From Marine Group I thaumarchaeote (GTDB taxonomy: Archaea; Thermoproteota; Nitrososphaeria; Nitrososphaerales; Nitrosopumilaceae), in NCBI GenBank assembly GCA_013390785.1, contig JACASW010000005.1, forward strand, positions 1 through 64,000: 64,000 nt of DNA, in the 5' to 3' direction. The notes under the pieces were generated by a model. That model was not told the DNA's origin. It did not search any database and saw only the letters and a program-made list of their open reading frames with translations. The stretch's first letter is position 1; every line of letters begins with the position of its first letter. A program made the translations under genes and the position numbers. Positions 1 through 64,000 of this stretch are shown here, piece after piece.

Positions 1-1
1 T

Positions 2-442
2 GTTGTAGTTGATTCTAACTGGAAAAAATATTGGGATGTTAGATTTGAAAACCCCTTAGATGATGCTGAAAGTCTTGAAATAGATAAACAAGGATATATT
101 CAAAATATAGGTCAAAAAGTTGATAATTTAGAAAAAATTCAAGGTCAATACATAGGTTTGATGAAATTCCAAAATAAGGGATGTGATATGGTAAAAAAAT
201 TTTATAAAATAACAAAGGACCTAGCCAAAAATGGAAAAAATCCATTAAATCAGAATATACCATTTGAGAAATCTTACATGACTGATTTTCTGCAGGGTAT
301 GATAGATTATGGGTATAAAATTAAGGCTGTTCCTATTAGTGGTGGTTGGCTGGAATTAGATTCTATGTATGATTATAAGATTTATAACAAAAAATTTGAG
401 GATAAAACGATCTCAGAATTTTTTTCGGTTAATAATATCTAG
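2..442 (+). CDS. Sugar/alcohol-phosphate nucleotidyltransferase, C-terminal part (gene begins upstream of window)
   Basis: The reading frame is open from base 2 to the TAG at 440-442, and no start is visible, so the gene is cut by the window edge. About 146 residues remain. They resemble the C-terminal part of LicC/PEP-mutase-associated NTP transferases: an early V-D-S-N-W stretch, a Q-G-Q-Y-I-G-L-M segment and a terminal W-L-E-L-D-S-M-Y-D-Y motif typical of that family's metal/product site. Such enzymes make CDP- or UDP-activated small alcohols or sugars for surface polymers. An internal ATG at 158 is not a believable start because homology runs through it. The family call is from recognised motifs; the substrate is unknown. 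Confidence 0.72.
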   Translation, partial: VVVDSNWKKYWDVRFENPLDDAESLEIDKQGYIQNIGQKVDNLEKIQGQYIGLMKFQNKGCDMVKKFYKITKDLAKNGKNPLNQNIPFEKSYMTDFLQGMIDYGYKIKAVPISGGWLELDSMYDYKIYNKKFEDKTISEFFSVNNI

Positions 443-502
443 TTAAATCAAGTTCTTAGAAATATTAAATAATATATTTTAAAGTGGTATTCTTACTGCA
501 TT

Positions 503-1675
503 ATGAAAAAATACAATATTATACTTTTACTCATAGATGGAACTAGGATTGATAGACTAGACAAATTTCCGATATTCAAAAGGCTGAAGGAAGATGGTTG
601 TTTCTTCTCTGAAGTAATTGCAAGTGCTCCTTACACTCTCGTTGCTATGAATTCTATATTTACTGGAATGTATGGTAGTAAAAATGGAATTGATGCATAT
701 CATAAAATGTTCCAGAATCCCAAAACCGGTTGCAAAACTCTTGCGGATTATCTAACTGAAAATGGTTGGTACACAAGAGGTGATGCTATGCGATTAAGTC
801 TAGTTTCAAGCCAAGGATTTAAAAAATTCACTTCCCAAGAAGATATTCCAGATCCTGATTTCAGTAAAATCCATAAAGAAATTTTAGATGAAACAATGAA
901 TGAGGCTGGTGGTGAACAACCTTACTTTTTGTATCTCCATTATCCCAAAATACATCATTCGATAAAAGAAAGTGTTTTTGATAAGTATGATGATTTCTCG
1001 CAAGAATATTTTGAAAATAAGGAAGAGAATCTTAGAAACTATGATGAATATCTTAAAGAAGCATCAGATTATTTGGATGAAATTTATTTTAAAAATATAT
1101 CTGGAAAACAAAGTAATGACTCGATCATTATTGTTATGACAGATCACGGAATGGGTATTGGAGAGAAAGTTGGAGAAAGAGCATATGGTAGTTTCACTTA
1201 TGATTACACATTACGAACATTTGCATTATTTATCCAACCAAAGATATTTCCTAAAGGAAAAGAGATTGACAAGTTGGCACGGGCTATAGATATTATGCCA
1301 ACTATTTTAGATTGCCTTGAGATTCCAATAGACCAATCTTGTTTAAGAATGCAGGGTCAAAGTATGCTAAATCTACTAAATAAAACTGAGCAAAACAAAC
1401 CATATACTGACGAAGATTCAGAATTTCAGAAAATAGCATATTCAGAAACAGGCGGGGTTAATGGTCCTTGGCCTTCACCAAATTCTCCAAACATTAAATG
1501 TGTGAGAACAAAAAAATGGAAGCTCATTCATAATTTAACACCAGATACATGGGAATTATATAATATTGAAAATGATCCTCAAGAATTAAAAAATGTGGTT
1601 GAAGAACATCCACTTATAGTAACTAAGTTAAAAGATAAACTTCAATCAATTATTGATGACTGTGGATCTGATTAA
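503..1675 (+). CDS. Sulfatase-fold (alkaline phosphatase superfamily) protein, copy 1, Thr at the nucleophile position
   Basis: A 390-residue protein with the sulfatase/alkaline-phosphatase superfamily layout. Metal-binding Asp12 lies in an L-L-I-D-G-T-R-I-D start, an active-site segment ends in S-I-F-T-G (residues 51-55), and a late metal-binding T-D-H-G is at 213-216. The position that carries the formylglycine Cys in true sulfatases aligns with Thr45, and the C/S-x-P-x-R signature is absent, so this is not a classical formylglycine sulfatase. Thr-nucleophile relatives are phosphodiesterases, phosphomutases or phosphotransferases. No signal peptide is visible, so it should be cytoplasmic. 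It is most similar to the copy at 12344-13471, sharing a Y-G-S-F-T-Y segment. It is followed 46 bp later by ATP sulfurylase, suggesting a link to sulfate or phosphate esters on the glycan. Confidence 0.85.
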   Translation: MKKYNIILLLIDGTRIDRLDKFPIFKRLKEDGCFFSEVIASAPYTLVAMNSIFTGMYGSKNGIDAYHKMFQNPKTGCKTLADYLTENGWYTRGDAMRLSLVSSQGFKKFTSQEDIPDPDFSKIHKEILDETMNEAGGEQPYFLYLHYPKIHHSIKESVFDKYDDFSQEYFENKEENLRNYDEYLKEASDYLDEIYFKNISGKQSNDSIIIVMTDHGMGIGEKVGERAYGSFTYDYTLRTFALFIQPKIFPKGKEIDKLARAIDIMPTILDCLEIPIDQSCLRMQGQSMLNLLNKTEQNKPYTDEDSEFQKIAYSETGGVNGPWPSPNSPNIKCVRTKKWKLIHNLTPDTWELYNIENDPQELKNVVEEHPLIVTKLKDKLQSIIDDCGSD

Positions 1676-1721
1676 ACGGAAATCTGGTATGAGGAACAAG
1701 TTTTAGACAGAATATGTAATT

Positions 1722-2795
1722 ATGACTGATAACAAAAAATTCCAGCAGATAGAAATTGATACTGATCTAGCAATGGATATCGAACAAATCCTAAATGGTG
1801 GATTCTCACCTCTTACAACTTTTTTAGATAAAAAATCTCTAGATAGCGTTTTAAAAAATATGAGACTGCCTACAGGTGAGATCTGGCCTATCCCAATTCT
1901 ATTTCCAAAAAAAATTGATGAACCAATTAATTCTCTTGATTCGTTATTATTAAAATTCCAAGGGCATGATTTTGCGGTTCTTGAGGAGCCTGAAACTTTT
2001 GAATATGATTTAGACAAGCTAATTACATCATTCTATGGAACTAACGATGAAAAGCATCCTGGAGTACAAATAAGTAGAAAATCTCCACATATTTTTATCA
2101 CTGGAAAATTACGTGGTATAAGTAAACTCAACAAAATTCTTGATATTAATTATTTAGAACCACAAGATGTCAAAAATATTATCAAAGAAAACCATTGGAA
2201 GAGTGTTGTTGGGTTTCATACCAGAAACCCTCCACATAATGCTCATGAGTATATACATAAATCAGTCTTAAAAAATCATGATGCGCTACTATTGCATCCT
2301 GTGATTGGTTCTAAGAAGAAAGGTGATTTTACAAGAGAAGCAATCATGCGCAGCTATGAACTATATGCAGAAAAATTTTTACCAAGTAATAGAACTGTCT
2401 TAACTCCACTGCTAACCTATTCAAGATATGCTGGTCCTAGAGAAGCAATCTTTACTGCAATAGTTAGACGAAATTATGGTTGTACACATTTTATTATTGG
2501 TAGAGATCATACTGGTGTGAAGAATTTCTACGGAAAATATGATTCTCAAAAAATATTTCAGAATTTCAAGGATATTGATATTGAAATCATTCCTTTTAGT
2601 GAACCGTTTTACTGCAAAAAATCCAAAACAATTACCACAAAGGAAGAATGTGCCTACGGTGATAAGTACTATGTAGAGGTTAGTGGTTCAAAAATAAGAA
2701 AAGCTATTCAAGAAAAGACTGAGATTTCTGAAATTTTTATCAAAAAAGAAATTCTAAATACTTTACAAAATATGAAAAATACGTTTGTTGATTAA
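1722..2795 (+). CDS. sat: ATP sulfurylase (sulfate adenylyltransferase)
   Basis: A 357-residue protein that should convert ATP and sulfate to adenylyl sulfate (APS) plus pyrophosphate in the cytoplasm. The N-terminal PUA-like part has the family's L-N-G-G-F-S-P-L pattern (residues 24-31). The nucleotide-binding motif reads H-T-R-N-P-P-H-N-A-H (166-175), where most family members have Q-x-R-N. G-R-D-H-T-G follows at 260-265 as expected. It is slightly shorter than typical (about 380-400) and has no APS kinase domain; no APS kinase gene is seen in the window. With two sulfotransferases elsewhere in the locus, it probably feeds PAPS supply for glycan sulfation. It could also serve assimilation. 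Its stop is 3 bp from the convergent sulfatase-fold gene. Confidence 0.93.
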   Translation: MTDNKKFQQIEIDTDLAMDIEQILNGGFSPLTTFLDKKSLDSVLKNMRLPTGEIWPIPILFPKKIDEPINSLDSLLLKFQGHDFAVLEEPETFEYDLDKLITSFYGTNDEKHPGVQISRKSPHIFITGKLRGISKLNKILDINYLEPQDVKNIIKENHWKSVVGFHTRNPPHNAHEYIHKSVLKNHDALLLHPVIGSKKKGDFTREAIMRSYELYAEKFLPSNRTVLTPLLTYSRYAGPREAIFTAIVRRNYGCTHFIIGRDHTGVKNFYGKYDSQKIFQNFKDIDIEIIPFSEPFYCKKSKTITTKEECAYGDKYYVEVSGSKIRKAIQEKTEISEIFIKKEILNTLQNMKNTFVD

Positions 2796-2798
2796 ATG

Positions 2799-4172
2799 CT
2801 AATTATAGCCTAATTTTTCAAGTTCTCTCTCTATTTTATCCAAATCCACTTTATTCTGAGTTGTTGTTATTTTTTTATTAGTCATGATTTCTTCTAGTTT
2901 GTTTTCCATCTCCTTTACCAATTCAGGATTAGATGATACTATGTTTTCTTCTTCTAGTGGATCGTTTGCTAAATCATACAGTTCTACAACATCTCCAGAA
3001 TCTTCTTGTTTTAACATTTTATAACTTGAAGTTCGTATTCCTATAATTTTTTCTTTAATATGTTCATTTTTTACCGCCGGTGGACTCTCAATGTATGCTG
3101 GATTTTCATGAGTTTTTTTATTGTTGATTAAAGGCAAAAGACTTTCACCATCAATGTCATTTTTCTTAGGAAGTGAAATTACATCTTCAATTGTAGGAAA
3201 GATATCTACATGACGTACTTGCTGTGTAATTTTTTTATTAGATGGAATATTGACACCAGAAAAAATCAATGGTACTTTAATTAGATCATCGTATAGTCTG
3301 TGTCCCCCTACCATTCTAGTTTCTAACAGTACACGTTTTTGATATGGTGATAAATTTAACCCAGCCATTTTGTCTTCGTTGGATTTGATCCTTGAATCTC
3401 TTAGAATATGTCTCATCTTTCCCTTTAGCGGTTTTAATTTCGCAGGAATTTTATTTCCTAATTTCCACATGATGTAATCTATTTTTGCCTGACCGTCTGA
3501 AGCCTCTAAATCAATTGTTTCATTGTCAAGTTCTATAACTGGTATGTAATCTCCATGATCTGCCGTTAATACTACCAAAGTATTTTCAAGATCAACATTT
3601 TTAATAATTTCTCCAATCCAATAATCAATTGCTGAAACCATCTTTTCATATTTGCTTTTTCCAAATTTTTCCGCAGAAAAATTCTTTGGTACGGTTATCG
3701 GAGCGTGTAGATCGAAAATATGAATATAAAAAAACCAAGGGGTCTGTGTGCGAATAGATGACAGTGTTTGGACAATTTTATTTCCTAAACCGTCAAACAG
3801 TGAAACAGAGTTTTCATATGTTGAATCTGAATTTTGAAAATCATTGGTAAGTCCAAAATCTTTTGTGATGGATGGGGCAGTAGCAAAAGTATTGTATCCA
3901 TGATTTTTCAAAATTTTTACGTATGTTGTTATATCTGAATCAAGTTTACGAAATTTATCCGCACTCATTCCAGTTCTAAATGGAAATAATCCAGTGAATA
4001 TACTACTCATAGCTACTGGCGAAACAGCTGCTGGACTAATTGCCTGCGAGAACGCAGCACCATTTTTAATTAAAAAATCAACATTAGGTGTAATTGAGCT
4101 CAAATTTTTCCCAATACATTTGTCTGATTTAAGAGAATCAACGACAATTAGTAAAATATTTGGCTTGGACAC
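2799..4172 (-). CDS. Sulfatase-fold (alkaline phosphatase superfamily) protein, copy 2, Ser at the nucleophile position
   Basis: A 457-residue protein starting at a GTG (complement of 4170-4172). It has Asp12 in an I-V-V-D-S-L-K-S-D start, an active-site segment S-P-V-A-M-S-S-I-F-T-G in which Ser51 occupies the nucleophile position, A-D-H-G at about 204-207, and a later G-G-H-R-L-Y-D-D-L-I-K-V-P segment with the usual metal/substrate His. The Cys-x-Pro-x-Arg signature of sulfatases is missing. Ser nucleophiles do occur in this superfamily, in Ser-type sulfatases (with S-x-P-x-R) and in phosphatases. No signal peptide is visible. It pairs by sequence with the copy at 9603-10988, both having an insert of roughly 80 residues after the D-H-G motif. 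The substrate is unknown. Confidence 0.83.
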   Translation of the reverse strand: MSKPNILLIVVDSLKSDKCIGKNLSSITPNVDFLIKNGAAFSQAISPAAVSPVAMSSIFTGLFPFRTGMSADKFRKLDSDITTYVKILKNHGYNTFATAPSITKDFGLTNDFQNSDSTYENSVSLFDGLGNKIVQTLSSIRTQTPWFFYIHIFDLHAPITVPKNFSAEKFGKSKYEKMVSAIDYWIGEIIKNVDLENTLVVLTADHGDYIPVIELDNETIDLEASDGQAKIDYIMWKLGNKIPAKLKPLKGKMRHILRDSRIKSNEDKMAGLNLSPYQKRVLLETRMVGGHRLYDDLIKVPLIFSGVNIPSNKKITQQVRHVDIFPTIEDVISLPKKNDIDGESLLPLINNKKTHENPAYIESPPAVKNEHIKEKIIGIRTSSYKMLKQEDSGDVVELYDLANDPLEEENIVSSNPELVKEMENKLEEIMTNKKITTTQNKVDLDKIERELEKLGYN

Positions 4173-4189
4173 TGTTAAAAAAAACTTTT

Positions 4190-4210
4190 TTCACGTATGT
4201 AAAGCTTATT
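4190..4210 (-). promoter_or_regulatory. Possible archaeal TATA-type promoter for sulfatase-fold copy 2
   Basis: Read on the minus strand, an A-A-G-C-T-T-T-A box lies at 4200-4207, about 27 bp before the GTG start at 4172. That is the spacing expected for a TATA box serving a near-leaderless archaeal transcript. It is inferred from position and composition only, in a very AT-rich background. Confidence 0.28.
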
Positions 4211-4265
4211 TTGTATTAATTAGTAGTTAAATCCAAATATTAGAAATTTCTGGGATGATTATTCT

Positions 4266-5282
4266 ATGGCAAATGATTCTATGTCCATGTTAGATGGAAA
4301 AAAAGTTCTCATCACTGGAGGAACCGGTTCTCTTGGACAGGCATTAACGCAAAGAATTTTAAATTCAGATGTGGAACAGATAAGAATTTTGAGCAGAAAT
4401 GAGTTTAAGCAAGTTTCCATGGAATCAACTATTCGAGATGAACGTTTAAGATTTTTAATTGGAGATGTCCGTGATAAAGAAAGATTAGTTAGAGCGCTTG
4501 AGGATGTTGATATTGTTTTTCATGCAGCTGCATTGAAACATGTTCCAAAAGTTGAATACAACCCATTTGAAGCAATAAAAACCAATGTACAGGGCTCCCA
4601 AAATGTAATCGATGCTTGTATTGAAAATGATGTTGAAAGAGCAGTTTGTATAGGTACTGATAAAGCAGTTTCGCCATTAAACACCTATGGTGCCACTAAA
4701 TTACTAATGGAAAAATTATTTATCACAGCAAGGCGTTATTCTAATCCAGAAAAACACCGAACCAAATTCTTTGCAGTAAGATATGGAAATGTTTTTGGAA
4801 GTAGTGGTTCAGTTATTCCAAAATTCATTCAACAAATAAATAATAATGAAAAAATTACAATCACGGATCCTAACATGACAAGATTCAGTATAACAATGAA
4901 TCAAGCATTAGATTTTATTTTAAAAGCAACTAAAAATGGTCATGGTGCTGAAATATTTATTCCAAAAGTTAAGACTTATTCCTTACAACAAATTATTGAT
5001 ATTTTATCAAGCTTAACTAATACTAAAGAACATACAATAATTGGTATGCGTCCTGGTGAAAAGCAACATGAATCGCTAATAAATTCAGATGAAATGCGTT
5101 CTGCATGGTCATATGAAAATATGTTTATGCTTCTCAATGAATTACATGACGATAAAAATTTAGAAAAAACATATCCAGGAATAAAAAAAGTTAAGGATCT
5201 TGATGTTTATTCATCAGATAAAGCTGAATCACTAACCATGGATGAAATAACTAATAACATAAAAGATTTACAATTGCTATAA
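4266..5282 (+). CDS. NDP-GlcNAc 4,6-dehydratase/epimerase, PseB/CapD-like extended SDR
   Basis: A 338-residue extended short-chain dehydrogenase. An N-terminal NAD-binding G-G-T-G-S-L-G motif (about residues 18-24) is followed by F-H-A-A-A-L-K-H-V-P, then T-D-K-A and Y-G-A-T-K (catalytic Tyr/Lys). This combination is characteristic of the PseB/LegB/CapD branch that dehydrates UDP-HexNAc at C4-C6 as the first step to pseudaminic, legionaminic or fucosamine-type sugars. The location next to a NeuB-like synthase and a PseH-like acetyltransferase favours a nonulosonate role, but the family also makes FucNAc and QuiNAc precursors. Its 3' end overlaps the convergent NeuB-like gene by 6 bp. The start is at the ATG at 4266; a second ATG follows four codons later. 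Confidence 0.88.
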   Translation: MANDSMSMLDGKKVLITGGTGSLGQALTQRILNSDVEQIRILSRNEFKQVSMESTIRDERLRFLIGDVRDKERLVRALEDVDIVFHAAALKHVPKVEYNPFEAIKTNVQGSQNVIDACIENDVERAVCIGTDKAVSPLNTYGATKLLMEKLFITARRYSNPEKHRTKFFAVRYGNVFGSSGSVIPKFIQQINNNEKITITDPNMTRFSITMNQALDFILKATKNGHGAEIFIPKVKTYSLQQIIDILSSLTNTKEHTIIGMRPGEKQHESLINSDEMRSAWSYENMFMLLNELHDDKNLEKTYPGIKKVKDLDVYSSDKAESLTMDEITNNIKDLQLL

Positions 5283-5984
5283 TTTAGACACCAATTCTTT
5301 TAGTAATCCAGTAGTTATAGATGTGGATGCATCTGGTCCTTTAGAATTTTTTGATTTAACATGCTTTTCAATTATTATTTGTTTTACGTTAGTCTGTTTT
5401 TTTAATAATGCAAACAAAAAGGGAGCGTCTATCCCAAGACTATGATCAGAAAAACCATTGTATTTGATCATCTCCTTCCAATTAATTTTTTCAAATGGTG
5501 CAGGATATTCTGATATACAATAACAGAAAGTTTTCCTATTTTTTGAGAATATTTTCATAATTCGTTTTTTATTTCCACCCATGCCCATGCTTATAATAAC
5601 TGGTTTTCGAGTTTTTGCCACTTTTTCCAAAGTTTCTAATGAATATTTGTCCTTTAGTAAACATGTTCGTGATGCTATTTTATATTTTTTCACACCAATC
5701 AACTCTAAATGGTCCACTGCTTCAGGATAGAAAGCACTACAGAAGAACTCTATGTTTTGTTCATCAGCATATTTTTTTAATTTTTCAGCTTTTTTAAACG
5801 TAAGTTCAGATTTTTTTATGAATTTCCATTGAGGATGCTTGTTGGAATACAAATCATTTGCACGCCACATCTGAAATTTTACTGCGTCAGCGCCTGCATT
5901 TTTACACTCATGAATAACCTTTTTTGCCTTTTTGATATCTCCCTCCCAATTCGAACCAATCTCAGCAACAACAAAAACCCTCAT
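5277..5984 (-). CDS. Short NeuB-family nonulosonate (sialic acid-like) synthase without SAF domain
   Basis: A 235-residue TIM-barrel protein matching the catalytic half of NeuB/PseI/LegI synthases, which condense phosphoenolpyruvate with a six-carbon amino sugar. Visible family motifs are A-E-I-G-S-N at the N-terminus, A-G-A-D-A-V-K-F-Q (about 30-38), a Y-K-I-A-S strand, S-E-Y-P-A-P, the metal-ligand motif F-S-D-H-S and a late E-K-H. Normal family members are about 340 residues and end in an antifreeze-like SAF domain that completes the active site of the partner subunit. Here the protein stops right after the barrel. No separate SAF gene is seen in the window. It may be a working minimal form, or a related lyase/aldolase with another substrate. 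Confidence 0.82.
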   Translation of the reverse strand: MRVFVVAEIGSNWEGDIKKAKKVIHECKNAGADAVKFQMWRANDLYSNKHPQWKFIKKSELTFKKAEKLKKYADEQNIEFFCSAFYPEAVDHLELIGVKKYKIASRTCLLKDKYSLETLEKVAKTRKPVIISMGMGGNKKRIMKIFSKNRKTFCYCISEYPAPFEKINWKEMIKYNGFSDHSLGIDAPFLFALLKKQTNVKQIIIEKHVKSKNSKGPDASTSITTGLLKELVSKL

Positions 5985-6039
5985 AATATGAACAAAACTA
6001 CGAAAAATTTAACTGTTTTAGATGAGCAAAAATTTCTAA

Positions 6040-6459
6040 TTGAAAATTAATTCGGAAATTAAATTAACACTAGTAAGTAAAAGTGATGCCCAATTTCTGT
6101 ATGGCCTTCTTAAAGAAAGGGAATCTAATGTTAATATTTCACATAAAAAAATGCCAACTTATACACAACATATAAAATTCATTGAATCAAAGCCTTATTC
6201 AAAATGGTATATTATAAGACTTGGTAATCAAAAAATTGGGTCAGCTTACTTATCAAAACAAAATGAAATCGGAATTTTTATAACAAAAAATATACACATA
6301 AAAAAATTAGGTACTACTGCTCTAAACATACTCATAAAAAAAAATCGTAGGAAAAGATATCTAGCTAACATAAATCCAAAAAATAAAAAATCAATATCAT
6401 TCTTTAAAAAAAATGGATTTGAACTAATTCAACATACTTTTGAACTGGAGCTTTCCTAG
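6040..6459 (+). CDS. GNAT-family N-acetyltransferase, PseH-like
   Basis: A 139-residue small GNAT protein starting at TTG (6040), the only reasonable start. It has the strand pattern W-Y-I-I-R-L-G-N-Q-K-I-G-S-A-Y (about 56-70), then E-I-G-I-F-I, a basic acetyl-CoA-binding stretch and a terminal N-P-K-N-K-K-S-I-S-F-F-K-K-N-G-F segment, which is the classic GNAT motif B ending. This resembles PseH and related UDP-4-amino-sugar acetyltransferases. It lies just upstream of a divergent NeuB-like synthase and near a PseB-like dehydratase and a DegT aminotransferase, so acetylation of a 4-amino-4,6-dideoxy sugar is the likely role. The substrate is inferred from neighbours. Confidence 0.72.
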   Translation: MKINSEIKLTLVSKSDAQFLYGLLKERESNVNISHKKMPTYTQHIKFIESKPYSKWYIIRLGNQKIGSAYLSKQNEIGIFITKNIHIKKLGTTALNILIKKNRRKRYLANINPKNKKSISFFKKNGFELIQHTFELELS

Positions 6460-6476
6460 TTTTAGCTATTTAGAAA

Positions 6477-6953
6477 ATGACACAACCATCATCACGGCAA
6501 AGGATGTGGCATCACTCAACTATCAACTGGATTCTTTGGCTAACATTACAAAACGGTTTAGGAAAATCTGTGGCTATATTATTAACTATTATTATTCAGT
6601 CTTTTCATAAAAATAAAAAAAAATACATTAGTCTTGAGACGTATAAAAAAGACGGTGGTTATGTTAGAACACCTGTTTGGTTTGTAATTGATAGTGATAT
6701 AATCTATGTAGTAACTCAGAAAACGACGGGTAAAGTTAAGAGACTTCAAAATAATAATTATGTTCGAATTACTTCATGTTCATTCAAGGGTGAACCAACG
6801 GAATGGACAAAAGGAAAAGTGAAAAATGTTACAGGTGAGAAAGCAGATAAAGCAATCATGCTTCGCAAGAAAAAATACGGCGTATCTGCTAGATTAATAG
6901 ATCTATTTAGCAAGGAAAACTCTATTGTCTTTTCCATTGAACCAGTTAATTAG
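6477..6953 (+). CDS. PPOX-class (F420/flavin-dependent split-barrel) protein with doubtful N-terminus
   Basis: From about residue 50, this 158-residue frame matches pyridoxamine-phosphate-oxidase-like split-barrel proteins: K-Y-I-S-L-E-T-Y-K-K-D-G, V-R-T-P-V-W-F-V-I-D, then T-G-K-V-K-R-L and a closing R-K-K-Y-G-V-S-A-R-L segment. The family binds FMN, F420 or heme; a small redox or cofactor role is all that can be said. The first 45 residues look unlike the family and are encoded by DNA visibly richer in GC than the surroundings. A GTG at 6571 is an alternative start giving about 127 residues. It does not fit an obvious glycan step and may simply be a passenger gene. Confidence 0.72.
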   Translation: MTQPSSRQRMWHHSTINWILWLTLQNGLGKSVAILLTIIIQSFHKNKKKYISLETYKKDGGYVRTPVWFVIDSDIIYVVTQKTTGKVKRLQNNNYVRITSCSFKGEPTEWTKGKVKNVTGEKADKAIMLRKKKYGVSARLIDLFSKENSIVFSIEPVN

Positions 6954-6960
6954 AATTATT

Positions 6961-8304
6961 TTATCTATGAAAATAGCTCAGACAATAATAAAGTCCTCTC
7001 TCATAATTATCCGGGTTTCGTTCAAATGTCAAATGAGAACCAATTTCAGCATTATTCCAATGTGCATTTTTTGGACCACTAAGAATTCTCATCAATAATC
7101 TATTATCTAATGAAATTCTAACATATTTTTTGAATTGATCTAATTCATTTTTTTTAATAAATTGATAGCCATTTCCATTGGCTGAAATTGATAGAAATTT
7201 TTCCTTTGTGAGCCCAATAATTATTACCATTTCAGACGAAAACCCTAATTCATTCCTTCTCTTTTCATACCTACTATAACAACTAGGAATTAGATCTAAA
7301 ATTTGATTAATTTCTGGTTCTTTATCATCTTCAAAATCATATTTTCTTTTTGACAATACATTATCAACATAATTTTGTTTTTCTTTATTATCAATTGGTA
7401 TGTAGGCCTCTGAGATTTGCTTTGTGTCTAAATCAAAACTAGATTTTGAATTTAAAATAACACATTGATTTTCCTGCTGATTAATTTTTGAATCACTTGT
7501 AAAATATTCGTAAGTATCCTCAAGCTCTGATATCGCTCTTTGTGAATTTAAAATAGATTTTTTTCCTGCTAAAATGTATCTTCCTGCAAATGGTAAAAAA
7601 AATTCAGGCTTGAACAAATTTACGTACGACTCTGCGAAAGACCAATAATTTTGAATAATCTTGTTTTTTGCTTTAATTTTATCACTATCACTAATGGTAA
7701 AACATTGTGGATATGCTGATGCTGAACTATAACCAACTAGTAACATGTCAACGTGTTCATATTTTCTTTTAATTGTAGCAGCAGAGGTTTCTGCTAACGG
7801 AAAAGGGCAATCGTTTGTATTAACTATTACCTGCTGACCGTTATCTACAACAAACATAGAATCTATTGATGTCGAACCAAAATTTTTTTCAACAGTACTA
7901 CATCCAAAATATTTATGACAAAGTTCAGGATTGCAATTATCAGCTGCTAAAATGTTAATGTGTAGGTTATCTTTTAAATTCGTCCTTTTATTATGAGGAA
8001 TTTCTGTGACTTGATATCCTAATCTTTCAATATTATTTTTAAGAAATTTTGATTGATAACTATGAATAAGGATTGGAATGTCTTTATTCATTCTATTTAG
8101 TGTTTTAATACTACAGTGATCTGGATGGATATGACTTATGTAAATATAGTTAACATCGTTAAATTCCTCTGGATTAAAACTCAACGGTGGATAATGTGCC
8201 CATGAACCATAAAATTCACCATCAACTAACCATGGATCACATAGGATCTTAACATCATGATCTTCTATAATTACGGATGCCGACGCAAGGTAAGTTACTT
8301 TCAT
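6961..8304 (-). CDS. Metallo-beta-lactamase-fold hydrolase related to the MBL part of CMP-Neu5Ac hydroxylase
   Basis: A 447-residue protein. It begins with the UlaG/CMAH-type strand L-A-S-A-S-V-I-I-E, followed by I-L-C-D-P-W-L, then a Y-P-P-L region and the metal motif H-I-H-P-D-H (around residues 58-63). The order and the aromatic-rich segment after D-P-W-L are reminiscent of the MBL-like region of CMP-N-acetylneuraminate hydroxylase, but there is no N-terminal Rieske C-x-H...C-x2-H. The second half (about 250-447) is not recognised. It is co-transcribed with the upstream DegT aminotransferase (7 bp apart). With NeuB-like, SpsF-like and PseB-like genes nearby, action on a nucleotide-activated nonulosonate is plausible but unproven. 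Confidence 0.72.
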   Translation of the reverse strand: MKVTYLASASVIIEDHDVKILCDPWLVDGEFYGSWAHYPPLSFNPEEFNDVNYIYISHIHPDHCSIKTLNRMNKDIPILIHSYQSKFLKNNIERLGYQVTEIPHNKRTNLKDNLHINILAADNCNPELCHKYFGCSTVEKNFGSTSIDSMFVVDNGQQVIVNTNDCPFPLAETSAATIKRKYEHVDMLLVGYSSASAYPQCFTISDSDKIKAKNKIIQNYWSFAESYVNLFKPEFFLPFAGRYILAGKKSILNSQRAISELEDTYEYFTSDSKINQQENQCVILNSKSSFDLDTKQISEAYIPIDNKEKQNYVDNVLSKRKYDFEDDKEPEINQILDLIPSCYSRYEKRRNELGFSSEMVIIIGLTKEKFLSISANGNGYQFIKKNELDQFKKYVRISLDNRLLMRILSGPKNAHWNNAEIGSHLTFERNPDNYERGLYYCLSYFHR

Positions 8305-8311
8305 TTTTTAT

Positions 8312-9391
8312 CTATGAAAATCTGTTAGCTGTTTTTACAATATAATCGATTTGAGATTCAGTCAAATTTGGATGAATAGGAATTGTAACAATTTCCTTGG
8401 CAATTTTTTCAGTTAGGGGAAGTTTAACAGATTTTTTATACAATGACATTTGATGAATAGGTTTGTAATGAGTTCCAGTCTCAATTCCTTTTTCTAGAAG
8501 TTTTTTTCTAAAAATTTTTCGATCCCTTACACAAATCCAGTATAGGTGATATGCACAAGTGCTCGTAAACGGAATTTTCTTGGAAGCATTTAGCTCTTTA
8601 TCATAAATTTTTGCGATGCTTTTTCTCTTATTATTCATTTTTTTGATTTTTTGAAGTTGTACTAAACCAATAGCAGCAGACAATTCATTCATATAAAAAT
8701 TCCAGCCTATTTTATCGACATCATAATCTGCGTACTTTCTATTTGAAATGCCACACCAACGTTTAGATTTTAAATCTTCGGTTATTTTTTTATAATTATG
8801 ACTATTAATTGAAATTAAGCCTCCTGTAGGCATTGCTAAATTCTTTACAGGATGAAAACTAAAACAAACAAAGTCTCCATGACTTCCAATCTTCTTACCA
8901 TTAAATTCTGAACCGCACGCGTGTGCTGCATCTTCAATGATCATAATGTTGGAATTTGATAATTTTTGGATTTTTTTAATATCTGCTGGCATTCCTCCAA
9001 AATGAACAGGTATTATACATCTGGTCTTCTTGGATATTTTTTTCTTTATTTCTTCAGGGTCGATGCATAATGTATGAGGATTAACATCCACAAAAACTGG
9101 TATTCCGCCATTATACATTATTGCATGTGCAGTACTCACGAACGATAGAGATGGTAAAATAACTTCTTTTCCTTTAATGTCACATAGCGCTGCAGCCAGA
9201 TGTAAGGCTGCAGTTCCACTATTCACGGAAACACAAGATTTTGAATTAATAAATTTCTTAAAATTTTTTTCAAATTCCTGTACCTGACCACCACCAGCTC
9301 CCGATGCCCAAAAACCACTCATTAATGTTTTAACTGCCTTTTTTACCTCACGCTCATCAATAGCAGGATCAAATAATTTTATTTTTTTCAC
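8312..9391 (-). CDS. DegT/DnrJ/EryC1/StrS-family sugar aminotransferase (PLP)
   Basis: A 359-residue fold-type I aminotransferase. It shows S-G-T-A-A-L-H-L (58-65) for phosphate binding, I-I-E-D-A-A-H-A (151-158) with the cofactor-pairing Asp, and F-S-F-H-P-V-K-N-L in which Lys183 is the Schiff-base lysine. It should transfer an amino group to a keto group on a nucleotide sugar, typically at C4 or C3. Together with the PseB-like dehydratase and PseH-like acetyltransferase nearby it could complete the amino-sugar steps to a nonulosonate precursor. It is the first gene of a two-gene minus-strand operon with the MBL-fold protein. A 211 bp divergent gap upstream is the longest non-coding stretch in the window. 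Confidence 0.9.
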   Translation of the reverse strand: MKKIKLFDPAIDEREVKKAVKTLMSGFWASGAGGGQVQEFEKNFKKFINSKSCVSVNSGTAALHLAAALCDIKGKEVILPSLSFVSTAHAIMYNGGIPVFVDVNPHTLCIDPEEIKKKISKKTRCIIPVHFGGMPADIKKIQKLSNSNIMIIEDAAHACGSEFNGKKIGSHGDFVCFSFHPVKNLAMPTGGLISINSHNYKKITEDLKSKRWCGISNRKYADYDVDKIGWNFYMNELSAAIGLVQLQKIKKMNNKRKSIAKIYDKELNASKKIPFTSTCAYHLYWICVRDRKIFRKKLLEKGIETGTHYKPIHQMSLYKKSVKLPLTEKIAKEIVTIPIHPNLTESQIDYIVKTANRFS

Positions 9392-9602
9392 TAATTGAAT
9401 ATCCTTCTCGACAACTATTTAGTATTCACTTATCATAGATTATAGACTGATAGAATTAGCTTTAGTAGTAATTATACTCTAGATTTAAATTTCAAAAGAA
9501 AGGGGATCAAATAGAAATTGAAAAAGTTCAATGTTTTAAATGGAAGGATTTTAGGAATAATTAAAATTCTAAAATAAATGCTGATGTTAATAATACTACA
9601 AA
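9392..9602. other. Divergent intergenic region (longest gap in the window)
   Basis: This 211 bp of AT-rich DNA lies between the divergently transcribed aminotransferase and sulfatase-fold copy 3, and should hold promoters for both. I see no convincing gene, inverted repeat or RNA structure. TATA-like stretches are present but cannot be singled out by eye. Confidence 0.4.
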
Positions 9603-10988
9603 ATGAAACCAAATATACTTTTTTTAATTGTCGATTCGCTTAGAGCAGATAAGGTGTCAGGCACTGAAAATAATTCTGTAACACCAAATTTAGATCATAT
9701 TAAAAAAAATGGAGTGTTTTTTGATCACGCAATAAGTTCATCGGATGGCACAATGTTAGCGTATGCTGGACTATTTTCAGGCAAACATCCATTTAAAACT
9801 GGTATGAGATCAGCAAAATTAACAAGGCTCTGTAATACAATAAGTTATTTTGAAGTACTCAAGAATTATGATTATAATCTCTATGGATGCTTACCAAACT
9901 TTGCTGAACCCTTTGAGATTATACCAGAGTTTGAAAATAATGATGAATCGTTTTTAGATCTTCTTCCAGATGCATTAGGTAATGCAGGAGAAATTACATT
10001 AAAAAAACTAGAAGGAGGTATGAAAGAACCATGGTGTTTTTTTGTGCATGTAACAAATATGCACTATCCAATCAAAAAACCTAAAGGCTTCGAAGATGAA
10101 AAGTTTGGTTCAAACAACTATGAAAAACAGATATCGGCAATAGATGAATGGATAGGAAAAATACTAAAAAAAATCGATCTAGCAAAAACACTATTTGTGA
10201 TTATAGGAGATCACGGCTCATATATTCAATCATTAAAAAACAAATCTTTAGAAATTGATTTTCAAGATAATGCGAATTTACAAACGAATTTTTTAAAAAT
10301 GCCAAGAAAAATGCCAAAATTTGTAGAACCTCTAAAACTAAAATTATTTTTAATGCGTGAACGTGCTAGTAAAAAACGAAAATTAAATAAAATAAAAAAA
10401 TTTGATTTAAAACCTCACGAAATAAGAGGATTGTTACATCAAAGAGGTAATACTGATCGATTTTTATTTGATGAAAAAATACGTGTGCCTCTATTTATGA
10501 TTGGCAGTAAAATAAATCAGGGTATGACAATCTCAAAGCAGGTTAGATTAATTGATGTTTTCCCAACAATCTGTGAAGTAGTTGGTATACCAAAATGGGA
10601 AGAAAAAGTAGATGGAATTAGTATCTATCCACTATTAGAAAATAAGAAAATGAATGACTTGACTGCATATATTGAAAGTACCCCTGGTGTTGTGATAGAA
10701 ACAAACAATGTGATTGGCATTCGTACAGATAAATACAAATATTTTAGAAATAGATATGATTCAGATTTAGATATACATCTTTTTGATTTAGTAAACGATC
10801 ATTTTGAAGATAATAATATTGCTGAAAAATCTAAAGACATTGTCCAAATGATGGAGAAGAATCTTAAGGAGATTATAGATGGATTCTCCCTTGAAGATGT
10901 TTGTTACGGTGATGATGAAATGAACAAGCAAGAAACTGAAGAAGTAGAGAATGTTAAAGAGATTTTTAAGGCGATGGGATACACATGA
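9603..10988 (+). CDS. Sulfatase-fold (alkaline phosphatase superfamily) protein, copy 3, Thr at the nucleophile position
   Basis: A 461-residue protein, paralogous to the copy at 2799-4172. It has Asp11 in I-V-D-S-L-R-A-D, T-P-N-L-D at 27-31, and an active-site segment ending G-L-F-S-G (56-60) that puts Thr50 at the nucleophile position. G-D-H-G comes after residue 200 and K-I-R-V-P-L-F-M later. The sulfatase Cys-x-Pro-x-Arg signature is absent. A strongly basic insert of about 80 residues follows the D-H-G motif in both this copy and copy 2. There is no signal peptide, so a cytoplasmic substrate, for example a nucleotide-linked or lipid-linked glycan, is likely. Whether it cleaves or transfers phosphate or sulfate cannot be told from sequence. 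Confidence 0.84.
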   Translation: MKPNILFLIVDSLRADKVSGTENNSVTPNLDHIKKNGVFFDHAISSSDGTMLAYAGLFSGKHPFKTGMRSAKLTRLCNTISYFEVLKNYDYNLYGCLPNFAEPFEIIPEFENNDESFLDLLPDALGNAGEITLKKLEGGMKEPWCFFVHVTNMHYPIKKPKGFEDEKFGSNNYEKQISAIDEWIGKILKKIDLAKTLFVIIGDHGSYIQSLKNKSLEIDFQDNANLQTNFLKMPRKMPKFVEPLKLKLFLMRERASKKRKLNKIKKFDLKPHEIRGLLHQRGNTDRFLFDEKIRVPLFMIGSKINQGMTISKQVRLIDVFPTICEVVGIPKWEEKVDGISIYPLLENKKMNDLTAYIESTPGVVIETNNVIGIRTDKYKYFRNRYDSDLDIHLFDLVNDHFEDNNIAEKSKDIVQMMEKNLKEIIDGFSLEDVCYGDDEMNKQETEEVENVKEIFKAMGYT

Positions 10989-11104
10989 CTGGTTTACTGA
11001 TACTCTATGATATTCTTTTTGTCACAGATTAATCATCAGTGAGTTTTAATAATTCTTGGCAGCGCGTCATCATATAATGATTTTGACTAGAAATTTTGAT
11101 AAAA

Positions 11105-12277
11105 ATGGATTGGAACTTAATAAAACAAATTAAAGGTCTGAAAAGTATTTCTCAAATTGGTGCTGCCACAGCTGGCGGAAATGCAATAGCGGCTATTTTT
11201 TGGATTTACATGGCCGATCTTATGGGTCAGGAAGATTATGGAGAATTAGGTTACATGCTTTCTATTGCAGGCATTGCATCAACTATTTCAATTCTTGGTG
11301 GTCAATGGACTATGTCAGTTTATACTGCAAAAGGTGTACGAATAGAATCTAGTTTATACTTCATATCAATAATTACCAGTACAGTTTCTGCGATTATTCT
11401 GTATTTCTTATTTGAAAATGTAGGAATGAGTGTGTATGTTATTAGTTTAGTTATCTTTAATTTGTTTACAGCTGAAATTCTAGGGAAAAAACGCTATAAA
11501 ACATATTCCAAAATATTTTTCGTACAAAAAATTATCTTAGTTACTCTTGCAATATTATTATACTATATTTTGGGCGCAGAGGGTGTTTTATTGGCATATG
11601 GTATCTCATATTTGGTATTTACATCTAGAATAATTAGTGCACTTAGAAATCATGAATTTAATTTTGGACTTCTAAGACAACGCTTTAAATTTTGGATGTT
11701 TAATTATATCATTCAGCTTAGCAATTCTGCACGTGCACAAATTGACATATTACTCATTGGACCACTTTTTGGTTTTGCGTTAGTTGGAAACTATTTTCTT
11801 GGTCTTCAGGTCTTGGGATTATTTTTGATCTTGCCGCTTATAATATTCAAATATACACTCCCCCAAGATTCAAGTGGTTCTTCAACAAAACAAATAAAGA
11901 TTATAACTATTGCAACGTCGATTGGTTTTGCATTACTAGGAATTTTTGTTGCCCCTGAAGTAATTCCACTTGTATTACCAGAGTATACCGATACAGTTGA
12001 ACTTATTCCTTTATTATCACTTGCAATTATTCCACGAACTGTCACTACAATGTTGATGTCTGGATTTCTAGGTAAAGAAAATAATATGCATCTTCTAGTA
12101 GGTAATTTAATCGCATTCTCTATTATTGTCTCAGGAATATTATATCTGCCTGAATATTTTGATATTGTAGGTCTGGCCATAGCATATGTCCTAAGCGTAA
12201 CGATTCAAACTATTTATCTTCTAATTGTTTACCTAAGAACTGCAAAAACACAAAATCTCAATACCAGCCGAGTGTAA
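11105..12277 (+). CDS. Wzx-type oligosaccharide flippase (polysaccharide transporter)
   Basis: A polytopic membrane protein of about 390 residues, with roughly 11-12 hydrophobic segments spread over its full length. An N-terminal amphipathic part leads into the first membrane helix, with a G-R/E-D-Y-G-E-L-G-Y pattern typical of the MATE/MOP-superfamily polysaccharide flippases (RfbX/Wzx). It would move lipid-linked oligosaccharide across the cytoplasmic membrane. I prefer the ATG at 11105; a TTG three codons upstream (11096) is possible. It sits between two sulfatase-fold genes and is the only clear Wzx-like gene here. Specificity cannot be inferred. Confidence 0.85.
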   Translation: MDWNLIKQIKGLKSISQIGAATAGGNAIAAIFWIYMADLMGQEDYGELGYMLSIAGIASTISILGGQWTMSVYTAKGVRIESSLYFISIITSTVSAIILYFLFENVGMSVYVISLVIFNLFTAEILGKKRYKTYSKIFFVQKIILVTLAILLYYILGAEGVLLAYGISYLVFTSRIISALRNHEFNFGLLRQRFKFWMFNYIIQLSNSARAQIDILLIGPLFGFALVGNYFLGLQVLGLFLILPLIIFKYTLPQDSSGSSTKQIKIITIATSIGFALLGIFVAPEVIPLVLPEYTDTVELIPLLSLAIIPRTVTTMLMSGFLGKENNMHLLVGNLIAFSIIVSGILYLPEYFDIVGLAIAYVLSVTIQTIYLLIVYLRTAKTQNLNTSRV

Positions 12278-12343
12278 ATTTTAAATTAATTATATAAAAT
12301 AGCAGTAATCTTGTTATACACTTAGTGTTTTGATTGAATATAA

Positions 12344-13471
12344 TTGAGTGTAAGTAAACCTAACGTAATTTTTGTTTTGTTGGATGGAGCAAGATGGGAT
12401 AGAGTAAATGTATCTAATGATTTTCAAGAAATTTGTAAAGAAGGAACTTTATTAAATAATGTAACTACGGCGATGCCATATACAATTGGATCAATAAATG
12501 TCACGTTCTCTGGATTATATGGCAAAGATAATGGTGTAGATGCATACTATAATGTGCTTAAATTAAAGGAAGAAATAAAAAATCTGCCTGTGATTTTTAA
12601 GAAAGAAGGATATTTTACCGCATGTGACTTATTGCATGAACGAATTTTAGCAAATAGGGGATTTGATGTTCATCAATCACATGATGAGTTTAGTGATGAT
12701 TTGAAACTTAAACATCCAAGTTTTATCAAACAGTGTTTAGAAAAAGCATCTGGAAAACCATTATTCCTGTTTCTTTATTTTTCTAAAATACATACAGTTA
12801 CAGTTTCTGATGTTTTAAAAAAATACGAATGGAATGACAAAAAATTTTATGAGAAAAAAGATGAGAACTTAAAACGATATGATGATACCTTCGTAGAAGT
12901 AGGAAAATATATGAAAACATTTCTTGATACACTAAAAAAATTACAAATTTATGATAATTCAATTATAATATTTTTTTCAGATCATGGTACAGGAATTGGA
13001 GAAAGATTTAGTGAGAGAAATTATGGTTCTTTCACTTATGAAGAAACCATAAGAACGTTCCATCTTTTTATTTCAAAAGATATCAAAAAAGGGCAGATTT
13101 CAGAAAAACTTAGAGCCACGATAGATATATTTCCTACAATTTTGGATCTTGCTAAAATTAATACTAATTTAGACCGTCCTGGAGATAGTTTTGCAGAATT
13201 TCTTCTTGGAAACAGTAATGAATTGAGAGATAAAGATTACACATTTTCGGAGACGGGAGCACTACATGGGTTACATCCCTCACCAGCAAAATCCAATGTA
13301 TTTTGTGTCAAAACCCCTACACAGAAATTAATGTATTTAGAATCGCCTAAGCAATGGAAGTTTTTTGATTTAATGGACGATCCGAATGAATTGGAGAATA
13401 AATATGGAACGAATCCAGAAATAGAAAAAAAATTGAAAACAATATTAAATGAATTTATCAATAATAGATGA
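12344..13471 (+). CDS. Sulfatase-fold (alkaline phosphatase superfamily) protein, copy 4, Thr at the nucleophile position
   Basis: A 375-residue protein starting at TTG (12344). It is the closest paralogue of the protein at 503-1675: both have an L-L-D/I-D-G start (Asp14 here), a P-Y-T active-site approach with Thr47 at the nucleophile position, a D-H-G-x-G-I-G-E motif and a Y-G-S-F-T-Y segment. The formylglycine signature is again absent. Like copy 1 it lacks the large basic insert seen in copies 2 and 3, so the four proteins form two subfamilies. There is no signal peptide. Its stop lies 19 bp from a convergent sulfotransferase gene, which keeps the sulfate/phosphate-ester theme. Confidence 0.84.
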   Translation: MSVSKPNVIFVLLDGARWDRVNVSNDFQEICKEGTLLNNVTTAMPYTIGSINVTFSGLYGKDNGVDAYYNVLKLKEEIKNLPVIFKKEGYFTACDLLHERILANRGFDVHQSHDEFSDDLKLKHPSFIKQCLEKASGKPLFLFLYFSKIHTVTVSDVLKKYEWNDKKFYEKKDENLKRYDDTFVEVGKYMKTFLDTLKKLQIYDNSIIIFFSDHGTGIGERFSERNYGSFTYEETIRTFHLFISKDIKKGQISEKLRATIDIFPTILDLAKINTNLDRPGDSFAEFLLGNSNELRDKDYTFSETGALHGLHPSPAKSNVFCVKTPTQKLMYLESPKQWKFFDLMDDPNELENKYGTNPEIEKKLKTILNEFINNR

Positions 13472-13490
13472 AGATATCAAATTTAATGAA

Positions 13491-14372
13491 TTAATTTTTA
13501 CACCAAAATGTTAAATCCCGGTTTAATAGTGAGCTCAATTTAATAATTTCTGGCTCTAGTTCATCTTGAAGTTTCTTTTTTAGCATAGAGTTTAATTTTT
13601 CTCTTTTAGATGGTGGATTGTTAATTTTTCTATACATTTTATCTGTAAATGGAATTTTTCTTAATACACCTCTTATACCAAATTTATTTTCCATCATGAT
13701 TTGATGAATTTGACGATTTCTATATTTTCTACTAGGATTTGTATTCAAGTATTCGATATTTGCATCAGCGCTCATTTCTAAAAATTCTAAAGTTTCTTTT
13801 AGTATTGTTGATTTATTTTTCATATAGTCATCAAATATGATAACTTTGACATTTTCTCTGCCGAAAGTATCAAAATATCTTTTTACTTGGGTGTAATATT
13901 TTACTACTTCACGATAAAGTAATCGAGGATCGTGTTTGTTAGGTGATTCTAAATTTTCTTTTTTCCGCATAGGTTCTGCAGATAACGCTTCTTCAAAATC
14001 AACAATGTGTTCAACTGTACTTCTATACAACAAAGAGGAATGAAGAGAATACATTGTATCTATTGGATTTCGTAAAATCATAATGATTTTAGCATTAGGT
14101 GAGAATCGTTTAATTCGTTCAGCAGTATATGGACAATACAGATATGCATTACATCTTTCACCTATTCTCCTTTCATTATTTACATCCGCAAATTGTTCTA
14201 AGTATTCATCATCATCCTTATAGTCACTAACCCATCCAAAGTGTCCTTTACCCTTTGGCCATTCTGGTTTTAGAAAATAGATGTCAGGATGTTGATCCAA
14301 TTCATATTGAAATGAAGTAGCACCTGAACGGGTTTGACCTACAATAAAGAAATTTGGTTTTTTGGTAGACAT
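13491..14372 (-). CDS. PAPS-dependent carbohydrate sulfotransferase, copy 1
   Basis: A 293-residue soluble sulfotransferase. The 5'-phosphosulfate-binding loop reads G-Q-T-R-S-G-A-T-S (12-20), and the 3'-phosphate-binding element R-N-P-I-D-T-M-Y-S lies at 101-109. Both are diagnostic for Sulfotransfer_1/3 families. It would move sulfate from PAPS to a sugar hydroxyl or amine. It is the last gene of a minus-strand run: cupin, large GT-B protein, SpsF-like protein, sulfotransferase, with short gaps of 11-27 bp. Linked ATP sulfurylase at 1722-2795 supports local sulfate activation. The basic C-terminal region could contact the acceptor glycan. Confidence 0.9.
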   Translation of the reverse strand: MSTKKPNFFIVGQTRSGATSFQYELDQHPDIYFLKPEWPKGKGHFGWVSDYKDDDEYLEQFADVNNERRIGERCNAYLYCPYTAERIKRFSPNAKIIMILRNPIDTMYSLHSSLLYRSTVEHIVDFEEALSAEPMRKKENLESPNKHDPRLLYREVVKYYTQVKRYFDTFGRENVKVIIFDDYMKNKSTILKETLEFLEMSADANIEYLNTNPSRKYRNRQIHQIMMENKFGIRGVLRKIPFTDKMYRKINNPPSKREKLNSMLKKKLQDELEPEIIKLSSLLNRDLTFWCKN

Positions 14373-14399
14373 TTTAATTAATTTTGAAATAATTTCATA

Positions 14400-15167
14400 T
14401 TATCTTTTTTGTTTCTTAATAAATTCTTTATCTTCTTCAAGTGACTTATTGAAACCCTCGTTATGATTAATGTGTTTATTAATTTCAATTAATTCTGGTT
14501 TTCGTGAAAATAATTCTAATACATCTTCTAAATGTATAGGATTAATTGATATATTATTTAGAATTTGCTTAATTAGTTCAAAATCTTCTATCCTATCAAC
14601 AGTCAATCGTAAATTTGAAATATTTTTATCATTTTCAACATTAATTATTTTGAAATTTTCTTTATTGTGAAAATAAGGTGTCACGTGTTCTCTTTCAGAT
14701 GGTAACTGTGCATTTTCCCATGCCTTATTTAATGCACTAAAAGAAAACACCTCAACATCAGTTCCAATAGGAAAAGTACGCGTTAACGTATTTGTGGCAA
14801 AATCACAATTTTCTGAAAAAAATTGTTCAATTACTTTATCAACAATTTGTGGATCAATTAATGGACAATCAGCAGTAATTCTTACTATAGTTGAAAATGA
14901 GTGTTTTTTTGCACATTGAAAATATCTATCCAAAACATCTTTTTCTTTACCACGGAAAACGTTGATTGAATTATTATTTGCAAATTTTTCAATCTCATCA
15001 TCCTCTTGATTTGTAGTGGTTGCGATAACCAAATTTTTTACTTTTGAACAATATCGCAATTGATTTGTGACATAATACAAAAGAGGTTTTCCACTATCAC
15101 TTTTCATTAAAGCTTTACCTGGCAGACGGCTTGATCCCATCCTAGCTTGTATTATACAACCAATCAT
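14400..15167 (-). CDS. SpsF-like CMP-sugar cytidylyltransferase family protein
   Basis: A 255-residue protein. It opens with the CMP-Kdo/CMP-nonulosonate synthetase-type nucleotide motif I-I-Q-A-R-M-G-S-S-R-L-P-G-K (5-18) and continues with R-I-T-A-D-C-P-L-I-D-P (about 96-106), which carries the metal-binding Asp. This is the SpsF branch of the family, common beside nonulosonate and spore-coat polysaccharide genes. It likely activates an acidic sugar as its CMP form, possibly the product of the short NeuB-like synthase. It lies 11 bp downstream of the large GT-B gene and 27 bp upstream of the sulfotransferase, in one minus-strand operon. Confidence 0.83.
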   Translation of the reverse strand: MIGCIIQARMGSSRLPGKALMKSDSGKPLLYYVTNQLRYCSKVKNLVIATTTNQEDDEIEKFANNNSINVFRGKEKDVLDRYFQCAKKHSFSTIVRITADCPLIDPQIVDKVIEQFFSENCDFATNTLTRTFPIGTDVEVFSFSALNKAWENAQLPSEREHVTPYFHNKENFKIINVENDKNISNLRLTVDRIEDFELIKQILNNISINPIHLEDVLELFSRKPELIEINKHINHNEGFNKSLEEDKEFIKKQKR

Positions 15168-15178
15168 ACAATCACCAT

Positions 15179-17098
15179 CTATATTGTTTCAATATATTCA
15201 AGTAGTTTTTTTGAAGAATTCTCACGTTCCGTAAGATAATTCTTAACAAATTCATCCTGCCTCTGGATTGTTTTATTTTTAAAATTCTTGTCATGCAGTA
15301 ATTTTTCTAAACTCATCTGAAGCTTTTCAATTGATATGTTTGTCTCTGCATTAAAATCAAAAAGCGTTGGAATACCTAGATTATAATCTATAATAGGTAA
15401 ACAAATTACTGGTTTTTGTAATAAATAGGATTCTAAAATTGCGGTAGTATAATTAGTGGCAATCATAATATCACATGAATTAATCAATTCCATAATACTC
15501 CCCGTAGAAATTATTTCTATATCCGAACTAATTTTTTTGATCATTTCACTAAAATCAAAAACATGAAATGATGGATGGATTTTTATGATTAATTTTTTTT
15601 TCATCGCAACAACTGTCCTGCAAATTTGTTCTACATGATTTTCAAATTTTATAATATTACTAATTTGATGCCCTTGAATGAACATATGTTCAGGTCCTGT
15701 TAATGTAAGAAGAACACTAGAAGAGTCTTTGCCCATAGATATGGACTTCCAAGAATCATATTTTGGATGTCCAATAATTTTTAATTTTGTTGGTTCAATG
15801 ATACTAATATTTTTTAAATTATTTTCTGAGATCTTTCCCCAAACTAGAAATTTATCAGATTTAATAGGGTAAAGTCCCTTCGAGAGATTTGTTCCCACAG
15901 CCTCTTTTGTATCATAATAAATTCCATGCTGTAAAAGTATCAATTTTATGCCATGTTTTTTACTTTCACTAATTACGATTTGTTCAGTTATTCCTATTTC
16001 AGATGAAATCATTATAGTATCTATTTTAATTCTTTGAAACAGTGTTTTTATTGTTTGAATATCACGTGCAATTTCCTCTACTTTTTTTTCAAATAATTTT
16101 TGTATGATTGGTTTTATTGTGTGCCAAAAAGAATAGCCGTCATAGGAAAAATATTTGAATAGAATTTCATCTTGTTTATAGAGATCTGATATCTGGTTTG
16201 TTATCAAATTTTCCTGTTCTTGTATTTTGATTTTTAATTTTGAATCAATCAACGAATCAGGTGTAATTATACCACACTTTGAATTTTTGATTATCTTAAA
16301 CGTATTCATGCTCCATATTGCTGGTCGCCTTATTCCAAATTGTATAAGATTAACATTATAATTTCTTGATTCATCTAAGAGGTTTTGATATATTTCAGTA
16401 GATAATTCAACTAATAACACATTACGTGAATTTGGAGTAGCTTTTGGTTCGAATAAAGACTGGGTAAATTTTTCTGAAAAATGCTTTATTTTTTTATATT
16501 TTGATGATGATAATGAAAAATTGATTTTGTTTTTGCCTAAGTTAAGATCTATACGTACTTTATCATGAACAAAATCATAGTTTACTTCCTCATCAGTATC
16601 AATTTTCTGTACATTAGATGAAAATATCGCACTAATTTCATATAAAATTCCTGATGAAATAAATGTTGAATTAGGAAATTTTTCATAAATTTTTTTAAAT
16701 TCAAAAAATTTTTTCAAAAATTTAATCATATAGTCAATAAATTGTTCTTGAAGTAATTGCCCAATATTCAAATCTCCAACCATAAAATATTTTTGAATCG
16801 ACTTTACATCATACCATTTACTAAAAGTATAAAGATGATTTTGAATTTCGTTGGTTTCTTCTTGCGTAATAAACTCATCAGAAGTTTCATGTTCAATATT
16901 TTCTAAGTTCAAATTTTTATGTGAATCATAATCAAAACTAATTATTTTGTTCCAATGAAAATCTTTTTTGGTGGTTTTAATCTTGCTTAGATTAGAATCC
17001 GAGTCGATTAATAGAATCGTAGATTTACTAATACTGTTAGATTTTCCATTTTTTCCAATCATAATCATCAAAAGAAATATTTTCCATCTCGTTATCAT
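15179..17098 (-). CDS. Large GT-B-like glycosyltransferase / capsule-type surface carbohydrate protein
   Basis: A protein of up to 639 residues. The C-terminal half looks like the GT-B donor domain of capsule/CDP-glycerol-type transferases: L-L-Q-H-G-I-Y-Y near 385, F-L-V-W-G then I-I-G-H-P-K-Y-D, I-K-I-H-P-S-F and finally a T-N-Y-T-T-A-I-L-E-S segment before a strand-rich end. The N-terminal about 350 residues are not recognised and contain a helical stretch rich in Phe and Lys. The longest frame starts at 17098 and overlaps the cupin gene by 62 bp; ATGs at 17068 or 17062 give shorter overlaps and are likely. Position beside SpsF suggests a CMP-sugar donor, but this is inference. Confidence 0.68.
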   Translation of the reverse strand: MITRWKIFLLMIMIGKNGKSNSISKSTILLIDSDSNLSKIKTTKKDFHWNKIISFDYDSHKNLNLENIEHETSDEFITQEETNEIQNHLYTFSKWYDVKSIQKYFMVGDLNIGQLLQEQFIDYMIKFLKKFFEFKKIYEKFPNSTFISSGILYEISAIFSSNVQKIDTDEEVNYDFVHDKVRIDLNLGKNKINFSLSSSKYKKIKHFSEKFTQSLFEPKATPNSRNVLLVELSTEIYQNLLDESRNYNVNLIQFGIRRPAIWSMNTFKIIKNSKCGIITPDSLIDSKLKIKIQEQENLITNQISDLYKQDEILFKYFSYDGYSFWHTIKPIIQKLFEKKVEEIARDIQTIKTLFQRIKIDTIMISSEIGITEQIVISESKKHGIKLILLQHGIYYDTKEAVGTNLSKGLYPIKSDKFLVWGKISENNLKNISIIEPTKLKIIGHPKYDSWKSISMGKDSSSVLLTLTGPEHMFIQGHQISNIIKFENHVEQICRTVVAMKKKLIIKIHPSFHVFDFSEMIKKISSDIEIISTGSIMELINSCDIMIATNYTTAILESYLLQKPVICLPIIDYNLGIPTLFDFNAETNISIEKLQMSLEKLLHDKNFKNKTIQRQDEFVKNYLTERENSSKKLLEYIETI

Positions 17099-17489
17099 CA
17101 GGTCTCCAAGCCAAGTCTGCTATAGCCAAAACTCTTGAAACATCATTTGAAATATTAACGTGTGCAGATGCAGAATTTTTTGGTACTTGGATCAAATTTG
17201 GTGTTTCTGAACTTGATTCGATCTCTGTATATGTTCCATCATTCTTTTTAATTATAAAAATAACTTTTCCATGAATGCAGGTAAAGTAACTATTTCGTTT
17301 TTTATGTATATGTGGACCCTTAATTTCTCCAGGATTTATAGAACTAACATAAACCATTTTTGGAATTATAGGTAAAATTTTATCCCAATCTCTCCAAACA
17401 ACAGTTAAAGAACCATTTTCATGTTTATCATCAATATCTCTTGTAACGTGTTTTTCTAGCTTTGTAAAAGTAATTTCATCAGAATCCAT
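17037..17489 (-). CDS. Cupin-fold nucleotide-sugar isomerase/epimerase (RmlC/FdtA-like)
   Basis: A 150-residue single-domain cupin. G-P-H-I-H-K-K-R (about residues 58-65) and the following C-I-H-G-K-V-I-F-I-I strand are typical of WxcM/FdtA/RmlC-like sugar cupins. These isomerise or epimerise dTDP-4-keto-6-deoxyhexoses. rmlB and rmlA start just across a 120 bp divergent gap, and there is no separate rmlD in the window. A 3,4-ketoisomerase route to a 3-amino sugar, or a 3,5-epimerase role, are both possible. It is the first gene of the minus-strand operon leading to the GT-B protein, SpsF-like protein and sulfotransferase. Confidence 0.78.
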   Translation of the reverse strand: MDSDEITFTKLEKHVTRDIDDKHENGSLTVVWRDWDKILPIIPKMVYVSSINPGEIKGPHIHKKRNSYFTCIHGKVIFIIKKNDGTYTEIESSSETPNLIQVPKNSASAHVNISNDVSRVLAIADLAWRPDDNEMENISFDDYDWKKWKI

Positions 17490-17577
17490 AGTCTCATTTG
17501 AGAATAAGCATGAATAAAAGTTTGGTATAATTGATATGGGCTTGCTTAATTTTTAAAACTAATACAACTTGATACAA

Positions 17578-17592
17578 TATTTTATTAATACA
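17578..17592 (+). promoter_or_regulatory. Possible TATA-type promoter for rmlB
   Basis: A T-T-T-A-T-T-A-A-T-A stretch at 17581-17590 is centred about 25 bp upstream of the rmlB ATG at 17610, the right spacing for a leaderless archaeal mRNA. Background AT content is high, so this is suggestive only. Confidence 0.27.
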
Positions 17593-17609
17593 AGAAAATT
17601 ATTTTTTTT

Positions 17610-18602
17610 ATGAAAATATTGGTAACTGGGGGACTAGGATTTATTGGAAGCAATTTCATCCTCAAATTACTACAGAAGGAAAATGGTTTTGAAATTATCA
17701 ATGTAGATGCCAAATTATTTGGTTCTAACCCACATAATTTAGACGAAATAAAAAATTCTGGCAGATATGAATTCGTGAGTGGAAACATAACTAACAAAAA
17801 TTTAATGAACGAATTGATATCAAAATGTGATTCAGTTGTTAATTTTGCAGCTGAAACATTTGTTGATAGAAGTATTAAAGACGCAAATCCATTTCTAGTG
17901 TCAAATATTAGAGGCGCATTTACATTAATGGATATTACAACAAAACAGAATAAGCGATTTGTTCAAGTGTCAACGGATGAAGTTTTTGGAAGTTTAGAAT
18001 CAACAACTGCAATGGAAGATTCAAAGTTTAATCCATCAAGCCCATACGCTGCAACAAAAGCTGCAGCAGAATTATTAGCAAACTCTTATTCTATTACTTA
18101 CGATTCAGATATAGTAATAACTAGATGTTCAAATAATTTTGGTCCAAGACAGTTTCCAGAAAAATTAATCCCCAAAATTATAATTTTAGCGGAGCAAAAT
18201 AAAAAAATTCCAATATATGGTAATGGTAAAAACATTAGAGATTGGATCTTCGTTGAAGATCATTGCGAAGCAGTTTTAGCATCTCTTTTAAAAGGAAAAT
18301 CTGGTCAATCCTATAATATTGCCGCAAATAATGAGATTGATAACATATCTATTGTGACAAAAATTTTAGAAATCATGAATAAATCACAAGATCTAATTGA
18401 GTTTGTTGAAGATAGGCCTGGGCATGATCAACGTTACAGTATGAGTTCAGCAAAAATTTCAAAAGAATTAGGTTGGAAAATGCAGACGGAATTTGAAGAT
18501 GGATTAGAAAAAACCATTTCATGGTATATGGAAAATCCGCAAATATGGAAAAATTTGGATTCTAACATCTTTGGATCAACTCCATGGAAGGTTTCTAATT
18601 AA
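17610..18602 (+). CDS. rfbB: dTDP-glucose 4,6-dehydratase
   Basis: A 330-residue extended SDR with G-G-L-G-F-I-G-S (7-14) for NAD, N-F-A-A-E-T-F-V-D-R-S (about 73-83), S-T-D-E-V-F-G-S (112-119) and Y-A-A-T-K (catalytic Tyr/Lys). N-N-F-G-P-R-Q-F-P-E-K and R-D-W-I-F-V-E-D-H follow. The set is specific for RmlB/RfbB, which makes dTDP-4-keto-6-deoxyglucose. The rmlA gene follows 26 bp later and a rhamnosyltransferase-like GT2 after that, forming one transcription unit. Without rmlC/rmlD partners in the canonical form, the final dTDP sugar could be an amino or deoxy sugar rather than rhamnose. Confidence 0.95.
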   Translation: MKILVTGGLGFIGSNFILKLLQKENGFEIINVDAKLFGSNPHNLDEIKNSGRYEFVSGNITNKNLMNELISKCDSVVNFAAETFVDRSIKDANPFLVSNIRGAFTLMDITTKQNKRFVQVSTDEVFGSLESTTAMEDSKFNPSSPYAATKAAAELLANSYSITYDSDIVITRCSNNFGPRQFPEKLIPKIIILAEQNKKIPIYGNGKNIRDWIFVEDHCEAVLASLLKGKSGQSYNIAANNEIDNISIVTKILEIMNKSQDLIEFVEDRPGHDQRYSMSSAKISKELGWKMQTEFEDGLEKTISWYMENPQIWKNLDSNIFGSTPWKVSN

Positions 18603-18628
18603 ATACTGATGTATAAACACTGAATGAA

Positions 18629-19663
18629 ATGAAAGGAATAATTTTACATGGTGGTCATGGTACTAGATTAAGACCATTAACTCATACTGGTCCAAAACAA
18701 CTTTTACCGATAGCAAACAAACCAATGTCACAATATTGTATTGAATCAATTTGTGACGCTGGCATTACAGATATTGCTATTATCATAGGTGGTTTAGGTG
18801 CGAACAAAGTCAGGGATTATTATGGAAATGGAGAAAACTTTGGTGTAAATATTACATATATTGAACAAGATGAACCTAGAGGAATTGCACATGCAATTAG
18901 ATTATGCAAAGAATTTGTCAATAATGAAAAATTTCTTGTTTTTCTAGGAGATAATATTATACAAAAGCCCATTACAAATTTTGTAGAGAATTTTAACAAA
19001 TCAGATTATGATGCCACGGTTTTGTTATGTGAAGTAGACAACCCAAGCAGATTTGGAATTGCAGATGTTGAAAATGAAAAGATTATAAAAATCACAGAAA
19101 AACCAAAAAAACCTACATCAAATCTAGCAGTGACTGGCATTTACTTGTTAACGCCACTAATTTTCGAAGTCATAGATAATTTGAAACCATCTTGGCGGAA
19201 TGAATTAGAGATAACAGATGCATTAGATAATTTATTAAAACAAAATGACAATATTGGTTACGAAACAATAACGGACTACTGGAAAGATACTGGGACTCCA
19301 GATGATATCTTAAATGCTAATAGACAGGTGTTAGAGCATATTTGTAGTAAAGCAGAAAATATACTGGTTGATGAATCAAGTCAAGACCAAAACTTTTTTT
19401 TGGATTTGCCATGTATAGTTGGTAAAAATTGTAAGATTGACGAATCTGCTCAGATTGGTCCTAATGCAAGCATAGGTGATAATACAATAATATCATCTGA
19501 TGTTGTTATAGAAAATTCCATAATAATGTCTGATTGTAAAATAGATGGAGGTTTAAACATCAAAGATAGTATAATTTCAGCAAACTGCCATCTACATGGT
19601 AATAATAAAGATAAAACTAAGAAAATTTTCTTGCTTGGAGAAGGGACAAAAATTACTTTGTAA
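18629..19663 (+). CDS. rfbA: Glucose-1-phosphate thymidylyltransferase, long form with C-terminal beta-helix
   Basis: A 344-residue nucleotidyltransferase making dTDP-glucose. The N-terminal signature reads G-G-H-G-T-R-L-R-P-L-T (8-18), with P-K-Q-L-L-P-I-A-N-K-P next and F-L-G-D-N-I for the metal site. The C-terminal about 90 residues have hexapeptide-like I-G repeats (left-handed beta helix), as in archaeal long-form RmlA proteins. It is coupled to rmlB upstream (26 bp) and supplies its substrate. An N-acetylglucosamine-1-phosphate or uridylyl activity is possible for archaeal long forms, but rmlB linkage favours the dTDP role. Confidence 0.9.
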   Translation: MKGIILHGGHGTRLRPLTHTGPKQLLPIANKPMSQYCIESICDAGITDIAIIIGGLGANKVRDYYGNGENFGVNITYIEQDEPRGIAHAIRLCKEFVNNEKFLVFLGDNIIQKPITNFVENFNKSDYDATVLLCEVDNPSRFGIADVENEKIIKITEKPKKPTSNLAVTGIYLLTPLIFEVIDNLKPSWRNELEITDALDNLLKQNDNIGYETITDYWKDTGTPDDILNANRQVLEHICSKAENILVDESSQDQNFFLDLPCIVGKNCKIDESAQIGPNASIGDNTIISSDVVIENSIIMSDCKIDGGLNIKDSIISANCHLHGNNKDKTKKIFLLGEGTKITL

Positions 19664-19715
19664 GAAGAATTTTTGATTAGTAAGAGTAAATATCCAAGCG
19701 AAAAATATTTGAAAT

Positions 19716-20759
19716 ATGAGTGAAAATCCGTTAGTTAGCGTAATAGTCTTGAACTATAATGCAGGAGAATTATTACTAAATTGTATAGAGTCTATCAAAA
19801 AATCGACATACAAAAACTTGGAGATTATTTTGGTTGATAATATTTCAACTGATAAAAGTCAGAAAATATGCAAAGAAAAATATCCAGACATAAAATTGAT
19901 TCAAAACGATGAAAATTTTGGATACTGCGAAGGAAATAATATTGGAATCAGAGAGGCGAAAGGAGATTATATTATAATTCTTAATCCTGATACAATTGTA
20001 GAATCTAATTGGATTGAAGAGTTAATTTCCGCGTATAATAAATTCGGAGAAGGACTTTATCAGCCAAAACATCTCTCTCTAAACAAAAAAACAGTTTACA
20101 TGAGTGCGGGAAACATGTTAAACATATTTGGATTTGGATATGCAAGAGAGAAAGGAAACAAGGATGAAAATCAATTTAATGAAATCGAAGAGATAGGTTA
20201 TGCCTCTGGAACTTGTCTGTTTACATCATCTGCTGTCTTAAAAAAAGTTGGTCTTTTTGATCCATTCATTTTCTTATATCATGATGATCTCGATTTGGGA
20301 TGGAGAGCATCACAATTGGGAATAAAATCTTACTATGTACCAACATCACTAATTTATCATGCAGAAAGTTACTCATTGAAATGGAATGCAGAAAAATTTT
20401 ACTGGCTTGAAAGAAATAGAAAATACTGTATTTTAACACATTATTCAAAACAAACATATTCAAAAATTTTTCCAACGCTGCTAGCAGTTGATTTTTTTGT
20501 TTGGATGTTTTATTTAACGAAGGGTTTCTTATGGTCTAAAATTAAAGCAGAACTTGATATAATAAAAAATAGAAAAGCAATTAAAACAAAATATGAGGAA
20601 TTAGAGAGTAAAAAAATTGTTTCTGATAAGGAACTGATTACAAAATTTTCAGATTCACTTCATGTTCCATCAAATGTAACAGGAAAAAACACTAATAGTA
20701 TTTTTAATTCAGTGATTCGGCGTCTAAGTAAAAGTGCAAAAAAATCTTTAGTTAACTAA
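19716..20759 (+). CDS. GT2-family glycosyltransferase, rhamnosyltransferase (WbbL)-like
   Basis: A 347-residue GT-A enzyme. The fold starts with S-V-I-V-L-N-Y-N-A-G (8-17), and L-V-D-N-I-S-T-D follows at about 39-46. F-G-Y-C-E-G-N-N-I-G, L-N-P-D-T and F-L-Y-H-D-D-L-D-L-G-W-R complete the donor/metal and catalytic-base elements of the WbbL-like subgroup. A hydrophobic stretch near 250 may associate with the membrane. It lies 52 bp after rfbA and probably uses the dTDP sugar made by that operon. It ends 1 bp before the convergent acpS gene. Confidence 0.9.
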   Translation: MSENPLVSVIVLNYNAGELLLNCIESIKKSTYKNLEIILVDNISTDKSQKICKEKYPDIKLIQNDENFGYCEGNNIGIREAKGDYIIILNPDTIVESNWIEELISAYNKFGEGLYQPKHLSLNKKTVYMSAGNMLNIFGFGYAREKGNKDENQFNEIEEIGYASGTCLFTSSAVLKKVGLFDPFIFLYHDDLDLGWRASQLGIKSYYVPTSLIYHAESYSLKWNAEKFYWLERNRKYCILTHYSKQTYSKIFPTLLAVDFFVWMFYLTKGFLWSKIKAELDIIKNRKAIKTKYEELESKKIVSDKELITKFSDSLHVPSNVTGKNTNSIFNSVIRRLSKSAKKSLVN

Positions 20760-20760
20760 T

Positions 20761-21135
20761 TCATTTAGTTTTAGCTATTCTAGAAGAAATTACAACTGCG
20801 ACAGCAAACTTTTTTTCATGACTAATAGAACACGAAAAAGTGTATTTTTTAGATTTTTCCCCTACTAATCTAACAATTGGACCATGTTTAGAATTTGAAG
20901 TTTGGATATCCAAGAATGATATTTTATCATGTATTGATTTTATCACTGATTCTTTAAGTGCAAATTTACCTGCAAAATGTTCGTAAGGAGATTTAAACTT
21001 TAAACAGTATTTTATCTCAGATTCTAAAAAAAATTTTTGGTAAAATTTTATATTTTGTTTAAAGATTTTTTTTCTGAATCTTTCTACGTCAATAATATCA
21101 ATACCAATTCCATCTTTTTCAATCAAAGTTTTCAT
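20761..21135 (-). CDS. acpS: Holo-acyl-carrier-protein synthase (phosphopantetheinyl transferase)
   Basis: A 124-residue AcpS-type enzyme that should add 4'-phosphopantetheine from CoA to the carrier protein encoded in the same operon. Diagnostic features are G-I-G-I-D-I-I-D-V-E-R-F (9-20) with the Mg-binding Asp, and F-A-G-K-F-A-L-K-E-S (54-63) with the catalytic Glu/Lys. A late S-C-S-I-S-H-E-K strand matches the family's S-x-S-H motif. It is the last gene of the fkbH-acp-VOC-acpS run and its ATG overlaps the VOC stop codon (TAATG). Its presence beside a dedicated ACP argues that the system is self-contained. Archaea generally lack AcpS. Confidence 0.92.
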   Translation of the reverse strand: MKTLIEKDGIGIDIIDVERFRKKIFKQNIKFYQKFFLESEIKYCLKFKSPYEHFAGKFALKESVIKSIHDKISFLDIQTSNSKHGPIVRLVGEKSKKYTFSCSISHEKKFAVAVVISSRIAKTK

Positions 21136-21548
21136 TAATTATTTTTTGGTCCTACTAGCTCAATCAAGTTACATTTTGTTTTTTTCATATTCAGCATAAG
21201 AAATGCAATTACCCTATCCTCAAAGCCTTTGACTGGCGCAACTACCAAACGTGCACCATTTTTTACCATTTTATCTATTTCTTGTTGAATATCATCAACT
21301 TCAAAACAGAGATGGTGAAATCCTCCACCCTCTTTAACGAAACTTGTGATTGGTGAGTCAGCATCAGTCGGTTCTATTAGTTCAATGTATACGCTATTAG
21401 TTTTCAAAAAACATATGTTGACTTTTTGCGAACCAACTAGAGTCGGTAAACTTGTAGATTCAAAACTTAAGAAGTTACTAATTTCTCCAAGTGATTCGTT
21501 TATGTTTTGGACAACAATGCCGATATGGTGTAATTTCAAAGCAAGCAC
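21135..21548 (-). CDS. VOC-superfamily protein, methylmalonyl-CoA epimerase/glyoxalase-like
   Basis: A 137-residue vicinal-oxygen-chelate protein. It starts L-H-H-I-G-I-V-V (6-13), with metal His in the first beta-alpha-beta-beta-beta unit. V-Y-I-E-L-I-E-P (about 53-60) carries the metal Glu, and G-G-G-F-H-H-L-C-F-E-V (74-84) the second His, with a closing L-I-E-L-V. This is the pattern of methylmalonyl-CoA epimerase, which removes a proton alpha to a thioester. In this operon an ACP- or CoA-linked acyl group could be its substrate. It sits between the acp and acpS genes. A generic ring-cleavage or glyoxalase function is less likely given the neighbours. Confidence 0.85.
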   Translation of the reverse strand: MLALKLHHIGIVVQNINESLGEISNFLSFESTSLPTLVGSQKVNICFLKTNSVYIELIEPTDADSPITSFVKEGGGFHHLCFEVDDIQQEIDKMVKNGARLVVAPVKGFEDRVIAFLMLNMKKTKCNLIELVGPKNN

Positions 21549-21573
21549 CAGTTTTTTATTCTATAAATTTTAT

Positions 21574-21801
21574 TCATTTATTTTTTCCCTCTAGTTTCTT
21601 TCTGAAATCACCAACAGTTTTTATTTCAAGTGTTTCTTCAAGTGAAAATTTTACGTCAAATTCTTTCTCAATTTCATCTAAAAGTACAAACATGTTAAAT
21701 GAATCCCAATCAGGTATTGAATTAGGTCCAGAGATATCAGAAATTTTTTCCATTGGTATATTCATAACTCTAGAAACAATTTCAAACAGTGTCTTTGTCA
21801 T
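21574..21801 (-). CDS. Acyl carrier protein
   Basis: A 75-residue four-helix carrier protein. The attachment site is Ser34 in D-W-D-S-F, preceded by an acidic helix I and followed by L-L-D-E-I-E-K-E-F (helix II), the recognition helix for partner enzymes. T-V-G-D-F closes the fold as in other PP-binding domains. Its ATG follows directly on the stop of the fkbH gene (TAAATG), showing tight translational coupling. Together with the FkbH-like enzyme it probably carries a glyceryl- or similar three-carbon acyl group. Finding a free ACP in an archaeal glycan locus is unusual and suggests acquisition from bacteria. Confidence 0.93.
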   Translation of the reverse strand: MTKTLFEIVSRVMNIPMEKISDISGPNSIPDWDSFNMFVLLDEIEKEFDVKFSLEETLEIKTVGDFRKKLEGKNK

Positions 21802-23556
21802 TTATGATATCACCAAGTGTTTAGGTTTTTTAAACTGGTTATTTGTATCAAAAATCCAAAAATCCCCTTCTTTTTTAAATCCAAAACCCGCAAAAAGATT
21901 TTCGGCAGGTTGATTTTTTTCTGTTTTAATGTATTCACCCCTAACTTGACTTATTCCATCCTTTCTAGCTTTTTCAATGATATGAGATAAAATACCATCT
22001 TCCACTCCTCTGCCTATCACTCTACAGCTCAGAAGAAAGGTGTCAATAGTCCACTGTTGTTCGTTATCTTTGTTGACGATATAAGCGGCTGTTATACCAT
22101 TATCGCCAAATTTATCTTTAATTTGCGCACATTCTACTATTTTTTTGCTATCCTGTGAGAATTTTCTAATATCTTCTTCTTGATATCTTCGAGTAGTTAG
22201 ATTAAACTGATTTGTTTTGAGTGTAAGTTGTGAGATTCTTGGAATTGTAAAATCATCTGCATTTTTTATGTTAACAGAGATATTCATCTGTTTAAGAAAG
22301 TTTTCTAAATTCCCTACTTGTATCTTAAATTCAGCTCTCTTTCTTTGTTCCAAATACATTGTGTTCCTTGCTTTGTCTTCATCAGTTAACTTTAGCATAT
22401 CAAAAATAGCAGTCATTGACTTGAGATTACTAGCATTGTTATGGCAATTATCAGCAGGCATCTGAATTGACATTACTTCAGGAAGATTGGATCTCACATA
22501 TTCTATGTTAACAGGATCATCATCAACAAATACCATACTGTCAAGTCCTATGTTTAATTCATCAGAAATTTCTTTCATATTTGCAACTTTATCATTCCAA
22601 TTAATCCTAACACATGCAAAATTATCTTCTTTGAGAATCATATTTGGATGTTCTTTGATTACCTGAATAGCTTCATCAAAGTTATTTTTACTATTGATTG
22701 CTAATAAAATGCCACGTTGATTTAATGCTAGAAGGTTATTTTGGAATTCAGCATAAGCTCTTCCAATAGGATCGTCGCTCAATTTGATTCCTTCAAATCC
22801 ATCTTCGCCAATTATGCCGCCCCAGAGCGTATTGTCCAGATCTAATACTATACATTTTTTAATTAATCCTAGTACAGCCGTTACGTATCCCATTAACTCC
22901 TGAGCTAAATATGGTATGTAATCAAGAGAAATTCTAATATCTCCATAGAAAAATTGTTTGTAATTAAAGACATTATGTTCTCCAAATTTACTGACAAAAG
23001 AATTTAGATCATAGATAAAAATTTCAGGCTCAAGTCTCAATCCAATTTTGATATTTTGGTTCAAACTTCTTACCATGTCATGTAAACCAAATTCTTCTCT
23101 GGTTTCATTTATTCCAATGGGAGAATATGATGGTATACTAAAATTTGATATAATTAGTTTAGAATTAGATTTCTTTACTAACGTCTTTGCTAAATTAATT
23201 ATTTCATCAGATTTGGTTTGTACAAATTGTTTTCTTTCTTCAGCAGAAAGAGAATAAGGGTTTAAGAAAAGTTCTCCAAAAACATTTCTACAGTCAATGA
23301 TCAAAAATGTTATGTCTGGAGAAAATTTGTATAGTTGGCTTTTTTCATCGATAATTTCCTGATTATACTGATTATATCCAGATACATAGGTTGTACATTG
23401 TATTTTTTTTTCATCACATTTGACCCTCATAGTTTCTTCTAACCCATTTAACGTAAAACCCCCTAGAATGGCTATTCGAATTTTCTTCGCGTAATTAGAA
23501 TTAGAGATAAGTTTTGACTTGTTGAGATATGAAGATAATTTTTCCTCACTAGGCAT
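21802..23556 (-). CDS. FkbH-like HAD-superfamily enzyme (glyceryl-ACP-forming type)
   Basis: A 584-residue protein with the FkbH domain order. An N-terminal SGNH-like region (about 25-220) comes first, then a HAD domain with V-L-D-L-D-N-T-L-W-G-G (Asp239 and Asp241 as catalytic pair) and F-V-D-D-D-P-V-N further on, and a C-terminal GNAT-like region (about 430-575). Characterised FkbH proteins take 1,3-bisphosphoglycerate, dephosphorylate it and load D-glycerate onto an ACP thiol. The ACP gene follows with no gap. In a glycan locus the likely use is to supply a hydroxyacyl group for an amino-sugar acyltransferase. The acyl group itself cannot be read from sequence. Confidence 0.9.
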   Translation of the reverse strand: MPSEEKLSSYLNKSKLISNSNYAKKIRIAILGGFTLNGLEETMRVKCDEKKIQCTTYVSGYNQYNQEIIDEKSQLYKFSPDITFLIIDCRNVFGELFLNPYSLSAEERKQFVQTKSDEIINLAKTLVKKSNSKLIISNFSIPSYSPIGINETREEFGLHDMVRSLNQNIKIGLRLEPEIFIYDLNSFVSKFGEHNVFNYKQFFYGDIRISLDYIPYLAQELMGYVTAVLGLIKKCIVLDLDNTLWGGIIGEDGFEGIKLSDDPIGRAYAEFQNNLLALNQRGILLAINSKNNFDEAIQVIKEHPNMILKEDNFACVRINWNDKVANMKEISDELNIGLDSMVFVDDDPVNIEYVRSNLPEVMSIQMPADNCHNNASNLKSMTAIFDMLKLTDEDKARNTMYLEQRKRAEFKIQVGNLENFLKQMNISVNIKNADDFTIPRISQLTLKTNQFNLTTRRYQEEDIRKFSQDSKKIVECAQIKDKFGDNGITAAYIVNKDNEQQWTIDTFLLSCRVIGRGVEDGILSHIIEKARKDGISQVRGEYIKTEKNQPAENLFAGFGFKKEGDFWIFDTNNQFKKPKHLVIS

Positions 23557-23659
23557 ATATCGCTATTGAGAGATTAGCTAAATTTAGTATTTGTTACTAA
23601 TTCTTCTATCAATGGATTTTCTCAGAAATATTTAGATACATTCGGTAAATCTGTCGATT

Positions 23660-24202
23660 GTGAGTAAATATAATGATCTAATTGACGATGCAACTAAGCT
23701 AAATGAAAAAGAGCTTATGGAGTATCATGGTTACAGTGGTACTTTTGGCCGTTTTCAAATTAGAATAAAATACATCAATTCTTGGATATTACATAGGCTG
23801 GCCTTTTCTTCCACACATTCTGGTTTTGCCATTAGAATGCAAAAAGCTAGAGGTGTTAAAATTGGAAAAAATTGCCATTTCAATCCTTACGCGTTTATTG
23901 ATCTTATCTATCCTGAACTAGTACAAATTGAAGACAATGTTACACTAGGATCTTTCTCAATGATCTTTGCGCACAGCAATCCTACTGCAAATTTATTTTT
24001 AAAAAAAGGTAATTACCCCCGAAAGGTTGCTGAGGTTGTAATAAAATCTGGTGCTGTTATCAATCCAGGTAGTATCATTACATCTGGTGTAACAATTGGA
24101 AAAAATTCAATTGTATCACCTGGGAGTGTTGTTACTCAAAATGTACCTGATCATTGCGTTGTGGTGGGCAATCCTGCAAGAGTTGTAAGAAAAATAGAGT
24201 AA
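23660..24202 (+). CDS. Hexapeptide-repeat (left-handed beta-helix) acyltransferase
   Basis: A 180-residue protein starting at GTG (23660). The first about 65 residues are helical; then hexapeptide-type repeats run to the end (G-V-K-I-G-K-N, V-Q-I-E-D-N-V-T-L-G, V-I-K-S-G-A-V-I, V-T-I-G-K-N-S-I-V). The closing segment V-V-G-N-P-A-R-V-V matches the WbbJ/MaA/LacA O-acetyltransferases. It probably acetylates, or otherwise acylates, a sugar hydroxyl or amine. It is divergent from the FkbH gene (103 bp gap), so it is also a candidate acceptor enzyme for the ACP-bound acyl group. It is followed by a polysaccharide deacetylase 5 bp later. Confidence 0.86.
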   Translation: MSKYNDLIDDATKLNEKELMEYHGYSGTFGRFQIRIKYINSWILHRLAFSSTHSGFAIRMQKARGVKIGKNCHFNPYAFIDLIYPELVQIEDNVTLGSFSMIFAHSNPTANLFLKKGNYPRKVAEVVIKSGAVINPGSIITSGVTIGKNSIVSPGSVVTQNVPDHCVVVGNPARVVRKIE

Positions 24203-24207
24203 ACAAA

Positions 24208-25053
24208 TTGAATATTTTAGGAATTGATTTTGAGGATTGGTATCATCCGGAACTAATTAAAAAAAATCTCAAAAATGAAAAACATAATGCGACTGTCATA
24301 AATGGCATTGATAAAATATTGGAGTTATTAAGAAAGCATGAAACATTGGCAACATTTTTTGTTGTTGGTGAATTGTTAGAAATTAAACCAGATATTTTTG
24401 ATAAGATCGTTGAAAATGGTCATGAAATTGGATTTCATACAATGTATCATGATAGATTGGATTCACCTGGATACAAAGAAAAATTTCATAGTGAAATTAA
24501 AAAATTTGCAGAATTAACAAATCATAAATCACGTGGATTCAGAGCACCTACATTTTCACTCAACAATAATAGTTCATGGGCAATTGATATTTTAGCAGAA
24601 AATAATTACATGTATGATAGTAGTGTTGTTCCAGCTAAAACTAGTCTGTATGGTTTACCAAATGCACAAGAATCTCCATATAAAATTTCTAGTAAAAATA
24701 TTGAAAAAAATAATTCTGATGGAACGGTAATTGAGTTTCCATTATTAGTAACAAACTTCCTCGGGAAAAAAATCCCTGCAGCTGGTGGTTTTTACCTTAG
24801 ATCTTTACCAACAAAAATTACAAAAAATGCAATAAAAAATTATGAAAAACAAGGCATACCAGCTAGTTTCTATGTTCATTCGTGGGAACTAACTCCAGAA
24901 TACATGCCAAAATTAGATCTACCATTTAAGGATAATTTTGCTACTTTCCATAACATTAACGATACTTACAAAAGAATGAATGACATTTTAGAAGAATTTG
25001 AATTTACATCGTTTGCAAATTATATATCTCAAGGAGTGAATCTTTCTAATTAG
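24208..25053 (+). CDS. Polysaccharide deacetylase (NodB-homology, DUF3473-type)
   Basis: A deacetylase of about 281 residues. I choose the TTG at 24208, 5 bp after the upstream stop, because the family motif G-I-D-F-E-D-W-Y-H begins four residues later; a longer frame from 24154 would overlap the previous gene by 49 bp. NodB elements seen: the D-x-E-D metal/catalytic start, T-F-F-V-V-G-E, G-H-E-I-G-F-H-T-M-Y-H with the two metal His, R-G-F-R-A-P-T-F and a late Y-V-H-S-W-E-L. The family removes N-acetyl groups from lipid- or polymer-linked amino sugars in exopolysaccharide loci. No signal peptide is visible. Its end overlaps the convergent SDR gene by 8 bp. Confidence 0.88.
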   Translation: MNILGIDFEDWYHPELIKKNLKNEKHNATVINGIDKILELLRKHETLATFFVVGELLEIKPDIFDKIVENGHEIGFHTMYHDRLDSPGYKEKFHSEIKKFAELTNHKSRGFRAPTFSLNNNSSWAIDILAENNYMYDSSVVPAKTSLYGLPNAQESPYKISSKNIEKNNSDGTVIEFPLLVTNFLGKKIPAAGGFYLRSLPTKITKNAIKNYEKQGIPASFYVHSWELTPEYMPKLDLPFKDNFATFHNINDTYKRMNDILEEFEFTSFANYISQGVNLSN

Positions 25054-25981
25054 ATTGGAAATAATCTAATGTTTTTTTAATTCCAACATTAATAGAAATT
25101 TTTGGTGACCAACCTAATTTACGTAATTTTGCATTGTTTACGATAAAATTTCCAACATCAACTTTTTTGGTGTATGTTGGAGTTTTTGGATAGACTACTT
25201 TGCAGTTAGTGTTTTTTTCTAAAATATTTGCAAATTCATAAAACCAAGTTTTCTTTCCAGAAGATATCCAATACAGTTCTCCAGATTTACCTTTTTTTAA
25301 AATAACATTAATTCCGGAAACAACGTCATCTATGTAGATAAAATCCCTAAAGAATTTTCCTTTATTGTAAATACTTATTTCTTTTCTGTTAGATGCTTCA
25401 TAGATTAAGAAATTAACAGCGTTTTTAGTGGAAATAACTTGCTCACGTGGACCATATGAGTTTGTAATTCGAAAAATAACTGTATCTAGTCCATAAACAT
25501 CATGATAAATTTTACAGAAATGTTCACTCGCTAATTTGTTAGTTCCATAAATTGTAGTTGGATTGCACGGTGTACTTTCAGTGACGGGTAGCTTTGTTGG
25601 CTTGCCAATTACAATAAAAGTACTACCAAGTACAAATTTACATGATAATCTAAGTTCTCTAATCTTTTCTAACATAAACAAAGTAGTTTTTGAATTTGAA
25701 TCAATATCTTCTAGTGGTTCTTCAAATGATTTAGAATGTGAAGTATTACCCGCCAAATGAATAATGATATCTGGTTTGAATTTTTCTATGATTTGACCCA
25801 ATCTTTTAAAATTAGTCAGATTGATTTTTTCGATTTCCACTTTGTCATATGAGTTTTTTATATTGCTCTTTTTTGAAAAAGTTTTTGTTAGAATCTTAAT
25901 TTTGTGATTTTTTTTTGATAACGAATCTACAAGATTGCTTCCAATGAATCCAAGTCCGCCTGTAATGAGTAATTTCAACAA
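25046..25981 (-). CDS. NAD-dependent nucleotide-sugar epimerase/dehydratase (extended SDR)
   Basis: A 311-residue extended SDR: G-G-L-G-F-I-G-S-N (8-16) for NAD, I-I-H-L-A-G-N-T-S-H (about 75-84), L-G-S-T-F and Y-G-T-N-K (Tyr/Lys). R-I-T-N-S-Y-G-P-R-E and F-R-D-F-I-Y-I-D-D-V follow. It resembles UDP-glucose 4-epimerase relatives and CDP/GDP-sugar reductases; the exact reaction cannot be assigned. It stands alone on the minus strand, its 3' end overlapping the deacetylase gene and its 5' end divergent from an FkbM methyltransferase. Confidence 0.86.
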   Translation of the reverse strand: MLKLLITGGLGFIGSNLVDSLSKKNHKIKILTKTFSKKSNIKNSYDKVEIEKINLTNFKRLGQIIEKFKPDIIIHLAGNTSHSKSFEEPLEDIDSNSKTTLFMLEKIRELRLSCKFVLGSTFIVIGKPTKLPVTESTPCNPTTIYGTNKLASEHFCKIYHDVYGLDTVIFRITNSYGPREQVISTKNAVNFLIYEASNRKEISIYNKGKFFRDFIYIDDVVSGINVILKKGKSGELYWISSGKKTWFYEFANILEKNTNCKVVYPKTPTYTKKVDVGNFIVNNAKLRKLGWSPKISINVGIKKTLDYFQSN

Positions 25982-26064
25982 ATTATTTCAAAATTCTATA
26001 GGTTAAAAGTTCATTTACACAGTTCTACTAAAATATTTTTACTAGAAATTTTATAGCTATCTAT

Positions 26065-26838
26065 ATGAAATTGGGATTTTTCTCAAAATTACAAATTCTT
26101 CTTAATTCAAGAAAAATCTTCAAAAACTGGTATGTTTACCCTAAGGTGTACTGGCAACTTACTAATGACAAGATTGTGGTATTTGAAACCAAAACTGGTC
26201 TGAAGATCAAGATTCGCGTAAAATCAACTGATTTGATGGCACTCACTAATGTGTGGATGATAAATGAATATGATGTTGATGGTTTTGAAATTAATTCAAG
26301 TGATATTATAATAGATGTTGGAGCACATATTGGATTATTTTCATTACTCGTTTCACAATTTTGTAAGACAGGAAAAATATTTAGTTTTGAACCGATACGT
26401 GAGAATTTTGATCTACTTGTATCAAATTTAGCGTTAAATCATATAGAAAATGTTTTTCCATTTAATGTGGGAGTCTCAAAAAAATCAGGCAAATTAAATT
26501 TATTTTTAAATAATGATCAATCAGCACATAGCATTTTTCCAAAAGGCTCAGAATCAATCACCGTAGAAGCAATTTCCTTACAAAAAATTTTTGATGAAAA
26601 GCAAATTTCTTCTTGTAAACTATTAAAATTAGATTGTGAAGGAGCAGAATATGATATTATTGATTCATTACCAGTAGAATATTTGGATAAAATTCAAAAC
26701 ATGGCAATAGAATATCATTTAGCTGATACAAAACCTGAACTCATAAAAAATCTTATACTAAAAATCAAAAATGCTGGCTTCAAAATAAAAACTGGGCCTC
26801 ATTATAACGATATGGGATTTTTAATAGCTAGGAAATAG
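26065..26838 (+). CDS. FkbM-family SAM-dependent methyltransferase, copy 1
   Basis: A 257-residue methyltransferase. The SAM-binding motif I-I-I-D-V-G-A-H-I-G-L-F-S (about 82-94), then I-F-S-F-E-P-I-R-E-N-F with the ribose-binding Glu, and K-L-L-K-L-D-C-E-G-A-E-Y-D (about 187-199) are all typical of the FkbM family, which O-methylates sugars and polyketides. It likely caps or modifies a glycan hydroxyl. A second FkbM gene lies at 52571-53410. It is followed by a GT4 glycosyltransferase after an 87 bp gap. Confidence 0.92.
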   Translation: MKLGFFSKLQILLNSRKIFKNWYVYPKVYWQLTNDKIVVFETKTGLKIKIRVKSTDLMALTNVWMINEYDVDGFEINSSDIIIDVGAHIGLFSLLVSQFCKTGKIFSFEPIRENFDLLVSNLALNHIENVFPFNVGVSKKSGKLNLFLNNDQSAHSIFPKGSESITVEAISLQKIFDEKQISSCKLLKLDCEGAEYDIIDSLPVEYLDKIQNMAIEYHLADTKPELIKNLILKIKNAGFKIKTGPHYNDMGFLIARK

Positions 26839-26925
26839 ATTGTGTCTAAATTGCAAAAATTATTGATTTTAAGTTTGATAAAAACTGAGTGAATGCTAAA
26901 TAGTTTAAATCGAAACTGAAATGTT

Positions 26926-28110
26926 ATGAAAATTGCTCTAGTCAGTCCTGCATCATTCCCTGCCACTCAGTTTGGGGGGATTATGTTTCTAGTTGCTGAT
27001 ATCGCAAAAGAAGCTACAAACTTAGGAAATGATGTCGTAATTTACACAACAGATTTAGATTTTGCTAATAACGCAAGTACATTCAATAAAAATTTGCCTA
27101 AAAAAGAAACTTTAGATGGCTTTACTATAAAACGATCTCATGTCTGGCTGAAAATAAATTTATTTTTTCTAAACCCTGGAATATATTTTCAAATGATGAA
27201 AGATTCTCCTGATATTATTCACACTATTGGAATCAGGAGTTTTCAATCATTCATTGCTGCTATAGTTGCAAAAAAGAAAAAAATTCCACTAGTAATTTCA
27301 GATCAAGGAGGATTAACAACTCATCCAGATCTGAAGAGTGGAGGAATTTTTAAAAAAATTCTGTATAAACTCCAAACACCCATGATTCATTTCATTATTA
27401 ATAATTCAACAAAGATTAGTGTGGCAAATGAATATGAGAAAAAAATTTTTGAAAAGTTTAGTCAGACATCAAAAATTGAAGTTATACGAAACGGGATTAA
27501 TTTAAAAACAATGAAAACAAAAACTCAAAATTTTAAGAAAAAACATGGAATAGTACTTCCTTTTGTATTATTTATTGGTAGATTTAGTAAGGTAAAAGGA
27601 ATTGACATATTACTACATGCAATAAAAATACTTAAAGACAGATATGAATTAGAAAATATTCGTTTTGTAATAATGGGTGTTGATTTTGGTTTTCAGAATC
27701 AAATGATTCAAATGATTGATGATTTTGGTATTAAAGAAAAAATTCATCTAATCACGAACCCCAGTAGAGAGGATGTTATAGCAGCATACAGTGAAAGCGA
27801 ATTCTTAGTACTACCATCAAGATGGGAATTATCTCCATTGACACCATTAGAAGGATTTGCATTCAAAAAACCAGTAATAAGCACTAACGTGCATGGCATT
27901 CCATCTACTATAACTGATAGAAAAAATGGTATATTAGTAAAGAATGAGGATTCCCATGAATTGGCTGAAGCAATTATGGAATTAATTAATGATAAACAAA
28001 AATGTTTAGAATATGGATTGTCTGGTTATAACTTAGTTAAGACAGAGTGTAATTCAAAATCAATGACAGAAAAAACTTTGAGAATGTATAACCAAATTAT
28101 TAATAGATGA
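26926..28110 (+). CDS. GT4-family glycosyltransferase
   Basis: A 394-residue GT-B enzyme. The N-terminal acceptor domain starts K-I-A-L-V-S-P-A-S-F and contains F-G-G-I. The C-terminal donor domain has F-I-G-R-F-S-K-V-K-G-I-D-I-L (about 206-219), L-V-L-P-S-R-W-E-L-S-P-L-T-P-L-E-G-F-A with the E-x7-E-like nucleotide-sugar motif, and a V-H-G-I-P-S-T-I segment. It should transfer a sugar from a nucleotide donor to a growing lipid-linked glycan on the cytoplasmic side. It heads a run of four plus-strand genes with gaps or overlaps of a few bases (aminotransferase, GT4, Gfo/Idh oxidoreductase). Confidence 0.93.
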   Translation: MKIALVSPASFPATQFGGIMFLVADIAKEATNLGNDVVIYTTDLDFANNASTFNKNLPKKETLDGFTIKRSHVWLKINLFFLNPGIYFQMMKDSPDIIHTIGIRSFQSFIAAIVAKKKKIPLVISDQGGLTTHPDLKSGGIFKKILYKLQTPMIHFIINNSTKISVANEYEKKIFEKFSQTSKIEVIRNGINLKTMKTKTQNFKKKHGIVLPFVLFIGRFSKVKGIDILLHAIKILKDRYELENIRFVIMGVDFGFQNQMIQMIDDFGIKEKIHLITNPSREDVIAAYSESEFLVLPSRWELSPLTPLEGFAFKKPVISTNVHGIPSTITDRKNGILVKNEDSHELAEAIMELINDKQKCLEYGLSGYNLVKTECNSKSMTEKTLRMYNQIINR

Positions 28111-28135
28111 ATTATAAACAGGTGTTAAAATCATA

Positions 28136-29308
28136 ATGAAAAAAAGAAAAAATTCTGACGCGTTTAACGATTTACACATTAGGGTCCCCTTTGTTCTTCC
28201 TGAGATAACAAATGAAGATAAAAGGGTAATTTTAGCCACACTTAATCAGAACTTACTCACCGATGGACCTAAACTGAAGGAATTTGAAAACAAATTTGCA
28301 AAATTTGCTGGTGCTAAATATGCAATAGGAGTATCAAATGCAACAGCTGCTTTACAACTTTCATTGAAAGCAATAGGAATTGGAAAAGGAGATCAAGTGA
28401 TTGTCCCTGATCTCACATTTGTAGCCTCAATAAATGCAATTTTATTCACTGGTGCTACACCAGTAATTGTAGATATAGATAAAGAAGATTACAATATATC
28501 TATAGATTCTATCAAGAAATCATTAACTAAAAAAACAAAAGCGATCATGCCAGTACATTTTGCTGGAAAATCTTGTAAAATGCACGAAATACAAACTATT
28601 GCTCGGAAAAATAATCTACGTATAATTGAAGATTGCGCACATGCAATTGGAGGTAAACTAAACAAGAAACATGTAGGTACATTTGGTGATGCTGGTTGTT
28701 TCAGTTTCTATCCAACAAAGAATCTGACTACATTTGAAGGTGGAATGGTGATAACAAATTCTAAAAAAATTTCAGAAACCATTAAAACATTAAGAAATCA
28801 CGGAATAACAAAATCCTATCAGGATAGATTTACAAAAGGTAAACCATGGGAATATGATGTAAGTATTCCAGGTTATAATTATAGATTAGATGAAATCAGG
28901 GCAGCATTAGGGATTAGTCAATTAAAAAGAATAACACAAAACAATTTAAAAAGAAAGAAAGCTGCACTTTATTATAACTCAAAATTAAAAAATATCAAAT
29001 CCATTATAACTCCTAAAATTTTAAAAGATGAAGATCATGCATGTCACCTCTATGTATTAAGATTCAAAAAGCAAGGAAAATTTTCAAGAGATGATTTATT
29101 TACAAAATTATTAAAAAATGGTATTAGAAGTTCAGTTCATTACAAACCATTACACACATTTACTGCATATAAGAGAAATGCAAAGATATTTGATAAATTA
29201 ATTAACAGTAAACAGATCTATAGGGAGATAATATCACTACCACTTTATCCACAAATTACGCGAAAACAACAAGATTTAGTTTTAAAAAATCTGGTGATAA
29301 AACATTGA
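28136..29308 (+). CDS. DegT/DnrJ/EryC1/StrS-family sugar aminotransferase (PLP)
   Basis: A 390-residue aminotransferase. S-N-A-T-A-A-L-Q-L (67-75), I-I-E-D-C-A-H-A (163-170) and F-S-F-Y-P-T-K-N-L-T-T (189-199) with Schiff-base Lys195 are visible, as is the E-G-G-M motif after it. It should aminate a keto nucleotide sugar. dTDP-4-keto-6-deoxyglucose (from rfbAB) and products of the Gfo/Idh oxidoreductase two genes downstream are candidate substrates. The next gene's TTG start overlaps its TGA stop by 4 bp, so the two proteins are translationally coupled. Confidence 0.92.
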   Translation: MKKRKNSDAFNDLHIRVPFVLPEITNEDKRVILATLNQNLLTDGPKLKEFENKFAKFAGAKYAIGVSNATAALQLSLKAIGIGKGDQVIVPDLTFVASINAILFTGATPVIVDIDKEDYNISIDSIKKSLTKKTKAIMPVHFAGKSCKMHEIQTIARKNNLRIIEDCAHAIGGKLNKKHVGTFGDAGCFSFYPTKNLTTFEGGMVITNSKKISETIKTLRNHGITKSYQDRFTKGKPWEYDVSIPGYNYRLDEIRAALGISQLKRITQNNLKRKKAALYYNSKLKNIKSIITPKILKDEDHACHLYVLRFKKQGKFSRDDLFTKLLKNGIRSSVHYKPLHTFTAYKRNAKIFDKLINSKQIYREIISLPLYPQITRKQQDLVLKNLVIKH

Positions 29309-30366
29309 AAATTCTTATTGGTGCAGGAATTTCGTTTTTGCATCCATTAAATGAATTTTCAAAAGAATTAAGTAAACATGGTGTTGAATGCAAAGTTGTT
29401 CTTGATCGTGATTATATTGGAGAGTTTCCAAGTAAAGAACTAAAAGGACTATTTCGGACTAGGAAAAAATTTGAAAAGTTAATTTCCACTTTCAAACCAG
29501 ATGTTGTATTGATAGATCGGATGAGTAAATTTGGTTTAGAGGTGATAAAATCTGGCATTCCACTTTTTTTAATTGTTAGAGGACATTATTGGTTACAAAA
29601 TGAATGGAATGAAAAAACCATCTATAAAAATCGGCTAAAACAAAAACTAGTTGAAATGAGATTTAAAGATGATGCACAAGTTTTTGAGAGGGCTACTGCA
29701 ATTTTGCCTCTCTGTAATTATTTAGTTAATGTTGTAAGAGAACATTACCCTAAACAGAATTTACATGTATTCGTGGAGGGCATAGATAGTTCAAAGTGGT
29801 ATACAGAAAAAGGTATTGAGTTAAAACATCCATGTGTTGGTTTAGTTCAACGCGCTCATCACTGGGCAAAGTCTTCAGAAATGTTAATTCTTAAAAAAAT
29901 CTTAGGTAAAATGCCTGAAGTTAATTTCTATTGGGCTGGTGGTGGTGAAATTGAAGATGAGATTTTGTCGGAATTAGATGGGTTTGAAAATTTTCATTGG
30001 TTAGGATCCTTACAATATCCTGACAAGGTGAGAGAATTTCTTACTGAGATCGATGTGTATCTATTGCCTACGGGTATGGAAACAACTCCATTATCCCTAA
30101 AAGAGGCTCAATTGATGAAGAAACCAGTCATAACCACCAACGTAGGTGGTACATCAGAAACAATGATTGACGGTGTTACGGGGTTTTTAGTAGAAAAAGG
30201 TAATCATGAACAACTAATTGAAAAATTAGAGTTGCTACTTGATGACAAAAAACTATCAGAACAAATGGGAGAAGCAGGACGAAAATTTGTTCAGGAGAAA
30301 TTCAGTATGGAATTTAGTGTAAAAAACTGTCTAAATATAATTAGACAATACCACAATCAAAAATGA
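29305..30366 (+). CDS. GT4-family glycosyltransferase, duplicated type A
   Basis: A 353-residue GT-B enzyme starting at TTG (29305) in overlap with the aminotransferase stop. F-V-E-G-I-D-S-S-K-W-Y marks the domain junction (about 162-172). The donor domain has W-A-G-G-G, W-L-G-S-L-Q-Y-P-D-K-V and E-T-T-P-L-S-L-K-E-A-Q-L-M-K-K-P-V-I, then T-N-V-G-G-T-S-E. It is a close paralogue of the gene at 56533-57618: one 70 bp stretch (29992-30061 here) is about 90% identical in DNA by eye. The two must have arisen by a fairly recent duplication or related transfer. Donor and acceptor are unknown. Confidence 0.92.
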   Translation: MKILIGAGISFLHPLNEFSKELSKHGVECKVVLDRDYIGEFPSKELKGLFRTRKKFEKLISTFKPDVVLIDRMSKFGLEVIKSGIPLFLIVRGHYWLQNEWNEKTIYKNRLKQKLVEMRFKDDAQVFERATAILPLCNYLVNVVREHYPKQNLHVFVEGIDSSKWYTEKGIELKHPCVGLVQRAHHWAKSSEMLILKKILGKMPEVNFYWAGGGEIEDEILSELDGFENFHWLGSLQYPDKVREFLTEIDVYLLPTGMETTPLSLKEAQLMKKPVITTNVGGTSETMIDGVTGFLVEKGNHEQLIEKLELLLDDKKLSEQMGEAGRKFVQEKFSMEFSVKNCLNIIRQYHNQK

Positions 30367-31256
30367 CGCTTATGAAACAGATTGCAATTATAGGTATGGG
30401 TAGGTGGGGCAAGAATTTAGTTCGTGATTTCTCTAAATTATCTAAAGTTAAAACATGTGTCACAACTGGTAATAGAAAAAATATGATGTGGCTACAAAAA
30501 AACTATCCAAATATCGATCTCACTACAGACATCAATCAAGTCCTAAATGATTCTGATATTGATGCTGTAGTAATTGCAACACCTATCAAAAGTCATTTTA
30601 CTATTGCAAGAAAATCATTAGAATCAAAAAAGCATGTTTTTGTAGAAAAACCATTAACAAAAACAGTTGATCAAGCAGAAAAACTCATAGATATTGCAAA
30701 AAGAAACAAACTCTGCTTGTTTGTAGGGCATGTATTTCTGTATAATGAAATTTTTCAGAAAATCAAAAAAATACATAAAAATGAATCAATTAAACATGCA
30801 AATTTTGAATGGAAAAAGCTAGGTACGTTTGATGAGGATATATTTGAAAATTTGTTATCCCATGACCTTTCTTTGAACTTAGAATTGTTTGGCATGCCAA
30901 AAAAAATACAATTAAACAGCAAGTATAGTCTTCTTACTCCTATTGATCGATTTTCACTTGAATTATTTTTTGGTAAAACCAGAAGATCTGAGATAACAAT
31001 TGATCGAACATCTCATTATAAGAAAAAAACTGTGATGATTACTACCAGAAAAAATTATTATATTTGGGATAATGATGAATTGTTAAAATTTGATAAAAAG
31101 ACTGAAACGTACAAAAAGATCTTTCAGTCTAAAAATATGCCGTTATACCTGGAATGTAAAGAATTTATTAGAATTATAAGCGCAAAAAACTATTCAGTGG
31201 ATTCTGCAATTCTTGCTAAGAAAATATCTAGTTTAATTTTAAAAATTCCAAAATAA
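30363..31256 (+). CDS. Gfo/Idh/MocA-family nucleotide-sugar oxidoreductase
   Basis: A 297-residue NAD(P)-dependent oxidoreductase. The Rossmann start I-A-I-I-G-M-G-R-W-G-K-N (7-18), A-V-V-I-A-T-P and F-V-E-K-P-L-T (the family's E-K-P motif, about 94-100) are clear. The C-terminal half is a mixed alpha/beta domain that is shorter than usual. Its ATG at 30363 overlaps the upstream stop (ATGA); a second ATG at 30372 is possible. Relatives such as WbpB/WlbA oxidise C3 of UDP-sugars before transamination, so it may work with the DegT aminotransferase two genes upstream. Ends 11 bp before a convergent radical SAM gene. Confidence 0.88.
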   Translation: MTLMKQIAIIGMGRWGKNLVRDFSKLSKVKTCVTTGNRKNMMWLQKNYPNIDLTTDINQVLNDSDIDAVVIATPIKSHFTIARKSLESKKHVFVEKPLTKTVDQAEKLIDIAKRNKLCLFVGHVFLYNEIFQKIKKIHKNESIKHANFEWKKLGTFDEDIFENLLSHDLSLNLELFGMPKKIQLNSKYSLLTPIDRFSLELFFGKTRRSEITIDRTSHYKKKTVMITTRKNYYIWDNDELLKFDKKTETYKKIFQSKNMPLYLECKEFIRIISAKNYSVDSAILAKKISSLILKIPK

Positions 31257-31267
31257 TAAAAATCTGG

Positions 31268-32683
31268 CTACTGAATTTTAATAGGGCCCTGTGACCATGG
31301 AATGCCAAATTTGATATCAGATTCAAGTTGATTTAAAAATAAAGTTGTTACATGATCAAATGCATCCAAATAACCCGTATCGGAGGGAAGTGGATCTATT
31401 CCATTAGTATCCAGAAAGTTACTTATCACATCTCGCATACTATGTTCTTGATCAATCACACCTATACTGTATCTTTTTGCACCATCTCGATCTAAAAATG
31501 CTGCTTCGTGATATGAATACACATCACCTTTAGCATCTATCATTACTGCAATTTGTGGAAATACTTTTGGTCGTAGTTGCTTATAATCAACTCTTTTTAA
31601 TGGTTCAAACGATTCTTTATTCTTACGAATTGCTTCTAAAGCATAACCATAATCAATGTGCAATCGATCTAAATTTTTATCTTCTAATCTTGTTTGAACA
31701 TCATTAAATATGCTGTGTAGTTTTTCTCTTTCTTTTCCTGAGATATTTGTTGCCCGATCACTAAAATCTTCACGAAGAGTTAAAAAATCGATTTGATTAC
31801 CTGACTCGATATTAATCTCTTTAATATAATCCAGTAATTTCAAAGCATGATCAAGATGGTCATGTAATAAAACATAATTCAAACCGACTTTTATTTTTGT
31901 TCTTAATTTTAAAAAATCAATTAAATTTTTTCTTACCATCTCATATCCTTTTTTATTTTTTGTGACTTCAAATGTTGAATGATCATCCACTCCATACAGA
32001 CTAACTCTTAGAATTGAAAGATCTTTGATTCCTGGGTGTTTTTCAATAAAATCAGGGTTAAGATTGTATCCATTAGTTTGCATTTCCATATCAAATCCTT
32101 TCTCTCGAGCATACGAAATCAAATCACCAATACGAGGGAAAGTAAGTGGTTCCAAACCTCCTGTTATATGATAAACATTTTTTTTGTTAACACCTTCTGG
32201 AGTTTGATCAATGATTTGTTTGAATACTTGAAACCCTTTTTCACCAAATTCTCGTTTATAAGAAGCTGAATAATTTCTTCCGCAGAAACTACAAAAAAAC
32301 ATGCAACTTAGTCCAGGACATAATCCAACTCGATCTGGGTATGAATACTTTTCATCTAATACTGCTTGAGCTTTACCACTTTGTATACTTGGGATTATAG
32401 TATTTTTCCAGTACTTGCTGCCAATTCCGGAATTAATAATATAATCCTGAGCCCAGTCAGTTTCTCGAATTTTTTTATTTTTTTCTATTAATTCATTTTT
32501 TGAAAAATTAAATCTATTAGATATTTCTTCTTGAGTAGAAAACGGATTATCTGAAATGAAATTGATGATCTTCCAACAGTCCGGGTTTTTCTCAATAAAA
32601 TCCTCATCTATGTAATATTCTTTTAAATCTTGAAATGATTGATAACCAATTTCAGTTTTTTGTGCTTCCAACAGTATTTTCAC
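31268..32683 (-). CDS. Radical SAM enzyme, possibly DesII-like sugar deaminase/dehydrogenase
   Basis: A 471-residue radical SAM protein. The [4Fe-4S] site is C-M-F-F-C-S-F-C (Cys127, Cys131, Cys134), followed by H-I-T-G-G-L-E-P (SAM-binding GGE-type loop) and Q-T-N-G-Y. Both length and C-x3-C-x2-C spacing are compatible with DesII, which deaminates dTDP-4-amino-4,6-dideoxyglucose in desosamine formation. RfbA, RfbB and DegT aminotransferases in this locus could supply such a substrate. The about 115 residues before the cluster look helical (winged-helix-like), and there are no clear extra Fe-S cysteines, so a SPASM domain is unlikely. Substrate assignment is inference. Confidence 0.78.
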   Translation of the reverse strand: MKILLEAQKTEIGYQSFQDLKEYYIDEDFIEKNPDCWKIINFISDNPFSTQEEISNRFNFSKNELIEKNKKIRETDWAQDYIINSGIGSKYWKNTIIPSIQSGKAQAVLDEKYSYPDRVGLCPGLSCMFFCSFCGRNYSASYKREFGEKGFQVFKQIIDQTPEGVNKKNVYHITGGLEPLTFPRIGDLISYAREKGFDMEMQTNGYNLNPDFIEKHPGIKDLSILRVSLYGVDDHSTFEVTKNKKGYEMVRKNLIDFLKLRTKIKVGLNYVLLHDHLDHALKLLDYIKEINIESGNQIDFLTLREDFSDRATNISGKEREKLHSIFNDVQTRLEDKNLDRLHIDYGYALEAIRKNKESFEPLKRVDYKQLRPKVFPQIAVMIDAKGDVYSYHEAAFLDRDGAKRYSIGVIDQEHSMRDVISNFLDTNGIDPLPSDTGYLDAFDHVTTLFLNQLESDIKFGIPWSQGPIKIQ

Positions 32684-32756
32684 CCAATTTTTCTGTTTTA
32701 TTAGTATAATGCATAATTGATAACCTCATCGTTGTTTATGATCTGGATCATCGTAA

Positions 32757-33884
32757 CTAATCCATATCCAGATCATCTGAAGAACCTTTCCTATTATGAT
32801 ACCATTGTAACATTTTGAATAACTTTTTGTATATTACATAAGAAGATTTTTTATTTATTTTGATGAAATAATGATGGGTGTATTGCTTACCACCCCATTT
32901 TTTTTTATAATGTATAGCAGACATCCCATGTTTATCATTTGCCAAATCGCTTTCTGATAATAGTGGTCCGCCTGTTATATCATAAATTGCAAATTTAAAT
33001 TCCTTAGCCCATTTTATTGCATGCCATGTAAGAGCAGGACCACCTAAATTTCTTGCAATTGAAGAATATGAATTTAAAACTTGAACTGGAATTACGACAT
33101 TGTTAAAATAGCTTACAGTGATACTTGAAACCAGTTGTTGTTCCTTAAATGCTAAAAATGTTTTTTCATGTTCCGAATTCTGGCGTTCCCAAAATTTTTT
33201 TAATTGTTGTTCTGGATCTGACACTACAATACCCTTTGCTTTTCCCCATTTTTGGAAAAGTGAAATAACCTGTTTAGATTCTTCAAATGTTTTTAATTCT
33301 TTTACAACTACACCCCTTTTTGCAGATCTATTTACATTTTTTTTGGTATATTTTTGAACATTCTTCCAGATTTCTTCAATCGGCTTTTTTAAATCAGTTA
33401 TAAAAGTAACATATTTCTTAGAATGATAACCATCTTTTCTATATTCTTTTATTTCGTTATCACACAGACTAATATCGAGTGGAGCTGAATACCCTTCAAT
33501 AAAAACAAGATTATACTTATCAACTATCTCATTATTTGCTTTTAATATCATTCTAAGAATTTCTATTCTTTCCATTTTATTTTCGGTGTGAATTATTGGT
33601 CCATAAAGCCAAACACCTCTAGTTGAAATTCTAGAAGCCATTTTAGATAACTTTTGAAATAGTGTACTCCCATACTGAACTGAGGTTTTAATAATCAACA
33701 TGCCAAGTTGCCCGACTACAGCATCCTTTTCATCAAGGATACTAATGAATACTGGAAAAGTATTCTCATTTGAATTAATTTTTAGATTTTCTACTGTTTG
33801 TAGGTATGTTGAATAGTTACTTTTTTTTAAATCACTGTTCCAATTATTTGAATCAACTTCTATACAAATTCTTATCTTATACAT
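32757..33884 (-). CDS. FemAB/GNAT-like acyltransferase (peptidoglycan-bridge-type fold)
   Basis: A protein of about 375 residues with the double-GNAT layout of FemAB-type enzymes. The first half has conserved W-L-Y-G-P and F-I-E-G-Y strands, and a K-K-N-V-N-R-S-A-K-R-G stretch is typical of the family's tRNA- or acyl-donor-binding helix. The second half has F-L-A-F-K-E-Q-Q-L-V-S-S and L-G-G-P-A-L-T-W-H-A-I-K-W-A. Related proteins in polysaccharide loci attach amino acids or acyl groups to amino sugars. I use the ATG at 33884; a TTG at 33911 gives nine more residues. It is separated by 73 bp from the radical SAM gene on the same strand. Confidence 0.78.
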   Translation of the reverse strand: MYKIRICIEVDSNNWNSDLKKSNYSTYLQTVENLKINSNENTFPVFISILDEKDAVVGQLGMLIIKTSVQYGSTLFQKLSKMASRISTRGVWLYGPIIHTENKMERIEILRMILKANNEIVDKYNLVFIEGYSAPLDISLCDNEIKEYRKDGYHSKKYVTFITDLKKPIEEIWKNVQKYTKKNVNRSAKRGVVVKELKTFEESKQVISLFQKWGKAKGIVVSDPEQQLKKFWERQNSEHEKTFLAFKEQQLVSSITVSYFNNVVIPVQVLNSYSSIARNLGGPALTWHAIKWAKEFKFAIYDITGGPLLSESDLANDKHGMSAIHYKKKWGGKQYTHHYFIKINKKSSYVIYKKLFKMLQWYHNRKGSSDDLDMD

Positions 33885-34026
33885 GGTCGCCCTTTTCAAT
33901 TCACTTGTCAATGCCTACATAAAAAATCGATCATTCTTCGGTTTTAAAATTTTGGATAAAAACATCATTACGTAATTATTGAAAAAATACTTACGGTTAA
34001 TTACTAGTGAATTTTTTCATACAATT

Positions 34027-35076
34027 ATGAGAATTGCAGTTGTTGGTGGTGGAATTTTTGGTATAACAGTATCAATTATACTTGGTAAAAACCATCAGAT
34101 AGAATTATTTGAAAGAAATAATGAATTATTACAATCAGCATCTGGTTCAAATCAATATAGAATTCATCGGGGTTATCATTACCCACGTAGTCCAGATACA
34201 GTGAAAGATATTATTAGATCTGAAAATAGTTTCAAAGAAACTTTTTCTGAAGCAATTGTTAATCAGTATGATCATTATTATTGCATAGCAAAAAAAAATA
34301 GTCTTACCTCTGCAAAACAATTTGTTGATTTTTGTGCTGAATATGGATTAGTTATTGATAAAGCAGAATTAGATTGTGTACAAAAGGATTCAATTGATCT
34401 TTGTGTTCAAGTTAAAGAATCAGTCTATGATCCTAAGAAATTAAAAAAAATATCATTAGACAAGCTAAATGAATGCAATGTAAAAATTCATCTAAATACT
34501 GAAGTCACTGACGAAATATTTGAAGAATTTGATAGAGTGGTTATATGTACATATGCAAATTTGAATGCGTTACTTACTAGATTTCCAGAATTACAAGAAG
34601 AATATCAATTTGAATTGTGTGAAAAACCAGTTGTTAAACTACCGGATTCTTTTCATAATAAGAGTATTGTAATTATGGATGGGCCTTTCATGTGTATTGA
34701 TCCTCTAGCAAATACGGATCTTCATTTACTATGTAATGTTACACATGAAATTCATCAAACTAATATTGGAAAAATTCCAGAGATTGATAAACAATATTTA
34801 CATTTGTTGGATAATGGAATGATTAAAAACCCTACTCATACAAACTATGACAAATTCATTAAATCTTCACTTGAATTTTTCCCTGAAATTAAAAACGCTA
34901 AATATGTCGGTTCTATGTTTACGATTAGGGCAGTTCCACCTAGAGTAGAAGATACTGATGAGAGGCCAACTCTTGTAAAAAAAATAAATGAGAAAATTAT
35001 TACTGTATTTTCAGGCAAGATTACTACTTGTGCAGAGGCAGCAGAAGAAGTAAAAAAAATAATTCAAAAAAATTAA
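34027..35076 (+). CDS. FAD-dependent oxidoreductase (DAO family)
   Basis: About 349 residues starting at the ATG at 34027, where the FAD-binding motif R-I-A-V-V-G-G-G-I-F-G begins immediately; a TTG frame 16 codons further upstream looks non-coding. F-E-R-N (FAD ribose-binding acid) follows at the expected distance. A R-I-H-R-G-Y-H-Y-P-R-S segment and a C-terminal T-I-R-A-V-P-P-R are seen in DAO-type oxidases found in polysaccharide clusters. It probably oxidises an amine or a sugar alcohol, with the exact substrate unknown. It is divergent from the FemAB-like gene. Confidence 0.8.
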   Translation: MRIAVVGGGIFGITVSIILGKNHQIELFERNNELLQSASGSNQYRIHRGYHYPRSPDTVKDIIRSENSFKETFSEAIVNQYDHYYCIAKKNSLTSAKQFVDFCAEYGLVIDKAELDCVQKDSIDLCVQVKESVYDPKKLKKISLDKLNECNVKIHLNTEVTDEIFEEFDRVVICTYANLNALLTRFPELQEEYQFELCEKPVVKLPDSFHNKSIVIMDGPFMCIDPLANTDLHLLCNVTHEIHQTNIGKIPEIDKQYLHLLDNGMIKNPTHTNYDKFIKSSLEFFPEIKNAKYVGSMFTIRAVPPRVEDTDERPTLVKKINEKIITVFSGKITTCAEAAEEVKKIIQKN

Positions 35077-35132
35077 TTTTTACAAATACAATTCTTTAGT
35101 ACATTTTAAATTCTGACAAAAATACGATTCAT

Positions 35133-36257
35133 ATGAATAAATATCTACTAGTTTTTCTGGTCATATCTTTTGTTTCCGTTTTCTTGTTTGGTACATATGT
35201 AGGAGTATACAAAATTTTTCCCTATGAATTTTTAGATTCAACAAAGGAGGTTTTATTGAAGCAAAAAACTATTGAAAGTAATCAATTCATCAATCAGGCT
35301 AATGTGGATTATTTAATTAAAATTGATAGCAAGGCAGACATAGACCAAAAAAGAGATTTCCTAACAGAATTTTTCTGGGATGTTAAAAGTTTACAACGCG
35401 TAAAAGATAAATCACAATTACCAGAAGTTGAATCTGATATATCTGATTCTAATTATAAGGATCTTCAAAACTTAAGCCGCATTGATAGATTAACTGTTGA
35501 AATAGAATATGGAGTGAGTTCGGTTTCTTATCTTTTCATACCGGAGCGATCTAATGAAAAATTGATTTTATATCATCAAGGACATGGGGGAGATTTTCTT
35601 TTGGGTATGGACACAATTCAATTCTTTCTTGATAGAAATTTCACAGTGGTTGCTATGGCTATGCCATTACTTGGCATGAACAATCAACCGATTGTAGAAA
35701 TAGATGGATTGGGTCAAATTAAACTAAATTCACATAATCAGCTTAGATTACTAGAAACAAAAAATTTCAATCCGATGAAATTATTTGTAGATCCAATTCA
35801 AATTAATTTAAATTTTCTAGACAAGGAATATAATTTTAAACAATATTCAATGATTGGGTTGTCAGGTGGTGGCTGGACTACTGTAATATATTCTGCCATT
35901 GATGAAAGAATTTCAAATAGTTTTTCTGTTGGTGGTTCAATGCCAATTTATTTGCGAATAGCTGAGAGAGATATGGGTGATTATGAACAAACAAACATTG
36001 ATCTATATCAAAATGTAAATTATTTGGAATTGTATGTTTTAAGTGCGTATGGTGATGATAGGAAGCATGTTCAAATTTTTAATAAAAATGATCCATGTTG
36101 TTACTCAGGCAATGGGTATGAGACTTATGAACTTGTTATAAAAGATAAGATGTTACAATTAGGAAAAGGTAATTTCCAAATTTTTGTTGACGATACACAT
36201 AATGAGCATAAAATTTCTGACACTGCAAGAGAATTTATACTTGAAACTATTAATTAA
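35133..36257 (+). CDS. Membrane-anchored extracytoplasmic alpha/beta hydrolase
   Basis: A 374-residue protein. A single N-terminal hydrophobic anchor (residues 4-28) with short positive head predicts the rest to be outside. The hydrolase domain has L-I-L-Y-H-Q-G-H-G-G (oxyanion region, about 144-153), the nucleophile elbow G-L-S-G-G-G with Ser245, and a late D-D-T-H-N-E-H that can supply the catalytic His. It resembles acetylxylan-esterase/dienelactone-type hydrolases. It may trim ester groups (acetyl or other acyl) from the exported glycan. It lies 56 bp after the DAO oxidase and 178 bp before the membrane GT genes. Confidence 0.75.
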   Translation: MNKYLLVFLVISFVSVFLFGTYVGVYKIFPYEFLDSTKEVLLKQKTIESNQFINQANVDYLIKIDSKADIDQKRDFLTEFFWDVKSLQRVKDKSQLPEVESDISDSNYKDLQNLSRIDRLTVEIEYGVSSVSYLFIPERSNEKLILYHQGHGGDFLLGMDTIQFFLDRNFTVVAMAMPLLGMNNQPIVEIDGLGQIKLNSHNQLRLLETKNFNPMKLFVDPIQINLNFLDKEYNFKQYSMIGLSGGGWTTVIYSAIDERISNSFSVGGSMPIYLRIAERDMGDYEQTNIDLYQNVNYLELYVLSAYGDDRKHVQIFNKNDPCCYSGNGYETYELVIKDKMLQLGKGNFQIFVDDTHNEHKISDTAREFILETIN

Positions 36258-36435
36258 TCAAAAAAAAATATTTTGCTAATATTTAGTTTTAGAAAATATT
36301 TAGTAAAAATTCTAGTTTTTAGTATCTTTTGTTAGTATATTTTATACATGAATTTTATAACCAAAACTAAGGAATGATAAAAAATGGAAATTATGATAAA
36401 ATTTCTGCTTCACCGTAACCAAAGAGAATAATTGA

Positions 36436-38034
36436 ATGAAAATGAATTTAATGCAAAAAAATCAAACATTTTTTTTAAAAAATAAACTATTAATTTCAGT
36501 ATTTGCCGTATGGGCAATCTCATTATCATTTAGAATGAATGTTTATGATCCTACAGTGCCTATTTTAATGGATTCCCTAAATTTTCTCTCTTATGCGATA
36601 GACATTCATGTATTGGGAGGTTTACCAGAAAGTTATACAGTTACAAAACCTGGTTGGTCCATTTTACTTGCTGGGTTATTTTCAATTTTTGATTTTTCTG
36701 AAACTAGTTCATACATGCAATTACAGCGAATTACATCGATTTTTATTTCAAGCCTTACAATATTTCCACTGTATTTTTTATGTAATGTATTTGTTGAGAA
36801 AAAATATAGTATTATTGGTGCTACACTATTTGCCTTTGCGCCAAGATTAATTGAAAATTCCATGTACGGAGCCACTGAACCATTATTCATACTATTTTTA
36901 ACATTGACAATACTTTTCTTCTTAAAAAATTCACAAAAAAGTATCTATTTATCATTCCTATTTGCGGGAATCTCTAGTATTATTCGTCCTGAAGGATTTT
37001 TTCTATTCTTAGCAATATCATTTTTGTTAATTTTCAAATTTAAACGTGAGAAATTTAAATTTCCAAAATACCTGTTTGCAGTGTTAATATTCATTGTTGT
37101 ATTCTTGCCATTTGTATTACACACTGAGCATGTAAATCCTGAAACGTCAATATTTTCTAGAATAATGGGTTCTTCAGCACAATATTTCCAAACGTCAGAT
37201 AAAGAAATTCATATGTCTGCTGATGATCGCTTGTTCACAACATCAAAAATATCTGTTATCACAGGTATTGAATACTTTGCAAAATATCTAGGTTGGGTAA
37301 TGATACCTATGTTTATAATCACAGCGCCTATAGGCTTTCTTTTATTCTTAAAAAATCGTACATACACAAGAATATCTATTGTTGTAATAGCGGCAATTAT
37401 TTCAATTCCTGCATTTTATGCTTACTCATTTCCACTTTCAGAAGCAAAGTACATGTTCTCTTTATTTCCCTCATTTGTTGTTTTTTCTATTCTGCCAATT
37501 AAATTATTTGTCGAAAGATTTCAAAGAAAGAATGTAATAATCATAATTATTTTAGCAGTCATAATTCTTTCTGGCATTGTATTTTATTACCACCAATTTG
37601 ATTCCAGTCATGATAGAGAAGCTATGTTAATTGCAAAACACATAGTTGACACTACAACCACTATAAACACATACCATCCAGAAAGCCTTTTTATCAAAAG
37701 CTTTGATTTGCCTCAGAATTGGTCAGATCTCATATATTTCCACAAAAACACTGAACGAACTGGTATCGAGGATATGCCACACAAAATTGTGAGAATAGAT
37801 CCGGATGAGTTTGAATCTACCGAATCTTTAATTTTAGAACACGACAAACAATTTTCGCATCTAATTGTAGATTCAATGGATAATAGGCCAGAATTTCTTA
37901 AAGATGTTTTCGAAAATGAGGATAAATATCCATATCTAATTAAAGAATGGGACTCAAAAAATGATGGATTTACATATCATGTAAAAATCTTCAAAATTGA
38001 TTATAGCCTATTTAATTTGGAGATTGAAAAGTGA
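36436..38034 (+). CDS. Polytopic GT-C glycosyltransferase (ArnT/PMT/AglB-like)
   Basis: A 532-residue protein with about 10-11 membrane helices over the first 380 residues and a soluble C-terminal domain of about 140 residues. The long first loop contains D-P-T-V-P-I-L-M-D-S (acidic residues where GT-C enzymes bind metal or donor) and K-P-G-W-S. Such proteins use polyprenyl-phosphate-linked sugars on the outer face of the membrane. It overlaps the next membrane gene by 4 bp (GTGA), so the two are likely to work together. A DPM1-like GT2 at 43721-44743 could make its polyprenyl-linked donor. Confidence 0.78.
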   Translation: MKMNLMQKNQTFFLKNKLLISVFAVWAISLSFRMNVYDPTVPILMDSLNFLSYAIDIHVLGGLPESYTVTKPGWSILLAGLFSIFDFSETSSYMQLQRITSIFISSLTIFPLYFLCNVFVEKKYSIIGATLFAFAPRLIENSMYGATEPLFILFLTLTILFFLKNSQKSIYLSFLFAGISSIIRPEGFFLFLAISFLLIFKFKREKFKFPKYLFAVLIFIVVFLPFVLHTEHVNPETSIFSRIMGSSAQYFQTSDKEIHMSADDRLFTTSKISVITGIEYFAKYLGWVMIPMFIITAPIGFLLFLKNRTYTRISIVVIAAIISIPAFYAYSFPLSEAKYMFSLFPSFVVFSILPIKLFVERFQRKNVIIIIILAVIILSGIVFYYHQFDSSHDREAMLIAKHIVDTTTTINTYHPESLFIKSFDLPQNWSDLIYFHKNTERTGIEDMPHKIVRIDPDEFESTESLILEHDKQFSHLIVDSMDNRPEFLKDVFENEDKYPYLIKEWDSKNDGFTYHVKIFKIDYSLFNLEIEK

Positions 38035-39860
38035 ACAAGCCAGAAATAAATCATGATTTGCAAAATTATGATGATTCAAAATCTTATATTTCAAAAAATA
38101 GAAAAAATGTAATAATTTTTCTAGCTACATCTTTGTTTTCAGTTCATACGCTTGCGTATATTCTGAAGTTTAAGCTAAACTTTCCATTTGGCGATGATAA
38201 TCATACCTATTCGTCTGCATATGAATATTTGTCAACCGGTTCCTGGGATGGTTTTTTTGGAATAACTGAAATCAGTGAATATTCATCACACTTAATCTAT
38301 TCTTTAAAATTACTTGCACTACCAAATTTAATCTATAATTCGTTTGACGTAGTAAATTTTTATTATTTACAATGGATAATAATGTCTTTAACATTATTGC
38401 TCTTATTTTTAATTCTTAAAAAAACTGATAAAAGACTTTATTGGGTTTTAATTCCAATCTCTGCGTTTATTTATTGCCCGATTTACAATACGGGATATTG
38501 GGTTTTCAGTTCAATAATGTGGTTGATGGTTACTCTCTGTATTGTTTTCACAATATATCTATTAAATAAAGAAAAAACTACTAACTCAATTTTTTTATCA
38601 TCTATATCAATAGCCATTTTTTCAACATTTTTTAATTTGATTGGGATAATAGCATGGCTTGCAGGATTCATTTGTTTGGCAAAAAGAGATAATGAAAGGA
38701 AAATTAGAAAAAAATATTTGACTGCATGGATTGCTGTCACTGTAATAATCGGATTTATTTTTGTCTTGTTAGTGACTTCCCTGAAAGTAATTCAGTTTGA
38801 TGAAGAAACATATCTACTAAAGTTTTTTTCAATTGAGGGAATAAGTTTTGTAACTACTTATCTTGCAACATCTTATAGATTTGGAACAGAAAATATTTTT
38901 TTCAGTAAGATTATTGGTGTTATAACTTTAATATTATCTGGGTATTTTTTTTATTATTTCATAAGAATCAAAAAGAACGTACAGGAATCATATCCTTGGC
39001 TGTTGTTTATTTTATTAGGTATAATTTCAGGTATTATAATTGCAATAGGCAGAATGGGATTAGAGGGGCATGACGGCAATGAATCATTTTACAAGGCTGT
39101 TTCACAATTTTCTCAGATAGGCATTCTTGTTTTAGTTTCCATGTTGATGTTAGAAATCAAGAAAAATCGAACAAAGAAATTTACTAATATTAAATTGTGT
39201 TTGTGTATTCTAATAATAATATCACAGATGGTTTTCTTGATTCCATCATACTATGCTAGCTGGGTTAAGGCTGAACACTATTATGATGTAAAAAATGTGT
39301 ACGTGGATTGTTATTCGTTAACGCATGGAACAGAGTGTTTAGACTGGACCGAATATCCACGGTTCGCTCTCCCATTTGAACGGAATGAAGTACATGCAGT
39401 TAATTTCTGGCTTGAAAATAAAATGAGTATTTTTGGTGATACAAATTTTAATCAACAAAATAGACATGATTTAAACAAGTTTAGAACTATTTTGGAAAAT
39501 AACCCTGATATTGAACTTGGTTTTGGTAAAATTGAAAGAATCAATGGACAATTGGTTTCAGAACAACCAATTGTTATTGAGGAAAGTTTTGTTAACATAG
39601 AAGGATGGATACTTGATGAAAACAAATCACCCGTTGACAGCATCTTCCTTATGATAGATAATAAGCCGCTGCTAAAATACGATGATTTTGTGTCTGTAGA
39701 AGATAAGAAACCAGGCTATGTTTCAGAAAAAAATTCTGGCTGGAATATGATTTTCTTATCTGGATATATTGAAAAAGGATGTCATGAGATCGGTATAATT
39801 GGTTTAAGTAGTGAGACATTAGTAAAGCTTCAAGAAAAAATTGAGATGTGTAGGATATGA
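38031..39860 (+). CDS. Large polytopic membrane protein with C-terminal beta-type domain, probable GT-C-type enzyme
   Basis: A 609-residue protein starting at GTG (38031) overlapping the upstream stop. Ten or more membrane helices span residues 25-390. The loop after the first helix has F-G-D-D-N-H, an acidic pair at the place where GT-C transferases keep catalytic/metal residues. The last 110 residues are a predicted beta-rich domain with an I-E-G-W-I-L-D-E segment, similar in style to accessory sandwich domains on polytopic surface-glycan enzymes. I do not recognise a named family. Likely role is transfer of a polyprenyl-linked sugar outside the cell, together with its upstream neighbour. 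Confidence 0.7.
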   Translation: MNKPEINHDLQNYDDSKSYISKNRKNVIIFLATSLFSVHTLAYILKFKLNFPFGDDNHTYSSAYEYLSTGSWDGFFGITEISEYSSHLIYSLKLLALPNLIYNSFDVVNFYYLQWIIMSLTLLLLFLILKKTDKRLYWVLIPISAFIYCPIYNTGYWVFSSIMWLMVTLCIVFTIYLLNKEKTTNSIFLSSISIAIFSTFFNLIGIIAWLAGFICLAKRDNERKIRKKYLTAWIAVTVIIGFIFVLLVTSLKVIQFDEETYLLKFFSIEGISFVTTYLATSYRFGTENIFFSKIIGVITLILSGYFFYYFIRIKKNVQESYPWLLFILLGIISGIIIAIGRMGLEGHDGNESFYKAVSQFSQIGILVLVSMLMLEIKKNRTKKFTNIKLCLCILIIISQMVFLIPSYYASWVKAEHYYDVKNVYVDCYSLTHGTECLDWTEYPRFALPFERNEVHAVNFWLENKMSIFGDTNFNQQNRHDLNKFRTILENNPDIELGFGKIERINGQLVSEQPIVIEESFVNIEGWILDENKSPVDSIFLMIDNKPLLKYDDFVSVEDKKPGYVSEKNSGWNMIFLSGYIEKGCHEIGIIGLSSETLVKLQEKIEMCRI

Positions 39861-39887
39861 ATAGTCTTAGATATTTTAAGACAATAA

Positions 39888-41273
39888 TTAATCAATTAAT
39901 AATCTCTTAGTTGCTCCAGATAAAAATAAACAATCAGGATCATATTTTGTTTTCATTTGAAGAATTTTCTTATAATTAGGATACATACGATGGAAATCAT
40001 CTTGTGAGAAATACGGATGTTTGGCCAGATATGTTTTCCCTTCATGTTTCAATATAATATCAGTTAGTTTTTTACAATATTCATCTCTTTGTTCTGTTGT
40101 AATAGCATTAAGAGAAAAATTCATTGTAATAGATAATCCATCATTCGCAAACGAGAGATGTGATGAATCAGATTTGTGTCTTTTAATTCCACAGATAAAT
40201 GGATAAAGCCTGAAATGCCTACTAAGTGATAAAAGTTCCATAAAAGCTTGCATTACAATATCCCTACTAAATATAGTCTGAATTTCAAAAAATCCAGATG
40301 GAGTAAATAACAAATTAAAATTAGGTTTGGCAGAATGAGGATATTGATATTTTGGGAATGGAATTATGCTTTGAACATTTGATGTAGATGTTCTACGATA
40401 TCTTATATCGCAAAGAATTCTATTTGTATTATTATTCCAGAGTAATTTACACAGAGACCAAAAACTTTTCGGTGTTAGCTGATATACCCTTGGTTTTTTT
40501 ACAAGAAATTCTTTGAATTTTTCATTAGAACAGTTTTGCTCGTTAACAAATCTACATGAATCAGATATGCCTTGACCCATATTTTCGCCTGATGCAAATG
40601 GATTAAGTAAAGCGTGAGCGTATTCAAGTCCATTTTCCTCAAGGGAATAAAAAAAATCAACTAGCTTCTCAAGATTAGGAATTCTTTGTATTTGATGTTG
40701 TACCATGTAAGAGGGAACCGGTTTTAATTTCAATGTAATTTCTGTAATTAGGCCTAAAAATCCCAAGCCTCCTACAATTGAATTAAATAATTCAGATCCA
40801 GTATCATTTTTTACTATTTTTGTTGTACCATCTGCTAACATTATTTTAAATGAAATAATATTTTGACTAAAATTTCCATTTTTCCATGAATCCTTTCCAT
40901 GTACATTGGTTGACAGCATTCCACCTATAGCATCATTAACAGAACCAGACAAACCAACCAAAATCCAATTCTGTGGCATGATTACATTTAACAAATCACC
41001 TATACGAACTCCAGGTTCAACTGTAATTTCACCATTCTCAGAATCAAATGATTTTATCGAATTGAGTTGTTTTGTATCAATTACTAATTGGTTATTGAAA
41101 AATACATCACTGTAACTATTTCCACCACCTTGTATCGCAATTTTAAATTTTTGCTGTTTTGCAAAATCAATACATTTTGTTAAATCACCCAGATTTTTGG
41201 GTGTCGCAACAAGTGTGTTTACAGATTTAAAAAGACCGAATCCAGTAACAATTTTTTGTTTAGGTTGTTCCAT
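39888..41273 (-). CDS. DprE1-like FAD-linked oxidase
   Basis: A 461-residue FAD-binding (PCMH-type) oxidase. I take the ATG at 41273, 8 bp after the upstream stop, in preference to a GTG at 41348 inside the neighbouring gene. G-G-G-N-S-Y-S-D binds the pyrophosphate, E-P-G-V-R-I-G-D-L-L follows, and G-G-M-L-S-T-N-V-H-G-K-D-S matches the FAD-binding His-Gly-Lys region of DprE1. DprE1 oxidises polyprenyl-phosphoryl-ribose at C2 as half of an epimerisation. The upstream genes include a DPM1-like polyprenyl-phosphate GT2, so a polyprenyl-linked sugar is a credible substrate here. Its reductase partner (DprE2-type) is not next to it. Confidence 0.85.
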   Translation of the reverse strand: MEQPKQKIVTGFGLFKSVNTLVATPKNLGDLTKCIDFAKQQKFKIAIQGGGNSYSDVFFNNQLVIDTKQLNSIKSFDSENGEITVEPGVRIGDLLNVIMPQNWILVGLSGSVNDAIGGMLSTNVHGKDSWKNGNFSQNIISFKIMLADGTTKIVKNDTGSELFNSIVGGLGFLGLITEITLKLKPVPSYMVQHQIQRIPNLEKLVDFFYSLEENGLEYAHALLNPFASGENMGQGISDSCRFVNEQNCSNEKFKEFLVKKPRVYQLTPKSFWSLCKLLWNNNTNRILCDIRYRRTSTSNVQSIIPFPKYQYPHSAKPNFNLLFTPSGFFEIQTIFSRDIVMQAFMELLSLSRHFRLYPFICGIKRHKSDSSHLSFANDGLSITMNFSLNAITTEQRDEYCKKLTDIILKHEGKTYLAKHPYFSQDDFHRMYPNYKKILQMKTKYDPDCLFLSGATKRLLID

Positions 41274-41281
41274 ATCTTGTT

Positions 41282-42721
41282 TTATAAACTTCCAAAATTG
41301 ACAAAATTTGAAAATTGCTTGGAAGCAAATTTTAACACAATTTGCCACAAACCCTCTTGTAGTGTTTTTTCTAGGCTATCAAAGAAATAATGAATTTCCT
41401 TTTCTTCTATAATTAATGATGGTTTAAAGAAAAGTGCAACCTCATCTGTATTTGAAAAAATGACTAAAATTTTATAATTTTTATACATCCAGTCAGATAT
41501 CGCAGCAGCAGCTAATTTTGGAACAAATTTTGGATCCTTAGTAATGCTTAATGGAACAAGTTTTAGAATTTTACTGATAACTAGATTATCTGTGTTAAAA
41601 AATATTCCATGCAAAGCACCTGAACCCCTGCATTCTTTTACTTCATTACTATATTTCTCTAAAAGTTGGTGACAGCGTTCTTTCACAATTTTTTCTATGT
41701 GGAAACTTTTTTTCTCATAGTTTTCCTCTTGCATAATGTTAATGGCTTCTATAGCAGTGATACATTCTTCACCAAGTCCATTGTATGTAGATGTATGAAG
41801 TAAGGCATCACGTGTATTTCCATATGCCTTTTTTAATATTGGTGCCCTGGCAACATAAGCAGATATTGATGCCTTTCCACCGCCTAACGATTTAGAAGTT
41901 GTAAGAATATCAGGTAAAACATTATGGCCCATGAAATTAAACATGGTGCCTGTTTTGTACCAACCTACGTAAATCTCATCAAAAATCAAAATAATACCAT
42001 TTTCATTACAAATTTTTTGTAATTCCTGTAAGAAATTTGTGTGACATTGACGTAATGTAAGAGTTTGAAATGGTTCAATGATTAATGCATAAACATTAGA
42101 TTCACCAGATTCATTTCTATGTTCATTAATTTTCTGCTTTACAGAATCAATATTGTCATATTCAAACGAATCAGTATTTGGAATTTCAGGATACCTGAAG
42201 TATACTTCTTTTGATGCAGTTATACTTGCAGAGCCCAATAATTTTCCATGAAATGAAATGTCTGAATGTAAGATCACTTTTCTCTTCCCATCATGATATT
42301 TGTAAGCAAGTTTCATCGATCCCTCAACAGCTTCTGCCCCGGAATTACAAAAAAAAGAATAGTCCAGATCTTTGGGTAGAAGTTGAGCAATGTTATGACT
42401 TAGAGCTGCAAGATATGGAGAAAAAATTGTTTTATGAACTTCCATTTTCTTTTTTTTCTGAAAATTTATTCGTGTCTCCAATATTCTAGGATGGTTATGA
42501 CCATGACTTAGAACGCCTATTCCACCAGTCACATCTAGAATTTTTTCATTATTCTTGGTATATATCCAAACTCCTTCGGAGTGATCTACATCCTCCCTAC
42601 CAGCTGCAAAAGCTCCAAAAAGTTGCTCGAGTGATGGATTGACATATTTTTTGTATAATTCTCTAACCTCTTTGTTAGTTAAATCATAACAATCATCAGA
42701 ACTGAATAATTTATCAACCAT
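41282..42721 (-). CDS. Class III PLP-dependent aminotransferase
   Basis: A 479-residue fold-type I enzyme of the ornithine/GSA-aminomutase class. D-V-T-G-G-I-G-V-L-S-H-G-H-N-H-P (about 63-78), C-N-S-G-A-E-A-V-E-G-S (about 124-134), F-D-E-I-Y-V-G-W (cofactor Asp) and T-S-K-S-L-G-G-G-K (Schiff-base Lys) are all present. It is unlike the DegT sugar aminotransferases. It may aminate an aldehyde or keto group on a sugar, make an amino donor, or act as an aminomutase. It sits in a four-gene minus-strand run with a DPM1-like GT2, an UPF0104 protein and the DprE1-like oxidase. Confidence 0.88.
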   Translation of the reverse strand: MVDKLFSSDDCYDLTNKEVRELYKKYVNPSLEQLFGAFAAGREDVDHSEGVWIYTKNNEKILDVTGGIGVLSHGHNHPRILETRINFQKKKKMEVHKTIFSPYLAALSHNIAQLLPKDLDYSFFCNSGAEAVEGSMKLAYKYHDGKRKVILHSDISFHGKLLGSASITASKEVYFRYPEIPNTDSFEYDNIDSVKQKINEHRNESGESNVYALIIEPFQTLTLRQCHTNFLQELQKICNENGIILIFDEIYVGWYKTGTMFNFMGHNVLPDILTTSKSLGGGKASISAYVARAPILKKAYGNTRDALLHTSTYNGLGEECITAIEAINIMQEENYEKKSFHIEKIVKERCHQLLEKYSNEVKECRGSGALHGIFFNTDNLVISKILKLVPLSITKDPKFVPKLAAAAISDWMYKNYKILVIFSNTDEVALFFKPSLIIEEKEIHYFFDSLEKTLQEGLWQIVLKFASKQFSNFVNFGSL

Positions 42722-42753
42722 GATGCCAAAAAACTAATTAATTTTTATTTAAA

Positions 42754-43713
42754 TTAATCTATTGATTTTTCACCTGATGGTAAGGATAATCCACCAGTGA
42801 TTTTAAGAACGGCTAAACCAACAAAAATACTATACCATCTTGTAATTATTCTAGCAAGAATGACTACAGTTAATGAAACAGTGATATCAATTCCACGCAA
42901 GCTTAAAAATCCAGCCAGACTACCTTCAAAAACGCCTATACCTAATGGTAAAAATGTTATTACGCCTAAAATTATCGATGCAGTATACATAGAAACTAAA
43001 GTCAATAACTCTATGCTATCTATTCCGAATGATAATAGTAACAAATGTATTGCAATACATTCTACAAACCAAAAAAATATAGAAAGTATTACACTATAAA
43101 ACAAAACTCTGCCTCTAGTTAAACTTTGTATGAGTTCAATTGATTCAGACATTGATTCTGTGTATTTTTTTAAAAATCTAATTTTTGAAAATTTGTTAAT
43201 AGTTTTCAAAAAATATTTTTTGTTGTTAATTAAATAAAATACTAGAAGCAAAACTATACTAAAAATTATAAATATGTACACAGTAAATTCAAAAAACCAT
43301 ATACTCGTAACAGATAATACCACTAAACCCAATGCATTATAAAATAATTCAGTGATAACTATTGGGCTAGTCTTAGAGCGAGGAATGTTAAATCTATTTT
43401 TTAATAATTGAGACTTTAGAAATTCTCCCACTTCACCCGGTATGAACGTTAATGAAAAACCTGAAATATATATGCCAAAACTACTTTTTGGCGGTATTGT
43501 GATGTTAGAATTTCTTAATAGTATCTGCCAACGAGCAAATAAAATAAACCAACCTAATGTAACAAGAGACAAAATAATAGGCAAATACTCAATTTTAAAA
43601 TTAATTAATTGATCAAAAACCAAATTGAGATCGGAAAAAGATAAGATGATTGAATAAAATCCAATGATAGCTATGCCTATAATCAGTATTTTTTTTAAAT
43701 TACTAGAAATCAT
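42754..43713 (-). CDS. UPF0104/LPG-synthase-TM-family membrane protein (AglD-like flippase candidate)
   Basis: A 319-residue polytopic protein with about 8 membrane helices. F-I-P-G-E-V-G-E-F-L-K-S (about 94-105) is the family's P-G-x-x-G-E motif, and G-V-F-E-G-S near 265 is the second conserved element. The family covers the membrane part of lysyl-PG synthases and the AglD C-terminal domain. It is often adjacent to polyprenyl-phosphate GT2 genes, as here (7 bp from the DPM1-like gene). A role in moving polyprenyl-linked sugar across the membrane is suspected but not established for the family. Confidence 0.82.
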   Translation of the reverse strand: MISSNLKKILIIGIAIIGFYSIILSFSDLNLVFDQLINFKIEYLPIILSLVTLGWFILFARWQILLRNSNITIPPKSSFGIYISGFSLTFIPGEVGEFLKSQLLKNRFNIPRSKTSPIVITELFYNALGLVVLSVTSIWFFEFTVYIFIIFSIVLLLVFYLINNKKYFLKTINKFSKIRFLKKYTESMSESIELIQSLTRGRVLFYSVILSIFFWFVECIAIHLLLLSFGIDSIELLTLVSMYTASIILGVITFLPLGIGVFEGSLAGFLSLRGIDITVSLTVVILARIITRWYSIFVGLAVLKITGGLSLPSGEKSID

Positions 43714-43720
43714 TTGAATT

Positions 43721-44743
43721 CTAATAACGAAGGATAAATTTTAAAAAAATTAACCCATATTTTATTCCTGAAATTTTTTCATCTGATCTAGTTTTCGACT
43801 GACCTAATCGCTTATTGAAAGTAAGTGGAACTTCTACAATCCTCAAATTTTTTTCTATAGATCTCATTGTTAAATAAAGAGGAAAGGCAGGTCCACCAAT
43901 TGCGTCACCTGTTTTGTGATCAATAAATTGGTCAGTCAGTTTTTCCAATGATTCTTTTTTAATTACTCTAAATAAACATCCAACATCTGTCAAATTGATT
44001 ATACCGAAATGATGTAGACTGAAATATTTGAATTGAATTAATTTAGCTAACCAATAATTTCCCCAAACATGCATTATACTATTTTGATTCCCTTTCTGTG
44101 TAAAAATTTGAACCTGTCTGGTACCTACAACCATATCGCAGTTTGATAAATAGGGAATCATTTTGTCAAGATCGTATGCATTATTTGTACCGTCTGCTTC
44201 GGCAGTGGCAATAATATTAGCGTCAGTTTTCAGTGCTTCTTTTAATCCAATAGCATAAGAATGAGCAAATCCTCTGTTTTTCTCTTGCCTAATTACTTTA
44301 GCGCCACATTTTTCCGCTAATAGTGCTGTATCATCCATACTTTTGTTATCAACAACAATTACTGATTCAACATCTCTATGTTTTATGAAATCTTTTACGG
44401 TCTTCTCAATAGAATCTTGCTCATTATAGGCAGCGATTGTAACGCAAAGTCTTGGAGAATTTATTGGATTGTATTTCAAAAAATGTTGTGCCGGATCAGT
44501 TTTGAAGTGTTTTCTTTGTAGCATGAAAACTATTAAAGATATTATCCATAGTATGTCAGCAAAGATGATCCATTTGAAATAAAGTGAATAATAGATATTC
44601 TCAAACAATCCACTCTCAGAACCGCTTAATACAATATCAATTCCCACAGTAGCCCATGAGTAAAGATTGAGCACAATCCATGTTATATTAGCCACAAAAA
44701 GTATTCCGAATGTTATAACAAGTAAAAAAAAGAATTTTTTCAT
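43721..44743 (-). CDS. DPM1-like membrane-anchored GT2 (polyprenyl-phosphate glycosyltransferase)
   Basis: A 340-residue GT2. Two N-terminal membrane helices (about 3-24 and 57-75) precede the catalytic domain: V-T-I-A-A-Y-N-E (about 101-108), V-V-D-N-K-S-M-D-D, N-R-G-F-A-H-S-Y-A-I-G and T-A-E-A-D-G-T (the D-x-D-type metal site). This is the DPM1/DPG-synthase layout that moves a sugar from a nucleotide to polyprenyl or dolichyl phosphate. It is the first gene of the four-gene minus-strand run, so it may produce the lipid-linked sugar processed by the DprE1-like enzyme. Its start is 58 bp from the divergent rfbF. Confidence 0.88.
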   Translation of the reverse strand: MKKFFFLLVITFGILFVANITWIVLNLYSWATVGIDIVLSGSESGLFENIYYSLYFKWIIFADILWIISLIVFMLQRKHFKTDPAQHFLKYNPINSPRLCVTIAAYNEQDSIEKTVKDFIKHRDVESVIVVDNKSMDDTALLAEKCGAKVIRQEKNRGFAHSYAIGLKEALKTDANIIATAEADGTNNAYDLDKMIPYLSNCDMVVGTRQVQIFTQKGNQNSIMHVWGNYWLAKLIQFKYFSLHHFGIINLTDVGCLFRVIKKESLEKLTDQFIDHKTGDAIGGPAFPLYLTMRSIEKNLRIVEVPLTFNKRLGQSKTRSDEKISGIKYGLIFLKFILRY

Positions 44744-44801
44744 TTATCAAGAAGTTCATGATGTAGTAATAAATAATTACTAAGCTTTATCGAATTTACT
44801 A

Positions 44802-45503
44802 ATGAAAGCAGTAATTTTAGCTGGTGGTTATGGTACTAGAATTTCAGAAGAATCGAACATAATCCCCAAGCCGCTTATCGAAATAGGAGGAAAACCAATT
44901 TTATGGCATATTATGAAAATTTACTCTACTTACAAAATTGATGACTTCATTATTTGTTTGGGCTACAAGGGAAAAAAAATCAAAGAATATTTTGAACAAT
45001 TTGATTCTAAGTTATGGAATATTCAATTAATTGATACAGGTCTGGATACAATGACTGGGGGTAGACTAAAAAGAATTCAAGATAAAATAGATAACACTTT
45101 TTGTATGACGTATGGTGATGGTGTAAGTAATATTAATCTCAATAATTTAGTAACATTTCATAAAGAAAAAAAATCTTTGGCTACACTAACAGCTATCCAT
45201 CCTCCAGAAAGATTTGGTGTGTTGAATCTATCAGGAGATTACGTCACAGAATTTCATGAAAAACATACAGGTGAATCTTCATGGATAAATGGAGGATTTT
45301 TTGTGTTTGAACCAGAAATTTTTGATTACTTACAGAATGATTCTACAGTGTTAGAAAAAGCACCGTTAGAAACTTTAGCAAAAGAGCAAAAATTGTCCGC
45401 GTTTAAACATAATGGATTTTGGCATCCAATGGATACATTGAGAGATAAAAAACACTTAGAAGATTTATGGACTTCAGAAAAAGCTCCATGGAAAATTTGG
45501 TAA
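44802..45503 (+). CDS. rfbF: Glucose-1-phosphate cytidylyltransferase
   Basis: A 233-residue nucleotidyltransferase that should make CDP-glucose from CTP and glucose-1-phosphate. L-A-G-G-Y-G-T-R-I-S (6-15), P-K-P-L-I-E-I-G-G-K-P-I-L-W-H-I-M, T-Y-G-D-G-V-S (metal site) and W-I-N-G-G-F-F-V-F follow the RfbF pattern. The closing F-W-H-P-M-D-T-L-R-D motif is specific for this group. Its stop is directly followed by the rfbG start (TAAATG), and rfbH-like and reductase genes come next, giving a complete CDP-3,6-dideoxyhexose operon. Confidence 0.95.
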   Translation: MKAVILAGGYGTRISEESNIIPKPLIEIGGKPILWHIMKIYSTYKIDDFIICLGYKGKKIKEYFEQFDSKLWNIQLIDTGLDTMTGGRLKRIQDKIDNTFCMTYGDGVSNINLNNLVTFHKEKKSLATLTAIHPPERFGVLNLSGDYVTEFHEKHTGESSWINGGFFVFEPEIFDYLQNDSTVLEKAPLETLAKEQKLSAFKHNGFWHPMDTLRDKKHLEDLWTSEKAPWKIW

Positions 45504-46613
45504 ATGTCTCAAAAAATATTTAATGATATATTTAAAGGAAAAACTGTCTTAGTTACTGGTCATACTGGATTCATTGGTTCTTGGTTAACACTTTGGCTAA
45601 AATATCTTGGTGCAAATATTATTGGATATTCTTTAAATCCACCAACTGATCCTTCGCTTTTTGACATCCTAAATCTTGATAATGAAATAACAAATGTCAC
45701 GTCTGATATACGTGACAAGGAGAAATTATTTGAAACAGTAAAAAAATATGAGCCAGAATTTGTATTTCATCTTGCCGCTCAATCACTTGTTAGGGACTCG
45801 TATGAAAACCCTCTAAATACATTTGAGATTAATGTTCTAGGAACAGCCAATATGTTAGAAGTTCTTAGATTTAGCACTTCAGTGAAAGTTGCATTAATAA
45901 TGACTAGTGATAAATGCTATGACAACAAAATAAGTAATCGACCACATATAGAGGATGATCCTATGGGTGGTATTGATCCATACAGTGCAAGTAAAGGCGC
46001 TGCTGAATTAATTACGTCATCGTACAAAGATTCATTTTTTAACATCAATGACCACAAAATATCAATTTCAACAATTAGAGCGGGTAATATTTTAGGTGGT
46101 GGAGATTGGGCAAAAGACAGAATTATTCCAGATTCTATCAATGCTATAGCTAGAAATCATAATATCAAAATTAGAAATCCTGATTCAATTAGACCCTGGC
46201 AATACGTGTTAGAACCAATATCAGGCATGCTATGGCTTGCAAGGAAAATGTATTCAAATCAAAAAGAATTTAACCAATCTTGGAATTTTGGACCAGAGAT
46301 TAGGCAGAAATTCTTAACGGTAAAAGAAATTGCTGATTATATTTTAACAAAATCTAATTCTAGTCTTAAAATTGATTTTGCTGATAATTCAAATCAGCCT
46401 TTTGAATCAAAAAAGCTTATGATCGATTCTTCAAAGGCATATTCCAACTTGGATTGGAAAAATATCTATACCATAGATGATGCCTTATCAGAAATCATAG
46501 CATGGTACAAAACTTATCAAAATAAACAAGAAGACATGAAAGAATTTTCAATCTCTCAAATAGACAATTATGTTTCAAAGGCAAAACAAGTTAATATGAA
46601 TTGGACAAAATAG
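45504..46613 (+). CDS. rfbG: CDP-glucose 4,6-dehydratase
   Basis: A 369-residue extended SDR. V-T-G-H-T-G-F-I-G-S-W-L (18-29) is the RfbG-type NAD motif, F-H-L-A-A-Q-S-L-V-R-D-S (about 87-98) and M-T-S-D-K-C-Y follow, and Y-S-A-S-K holds the catalytic Tyr/Lys. R-A-G-N-I-L-G-G-G-D-W and R-P-W-Q-Y-V complete the CDP-glucose dehydratase signature. It converts CDP-glucose to CDP-4-keto-6-deoxyglucose, the substrate for the next enzyme in the operon. Translational coupling to rfbF is evident from zero spacing. Confidence 0.95.
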   Translation: MSQKIFNDIFKGKTVLVTGHTGFIGSWLTLWLKYLGANIIGYSLNPPTDPSLFDILNLDNEITNVTSDIRDKEKLFETVKKYEPEFVFHLAAQSLVRDSYENPLNTFEINVLGTANMLEVLRFSTSVKVALIMTSDKCYDNKISNRPHIEDDPMGGIDPYSASKGAAELITSSYKDSFFNINDHKISISTIRAGNILGGGDWAKDRIIPDSINAIARNHNIKIRNPDSIRPWQYVLEPISGMLWLARKMYSNQKEFNQSWNFGPEIRQKFLTVKEIADYILTKSNSSLKIDFADNSNQPFESKKLMIDSSKAYSNLDWKNIYTIDDALSEIIAWYKTYQNKQEDMKEFSISQIDNYVSKAKQVNMNWTK

Positions 46614-46620
46614 ATGGCTT

Positions 46621-47826
46621 ATGAAAGAAAGTATCAATACAGATAGAGTTCCTTATGGTTTAGCTGTTCATGATAGTGAGGAAGAAGAAGCTGTTCTTGA
46701 AGTAATAAAAAACCATAAAACAATAATGGGTGATAATGTAAAGCTTTTTGAAAAAAAAGTTTCTGATTTATTTGGTAAAGAACTAGGAGTTATGGTAAAT
46801 TCTGGATCGTCCGCAAATTTATTGGCGATGGAACTATTAGATTGTCCAAAAAATTCTGAGGTAATAACACCAATTCTTACTTTTGCAACTACACTATCAC
46901 CCATTTTAAAAAAAGAATTAACACCAGTATTCGTTGATGTTGAACCGGAAACTTACATTGTAAACATTGATGAAATTGAACAGGCGATTACTAGTAAAAC
47001 AAAAGCGCTAATGATTCCTTCACTTTTAGGAAATGTACCCGATCTACGAAGATTAAGAAAAATTGCAGACGAAAATAACCTTATTTTTATTGAAGATTCG
47101 GCTGATACGTTGGGAGCAACTTTCGATAATGTGCCTACGGGAAAATTTTCTGATATATCTACAACTAGTTTCTATGGGTCACATATTATCACTGCCGCAG
47201 GTGAGGGAGGAATGATTTGTTGTAATAACCAGAAATGGGAGAAGAGATGTAGAATATTACGTGGTTGGGGTAGAACATCTGCGTTAAATGAGTCAGAAAA
47301 AATTGAAGACCGATTTGATATAAAATTAAATGATATACCCTACGATTCAAAATTTATTTTTGAAGAAATGGGTTATAACTTTCTGCCAACAGAAATAAGC
47401 GCTGCATTTGGGTTAGTTCAATTAAAAAAATTGAGAAAATTTGCAGCAATAAGGCAAGATAATTTCAACAGTTTGTATGAATTTTTTTCTAAAATAAAAT
47501 TTTTCAAATTACCTAGGCAACTATCAGAAGTTAAAACGTCATGGCTAGCATTCCCACTAACTATTAACGATAATGCACCCTTTTCAAGATTAGAAATAGT
47601 GAAATATTTAGAAATGACTGGAATTCAAACAAGGCCTATTTTCACGGGAAATGTGTTGAAACAACCTGCATTTTCTAAAATCAATTATAAAAATTTAGGA
47701 AAAGATTACGAAGTAGCTAATTACATAATGGAAAATTCCTTTTTAATTGGATGTAATCACGGTCTAACAGAGAAACATATTGAGAAAATAAAAAACGTAT
47801 TCTCCACATTTCTTAGTAAATATTAA
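46621..47826 (+). CDS. RfbH/ColD-like C3-dehydratase with His for Lys but without Fe-S cysteines
   Basis: A 401-residue DegT-fold protein. In the motif where aminotransferases carry lysine it has S-F-Y-G-S-H-I-I-T, with His188, the mark of sugar C3-dehydratases (RfbH/E1 and ColD). The [2Fe-2S] ligands of RfbH are absent: the Cys in the E-D-N-C-D motif is Ala161 in E-D-S-A-D, and the segment after G-W-G-R (215-218) has no cysteine cluster. The operon position (after rfbF and rfbG) argues for CDP-4-keto-6-deoxyglucose 3-dehydration. Without the cluster, a ColD-like PLP/glutamate mechanism is more likely than one using an Fe-S reductase partner. The ATG at 46621 lies 7 bp after rfbG. Confidence 0.85.
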   Translation: MKESINTDRVPYGLAVHDSEEEEAVLEVIKNHKTIMGDNVKLFEKKVSDLFGKELGVMVNSGSSANLLAMELLDCPKNSEVITPILTFATTLSPILKKELTPVFVDVEPETYIVNIDEIEQAITSKTKALMIPSLLGNVPDLRRLRKIADENNLIFIEDSADTLGATFDNVPTGKFSDISTTSFYGSHIITAAGEGGMICCNNQKWEKRCRILRGWGRTSALNESEKIEDRFDIKLNDIPYDSKFIFEEMGYNFLPTEISAAFGLVQLKKLRKFAAIRQDNFNSLYEFFSKIKFFKLPRQLSEVKTSWLAFPLTINDNAPFSRLEIVKYLEMTGIQTRPIFTGNVLKQPAFSKINYKNLGKDYEVANYIMENSFLIGCNHGLTEKHIEKIKNVFSTFLSKY

Positions 47827-47850
47827 TTTGTTTTAAACAGAAGATTTCTT

Positions 47851-48762
47851 ATGGTAAAAATCTTAATTACGGGGGCCGCTGGGTTTATCGGGGCAAATCT
47901 CACTAGAAAATTAATTAAAACTGGAAACGAAATAAACATCTTAATTAAAGAAACATCCAATCTTTGGAGAATAAATGATATAGTTTCTAATTGTAATGTG
48001 CATAAAATTGACTTGAAAAAAGTTAAGGATGTAAGAAATGTTGTAAAAAAAATTAATCCTGAATTAGTATATCATTGTGCAGGACATGGAATTTATCCCT
48101 CTCAGAAAGACAGTACTGAAATTTTTTCCACAAACATACTTGGCACATTTAATCTACTAGATGCCGTTAGTGAAAGTAATGATTTACACAGATTAATAAA
48201 TCTGGGTAGTTTTTTTGAATACTCAACAAATCCAATCGATCCATATACAATTTCAAAAATCACTCAAACAAAATTAGCGGAGCATTTTTTCCAAGAAAAA
48301 AAAATGCCCATAACAACACTAAGAATATTTACACCGTATGGAAGATTTGATTCGTCTGGACGTCTTATTTGTGATTTGATGCTTGCAATAATCAGAAATA
48401 AACCAGTGGAAATTTTTTCTAAATATATTAAACGTGACTTTGTTCATATTGATGATGTATTAACATCACTTGAAATCGCTTCACAGCAATCGAATATTGA
48501 TGGCGAAATAGTTGATGTTGGTACTGGAAATGAAACATCTGTTGAGGAAATTGTGAATTTGTCTAATCAGTTATCAGATAATGACATGATAATCAATTGG
48601 AATGATAAAAAACAACGTGAAAATGATGTTTCGGATGAAAATATTTTTCTTAGTAGACAGAATGTTCAAAAACTAAATTGGAAACCATCTATTTCACTAG
48701 AGGTTGGCTTACAAAAAACACTGGAGTGGTATAAACAAAATATTAATTTGTATAGAACATAA
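47851..48762 (+). CDS. Nucleotide-sugar 4-reductase/epimerase of the CDP-dideoxyhexose operon (extended SDR)
   Basis: A 303-residue SDR. G-A-A-G-F-I-G-A-N (8-16) binds NAD(P), Y-H-C-A-G-H-G follows, and Y-T-I-S-K holds catalytic Tyr/Lys; R-I-F-T-P-Y-G-R and R-D-F-V-H-I-D-D are seen further on. It is last in the rfbFG-rfbH-like operon (24 bp gap), the place where abequose, paratose or ascarylose synthases stand in bacterial gene clusters. It should reduce the 4-keto group to give a CDP-3,6-dideoxyhexose. Which stereoisomer is produced cannot be read by eye. Confidence 0.82.
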   Translation: MVKILITGAAGFIGANLTRKLIKTGNEINILIKETSNLWRINDIVSNCNVHKIDLKKVKDVRNVVKKINPELVYHCAGHGIYPSQKDSTEIFSTNILGTFNLLDAVSESNDLHRLINLGSFFEYSTNPIDPYTISKITQTKLAEHFFQEKKMPITTLRIFTPYGRFDSSGRLICDLMLAIIRNKPVEIFSKYIKRDFVHIDDVLTSLEIASQQSNIDGEIVDVGTGNETSVEEIVNLSNQLSDNDMIINWNDKKQRENDVSDENIFLSRQNVQKLNWKPSISLEVGLQKTLEWYKQNINLYRT

Positions 48763-48891
48763 CTACTATATTAAAAATCCAGGTATTATACGTGAGTAAA
48801 AATTCATTAAAAATGTGGTAATTTTTTAAATCAAAAACTGCTATAATTAATTAGTAAACATTTTAGATAAATCAATTCAAAAAATATCAAA

Positions 48892-50013
48892 TTGAAACTA
48901 AAAATAGCTATTATACTTATTGGGATTTCACTATTTTTTTCGATTTTATATGGCACTGATAAAATTACATCGGAAAACCCTAGTGATCCTGCATCAATTT
49001 ACATCGGATTATCTAGCATAGATTCATCTAGTTGTAAAATTTGCAGTGAGGGAGGAATCTTTTATGATAGTGGGTGTAAACGATGCGTTCAAGATGGTGT
49101 AGTACTGATTTCTCAAGTTACAAATGAACGTTTTTACAAATTGGGATGGAGTAATGATGATGGTATGTATTATGGTGATAAAATGTGTGAAGGCTCAAAA
49201 AACTTTCCAAATGCAAATACAAATGAAAATGATACGTATTGGATTGAAATTATAAAAGATGAGTTGGAATTGAAATCTAATATTTATACAGATGCTAATT
49301 TTTCCAATCTTTATGATAGTACATCAATAACTATGTGTTCTAATCCAACAAACCTTCAATATGTACGAGTATCAAATGAAGATGGAAAGCCGGCAGGAAA
49401 TGGTGGAAAATTGTTTGGCTACATAGATGATATAAAAATTTCCGGTAAAAAGATAAATTCTAAAAATTATGATAAAGATATATTTTCAACTACGTTTGAT
49501 GATTGTGCAAATAAATCATGTAATGATAAATGGGTTCTACATAATCCGGAAAGAATTTTTGTTGAACCACAAAAACAACATTTACAGTTTCTTTCTGCAG
49601 TGACAGGAACTAATGATTACGCTCATCTTACACTTGATACACCACTTCCTGATTTTTGGACAATGAAATTTAAATTACATATTGATAATCTGGAACCACA
49701 TCCTGAAGGAAAAGGATTTCTTAATATTGAACCAGTATATAGGCAACTAATTTTTGGTATTCCAGCCTTGGTCCTGCCTTTTATTTCTTATATTATCACA
49801 CGAGAAATTAACTCAAAATTTCTTGGCAGTTTAATTGTAATATCAGGAATTATTATTTTGCTTGGTCTAATAATTAATTTGGATTCACTAATTCAGAATT
49901 TAGACAGTGTTAATATTATGAATACAATCAAATTCCCTATAATTATTGTAATTACTGTTTTCTTAATTATTTTAGGTTATTCGAAAATAAAAAAATCTGC
50001 AATAAAGAGATAA
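48892..50013 (+). CDS. Membrane/exported protein with a C-x2-C pair domain and C-terminal membrane helices (unknown)
   Basis: A 373-residue protein starting at TTG (48892). An N-terminal hydrophobic segment (4-20) is followed by an extracytoplasmic region. It has two C-x2-C pairs (Cys48/51 and Cys62/65) that could bind metal or form disulfides, and further Cys residues near 100-210. Residues about 200-285 look beta-rich (LamG/jelly-roll-like W-T-M-K-F-K-L-H). Three hydrophobic helices close the protein (about 288-307, 312-332, 347-367). I do not recognise the family. It lies after the CDP-sugar operon and before a small membrane protein and may take part in surface display or attachment of the glycan. 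Confidence 0.62.
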   Translation: MKLKIAIILIGISLFFSILYGTDKITSENPSDPASIYIGLSSIDSSSCKICSEGGIFYDSGCKRCVQDGVVLISQVTNERFYKLGWSNDDGMYYGDKMCEGSKNFPNANTNENDTYWIEIIKDELELKSNIYTDANFSNLYDSTSITMCSNPTNLQYVRVSNEDGKPAGNGGKLFGYIDDIKISGKKINSKNYDKDIFSTTFDDCANKSCNDKWVLHNPERIFVEPQKQHLQFLSAVTGTNDYAHLTLDTPLPDFWTMKFKLHIDNLEPHPEGKGFLNIEPVYRQLIFGIPALVLPFISYIITREINSKFLGSLIVISGIIILLGLIINLDSLIQNLDSVNIMNTIKFPIIIVITVFLIILGYSKIKKSAIKR

Positions 50014-50084
50014 CATCAATTGAGCACTATGCTCATAATTAATTACTAGTGAAATTGATATAATAGAAAATTTGTTTTGTTCTA

Positions 50085-50540
50085 GTGAGAGACAATTTAG
50101 GTTTTCGAGGTTGGTTTTATTTTCGTCAGGGATGGAGTGTTTACTTTGCATTTATTTTTGCAGCAGTAAATACGTTAACTGTAACGTATTTTCTTGCAAT
50201 TGACAACTATCCAGTTTTAAAAGAGATATTTCCAAGTTTTATTCATTATATTGTAATTGTTGTGCTTGTTGGTATTCCACTGCTAGCACTTATTGGATAT
50301 GCACATTACAAACGAACTGCTTCATTCAAAGCTGAAGCAGATATTCACATAGAAGCAAATCCACATATGAGACGTATTTTAACCAATACAGAATTTATGT
50401 TGTCAATGTCATTACAATTAAGTGAATTAACAATGAGGCTCATGAATAATGAAAAATTAACCAGTAATGAAATGGATCGTTTAAAACATCTGCAAAAAGA
50501 ATTTCAAAAACAAATTGATAACAGAGTAGTCAAAGATTAA
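50085..50540 (+). CDS. Conserved small membrane protein, unknown function (thaumarchaeal type)
   Basis: A 151-residue protein starting at GTG (50085). Two membrane helices (about 15-36 and 48-70) follow an aromatic N-terminus with G-F-R-G-W-F-Y-F-R-Q-G-W. The rest is soluble and helical, including a charged stretch near 85-150 suited to coiled-coil contacts. The sequence reminds me of a conserved membrane protein in ammonia-oxidising archaea, from memory and unverified. No enzymatic motif is visible. It may not belong functionally to the glycan pathway. It ends 1 bp before the convergent sulfotransferase. Confidence 0.66.
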   Translation: MRDNLGFRGWFYFRQGWSVYFAFIFAAVNTLTVTYFLAIDNYPVLKEIFPSFIHYIVIVVLVGIPLLALIGYAHYKRTASFKAEADIHIEANPHMRRILTNTEFMLSMSLQLSELTMRLMNNEKLTSNEMDRLKHLQKEFQKQIDNRVVKD

Positions 50541-50541
50541 T

Positions 50542-51423
50542 TTAATTTTGCCAATCAAACCTTTCCCCTAACAATTCAAATAATTTTTCATTATAGGGTT
50601 TGAAGTAATCCACTAAAAAATCACGTGTTGAATTTTTCATTTTAGGATATACTATTTTGTTTTGCTTTGTTAAATCGATAATTTTTTGATCAGGAATGTC
50701 TAAAAAATTAAAAATTCTGGAAAGTGTCTCAACAGTTTTGTTAGCAAAGTTTTCTGACGAAATCAATAATATATTTTTTCTTGGAAATTTTTTGAACCAA
50801 TATTCTAATTGTTTTGCGTAAAAACCTCTAGCTAAAATCATCTCGTAAAATTCATCTACTAAAAATCCATAATTTTCTGGATCATTCTTGCTTTTTTCAA
50901 TCTTATCTACTTCCGCATGTACTACTTTTTCAAAAGTTGATTTTGCATATCCTTCATCCTGTATTTGCCCATTATAGTTTGAATACGCACGATCAATCGG
51001 ATTTCTTAATATTCCTATGATTTTTGTATCTGGTGAGAATTTGAAAATTCTATCTACAACAGTAGGATTGTATATGTAAAATGGTGTGACATCGTAAGTA
51101 AGAAATTTTTTGTATTTAGATTCCACCATTGCACGTGTGGATTTCATCGGAAATAAAGAACGATACCAATTTAGGCCCAAATGAAAATTATCATCAAAGT
51201 ATCCTAATTCATCGTATGCAGACTTTACTATACAGTTATGCTGGTTCAAGTAATGATATAATGAAGTAGTTCCACATCTTACTCCTCCTATTACAAAAAA
51301 ATTTGGCAGCACTCTAGAATTTGAAGTTAAATAATAGAAATGACGTTTAACTAATCCATACCTAAATTTTTGATATAGTTTTTTGGCTGATCCGTTGTTC
51401 TTACTCTGATTATTATACTTCAT
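50542..51423 (-). CDS. PAPS-dependent carbohydrate sulfotransferase, copy 2 (HS-type)
   Basis: A 293-residue sulfotransferase with a more classical heparan-sulfate-type signature than copy 1. F-F-V-I-G-G-V-R-C-G-T-T-S-L (42-55) forms the 5'-phosphosulfate loop, and R-N-P-I-D-R-A-Y-S-N-Y (140-150) the 3'-phosphate site. An N-terminal basic tail of about 35 residues precedes the fold. It should sulfate a different glycan position than copy 1. It is 35 bp downstream of a GDP-mannose 3,5-epimerase-like gene on the same strand, so the two could be co-transcribed. Confidence 0.92.
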   Translation of the reverse strand: MKYNNQSKNNGSAKKLYQKFRYGLVKRHFYYLTSNSRVLPNFFVIGGVRCGTTSLYHYLNQHNCIVKSAYDELGYFDDNFHLGLNWYRSLFPMKSTRAMVESKYKKFLTYDVTPFYIYNPTVVDRIFKFSPDTKIIGILRNPIDRAYSNYNGQIQDEGYAKSTFEKVVHAEVDKIEKSKNDPENYGFLVDEFYEMILARGFYAKQLEYWFKKFPRKNILLISSENFANKTVETLSRIFNFLDIPDQKIIDLTKQNKIVYPKMKNSTRDFLVDYFKPYNEKLFELLGERFDWQN

Positions 51424-51458
51424 GAATTTTTATTCAGCTTCTTAGTCTTAATCAATTT

Positions 51459-52502
51459 TTATGATGATTTCTTAGTGTGTTCTAAGAGCTTTGATTGGTC
51501 AACTTTGCCTTTGGCTGTATGATTGTTAGCATACCATTCTATTGTTTTTTCTAATCCTTCTTTCAAAGAAAATCTTGGCTCCCAACCTAGCAATTCTTTC
51601 GCACGTGTATTATCTAACGAGCGTGATAATGCTCCAGTTGGTTTTGATGTATCAAAGTTGAATTTTGATGGCTCCCAATCCAATATTTCACAAATGATTT
51701 TCACCACTTCAATCATCTTGTATCTTTTTCCTGTTCCTAGATTAATTGGTGTCATGTCTGAAATTTTTTCAGCTGCAAGAATTGAACCAGTAACAATATC
51801 TTCAACATAAGTGAAATCTCTTTCCTGGTTTCCATCTCCCCATATTTCATAAGGATCCATTTTTTCAATTGCTTTGTAAATTAAGGCTATTATCGCATGT
51901 GTTTCATCTTCTCTAGGTCCATATGCTGTAACAAATCTCACAGGACATCCTTTCAAACCATATTGTTTGTTAAAAGATTTCATCTGCATTTCGCTCATTA
52001 ATTTTGCCCAGCCATATTCAACATCTGCACTCAAAGAACCATCTAAATTATCTAGATTAGAGTCATCTTCTTTTAATCTGTAATCTGAACCAATCTTGTT
52101 TTGTAATTGTGTTGGATACACGCAAGCAGAACTTGAGAAAATAATTTTCTCAACACCTGTGTCATTACATGCTTCAAATGCATGATGATCAATAGCAAAA
52201 TTAGAACAAACATCTGCTGGATGCGTATCAATATAACCTCTACCTCCATGATCTGCAGCAAAATGAAATACAATTTCATTTCCTTCAAAAATATCATTTA
52301 TCTCTTTTTTTGAAATATATTCTAAATTTTGTTGAATAAATTTTATTTTATCAAGTGATTTTTCCAGATTATCTTTTTTTCCATTGCTAAGATCATCAAC
52401 AACTGTGACTTTTGCACCGCGTAGAACTAATTCATCCACCAAATGACTACTGATAAAACTTGCACCACCTGTAACCAACACAGGACATTCTTCCCAATTC
52501 AT
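51459..52502 (-). CDS. GDP-mannose 3,5-epimerase-like nucleotide-sugar epimerase (extended SDR)
   Basis: A 347-residue extended SDR. T-G-G-A-S-F-I-S-S-H-L (11-21) binds NAD with an unusual Ser in place of the usual Gly. F-H-F-A-A-D-H-G-G-R-G-Y-I (about 79-91) and S-S-S-A-C-V-Y-P resemble GDP-mannose 3,5-epimerase. Y-G-W-A-K has catalytic Tyr/Lys, and R-F-V-T-A-Y-G-P-R-E and R-D-F-T-Y-V-E-D close the signature. It may make an L-sugar or epimerise another nucleotide sugar; the specificity is not certain. It heads a two-gene minus-strand unit with a sulfotransferase. Confidence 0.82.
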   Translation of the reverse strand: MNWEECPVLVTGGASFISSHLVDELVLRGAKVTVVDDLSNGKKDNLEKSLDKIKFIQQNLEYISKKEINDIFEGNEIVFHFAADHGGRGYIDTHPADVCSNFAIDHHAFEACNDTGVEKIIFSSSACVYPTQLQNKIGSDYRLKEDDSNLDNLDGSLSADVEYGWAKLMSEMQMKSFNKQYGLKGCPVRFVTAYGPREDETHAIIALIYKAIEKMDPYEIWGDGNQERDFTYVEDIVTGSILAAEKISDMTPINLGTGKRYKMIEVVKIICEILDWEPSKFNFDTSKPTGALSRSLDNTRAKELLGWEPRFSLKEGLEKTIEWYANNHTAKGKVDQSKLLEHTKKSS

Positions 52503-52570
52503 GAGAAAACGTATATCAAACCTCTTATAAGTTGCTACTTCAAAATTTCCTTAAAAAAAGTGTTAAGATA

Positions 52571-53410
52571 ATGTCCAGTTTTAAAAATATTAGAAATAAG
52601 AACAATCCATTAAAATTTCTTATCGCAAAAATTTTGATTAGAACAAAATTATGTACACTATTTACAATTACGCAAGATCATTACGTCTTGAAGTTTCATC
52701 CTACATCTTTGGCTAGAGATAAATGGGTAGATGCAGATTATAGACATGCAGCAGAAGATAATTTTTTCCTTGACTATGTAAAAAAAAATAACACTGTAAT
52801 TGATGTCGGTGCAAATATTGGAACTGTCACACTTTTACTTGCCAATATTGTTGGAAAAAATGGAAATGTATACTCTATTGAACCACATCCAACTACATAC
52901 AAATATTTATTTGAAAATATTAAATTGAATAATTTTGAAAATATTACTACCTTTAATATTGCATTAGGAGAAAAAAGTACACAAGTTAGTTTTTCTAATT
53001 TTAAATCAGATGATCAGAATAAAATTCTTAATCTAGAATCTAAATTAAGTATAAAGATGAGCAAATTAGATGATTTACCAATTAAAGAAAACACAATTGA
53101 TTTATTAAAAATAGATACAATTGGTTATGAAAAATTTGTTTTACTTGGTGCAAATTCACTATTAAAGAAGTGTAAAGTGGTTCAATTTCCAATTGGTGGT
53201 GCTTATCATAAATTTTCAGATTATTATGGTTATGATTTCAAAGAAGTTCTCGACCTACTTCGAAAAAATAATTTCGGATTATATTCATATGATCAAAAAA
53301 AGACATTATCAGAGATATTGGATTATACTATTCCCCCAGAAGGTGATTTGTTGGCAATAGCAGATATCAATGATTTTTTAATAAGAACTGGTTACAGTCA
53401 AAAAGCATAA
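52571..53410 (+). CDS. FkbM-family SAM-dependent methyltransferase, copy 2
   Basis: About 279 residues from the ATG at 52571 (a TTG at 52532 would add 13). V-I-D-V-G-A-N-I-G-T-V-T-L-L (about 88-101 of the longer form) binds SAM, S-I-E-P-H-P-T-T-Y carries the ribose-binding Glu, and L-L-K-I-D-T-I-G-Y-E is the family's K-x-D-x-x-G-x-E motif. It likely O-methylates a sugar. It is only distantly similar to the copy at 26065-26838, so the two probably act on different positions. Two SDR/aminotransferase genes follow on the same strand. Confidence 0.9.
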   Translation: MSSFKNIRNKNNPLKFLIAKILIRTKLCTLFTITQDHYVLKFHPTSLARDKWVDADYRHAAEDNFFLDYVKKNNTVIDVGANIGTVTLLLANIVGKNGNVYSIEPHPTTYKYLFENIKLNNFENITTFNIALGEKSTQVSFSNFKSDDQNKILNLESKLSIKMSKLDDLPIKENTIDLLKIDTIGYEKFVLLGANSLLKKCKVVQFPIGGAYHKFSDYYGYDFKEVLDLLRKNNFGLYSYDQKKTLSEILDYTIPPEGDLLAIADINDFLIRTGYSQKA

Positions 53411-53458
53411 GTTCTTCAAGTAGAAATACATTTAACCATTTTTAAAAATCAATATAAA

Positions 53459-54400
53459 ATGAAAAAAATTATTTTGTGTGGTGGTTCTGGTTATATAGGA
53501 ACCAAGTTAACTGAACATCTATTAGATAATACAAATTACGAAATTGTAATTGTTGATAGATTAGATTTTAAATTAGAAAATAAGTTTAAGGCAACCAAAT
53601 ATTCTGATAGTAGAATTACTTTTCATCAGAAGGATATTAGAAATTTAGATTTTATGGAATCTATAATTAAAGAGGATAGCTATGTTGTAAATTTAGCTGC
53701 GTTGGTTGGTGAGCCATTATGCAAAATAAAGCCTGACGAAGCAGTAGAAGTAAATTACGAGGCTGCAAAGAACTTGGCTGAATTATGTAAGAAAAAAAAT
53801 ATTAAAAAATTCATACAATTATCTACGTGCTCTAATTATGGTCAAGCCAAACAAATGGTAGACGAAGATGGTGAGCTATTTCCAACATCTCTTTATGCAG
53901 ATACAAAAGTAAGACTGGAAAAATATCTTCTTCAAAATGTTCCAAATTCTATAATTTTACGATGTGCCACCGCTTATGGATTATCTGTAGGTAGAATGCG
54001 TTTCGATCTTCTTGTAAGTGAATTTATAAAAGAAGCGTGGTTGAAAAAAGAAATTAATGTTTTCATGCCTGAAGTTCATAGACCCATTGTACATGTTAGT
54101 GATATCTCAAACGCTATTTTATTATGTATTAATCACATAGAACCAATTTCACGTGTTTACAATGTTGGTTCATCAGATCAAAATTATACAAAAAGGGAAA
54201 TTGCAGAGAAAGTAAGTAAGCGAATGGGTGCACCATTAAAAATTGTAGAGAAGGAAGATAAAAGAGACTACATAGTAAATTTTGATAGGATAAAAAATGA
54301 ATTAGGGTTTTCAACAAAGCTATCAGCAGAAGATGGAATTGAAGAGATGGTAAAAATTTTAGAGGATGGCAGTTTTGATTTAAATCAATCTAATGTTTAA
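53459..54400 (+). CDS. NAD-dependent nucleotide-sugar epimerase/dehydratase (extended SDR)
   Basis: A 313-residue extended SDR. C-G-G-S-G-Y-I-G-T-K (7-16) binds NAD, V-N-L-A-A-L-V-G-E-P (about 77-86), S-T-C-S-N-Y-G and Y-A-D-T-K (Tyr/Lys) follow, then R-P-I-V-H-V-S-D. It belongs to the RfbD/galE-like SDRs found next to DegT enzymes. The start of the DegT gene overlaps its 3' end, suggesting that it forms the keto sugar that the aminotransferase then uses. The exact epimerase or dehydratase reaction is not clear. Confidence 0.85.
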   Translation: MKKIILCGGSGYIGTKLTEHLLDNTNYEIVIVDRLDFKLENKFKATKYSDSRITFHQKDIRNLDFMESIIKEDSYVVNLAALVGEPLCKIKPDEAVEVNYEAAKNLAELCKKKNIKKFIQLSTCSNYGQAKQMVDEDGELFPTSLYADTKVRLEKYLLQNVPNSIILRCATAYGLSVGRMRFDLLVSEFIKEAWLKKEINVFMPEVHRPIVHVSDISNAILLCINHIEPISRVYNVGSSDQNYTKREIAEKVSKRMGAPLKIVEKEDKRDYIVNFDRIKNELGFSTKLSAEDGIEEMVKILEDGSFDLNQSNV

Positions 54401-55418
54401 AATGAAACAAAAATTTATTCCACAATTTATTCCCTATTGGGATGAAACTGAAATTAAAGCGGTAGAGAAGATTTTGCATAGTGATTATCTAAATGAACAT
54501 AAAACTGTTAGAGAATTTGAAAAAAAGTTTTCTGAGTTTGTAGGAGCAAAATATTGCATTACCTGTACTAGTGGAACTACAGCATTGTATATTGGATTGA
54601 TGGCACTTTTAGAAAAAAAATCTTTTAAATCAATTTACATTCCAGATTATGCAGGAATTTTTACATCATATGCGTCTATTCAAGCAGGCTTAAAACCAAT
54701 TTTAGCCGATGTTGAAAAAAATGGTAGTCTAAAACTAGGTAATCAACCCAAATTTACTGTTCATTCAAATGGACGATTGGGAAAACCATTAGACATTGAG
54801 GATTGCGCTCAAGCAATATCACATCATACAAAGAACTGTATTAGTTGTTATTCGTTTGCAAGTACTAAACATATTACTACAGCTGGACAAGGCGGAGCTG
54901 TATGTTGTGATGATAAGAAGACGTTTGATATACTAAGTAGATTAAAAGATCTAGGAAGAAACGATAGACAAAAACTTAAACCAATGAGTGATGATTTTGA
55001 ATTTTGGGGATTTAATTCTAAATTTACTGAAATCCAAGCAGCATTTGGATTGATACAATTAAAGAAACTTCCATTAAGACTAAAACGTCTAAAAAAAATA
55101 TATAGAATAATTATTAACGAATTAAAAAATGAGAAAATAACATTTTTTGATGATGACCCAAAATGGTATATTGATATGCTCGTAGATAATCCATCGAGGG
55201 TCTTAGGAAATCTCAAAAAACTTGGTATCCAGGGAAGGAGATTTTACAGGCCACTTCACCAACAAACTTTTTTTGCACAAAAACAATATTCGGAAAAGAG
55301 TTTTAAAAATTCTAATTATTTATATGACCATGGAATCTGGTTACCATCTACTACTAATCTTAGTAATATGGAAATAACTAGAATTATTGACTCGGTCAAA
55401 ATTGCACTACGGTCATGA
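54393..55418 (+). CDS. DegT/DnrJ/EryC1/StrS-family sugar aminotransferase, short form
   Basis: A 341-residue DegT-fold protein. T-S-G-T-T-A-L-Y-I (59-67), I-E-D-C-A-Q-A-I (135-142) and Y-S-F-A-S-T-K-H-I-T-T (153-163) with Schiff-base Lys159 are visible, so it is a genuine aminotransferase, not a dehydratase. The core is shorter than usual between residues 100 and 135, where a loop seems to be missing. An ATG at 54402, 1 bp after the upstream stop, is an alternative start. It is coupled to the upstream SDR and ends 2 bp before the convergent GT. Confidence 0.86.
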   Translation: MFKMKQKFIPQFIPYWDETEIKAVEKILHSDYLNEHKTVREFEKKFSEFVGAKYCITCTSGTTALYIGLMALLEKKSFKSIYIPDYAGIFTSYASIQAGLKPILADVEKNGSLKLGNQPKFTVHSNGRLGKPLDIEDCAQAISHHTKNCISCYSFASTKHITTAGQGGAVCCDDKKTFDILSRLKDLGRNDRQKLKPMSDDFEFWGFNSKFTEIQAAFGLIQLKKLPLRLKRLKKIYRIIINELKNEKITFFDDDPKWYIDMLVDNPSRVLGNLKKLGIQGRRFYRPLHQQTFFAQKQYSEKSFKNSNYLYDHGIWLPSTTNLSNMEITRIIDSVKIALRS

Positions 55419-55420
55419 AA

Positions 55421-56404
55421 TCATTTAATCAATTCATCTATTAATTTAACAAGTTCGTTAGTAGCTTGATCATTTGTTAGGTTATTCATAGTGTATTCTC
55501 GCCCTGCGTCTGCAATTTCTTCCCATTTTGGATTATCTGGATCTGAAATAAATTCTTCAAGTTTTGTTTGATAGTTCTTTTCATTGATAAAAACAGATGT
55601 TTCATTATCCTTATACCCTAAAAAATAGCCATTGTTTTTTTCAGTTATTTCCATAAAAGTTAAACAGCCTGCCGCAGAATTTTCCCAATACTTTAAAGTT
55701 GGATAAAATGTTGTCGCAGCGATGATTGCACGGTATCTGCTTGTGTATGTTGGATAATCTTCGTTAACATATTTTTTCCCTTTCATCCCATGATATTCTA
55801 CACAATCAAGTTCTTTACAGAGAGTTCTTAGTTTATAATGATACCAACCAGATCTTCCTGGATTTAGGATATAATTTGCAGCTCTATTTCGCAAATCAGT
55901 TCTACCCATTGCGCCTGTGATAAGAATTCTATCTTTAATTCTTGTTTTGAATGGAGGTACATTTTGGTATAATTCTGGTTCCAAGCCATAAATTATTGTT
56001 TTATGCTTGATTTTCTTTGGATAATATCTGTAAATGAAACTATCTGGATGATTGCTAAATAAGCAATCAATTTTATTTATCTCACAAAACTCAGTTTGGT
56101 TATATTTTTTAGCATCATATGGATCTCCTGTTCTAGAAACTACGGGAATATTTGAATTTTTAATATCAATTAGAACATCAGGACTTCCATCTGTACGATT
56201 ATTTGGTAATAAAATGACATCGCATTTATTTTTTATTTTTGAAATATCAAATTTTTTTTCACATGGATAATAAGAAATATTTAATCTCTCATTTCTTTTT
56301 AAAGCGTTAAAGAAAAAATCATAACTAGTTCGATCAAAATGCTCAGGTTGAAAATAATTATATGATTTTTTATAAATTAATGCAACATCTATTTTTTTAT
56401 TCAT
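55421..56404 (-). CDS. GT-B glycosyltransferase-like protein (CgeB/YkvP-like)
   Basis: A 327-residue protein. The C-terminal third has the CgeB/Glyco_trans_1_2 pattern: R-Y-R-A-I-I-A-A-T-T-F-Y-P, W-E-N-S-A-A-G-C-L-T-F-M-E and F-L-G-Y-K-D-N-E-T-S, with an N-L-T-N tail near the end. The N-terminal half is Rossmann-like (V-A-L-I-Y-K start, V-I-L-L-P-N-N-R). Such enzymes add single sugars to glycans or proteins. It stands alone on the minus strand between plus-strand genes. Donor and acceptor are unknown. Confidence 0.74.
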   Translation of the reverse strand: MNKKIDVALIYKKSYNYFQPEHFDRTSYDFFFNALKRNERLNISYYPCEKKFDISKIKNKCDVILLPNNRTDGSPDVLIDIKNSNIPVVSRTGDPYDAKKYNQTEFCEINKIDCLFSNHPDSFIYRYYPKKIKHKTIIYGLEPELYQNVPPFKTRIKDRILITGAMGRTDLRNRAANYILNPGRSGWYHYKLRTLCKELDCVEYHGMKGKKYVNEDYPTYTSRYRAIIAATTFYPTLKYWENSAAGCLTFMEITEKNNGYFLGYKDNETSVFINEKNYQTKLEEFISDPDNPKWEEIADAGREYTMNNLTNDQATNELVKLIDELIK

Positions 56405-56532
56405 TTTTCACTTAAAACGTGATTAATTTGTACAGTATTTTATGATTGTTACAAAATCTTATGCCATTTAATGGAAGAATAAACAGTAGCATATTTTATG
56501 AGGAGCTAATACGACTTTATTTGAGTGAAGAA

Positions 56533-57618
56533 TTGCGAATATTAATTGCGTCTGGTGCGACTGGTGGAACATCTGGAGGAAGTGTGGGTAAGTATTTTCA
56601 TTTAAAGGATTTTGGAGAGGCTCTCACTAAATTTAATATAGATTATCAATTAGTTAGAGAAACGGATTATGTTGTTGGGTTTCCAACAAAACAAATAAGT
56701 AAATTAATTTCGAGTAAAAGAAAATTTAAAAAATTAATAGAGAGTTTCCAGCCTGACGCAGTACTAGTTGATAGACAAAGCAATTTTGGCTTAGAAGTAA
56801 TAAAAGCTGGAATTCCATTATTTGTAATTTTAAGAGGGCATCACTGGTCTGAACTTGAATTTGCAAAAGAAACTATTTACAAAGATCCTCTTATGCGAAA
56901 GATTGTAGATCTTAGAGGTAAAATTGCAGAGAAAGTTTTTGCTGGTGCTACAGCAATATTACCAGTAGCCAATTATTTAACCAACATAATAAAAGAACAC
57001 CATCCACAGCAATCTATAGAAGTTTTTGTTGAAGGAGTTAACAATGTAAGATGGTACAAACAAAAAGGCATCAAACTAAAACATCCATGTGTAGGATTAT
57101 TGCAAGATGCAAATTGGTGGAGAAAAACAAGAGAGATGTTAATACTAGAAAAAGTAATCGAAAGAATGCCAGAGATTAATTTCTATTGGGTCGGAGATGG
57201 ACAGTATAAGGATAAAATATTATCAGTTTTAGAAAAATTTGACAATTTTCATTGGTTAGGATCTTTACAATATCCTGATAAAGTGAGAGAATATCTAACT
57301 GAGATTGATGTTTATGCATTAATAACAGGAATGGATTTAGCACCACTATCATTGAAAGAAGCACAATTAATGGAAAAACCTGTTATAGCAACCAATGTTG
57401 GAGGTTGTTCGGAAATGATGATGGATGGAAAAACAGGATTTTTGGTTAAAGAGGGGGATGCTAATGATCTTTTTGAAAAATTATCTAGCCTTTTAAAAAA
57501 TAAGGAAATGAGTTTAAAAATAGGTTCTAGTGGTACAAAGTTTATTGAAAAAAACTTTAGTATGGATGCAAGTGCAAAAAATTTCATTAGAATTTTAGAT
57601 ACTTATATTAAAAATTAA
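56533..57618 (+). CDS. GT4-family glycosyltransferase, duplicated type B
   Basis: About 361 residues from the TTG at 56533, chosen because alignment with its paralogue at 29305-30366 begins right there (R-I-L-I-A-S-G versus K-I-L-I-G-A-G). A TTG at 56446 would add 29 residues that look unrelated to the family. The donor domain has F-H-W-L-G-S-L-Q-Y-P-D-K-V, L-A-P-L-S-L-K-E-A-Q-L-M-E-K-P-V-I and T-N-V-G-G-C-S-E. The two copies share long identical stretches but differ in the N-terminal acceptor half, so they likely use the same donor on different acceptors. Its end overlaps the convergent gene by 4 bp. Confidence 0.9.
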   Translation: MRILIASGATGGTSGGSVGKYFHLKDFGEALTKFNIDYQLVRETDYVVGFPTKQISKLISSKRKFKKLIESFQPDAVLVDRQSNFGLEVIKAGIPLFVILRGHHWSELEFAKETIYKDPLMRKIVDLRGKIAEKVFAGATAILPVANYLTNIIKEHHPQQSIEVFVEGVNNVRWYKQKGIKLKHPCVGLLQDANWWRKTREMLILEKVIERMPEINFYWVGDGQYKDKILSVLEKFDNFHWLGSLQYPDKVREYLTEIDVYALITGMDLAPLSLKEAQLMEKPVIATNVGGCSEMMMDGKTGFLVKEGDANDLFEKLSSLLKNKEMSLKIGSSGTKFIEKNFSMDASAKNFIRILDTYIKN

Positions 57619-58415
57619 GTTCTTCTCGAATATTTTTTGTTAATGTATTTTGCGTTTTTGACTTTTTTTGTATAAGTATTATTCATCTTTTTGATTAGAT
57701 TCAATGTTTGATTATTGATTAATTCAAGATTTGGTATTACACAATGTCCGCCAATATATCCAGGATACATTTTTGGTCTATTTCCTAATAATTTGTGGAT
57801 CTCATCAGAAAATAACCACATTTCATTATAATTAACATCATAAGTTTTAGCTATGACATTAGTTATCTGTGAATAATTTATCAACCAACCTAGATAAGAT
57901 GTATCACATAAAATTTTGGCCAATTCTAATGTCTCTGGTTTTGACATCTGTTTAGTTTTCACACCAAAATGTTTCATTTTTCTTGAATAGGTTTTGATAG
58001 CCCATTGTCTTTTTGGAGCATTTTTTGATATAGCAAAAAATTTTGTGTACCGTTTGAGATCTTTTAACATTCTTTTATGAACTCCTCTTGTAGCACTGTA
58101 AATCAAAGGTATATCCATTTTTTTTTGAATTCGCTCTGTTGTTCCAGGACCAATTGTACTGTGTATAACAATACACTCTGGTTTGAATTTTTTATATAAC
58201 TGAAGTAGATTGGAGTCAAATTTTGATGTAACAGGAATTGCAATATGTAAAAAAGAAGTTTGCATATCTTGAAGTTTTTTGAGTTTTGTTTCATTCACTA
58301 ATCTTTTATCTAAATCATATCCAACAACTGTCTGTTTTTTAGAAAATAATTTTAGAATTGGTGAACCAATTTCGCCTAGGCCTACAACAATATCTTTTTT
58401 CATTATTATTTCCAT
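57615..58415 (-). CDS. Short NAD-dependent nucleotide-sugar dehydrogenase-like protein
   Basis: A 266-residue protein whose N-terminal Rossmann motif reads I-V-V-G-L-G-E-I-G-S-P (9-19). The central part has H-S-T-I-G-P-G-T-T (about 85-93), and P-G-Y-I-G-G-H-C-V-I-P (about 217-227) matches the G-G-x-C-x-P motif of UDP-glucose/GDP-mannose dehydrogenases, including the catalytic-type Cys. The usual C-terminal UDP-binding domain (about 150 residues) is missing, and full-length enzymes have about 430 residues. It could be a mini-dehydrogenase, a decayed copy, or an enzyme with another substrate. It is the last of three minus-strand genes with the AsnB-like and WecC genes (14 bp gap). Confidence 0.68.
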   Translation of the reverse strand: MEIIMKKDIVVGLGEIGSPILKLFSKKQTVVGYDLDKRLVNETKLKKLQDMQTSFLHIAIPVTSKFDSNLLQLYKKFKPECIVIHSTIGPGTTERIQKKMDIPLIYSATRGVHKRMLKDLKRYTKFFAISKNAPKRQWAIKTYSRKMKHFGVKTKQMSKPETLELAKILCDTSYLGWLINYSQITNVIAKTYDVNYNEMWLFSDEIHKLLGNRPKMYPGYIGGHCVIPNLELINNQTLNLIKKMNNTYTKKVKNAKYINKKYSRRT

Positions 58416-58429
58416 TTATGAATACTAAA

Positions 58430-59650
58430 TTAATCTAATGTAGTATTACTACTCATTTCTTTTGTAATAAACAATCTATACCAAATTTCAAAAGCAAGTA
58501 TTCCTAAAAATTTATTCACATATTTTACATCAATATCTGGATTGTCAATATGTTTTTGTATCCAACTATTGTTTATCCAACCGTCTTTAACTACTCTTGA
58601 ATCATTAAGAAATTCTTTGCATAGATCATAACCATGTAATTTCCAGAGATTAATCGTATTTACATTAAATCCTAATTTTTCTTTGGTTATTAACGATGCA
58701 AGATTATTTTTTTCCAATATGGTCCTTAGCGGTAATTTCCCAATTTCGTTATCCACATCATATTTGTATTTTGTTGGGATATGAGTGGCCGTAGTAAGTA
58801 ATTCATTATTTAGTAAAGGAGCTAATTGATTTATTTTGAAATGATCAGTTATTCGAGAATTAATCGGGTTGAAATTATACAATAATTTACCATTATAATC
58901 AGCTAGATAGACTTGTTCTAATCGTGAAAGATTATTATCAAAAAAAGGCAAAAGTATATTGTAAATAGAATTCCATGAAAATTTACATTTCTGATTAAAG
59001 ATGTTTTCTTGATCTGGTACCCTATCTCTTTCATGACATTCTAAATATGCTTTAACTTTTTCGTCAGGATTAGAATTTTCAGATGTTAAGGAAAGGAATT
59101 TTTTATATCTAAATGTGTATCCTGCAAAAAGTTCGTCTCCACCATCACCAGAGATTAATGTCCTAGACAGGGTTTGTGATTTCTTTACCACATAATACCA
59201 ATGTAAATCCCAAAATGGTAATTTAATAATGCTAATTGCTTTTGGTAATTCAGAAAGATAATTATCCAGATCAATAATGTAATGATTAGCATTATATTTT
59301 TCTGCTATTCTTGATGCAGCTGGTGTTTCATCTATACTATTTGCAAATTTTATAGATACTGCATTAATTTTAACATCAGGTTTTGTTTTGCGTAGCAAAG
59401 ATAGCATTAATGCTGAATCAACTCCGCCACTAAGAGCTATTGAGATTTCTTGCTCGTTAGTGTAATTCAGTTTTTTTTCAATTTCATTACATATTGAATT
59501 CTCAATGGAAGTGGGGTTTACAGGTTCCTCAATTGGTTCAAAATCTTTCCAAGTTTTCTTAGGTAAATTTGGGTTTATAGATAGATCATAACGAAGAGTT
59601 AGAATATTTACTATAGAAGAAGGATTAATTGGGGAATTAGAAATCTCCAC
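58430..59650 (-). CDS. Asparagine-synthetase-like ATP-dependent amidotransferase without glutaminase domain
   Basis: A 406-residue protein that is only the synthetase half of AsnB. The PP-loop A-L-S-G-G-V-D-S lies at 72-79 rather than near residue 230, I-S-G-D-G-G-D-E-L-F-A-G-Y follows, and the end matches AsnB's last helices. The N-terminal glutamine amidotransferase domain is entirely absent, so it needs free ammonia or a partner. Its start lies inside the end of the WecC-like gene (14 bp overlap). In glycan loci, AsnB-like proteins convert uronic acids to uronamides, and the WecC-like enzyme would make just such an acid. Amidation of the uronic acid is therefore the best inference. Confidence 0.85.
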   Translation of the reverse strand: MEISNSPINPSSIVNILTLRYDLSINPNLPKKTWKDFEPIEEPVNPTSIENSICNEIEKKLNYTNEQEISIALSGGVDSALMLSLLRKTKPDVKINAVSIKFANSIDETPAASRIAEKYNANHYIIDLDNYLSELPKAISIIKLPFWDLHWYYVVKKSQTLSRTLISGDGGDELFAGYTFRYKKFLSLTSENSNPDEKVKAYLECHERDRVPDQENIFNQKCKFSWNSIYNILLPFFDNNLSRLEQVYLADYNGKLLYNFNPINSRITDHFKINQLAPLLNNELLTTATHIPTKYKYDVDNEIGKLPLRTILEKNNLASLITKEKLGFNVNTINLWKLHGYDLCKEFLNDSRVVKDGWINNSWIQKHIDNPDIDVKYVNKFLGILAFEIWYRLFITKEMSSNTTLD

Positions 59651-61010
59651 GACCCAACCCCCTAAAAATTATATTATATTGTTTTACAGATTGTGGTTCA
59701 ATAATTCCTCTGGTATCGATTAGTATTGGAGTTTTCATTTTAGCAAAAGAAGAAATTTCAATTTTCTTAAAATCATCATGGCCTGTTACAATTACTACTG
59801 CATCCATTTTTGATAATACGTCATCAAGATTTTCTTCAACTCTTATACCAAAGACTTCACTTGAAGAAAAATTTGGATCGTAAACGTGTACATTTGCACC
59901 CAAATTTTGGAATTTTTTTATTATGTGTTCAGCCGGAGATAACTGAATATCTTTTACATTTGGTTTATAAGAAACGCCAAGAATTAGGATTTCACTGTTT
60001 TGTATTGATTTGTTACACTCCTTAAAAGCGTCAGAAGTAAGTTCAACAGTATGATCTGGCATTTTTTCGTTAATTTTTCTACCAGATTCAATGATACTTA
60101 GCTTTGTACCAGTACGTCTTGCAGTGTTAAGAAGTTGATATGAATTAATAGGCAAACACGGCCCACCAACTCCAGATCCCGGATAATGTATTTGAAAATT
60201 ATATTTCTTTTTTGCAGCTTCTAGAACCTTGATTGTATCTATTCCTAATTTTTCAAACATTAATGATAATTCGCTGACAAATGCAATATTTATGTCTCTA
60301 AATACATTAGTTGTTAATTTAACAGCATTTGCAGTTTTACAATTTGGCATTTCAACAAGCTCAACTGGAAAAACAAAATTGTAAATAATCTTAATTATTT
60401 TTGTTACATCATTATTTATGCCGGCTATTAATCTTGGAAGATTTGTAAAATCATGTAGTATTTCACCTGGATTAGCATTTTCAGGACAAACACCTATGAA
60501 GAAATTTTCTTCAATTTTTAATCGCCCAGATTTTGAGATGATGGAAACCATTTCATCTTCAATAAATCCAGGTTCAATTGTACTTTCAACAATTACTAAT
60601 GAATTTGGAGATAAAACTTCTGATAGTTTAGATGCAGCAGATCTTAATGCTGAATAATCTGGAATATTGTTTTCATCCATTGGGGTAGGTAAAGATAATA
60701 AAATTAGATCAGAATTTGGTACTGCGTCTTCAATTTTTGTAGTAGCAGAAAACACTTTATTTTTTATAACATCATTAAAAATTTCTTCATATCCTGGTTC
60801 ATCCTTTAAAGGAAATTTTCCAGAATTAATAGTTTTGACTAAATTTTCGTTTATATCAACACCAATAGTAGGTAATCCAGATTTTGCAAATGAGAGTGCA
60901 GTTGGAAGTCCAATTCTACCTATACCAACGACACAAACTTGAAGTGTTCGTGAATTTAATGATTTTCTCACATCTTCTAGATTATTCATATTAAGTTTTG
61001 AGCCTGACAT
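59637..61010 (-). CDS. wecC: UDP-N-acetylmannosamine (or related) dehydrogenase, WecC/TviB-like
   Basis: About 457 residues from the ATG at 61010 (a GTG at 61019 would add three). V-C-V-V-G-I-G-R-I-G-L-P-T-A (about 27-40) binds NAD, E-S-T-I-E-P-G follows and G-S-G-V-G-G-P-C-L-P-I-N holds the catalytic Cys. L-G-V-S-Y-K-P-N-V-K-D-I and the C-terminal UDP-binding domain are complete. It oxidises C6 of a UDP-HexNAc to the uronic acid in two steps. The next gene is AsnB-like and overlaps its 3' end by 14 bp. The choice between ManNAc, GlcNAc and GalNAc forms cannot be made by eye. Confidence 0.88.
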   Translation of the reverse strand: MSGSKLNMNNLEDVRKSLNSRTLQVCVVGIGRIGLPTALSFAKSGLPTIGVDINENLVKTINSGKFPLKDEPGYEEIFNDVIKNKVFSATTKIEDAVPNSDLILLSLPTPMDENNIPDYSALRSAASKLSEVLSPNSLVIVESTIEPGFIEDEMVSIISKSGRLKIEENFFIGVCPENANPGEILHDFTNLPRLIAGINNDVTKIIKIIYNFVFPVELVEMPNCKTANAVKLTTNVFRDINIAFVSELSLMFEKLGIDTIKVLEAAKKKYNFQIHYPGSGVGGPCLPINSYQLLNTARRTGTKLSIIESGRKINEKMPDHTVELTSDAFKECNKSIQNSEILILGVSYKPNVKDIQLSPAEHIIKKFQNLGANVHVYDPNFSSSEVFGIRVEENLDDVLSKMDAVVIVTGHDDFKKIEISSFAKMKTPILIDTRGIIEPQSVKQYNIIFRGLGRGDF

Positions 61011-61087
61011 TGATATCACGAATACTGATCTTTTTGAGCCTATTTTGACCTATTATAATTTTGTAATGATAGCTATTCGTCCAAAAT

Positions 61088-61102
61088 TTTAAAAGCTTAA
61101 TG
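61088..61102 (+). promoter_or_regulatory. Possible TATA-type promoter for galU
   Basis: A T-T-A-A-A-A-G-C-T-T-A-A stretch at 61089-61100 is centred about 28-30 bp upstream of the galU GTG at 61125. This spacing fits an archaeal TATA box and a leaderless transcript. A similar A-A-G-C-T-T box lies upstream of the gene at 2799-4172. Evidence is positional only. Confidence 0.3.
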
Positions 61103-61124
61103 ATAAGACTAAGAATGGATTTTT

Positions 61125-61964
61125 GTGACTAAAGTCGTAATTACTGCAGCAGGAAGGGGTACAAGACTATTACCATTTACAAAAGAAATGCCTAAGGAAA
61201 TGGTGCCAATTTTTTCTAATGTTTCTACTAGTAGAAGAATAGTTTTACCATTATTACAATATGTCTATGAACAGCTATATTCTATGAATTTTAGGGACTA
61301 TTGTTTCGTTGTAGGAAGAGAAAAAAGATCGATAGAGGATCATTTTACACCACATGAAATGTATTTGAGAGATTTAAAAGGAGATTACAAAAGTGTTATG
61401 ACTAAATTTTACCATAAATTAGAAAATTCACACTTGGTTTGGATTAATCAAAACAGACCATTAGGTTTTGGTGATGCAGTGAAACATGCAGAAAAATATG
61501 TAGGAAAGGAAGATTTTGTGGTTCATGCAGGAGATGTTACAATATTAAGTAAAAATAAACATCCTGTCTTACGCCTAATAGAAACTGCAAAGAAATATCC
61601 CGATGTAAAGGCAATTTTGTTATGCAAAAAAGTAAGAGATTTGAAAAGGTATGGCGTGCCAACTATTAACAAATTATCAAATAATTTATTTGCCGTAAAT
61701 GAAGTTATAGAAAAACCTGATAAACCAAAATCGGAATTTGGTATATTGCCATTATATTATTTCAAATCAAATATTTTTTCAAGTTTGAAAAAAATCAAGC
61801 CCGGAAAAGGAAAAGAGTTTCAACTAACAGATGCTATACAAAACATGATTAAAGAAAAACAAAAAGTTCTTGCAATTACATTAAATAAAAATGAAGATGA
61901 AGTAGATGTTGGAACAGTTGAATCCTATAGAAATGCACAAGAAATTACATTCAGGAAGGCATAA
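61125..61964 (+). CDS. galU: UTP-glucose-1-phosphate uridylyltransferase
   Basis: A 279-residue nucleotidyltransferase starting at GTG (61125). T-A-A-G-R-G-T-R-L-L-P-F-T-K (7-20) and M-P-K-E-M-V-P-I (23-30) are the GalU signature, distinguishing it from RmlA/RfbF. V-V-H-A-G-D-V-T gives the metal site and V-I-E-K-P the sugar-phosphate contact. It should make UDP-glucose, the substrate of the UDP-glucose dehydrogenase whose gene follows. The order galU-ugd-galE-like is a typical UDP-glucuronate supply module. Confidence 0.88.
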   Translation: MTKVVITAAGRGTRLLPFTKEMPKEMVPIFSNVSTSRRIVLPLLQYVYEQLYSMNFRDYCFVVGREKRSIEDHFTPHEMYLRDLKGDYKSVMTKFYHKLENSHLVWINQNRPLGFGDAVKHAEKYVGKEDFVVHAGDVTILSKNKHPVLRLIETAKKYPDVKAILLCKKVRDLKRYGVPTINKLSNNLFAVNEVIEKPDKPKSEFGILPLYYFKSNIFSSLKKIKPGKGKEFQLTDAIQNMIKEKQKVLAITLNKNEDEVDVGTVESYRNAQEITFRKA

Positions 61965-61993
61965 TTTTTAAGATTAAAAATTTGGATGAGAGT

Positions 61994-63304
61994 ATGAAAA
62001 TAGCAGTAATTGGTTTAGGTTTTGTAGGACTATCACTCGCTAGTGTATTAGCATCAAAGGGAAACAATGTAATCGGAATAGATGTCGATGTTAAAAAATG
62101 TAAAAAAATTTGTAATGGAATTACACCATTCTTTGAACCAGATTTAGAAAAGACGTTAAAAATTGGATTAAAAAAGAAACTAACAATAAGTAATGATTTT
62201 TCATTGATTAAAGATTATGATATGATTTTTGTTGCTGTAGGAACACCACAGAAATCAAATGGTGCAATAGAGCTATCGATGATTAAAAAAGCGGTAACAT
62301 CTATCGGAACAATTCTCGCAAAAAGTAAGAAGAAGCCGATTGTTCTCATAAAAAGTACAGTCATCCCCGGCACGATGCAAAATGTCATTTTACCAATTTT
62401 AGAGAAAAGATCTGGTAAGAAAGCAGGAAAAGAGTTTGGACTTATTTCAAATCCAGAATTTTTACAAGAAAGTAGTGCGATTAAGGATACAAAATTTCCT
62501 CATGTAATAGTTCTAGGAGGTTACCAAACTAAGTTTATGAAAAAAGCAAAAAGTTTCTTTTCTAAATTACATCCAAATGTTCCAATTACAATCACAAATC
62601 ACCAAACAGTTGAGATGATAAAATATGCAAATAATTCATTTCTAGCAACAAAAATTAGTTTTATTAATCAGCTATCTAACATATGCCAAAATATTCCAGG
62701 TGCTAACATAGACGACATTGCAAAAACAATAGGATTGGATCCTAGAATTGGGGCATTGTTTCTAAATGCAGGACCGGGGTATGGAGGTTCATGTCTACCA
62801 AAAGATATGAAAGCGCTGATAAGTTTTGCCGATAAAATTGGAATTAATCCAACTCTCCTAAATGCGGTTGAAAAAACAAATCAAAAACAAATACAAAATA
62901 TAATTTCATTAATGGAAAAAACATTAGGAACACTTGCATCAAAACGAATTACTGTTTTAGGTACTGCATTCAAGCCTAACACAGATGATGTTAGAGACTC
63001 AATAGCAATAGAACTAATAAAAAAACTTTTGAAAAAGAAATCTAGAATTACAATTTATGATCCAAAAGCAATGAAAAATACTAGAAATATTTTTGGAGAC
63101 AAAATCATTTACGCAGGATCAGTTGCTGATGCACTGAACAAAAGTAAGTGTGCAATATTGATGACTCACTGGAAGCAATTTGAAAGATTTAACAATAATT
63201 CAATTAAATACATGAGTAAAAAATTCATTATAGACTGTAGACGAATTTTAGTAGAAAAAGAATTACAGGCTGAATATTATGCAATAGGAATAGGAAAAAT
63301 ATAA
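61994..63304 (+). CDS. ugd: UDP-glucose 6-dehydrogenase
   Basis: About 436 residues from the ATG at 61994 (a TTG at 61982 would add four). I-A-V-I-G-L-G-F-V-G-L-S-L-A (2-15) binds NAD, K-S-T-V-I-P-G-T (about 118-125), N-P-E-F-L-Q-E-S-S-A-I and G-P-G-Y-G-G-S-C-L-P-K-D with the catalytic Cys follow, and L-G-T-A-F-K-P-N-T-D-D closes the UDP-binding half. It makes UDP-glucuronate. Its stop overlaps the next start (TAATG). It is clearly a different subfamily from the WecC-like gene at 59637-61010. Confidence 0.93.
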   Translation: MKIAVIGLGFVGLSLASVLASKGNNVIGIDVDVKKCKKICNGITPFFEPDLEKTLKIGLKKKLTISNDFSLIKDYDMIFVAVGTPQKSNGAIELSMIKKAVTSIGTILAKSKKKPIVLIKSTVIPGTMQNVILPILEKRSGKKAGKEFGLISNPEFLQESSAIKDTKFPHVIVLGGYQTKFMKKAKSFFSKLHPNVPITITNHQTVEMIKYANNSFLATKISFINQLSNICQNIPGANIDDIAKTIGLDPRIGALFLNAGPGYGGSCLPKDMKALISFADKIGINPTLLNAVEKTNQKQIQNIISLMEKTLGTLASKRITVLGTAFKPNTDDVRDSIAIELIKKLLKKKSRITIYDPKAMKNTRNIFGDKIIYAGSVADALNKSKCAILMTHWKQFERFNNNSIKYMSKKFIIDCRRILVEKELQAEYYAIGIGKI

Positions 63305-64000
63305 TGAAATATGTCGTAACAGGTGGAGCTGGCTTTATCGGAAGTCACATAACAAAAAAGCTGGTGGAACGTGGGGACGTTGTTACTGTAATAGATAATA
63401 TGAATACTGGAAAAGAGAAAAATTTGGAATCAGTAATAGACAAAATTAGTTTTGTTAAAGGTGATGTTTTAGATACAGAGCTGCTTGAAAGTATAACAAA
63501 AGATGTAGATGGAGTATTTCATCAAGCTGCACTTGCATCGGTACAAGATTCCTTTGATGAACCAGATGAGTATCATAATGTTAATGTAAATGGAACAGAA
63601 AATATTTTGAAATTATCAAAAAAATATGGCTTCAAGGTTGTTTATGCAAGTTCATCAAGTGTTTATGGCAACCCAATAAGAATTCCAATTAAGGAATCAG
63701 ATGAGAAAAATCCTATTAACCCATATGCGGAAACAAAACTGAAAAAGGAAGGATTGGCAATTGAATATTCTAAAATGGGAGTAAGTGTGATAGGATTGCG
63801 TTATTTCAATGTATTTGGAAAAGGTCAATCAAAAGAATATGCAGGGGTTTTAAAATTATTTTTAGAACGGATCAGGGATAAATTACCACCGAAGATTAAT
63901 GGTGATGGAATGCAATTCAGAGATTTTGTACATGTTAATGATGTCGTAAATGCTAACCTTATGTCGATGGACAGTGATATTACTCATGAATTTTTTAATG
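63304..64000 (+). CDS. GalE-like UDP-sugar 4-epimerase (extended SDR), 3' end beyond window
   Basis: An ATG at 63304, overlapping the ugd stop, opens a frame that runs to the window edge (about 232 residues). V-T-G-G-A-G-F-I-G-S-H (5-15) binds NAD, F-H-Q-A-A-L-A-S-V, Y-A-S-S-S-S-V-Y-G and Y-A-E-T-K (catalytic Tyr/Lys) follow, then R-Y-F-N-V-F-G and F-R-D-F-V-H-V-N-D. This is the WbpP/GalE pattern for UDP-GlcNAc or UDP-glucuronate 4-epimerases. After ugd, a UDP-glucuronate to UDP-galacturonate conversion is plausible. The C-terminus is not seen. Confidence 0.9.
   Translation, partial: MKYVVTGGAGFIGSHITKKLVERGDVVTVIDNMNTGKEKNLESVIDKISFVKGDVLDTELLESITKDVDGVFHQAALASVQDSFDEPDEYHNVNVNGTENILKLSKKYGFKVVYASSSSVYGNPIRIPIKESDEKNPINPYAETKLKKEGLAIEYSKMGVSVIGLRYFNVFGKGQSKEYAGVLKLFLERIRDKLPPKINGDGMQFRDFVHVNDVVNANLMSMDSDITHEFFN

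Follow-up and report, generated by a model that had tools for sequence, protein, structure and literature searches.

An exchangeable FkbH-ACP cassette in a marine archaeal glycan locus and its proposed role in hydroxyacyl decoration of surface sugars

Enzymes of the FkbH family, together with a partner acyl carrier protein (ACP), form glyceryl-ACP in the tetromadurin (Mad7/Mad8 and Mad14/Mad12), bafilomycin and vioprolide pathways (PMC7489565, PMC3679948, PMC8949500). An fkbH-domain gene, cj1302, is also found in the flagellar glycosylation locus of Campylobacter jejuni, in a strain whose flagellar glycan carries dimethylglyceric acid (DMGA), the synthesis of which has been tied to cj1295 and not to cj1302 (PMC7099621).

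The FkbH-ACP chemistry is itself known from polyketides, and short hydroxy-acid carrier chemistry, familiar mostly from antibiotic pathways of bacteria, is scarcely described in archaea; literature searches on FkbH, whether for archaea or for loci of polysaccharide synthesis, found no description of a cassette like the one reported here. It is established that archaeal lipid synthesis runs without an acyl carrier protein system. We analyzed a 64,000-nucleotide stretch of the genome of a Marine Group I thaumarchaeote, an ammonia oxidizer (hereafter the window), and suggest that a cassette within it probably assembles a short hydroxy acid on a carrier protein that it encodes itself and attaches that group to a surface sugar.

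Gene content and conserved residues

The FkbH gene of the window sits in a glycan locus with the following features.

17610..19663, plus strand: dTDP-glucose 4,6-dehydratase and glucose-1-phosphate thymidylyltransferase (TIGR01181, 409 bits; TIGR01208, 380 bits; both above cut-off)
19716..20759, plus strand: family 2 glycosyltransferase
20761-21135, minus strand: AcpS-type 4′-phosphopantetheinyl transferase (TIGR00516, 67 bits against a cut-off of 60; PF01648, 54 bits)
21135-21548, minus strand: VOC protein, likely start TTG 21539 (PF13669, 77 bits; TIGR03081, 71 bits, below the cut-off of 115)
21574-21801, minus strand: free ACP, phosphopantetheine Ser34 in W-D-S-F (PF00550, PP-binding, 23 bits)
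21802-23556, minus strand: FkbH-type HAD enzyme (TIGR01686, 319 bits, cut-off 147; PF21211 N-terminal domain, 59 bits)
23660..24202, plus strand: hexapeptide-repeat acyltransferase, divergent from the cassette (PF00132, 50 bits)
24154..25053, plus strand: XrtA-type polysaccharide deacetylase, DUF3473 (PF11959, 108 bits; PF01522, 61 bits; TIGR03006, 193 bits, below cut-off)
28136..29308, plus strand: DegT/PseC-like sugar aminotransferase (TIGR03588, 386 bits, slightly below the cut-off of 423)

The sequence-only reading had described FkbH, ACP, VOC and AcpS at 20761-23556 as four packed minus-strand genes with spacings of 0 bp (FkbH/ACP), 25 bp (ACP/VOC) and -1 bp (VOC/AcpS), and the open reading frames and profile matches bore out the coordinates, the strand and, for the annotated starts, the spacings. 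Because VOC homologues begin MKLHHIG, the VOC start is probably TTG 21539, and the ACP-VOC gap would therefore be nearer 34 bp. The unit is bigger than first described, as it includes the hexapeptide acyltransferase and usually the polysaccharide deacetylase. The earlier reading missed the deacetylase partner, the swapping of VOC, MaoC and AMP-ligase, the compact cassettes of Asgard archaea and Bathyarchaeia, and a likely lactoyl branch.

The FkbH-type HAD identity was confirmed by a TIGR01686 score well over the cut-off and by the presence of the catalytic aspartates. The domains run FkbH_N, HAD-IIIC and then a C-terminal region that appears GNAT-like by eye, with the HAD residues D239, D241, S289 and D345/D346 kept; the HAD motifs (DxDxT with D239/D241, and the DD of D345/D346) and C511 are invariant across 11 archaeal FkbH homologues. 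The ACP, which is the sole PP-binding match in its genome, does carry the modifiable Ser34 in D-S-F that had been read from the sequence, and W32, S34, L40, E45 and F48 are invariant in an alignment of 16 cassette ACPs. The phosphopantetheinyl transferase had been called dedicated, and we agree: it exceeds the TIGR00516 cut-off, is the single AcpS in the genome and is dedicated to the cassette ACP. AcpS-type enzymes occur in 40 of 398 sampled genomes of the same phylum. A profile search of the genome found no clear ketosynthase and only weak partial domain matches. The earlier view of a self-sufficient FkbH/ACP/AcpS acyl-ACP unit in an archaeal glycan locus, with no clear ketosynthase, is supported. 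A PGK gene is present in the same genome, and 1,3-bisphosphoglycerate can thus be supplied.

The VOC protein had been described as methylmalonyl-CoA-epimerase-like, a description that holds for the fold and the metal-ligand positions but not for a literal epimerase. Its structure model (pLDDT 91) lies nearest to 3hdp and 2qh0 (TM about 0.86-0.9) and to methylmalonyl-CoA epimerases, and the alignment shows conserved H-E-H-E metal-ligand positions, with H8, E56, H79 and E130 as the predicted ligands. We rejected a true methylmalonyl-CoA epimerase on the TIGR03081 score and the absence of E43 and S115 of the Streptomyces coelicolor enzyme. Both residues are missing, and Glu replaces Gln60, in 21/21 aligned VOC proteins, which comprise 20 FkbH-linked proteins and one from locus L072; the two positions hold I45 and F in the window VOC, and the remaining linked VOCs have V/I/L/A and F/I/Y there. 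By our reading of the alignment, the human epimerase seems to have no Glu at the E43 position, and E43 alone is thus not universal. We considered and then dropped the Glu of human PEHGV as the epimerase base, since in S. coelicolor the corresponding residue, E43, lies five positions further along.

Linkage, distribution and module exchange

FkbH occurs in 32 of 200 Nitrosopumilaceae genomes and is accompanied by AcpS every time (Fisher p about 3e-29, counted regardless of relatedness). The co-occurrence tables for FkbH, AcpS and the acyltransferase in these 200 genomes were 32/0/9/159 for FkbH and AcpS, then 30/2/7/161, and 35/6/2/157 for the hexapeptide protein, which goes with AcpS. The cassette is thus conserved in related archaea and its arrangement is not due to chance; a contaminant or assembly artifact was rejected, since it is carried by about 30 genomes of relatives, some of them assembled as a single contig (e.g., G019 and L042). 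Nitrosotenuis chungbukensis MY2 has it at locus L088. Most genomes lack the cassette and two (G081 and G129) hold decayed copies; it is dispensable. Asgard archaea and Bathyarchaeia have independent, compact sets that combine AcpS-FkbH-ACP with an acyltransferase and a deacetylase, and in some of them a VOC gene as well; two Bathyarchaeia-type loci are the only ones in which an STT3/AglB-type gene adjoins the FkbH set (L080, by Pfam; L081, by position and length). Glycoproteomics of Nitrosopumilus piranensis, a strain that may or may not carry the cassette, did not find N-glycosylation (PMC12153357).

The hexapeptide acyltransferase, in which H105 is invariant, is present in 28/30 related FkbH loci and in 5/6 loci where an AMP-ligase takes the place of FkbH. 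The sequence-only reading had named it as a candidate acceptor enzyme together with FemAB-like and GNAT genes, both of which lie within the window; linkage supports the first, whereas synteny speaks against the FemAB-like gene (0/30 related loci) and the GNAT gene (2/30), and we rejected both. The deacetylase is found in 25 of the 30 loci, also adjoins FkbH in the Asgard and Bathyarchaeia loci, and is absent from L051 and L052 although FkbH and the acyltransferase are kept. The family 2 glycosyltransferase flanks AcpS in most relatives (22/30 FkbH loci and 5/6 AMP-ligase loci). By its context, the dehydratase/thymidylyltransferase pair (20/30 and 22/30, respectively) would supply a dTDP-keto sugar, and the DegT/PseC-like aminotransferase (12/30) is a possible source of an amino-sugar acceptor. 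An FkbM methyltransferase also lies within the glycan locus of the window and in ten of the relatives' loci (10/30).

Beside the ACP, VOC and a MaoC dehydratase can stand in for one another: across 115 FkbH loci this exchangeable slot holds MaoC in 43, VOC in 23 and both in none. An SDR reductase accompanies MaoC in 20/43 loci (e.g., L055), VOC in 0/23 and neither in 2, and MaoC-SDR fusions were found in 7 bacterial loci. On a 20-locus set, the VOC/MaoC changes needed number one on the ACP tree and three on the FkbH tree. In Nitrosopumilaceae the residue 3 after the ACP serine is hydrophobic in VOC types, counting the L041 ACP that adjoins its VOC, and Gly or Ser in MaoC types; it is a weak marker, with no separation in bacteria or other archaea. 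Nearest-neighbor counts hinted that the hexapeptide protein follows the VOC/MaoC type more closely (26/27) than the deacetylase does (15/25); trees over 20 common loci did not support this (3 versus 4 changes), and we do not claim it.

Some relatives have AMP-ligase-ACP instead of FkbH-ACP, with the ligase and ACP located between the retained AcpS and the acyltransferase. In bacterial relatives, the partners of FkbH-ACP are acyltransferases of the MBOAT or WcbI type, and in L041 and L057 a DltB-like MBOAT adjoins the module.

Proposed route and alternatives

Gene content, linkage, exchange pattern and conserved residues lead us to favor, with some reserve, a plug-in acyl-ACP module that decorates an archaeal surface glycan. 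Its dispensability, the loci that lack the deacetylase, the acetyl-CoA-using fold neighbors of the acyltransferase and the negative glycoproteomics of N. piranensis count against it. By analogy with its family, AcpS would convert the ACP to the holo form, and FkbH is proposed to dephosphorylate 1,3-bisphosphoglycerate and load D-glyceryl onto the ACP, as is established for characterized FkbH enzymes. The VOC protein may then take the alpha-proton of the hydroxyacyl thioester at its metal and epimerize it to L-glyceryl-ACP. The tight linkage of the divergently encoded hexapeptide acyltransferase suggests that it is the likely user of the acyl-ACP, moving the group to a sugar amino or hydroxyl. 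The acceptor amine could come from the adjacent deacetylase, which we propose frees the amino group of the acceptor sugar, or the dTDP/UDP-amino-sugar genes in the locus could provide it. In MaoC relatives, with or without SDR, glyceryl-ACP would be converted to pyruvyl-ACP and lactyl-ACP, and the FkbH-DH-KR lactate starter of bryostatin is a parallel; in others the whole FkbH module is exchanged for AMP-ligase and a different ACP, with AcpS kept throughout. Our best reading of the acyl group, from knowledge of the family, is glyceroyl in the window and perhaps lactoyl in the MaoC relatives.

In thioester substrates, both the VOC and the MaoC fold target the alpha-proton, and their sharing of one slot, never together, would also be compatible with a VOC dehydratase that, like MaoC, turns glyceryl-ACP into pyruvyl-ACP, in which case the window would make a pyruvyl or lactyl product and not an epimerized glyceryl group. 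We regard this as unlikely, as the restriction of SDR to MaoC over VOC loci fits a keto product from MaoC only and we know of no VOC protein that acts as a dehydratase. Somewhat differently, FkbH and ACP could make glyceryl while the hexapeptide protein is a plain acetyl-CoA acetyltransferase for the same glycan, leaving the FemAB-like, GNAT or glycosyltransferase enzyme of the window to move the ACP-bound group. The nearest solved folds of the hexapeptide protein, the maltose and galactoside O-acetyltransferases (AntD is lower in the list), use acetyl-CoA, and the protein may therefore be CoA-dependent. Against this arrangement, which we consider quite improbable, the hexapeptide protein follows AcpS across the 200 genomes, it is retained after AMP-ligase-ACP replaces FkbH, and FemAB-like and GNAT genes are missing from all or nearly all related loci.

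The acyl-ACP might instead feed the synthesis of a lipid or of a small metabolite that is secreted, with the glycan locus being merely positional, since characterized FkbH enzymes supply polyketides and non-ribosomal peptides (PMC7489565, PMC8949500). We find this very unlikely given the lack of a clear ketosynthase in the genome, the constant company of the hexapeptide acyltransferase, deacetylase and glycosyltransferase, the STT3/AglB-type gene beside two Bathyarchaeia-type loci, and the MBOAT or WcbI-type acyltransferases of the bacterial relatives.

Returning to the glycan-decorating module, we tentatively extend it, as a possibility that falls short of probable, to an exchangeable acyl-ACP slot that sets the hydroxy acid of the glycan in Nitrosopumilaceae, Bathyarchaeia and Asgard archaea alike. 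FkbH-VOC would give one glyceroyl stereoisomer, FkbH-MaoC(-SDR) pyruvoyl or lactoyl, and AMP-ligase-ACP other acids, all through AcpS-served carriers and one acyltransferase type, and the VOC protein would be a new alpha-hydroxyacyl-ACP epimerase. If true, a conserved archaeal cassette that supplies the carrier together with the enzymes that activate it, load it and transfer its acyl group would reveal the purpose of carrier proteins in these cells and yield predictions, testable by mass spectrometry, of undescribed surface sugars in abundant marine ammonia oxidizers and Asgard archaea. Such a system would likewise account for a widespread bacterial gene grouping, in which FkbH-ACP and either MaoC-SDR or VOC lie next to glycan acyltransferases and of which we found no description in the literature searched.

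Comparison with known systems

The cassette has in common with polyketide and non-ribosomal peptide FkbH-ACP systems the FkbH family, the HAD catalytic residues and a stand-alone ACP, and PGK, the enzyme that handles the polyketide FkbH precursor, is likewise encoded in the genome. In contrast to the polyketide systems, it is archaeal, lacks a clear ketosynthase, oxidases and the methoxymalonyl-ACP/tetronate tailoring set, and has a private AcpS, a VOC protein and sugar-modifying enzymes. C. jejuni, too, has an FkbH-domain gene in a glycan locus, there one that serves protein glycosylation, with neighbors that presumably include a FabH-like protein and ACPs and with an O-methylated glyceric acid on the flagellin sugar of the strain; however, that system is bacterial and the modification is on pseudaminic acid. 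The cassette VOCs share fold and metal-ligand positions with methylmalonyl-CoA epimerase and glyoxalase I of the VOC superfamily, and differ from the S. coelicolor epimerase at E43, S115 and Gln60.

AntD of the anthrose pathway (PDB 3vbi) is a hexapeptide N-acyltransferase that adds a hydroxyacyl group to a dTDP-4-amino-4,6-dideoxy sugar; its fold resembles that of the cassette acyltransferase only remotely (TM about 0.44), and it is CoA-dependent and no orthologue. Dlt D-alanylation, with its DltA ligase, DltC carrier and DltB MBOAT, resembles the proposed route in that a small carrier protein bears the activated acyl group and passes it to a glycan acyltransferase. The cassette of the window differs in having no DltA, DltB, DltD, AMP-ligase or MBOAT; FkbH would be the acyl source and a soluble hexapeptide protein the transferase.

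Gene content of the cassette

Gene calls and domain profile matches in the window, whose source genome is 0.95 Mb and 82% complete, recovered the four minus-strand genes that the sequence-only reading had proposed as an acyl-carrier cassette (FkbH, ACP, VOC and AcpS; 20761-23556), with the claimed spacing of 0, 25 and −1 bp. Two divergent genes are further members of the unit:

23660-24202, plus strand, hexapeptide acyltransferase
24154-25053, plus strand, XrtA/DUF3473-type polysaccharide deacetylase

FkbH was assigned to its family by sequence and catalytic residues, and its activity is predicted. A structure model and fold comparison showed that VOC shares its fold with glyoxalase I and methylmalonyl-CoA epimerase. 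In residue alignments its four metal-ligand positions are conserved as H-E-H-E, and E43 and S115 of the S. coelicolor epimerase are both missing. Because its homologues have the N-terminus MKLHHIG, the start codon of VOC is probably TTG 21539 and not GTG 21548. The acyltransferase model is good (pLDDT 86) and its fold resembles sugar O-acetyltransferases, with AntD lower among the matches.

Conservation and linkage in archaea

Among 200 Nitrosopumilaceae genomes, counted without regard to relatedness and with FkbH fragments and decayed copies included, FkbH occurred in 32 and AcpS was present every time (both, 32; FkbH alone, 0; AcpS alone, 9; neither, 159). The corresponding counts for AcpS and the acyltransferase were 35, 6, 2 and 157. 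At a 30% self-score threshold, 30 FkbH loci contained the acyltransferase (28), AcpS (26), deacetylase (25), flanking family 2 glycosyltransferase (22), an FdtA-like ketoisomerase (14) and GNAT (2), and FemAB was found in none. FkbH is split by frameshifts or stops and AcpS truncated in two genomes (G129, locus L059; G081, locus L063), and therefore the cassette is dispensable. In three other genomes (G181, G097 and G160) an AcpS-type domain lies within a longer frame of 240-270 aa, and no cassette partners were detected near it (L073, L074, L075).

FkbH, ACP, acyltransferase and deacetylase also cluster in another family of the same phylum (L080-L082), in Bathyarchaeum (L098) and in Asgard loci (L095, L096, L099, L101, L102). 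Most of these loci have VOC and all except L082 have a linked AcpS; the contig bearing L082 is short, and AcpS is encoded elsewhere in that genome. An STT3/AglB-type gene (PF02516) adjoins the L080 cassette, and L081 has a gene similar by position and length in the equivalent place. In a 29-row FkbH tree, the Nitrosopumilaceae proteins form a clade (SH-aLRT 99) with that of L054 outside, and the window's FkbH clusters with four same-genus VOC-type proteins (support 95).

An exchangeable slot between ACP and AcpS

The position between ACP and AcpS is exchangeable. Most Nitrosopumilaceae have a MaoC-type dehydratase there in place of VOC, joined by an SDR reductase in L055 and L059; L054 is rearranged and also encodes MaoC and SDR. 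A MaoC motif of G-D-x-x-P-x-H type is retained by almost every intact Nitrosopumilaceae copy; several bacterial copies do not match it. Of 115 FkbH loci surveyed in archaea, bacteria and viral contigs, 43 had MaoC, 23 had VOC and none had both; SDR accompanied MaoC in 20 of 43, VOC in 0 of 23 and neither in two. Seven bacterial loci encode MaoC and SDR as a single protein. When both trees were compared for the same 20 loci, the VOC/MaoC label required one change along the ACP tree and three along the FkbH tree, which fits exchange of ACP together with its processing enzyme, although these short ACPs make the comparison suggestive only. Six genomes without FkbH have an AMP-binding ligase alongside AcpS and, in most cases, a different ACP; in five of the six this insert lies between AcpS and the acyltransferase.

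Several other gene groups were observed. Viral contigs L171, L172 and L173 encode ACP, MaoC and SDR together with an FkbH of only 334-340 aa, which may represent a lactyl-ACP module carried by phages. In two relatives the FkbH module adjoins genes for a DltB-like MBOAT protein and for a protein of 313-316 aa that resembles DltD in its position only (L041:9146-13894, with a second ACP; L057:6282-10723); the grouping has the appearance of a Dlt-style system for acylation in archaea. On a Sinorhizobium meliloti plasmid (L179:815-5849), a gene annotated as encoding an MBOAT family protein accompanies those for FkbH and ACP. A possible further acyl-sugar module occurs in genome G112 (L072:6536-9480), where a VOC protein is grouped with a DltA-like AMP-ligase and a formyltransferase about 14 to 17 kb away from FkbH on the same contig.

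Proposed scheme and known systems

The data establish the gene content, its conservation and linkage, the exchange pattern and the residues; the acyl group, its acceptor, each chemical step and the sequence of steps are inferred. FkbH enzymes that have been characterised transfer a glyceryl group from 1,3-bisphosphoglycerate to an ACP (PMC7489565, PMC8949500). The window's genome has a PGK gene and only weak, partial ketosynthase-domain matches, so direct use of the acyl-ACP is more likely. VOC would epimerise the glyceryl group, preferred over dehydration because no SDR accompanies VOC. In relatives, the MaoC-SDR pairing and fusions suggest a glyceryl to pyruvyl to lactyl route. The acceptor might then be supplied by the deacetylase or by the RmlA, RmlB and DegT genes present in the locus, and the acyl bond could be an amide or ester. 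Four sulfatase-fold proteins, an ATP sulfurylase and two sulfotransferases (503-14372 and 50542-51423) suggest that the same surface glycan is sulfated.

Searches of non-subscription literature found no description of the archaeal cassette, or of FkbH in polysaccharide loci generally. In a glycoproteomic study of this archaeal group, Nitrosopumilus piranensis showed no N-glycans, and Nitrososphaera viennensis had a novel hexasaccharide (PMC12153357). The cassette resembles Dlt systems in that a carrier-bound acyl group would be passed to a glycan, but it is not itself a Dlt system. Among known biological systems, flagellin glycosylation in Campylobacter comes closest: its locus includes the fkbH-domain gene cj1302, and in the strains concerned dimethylglyceric acid can be attached to pseudaminic acid, a modification that has been tied to cj1295 (PMC7099621).
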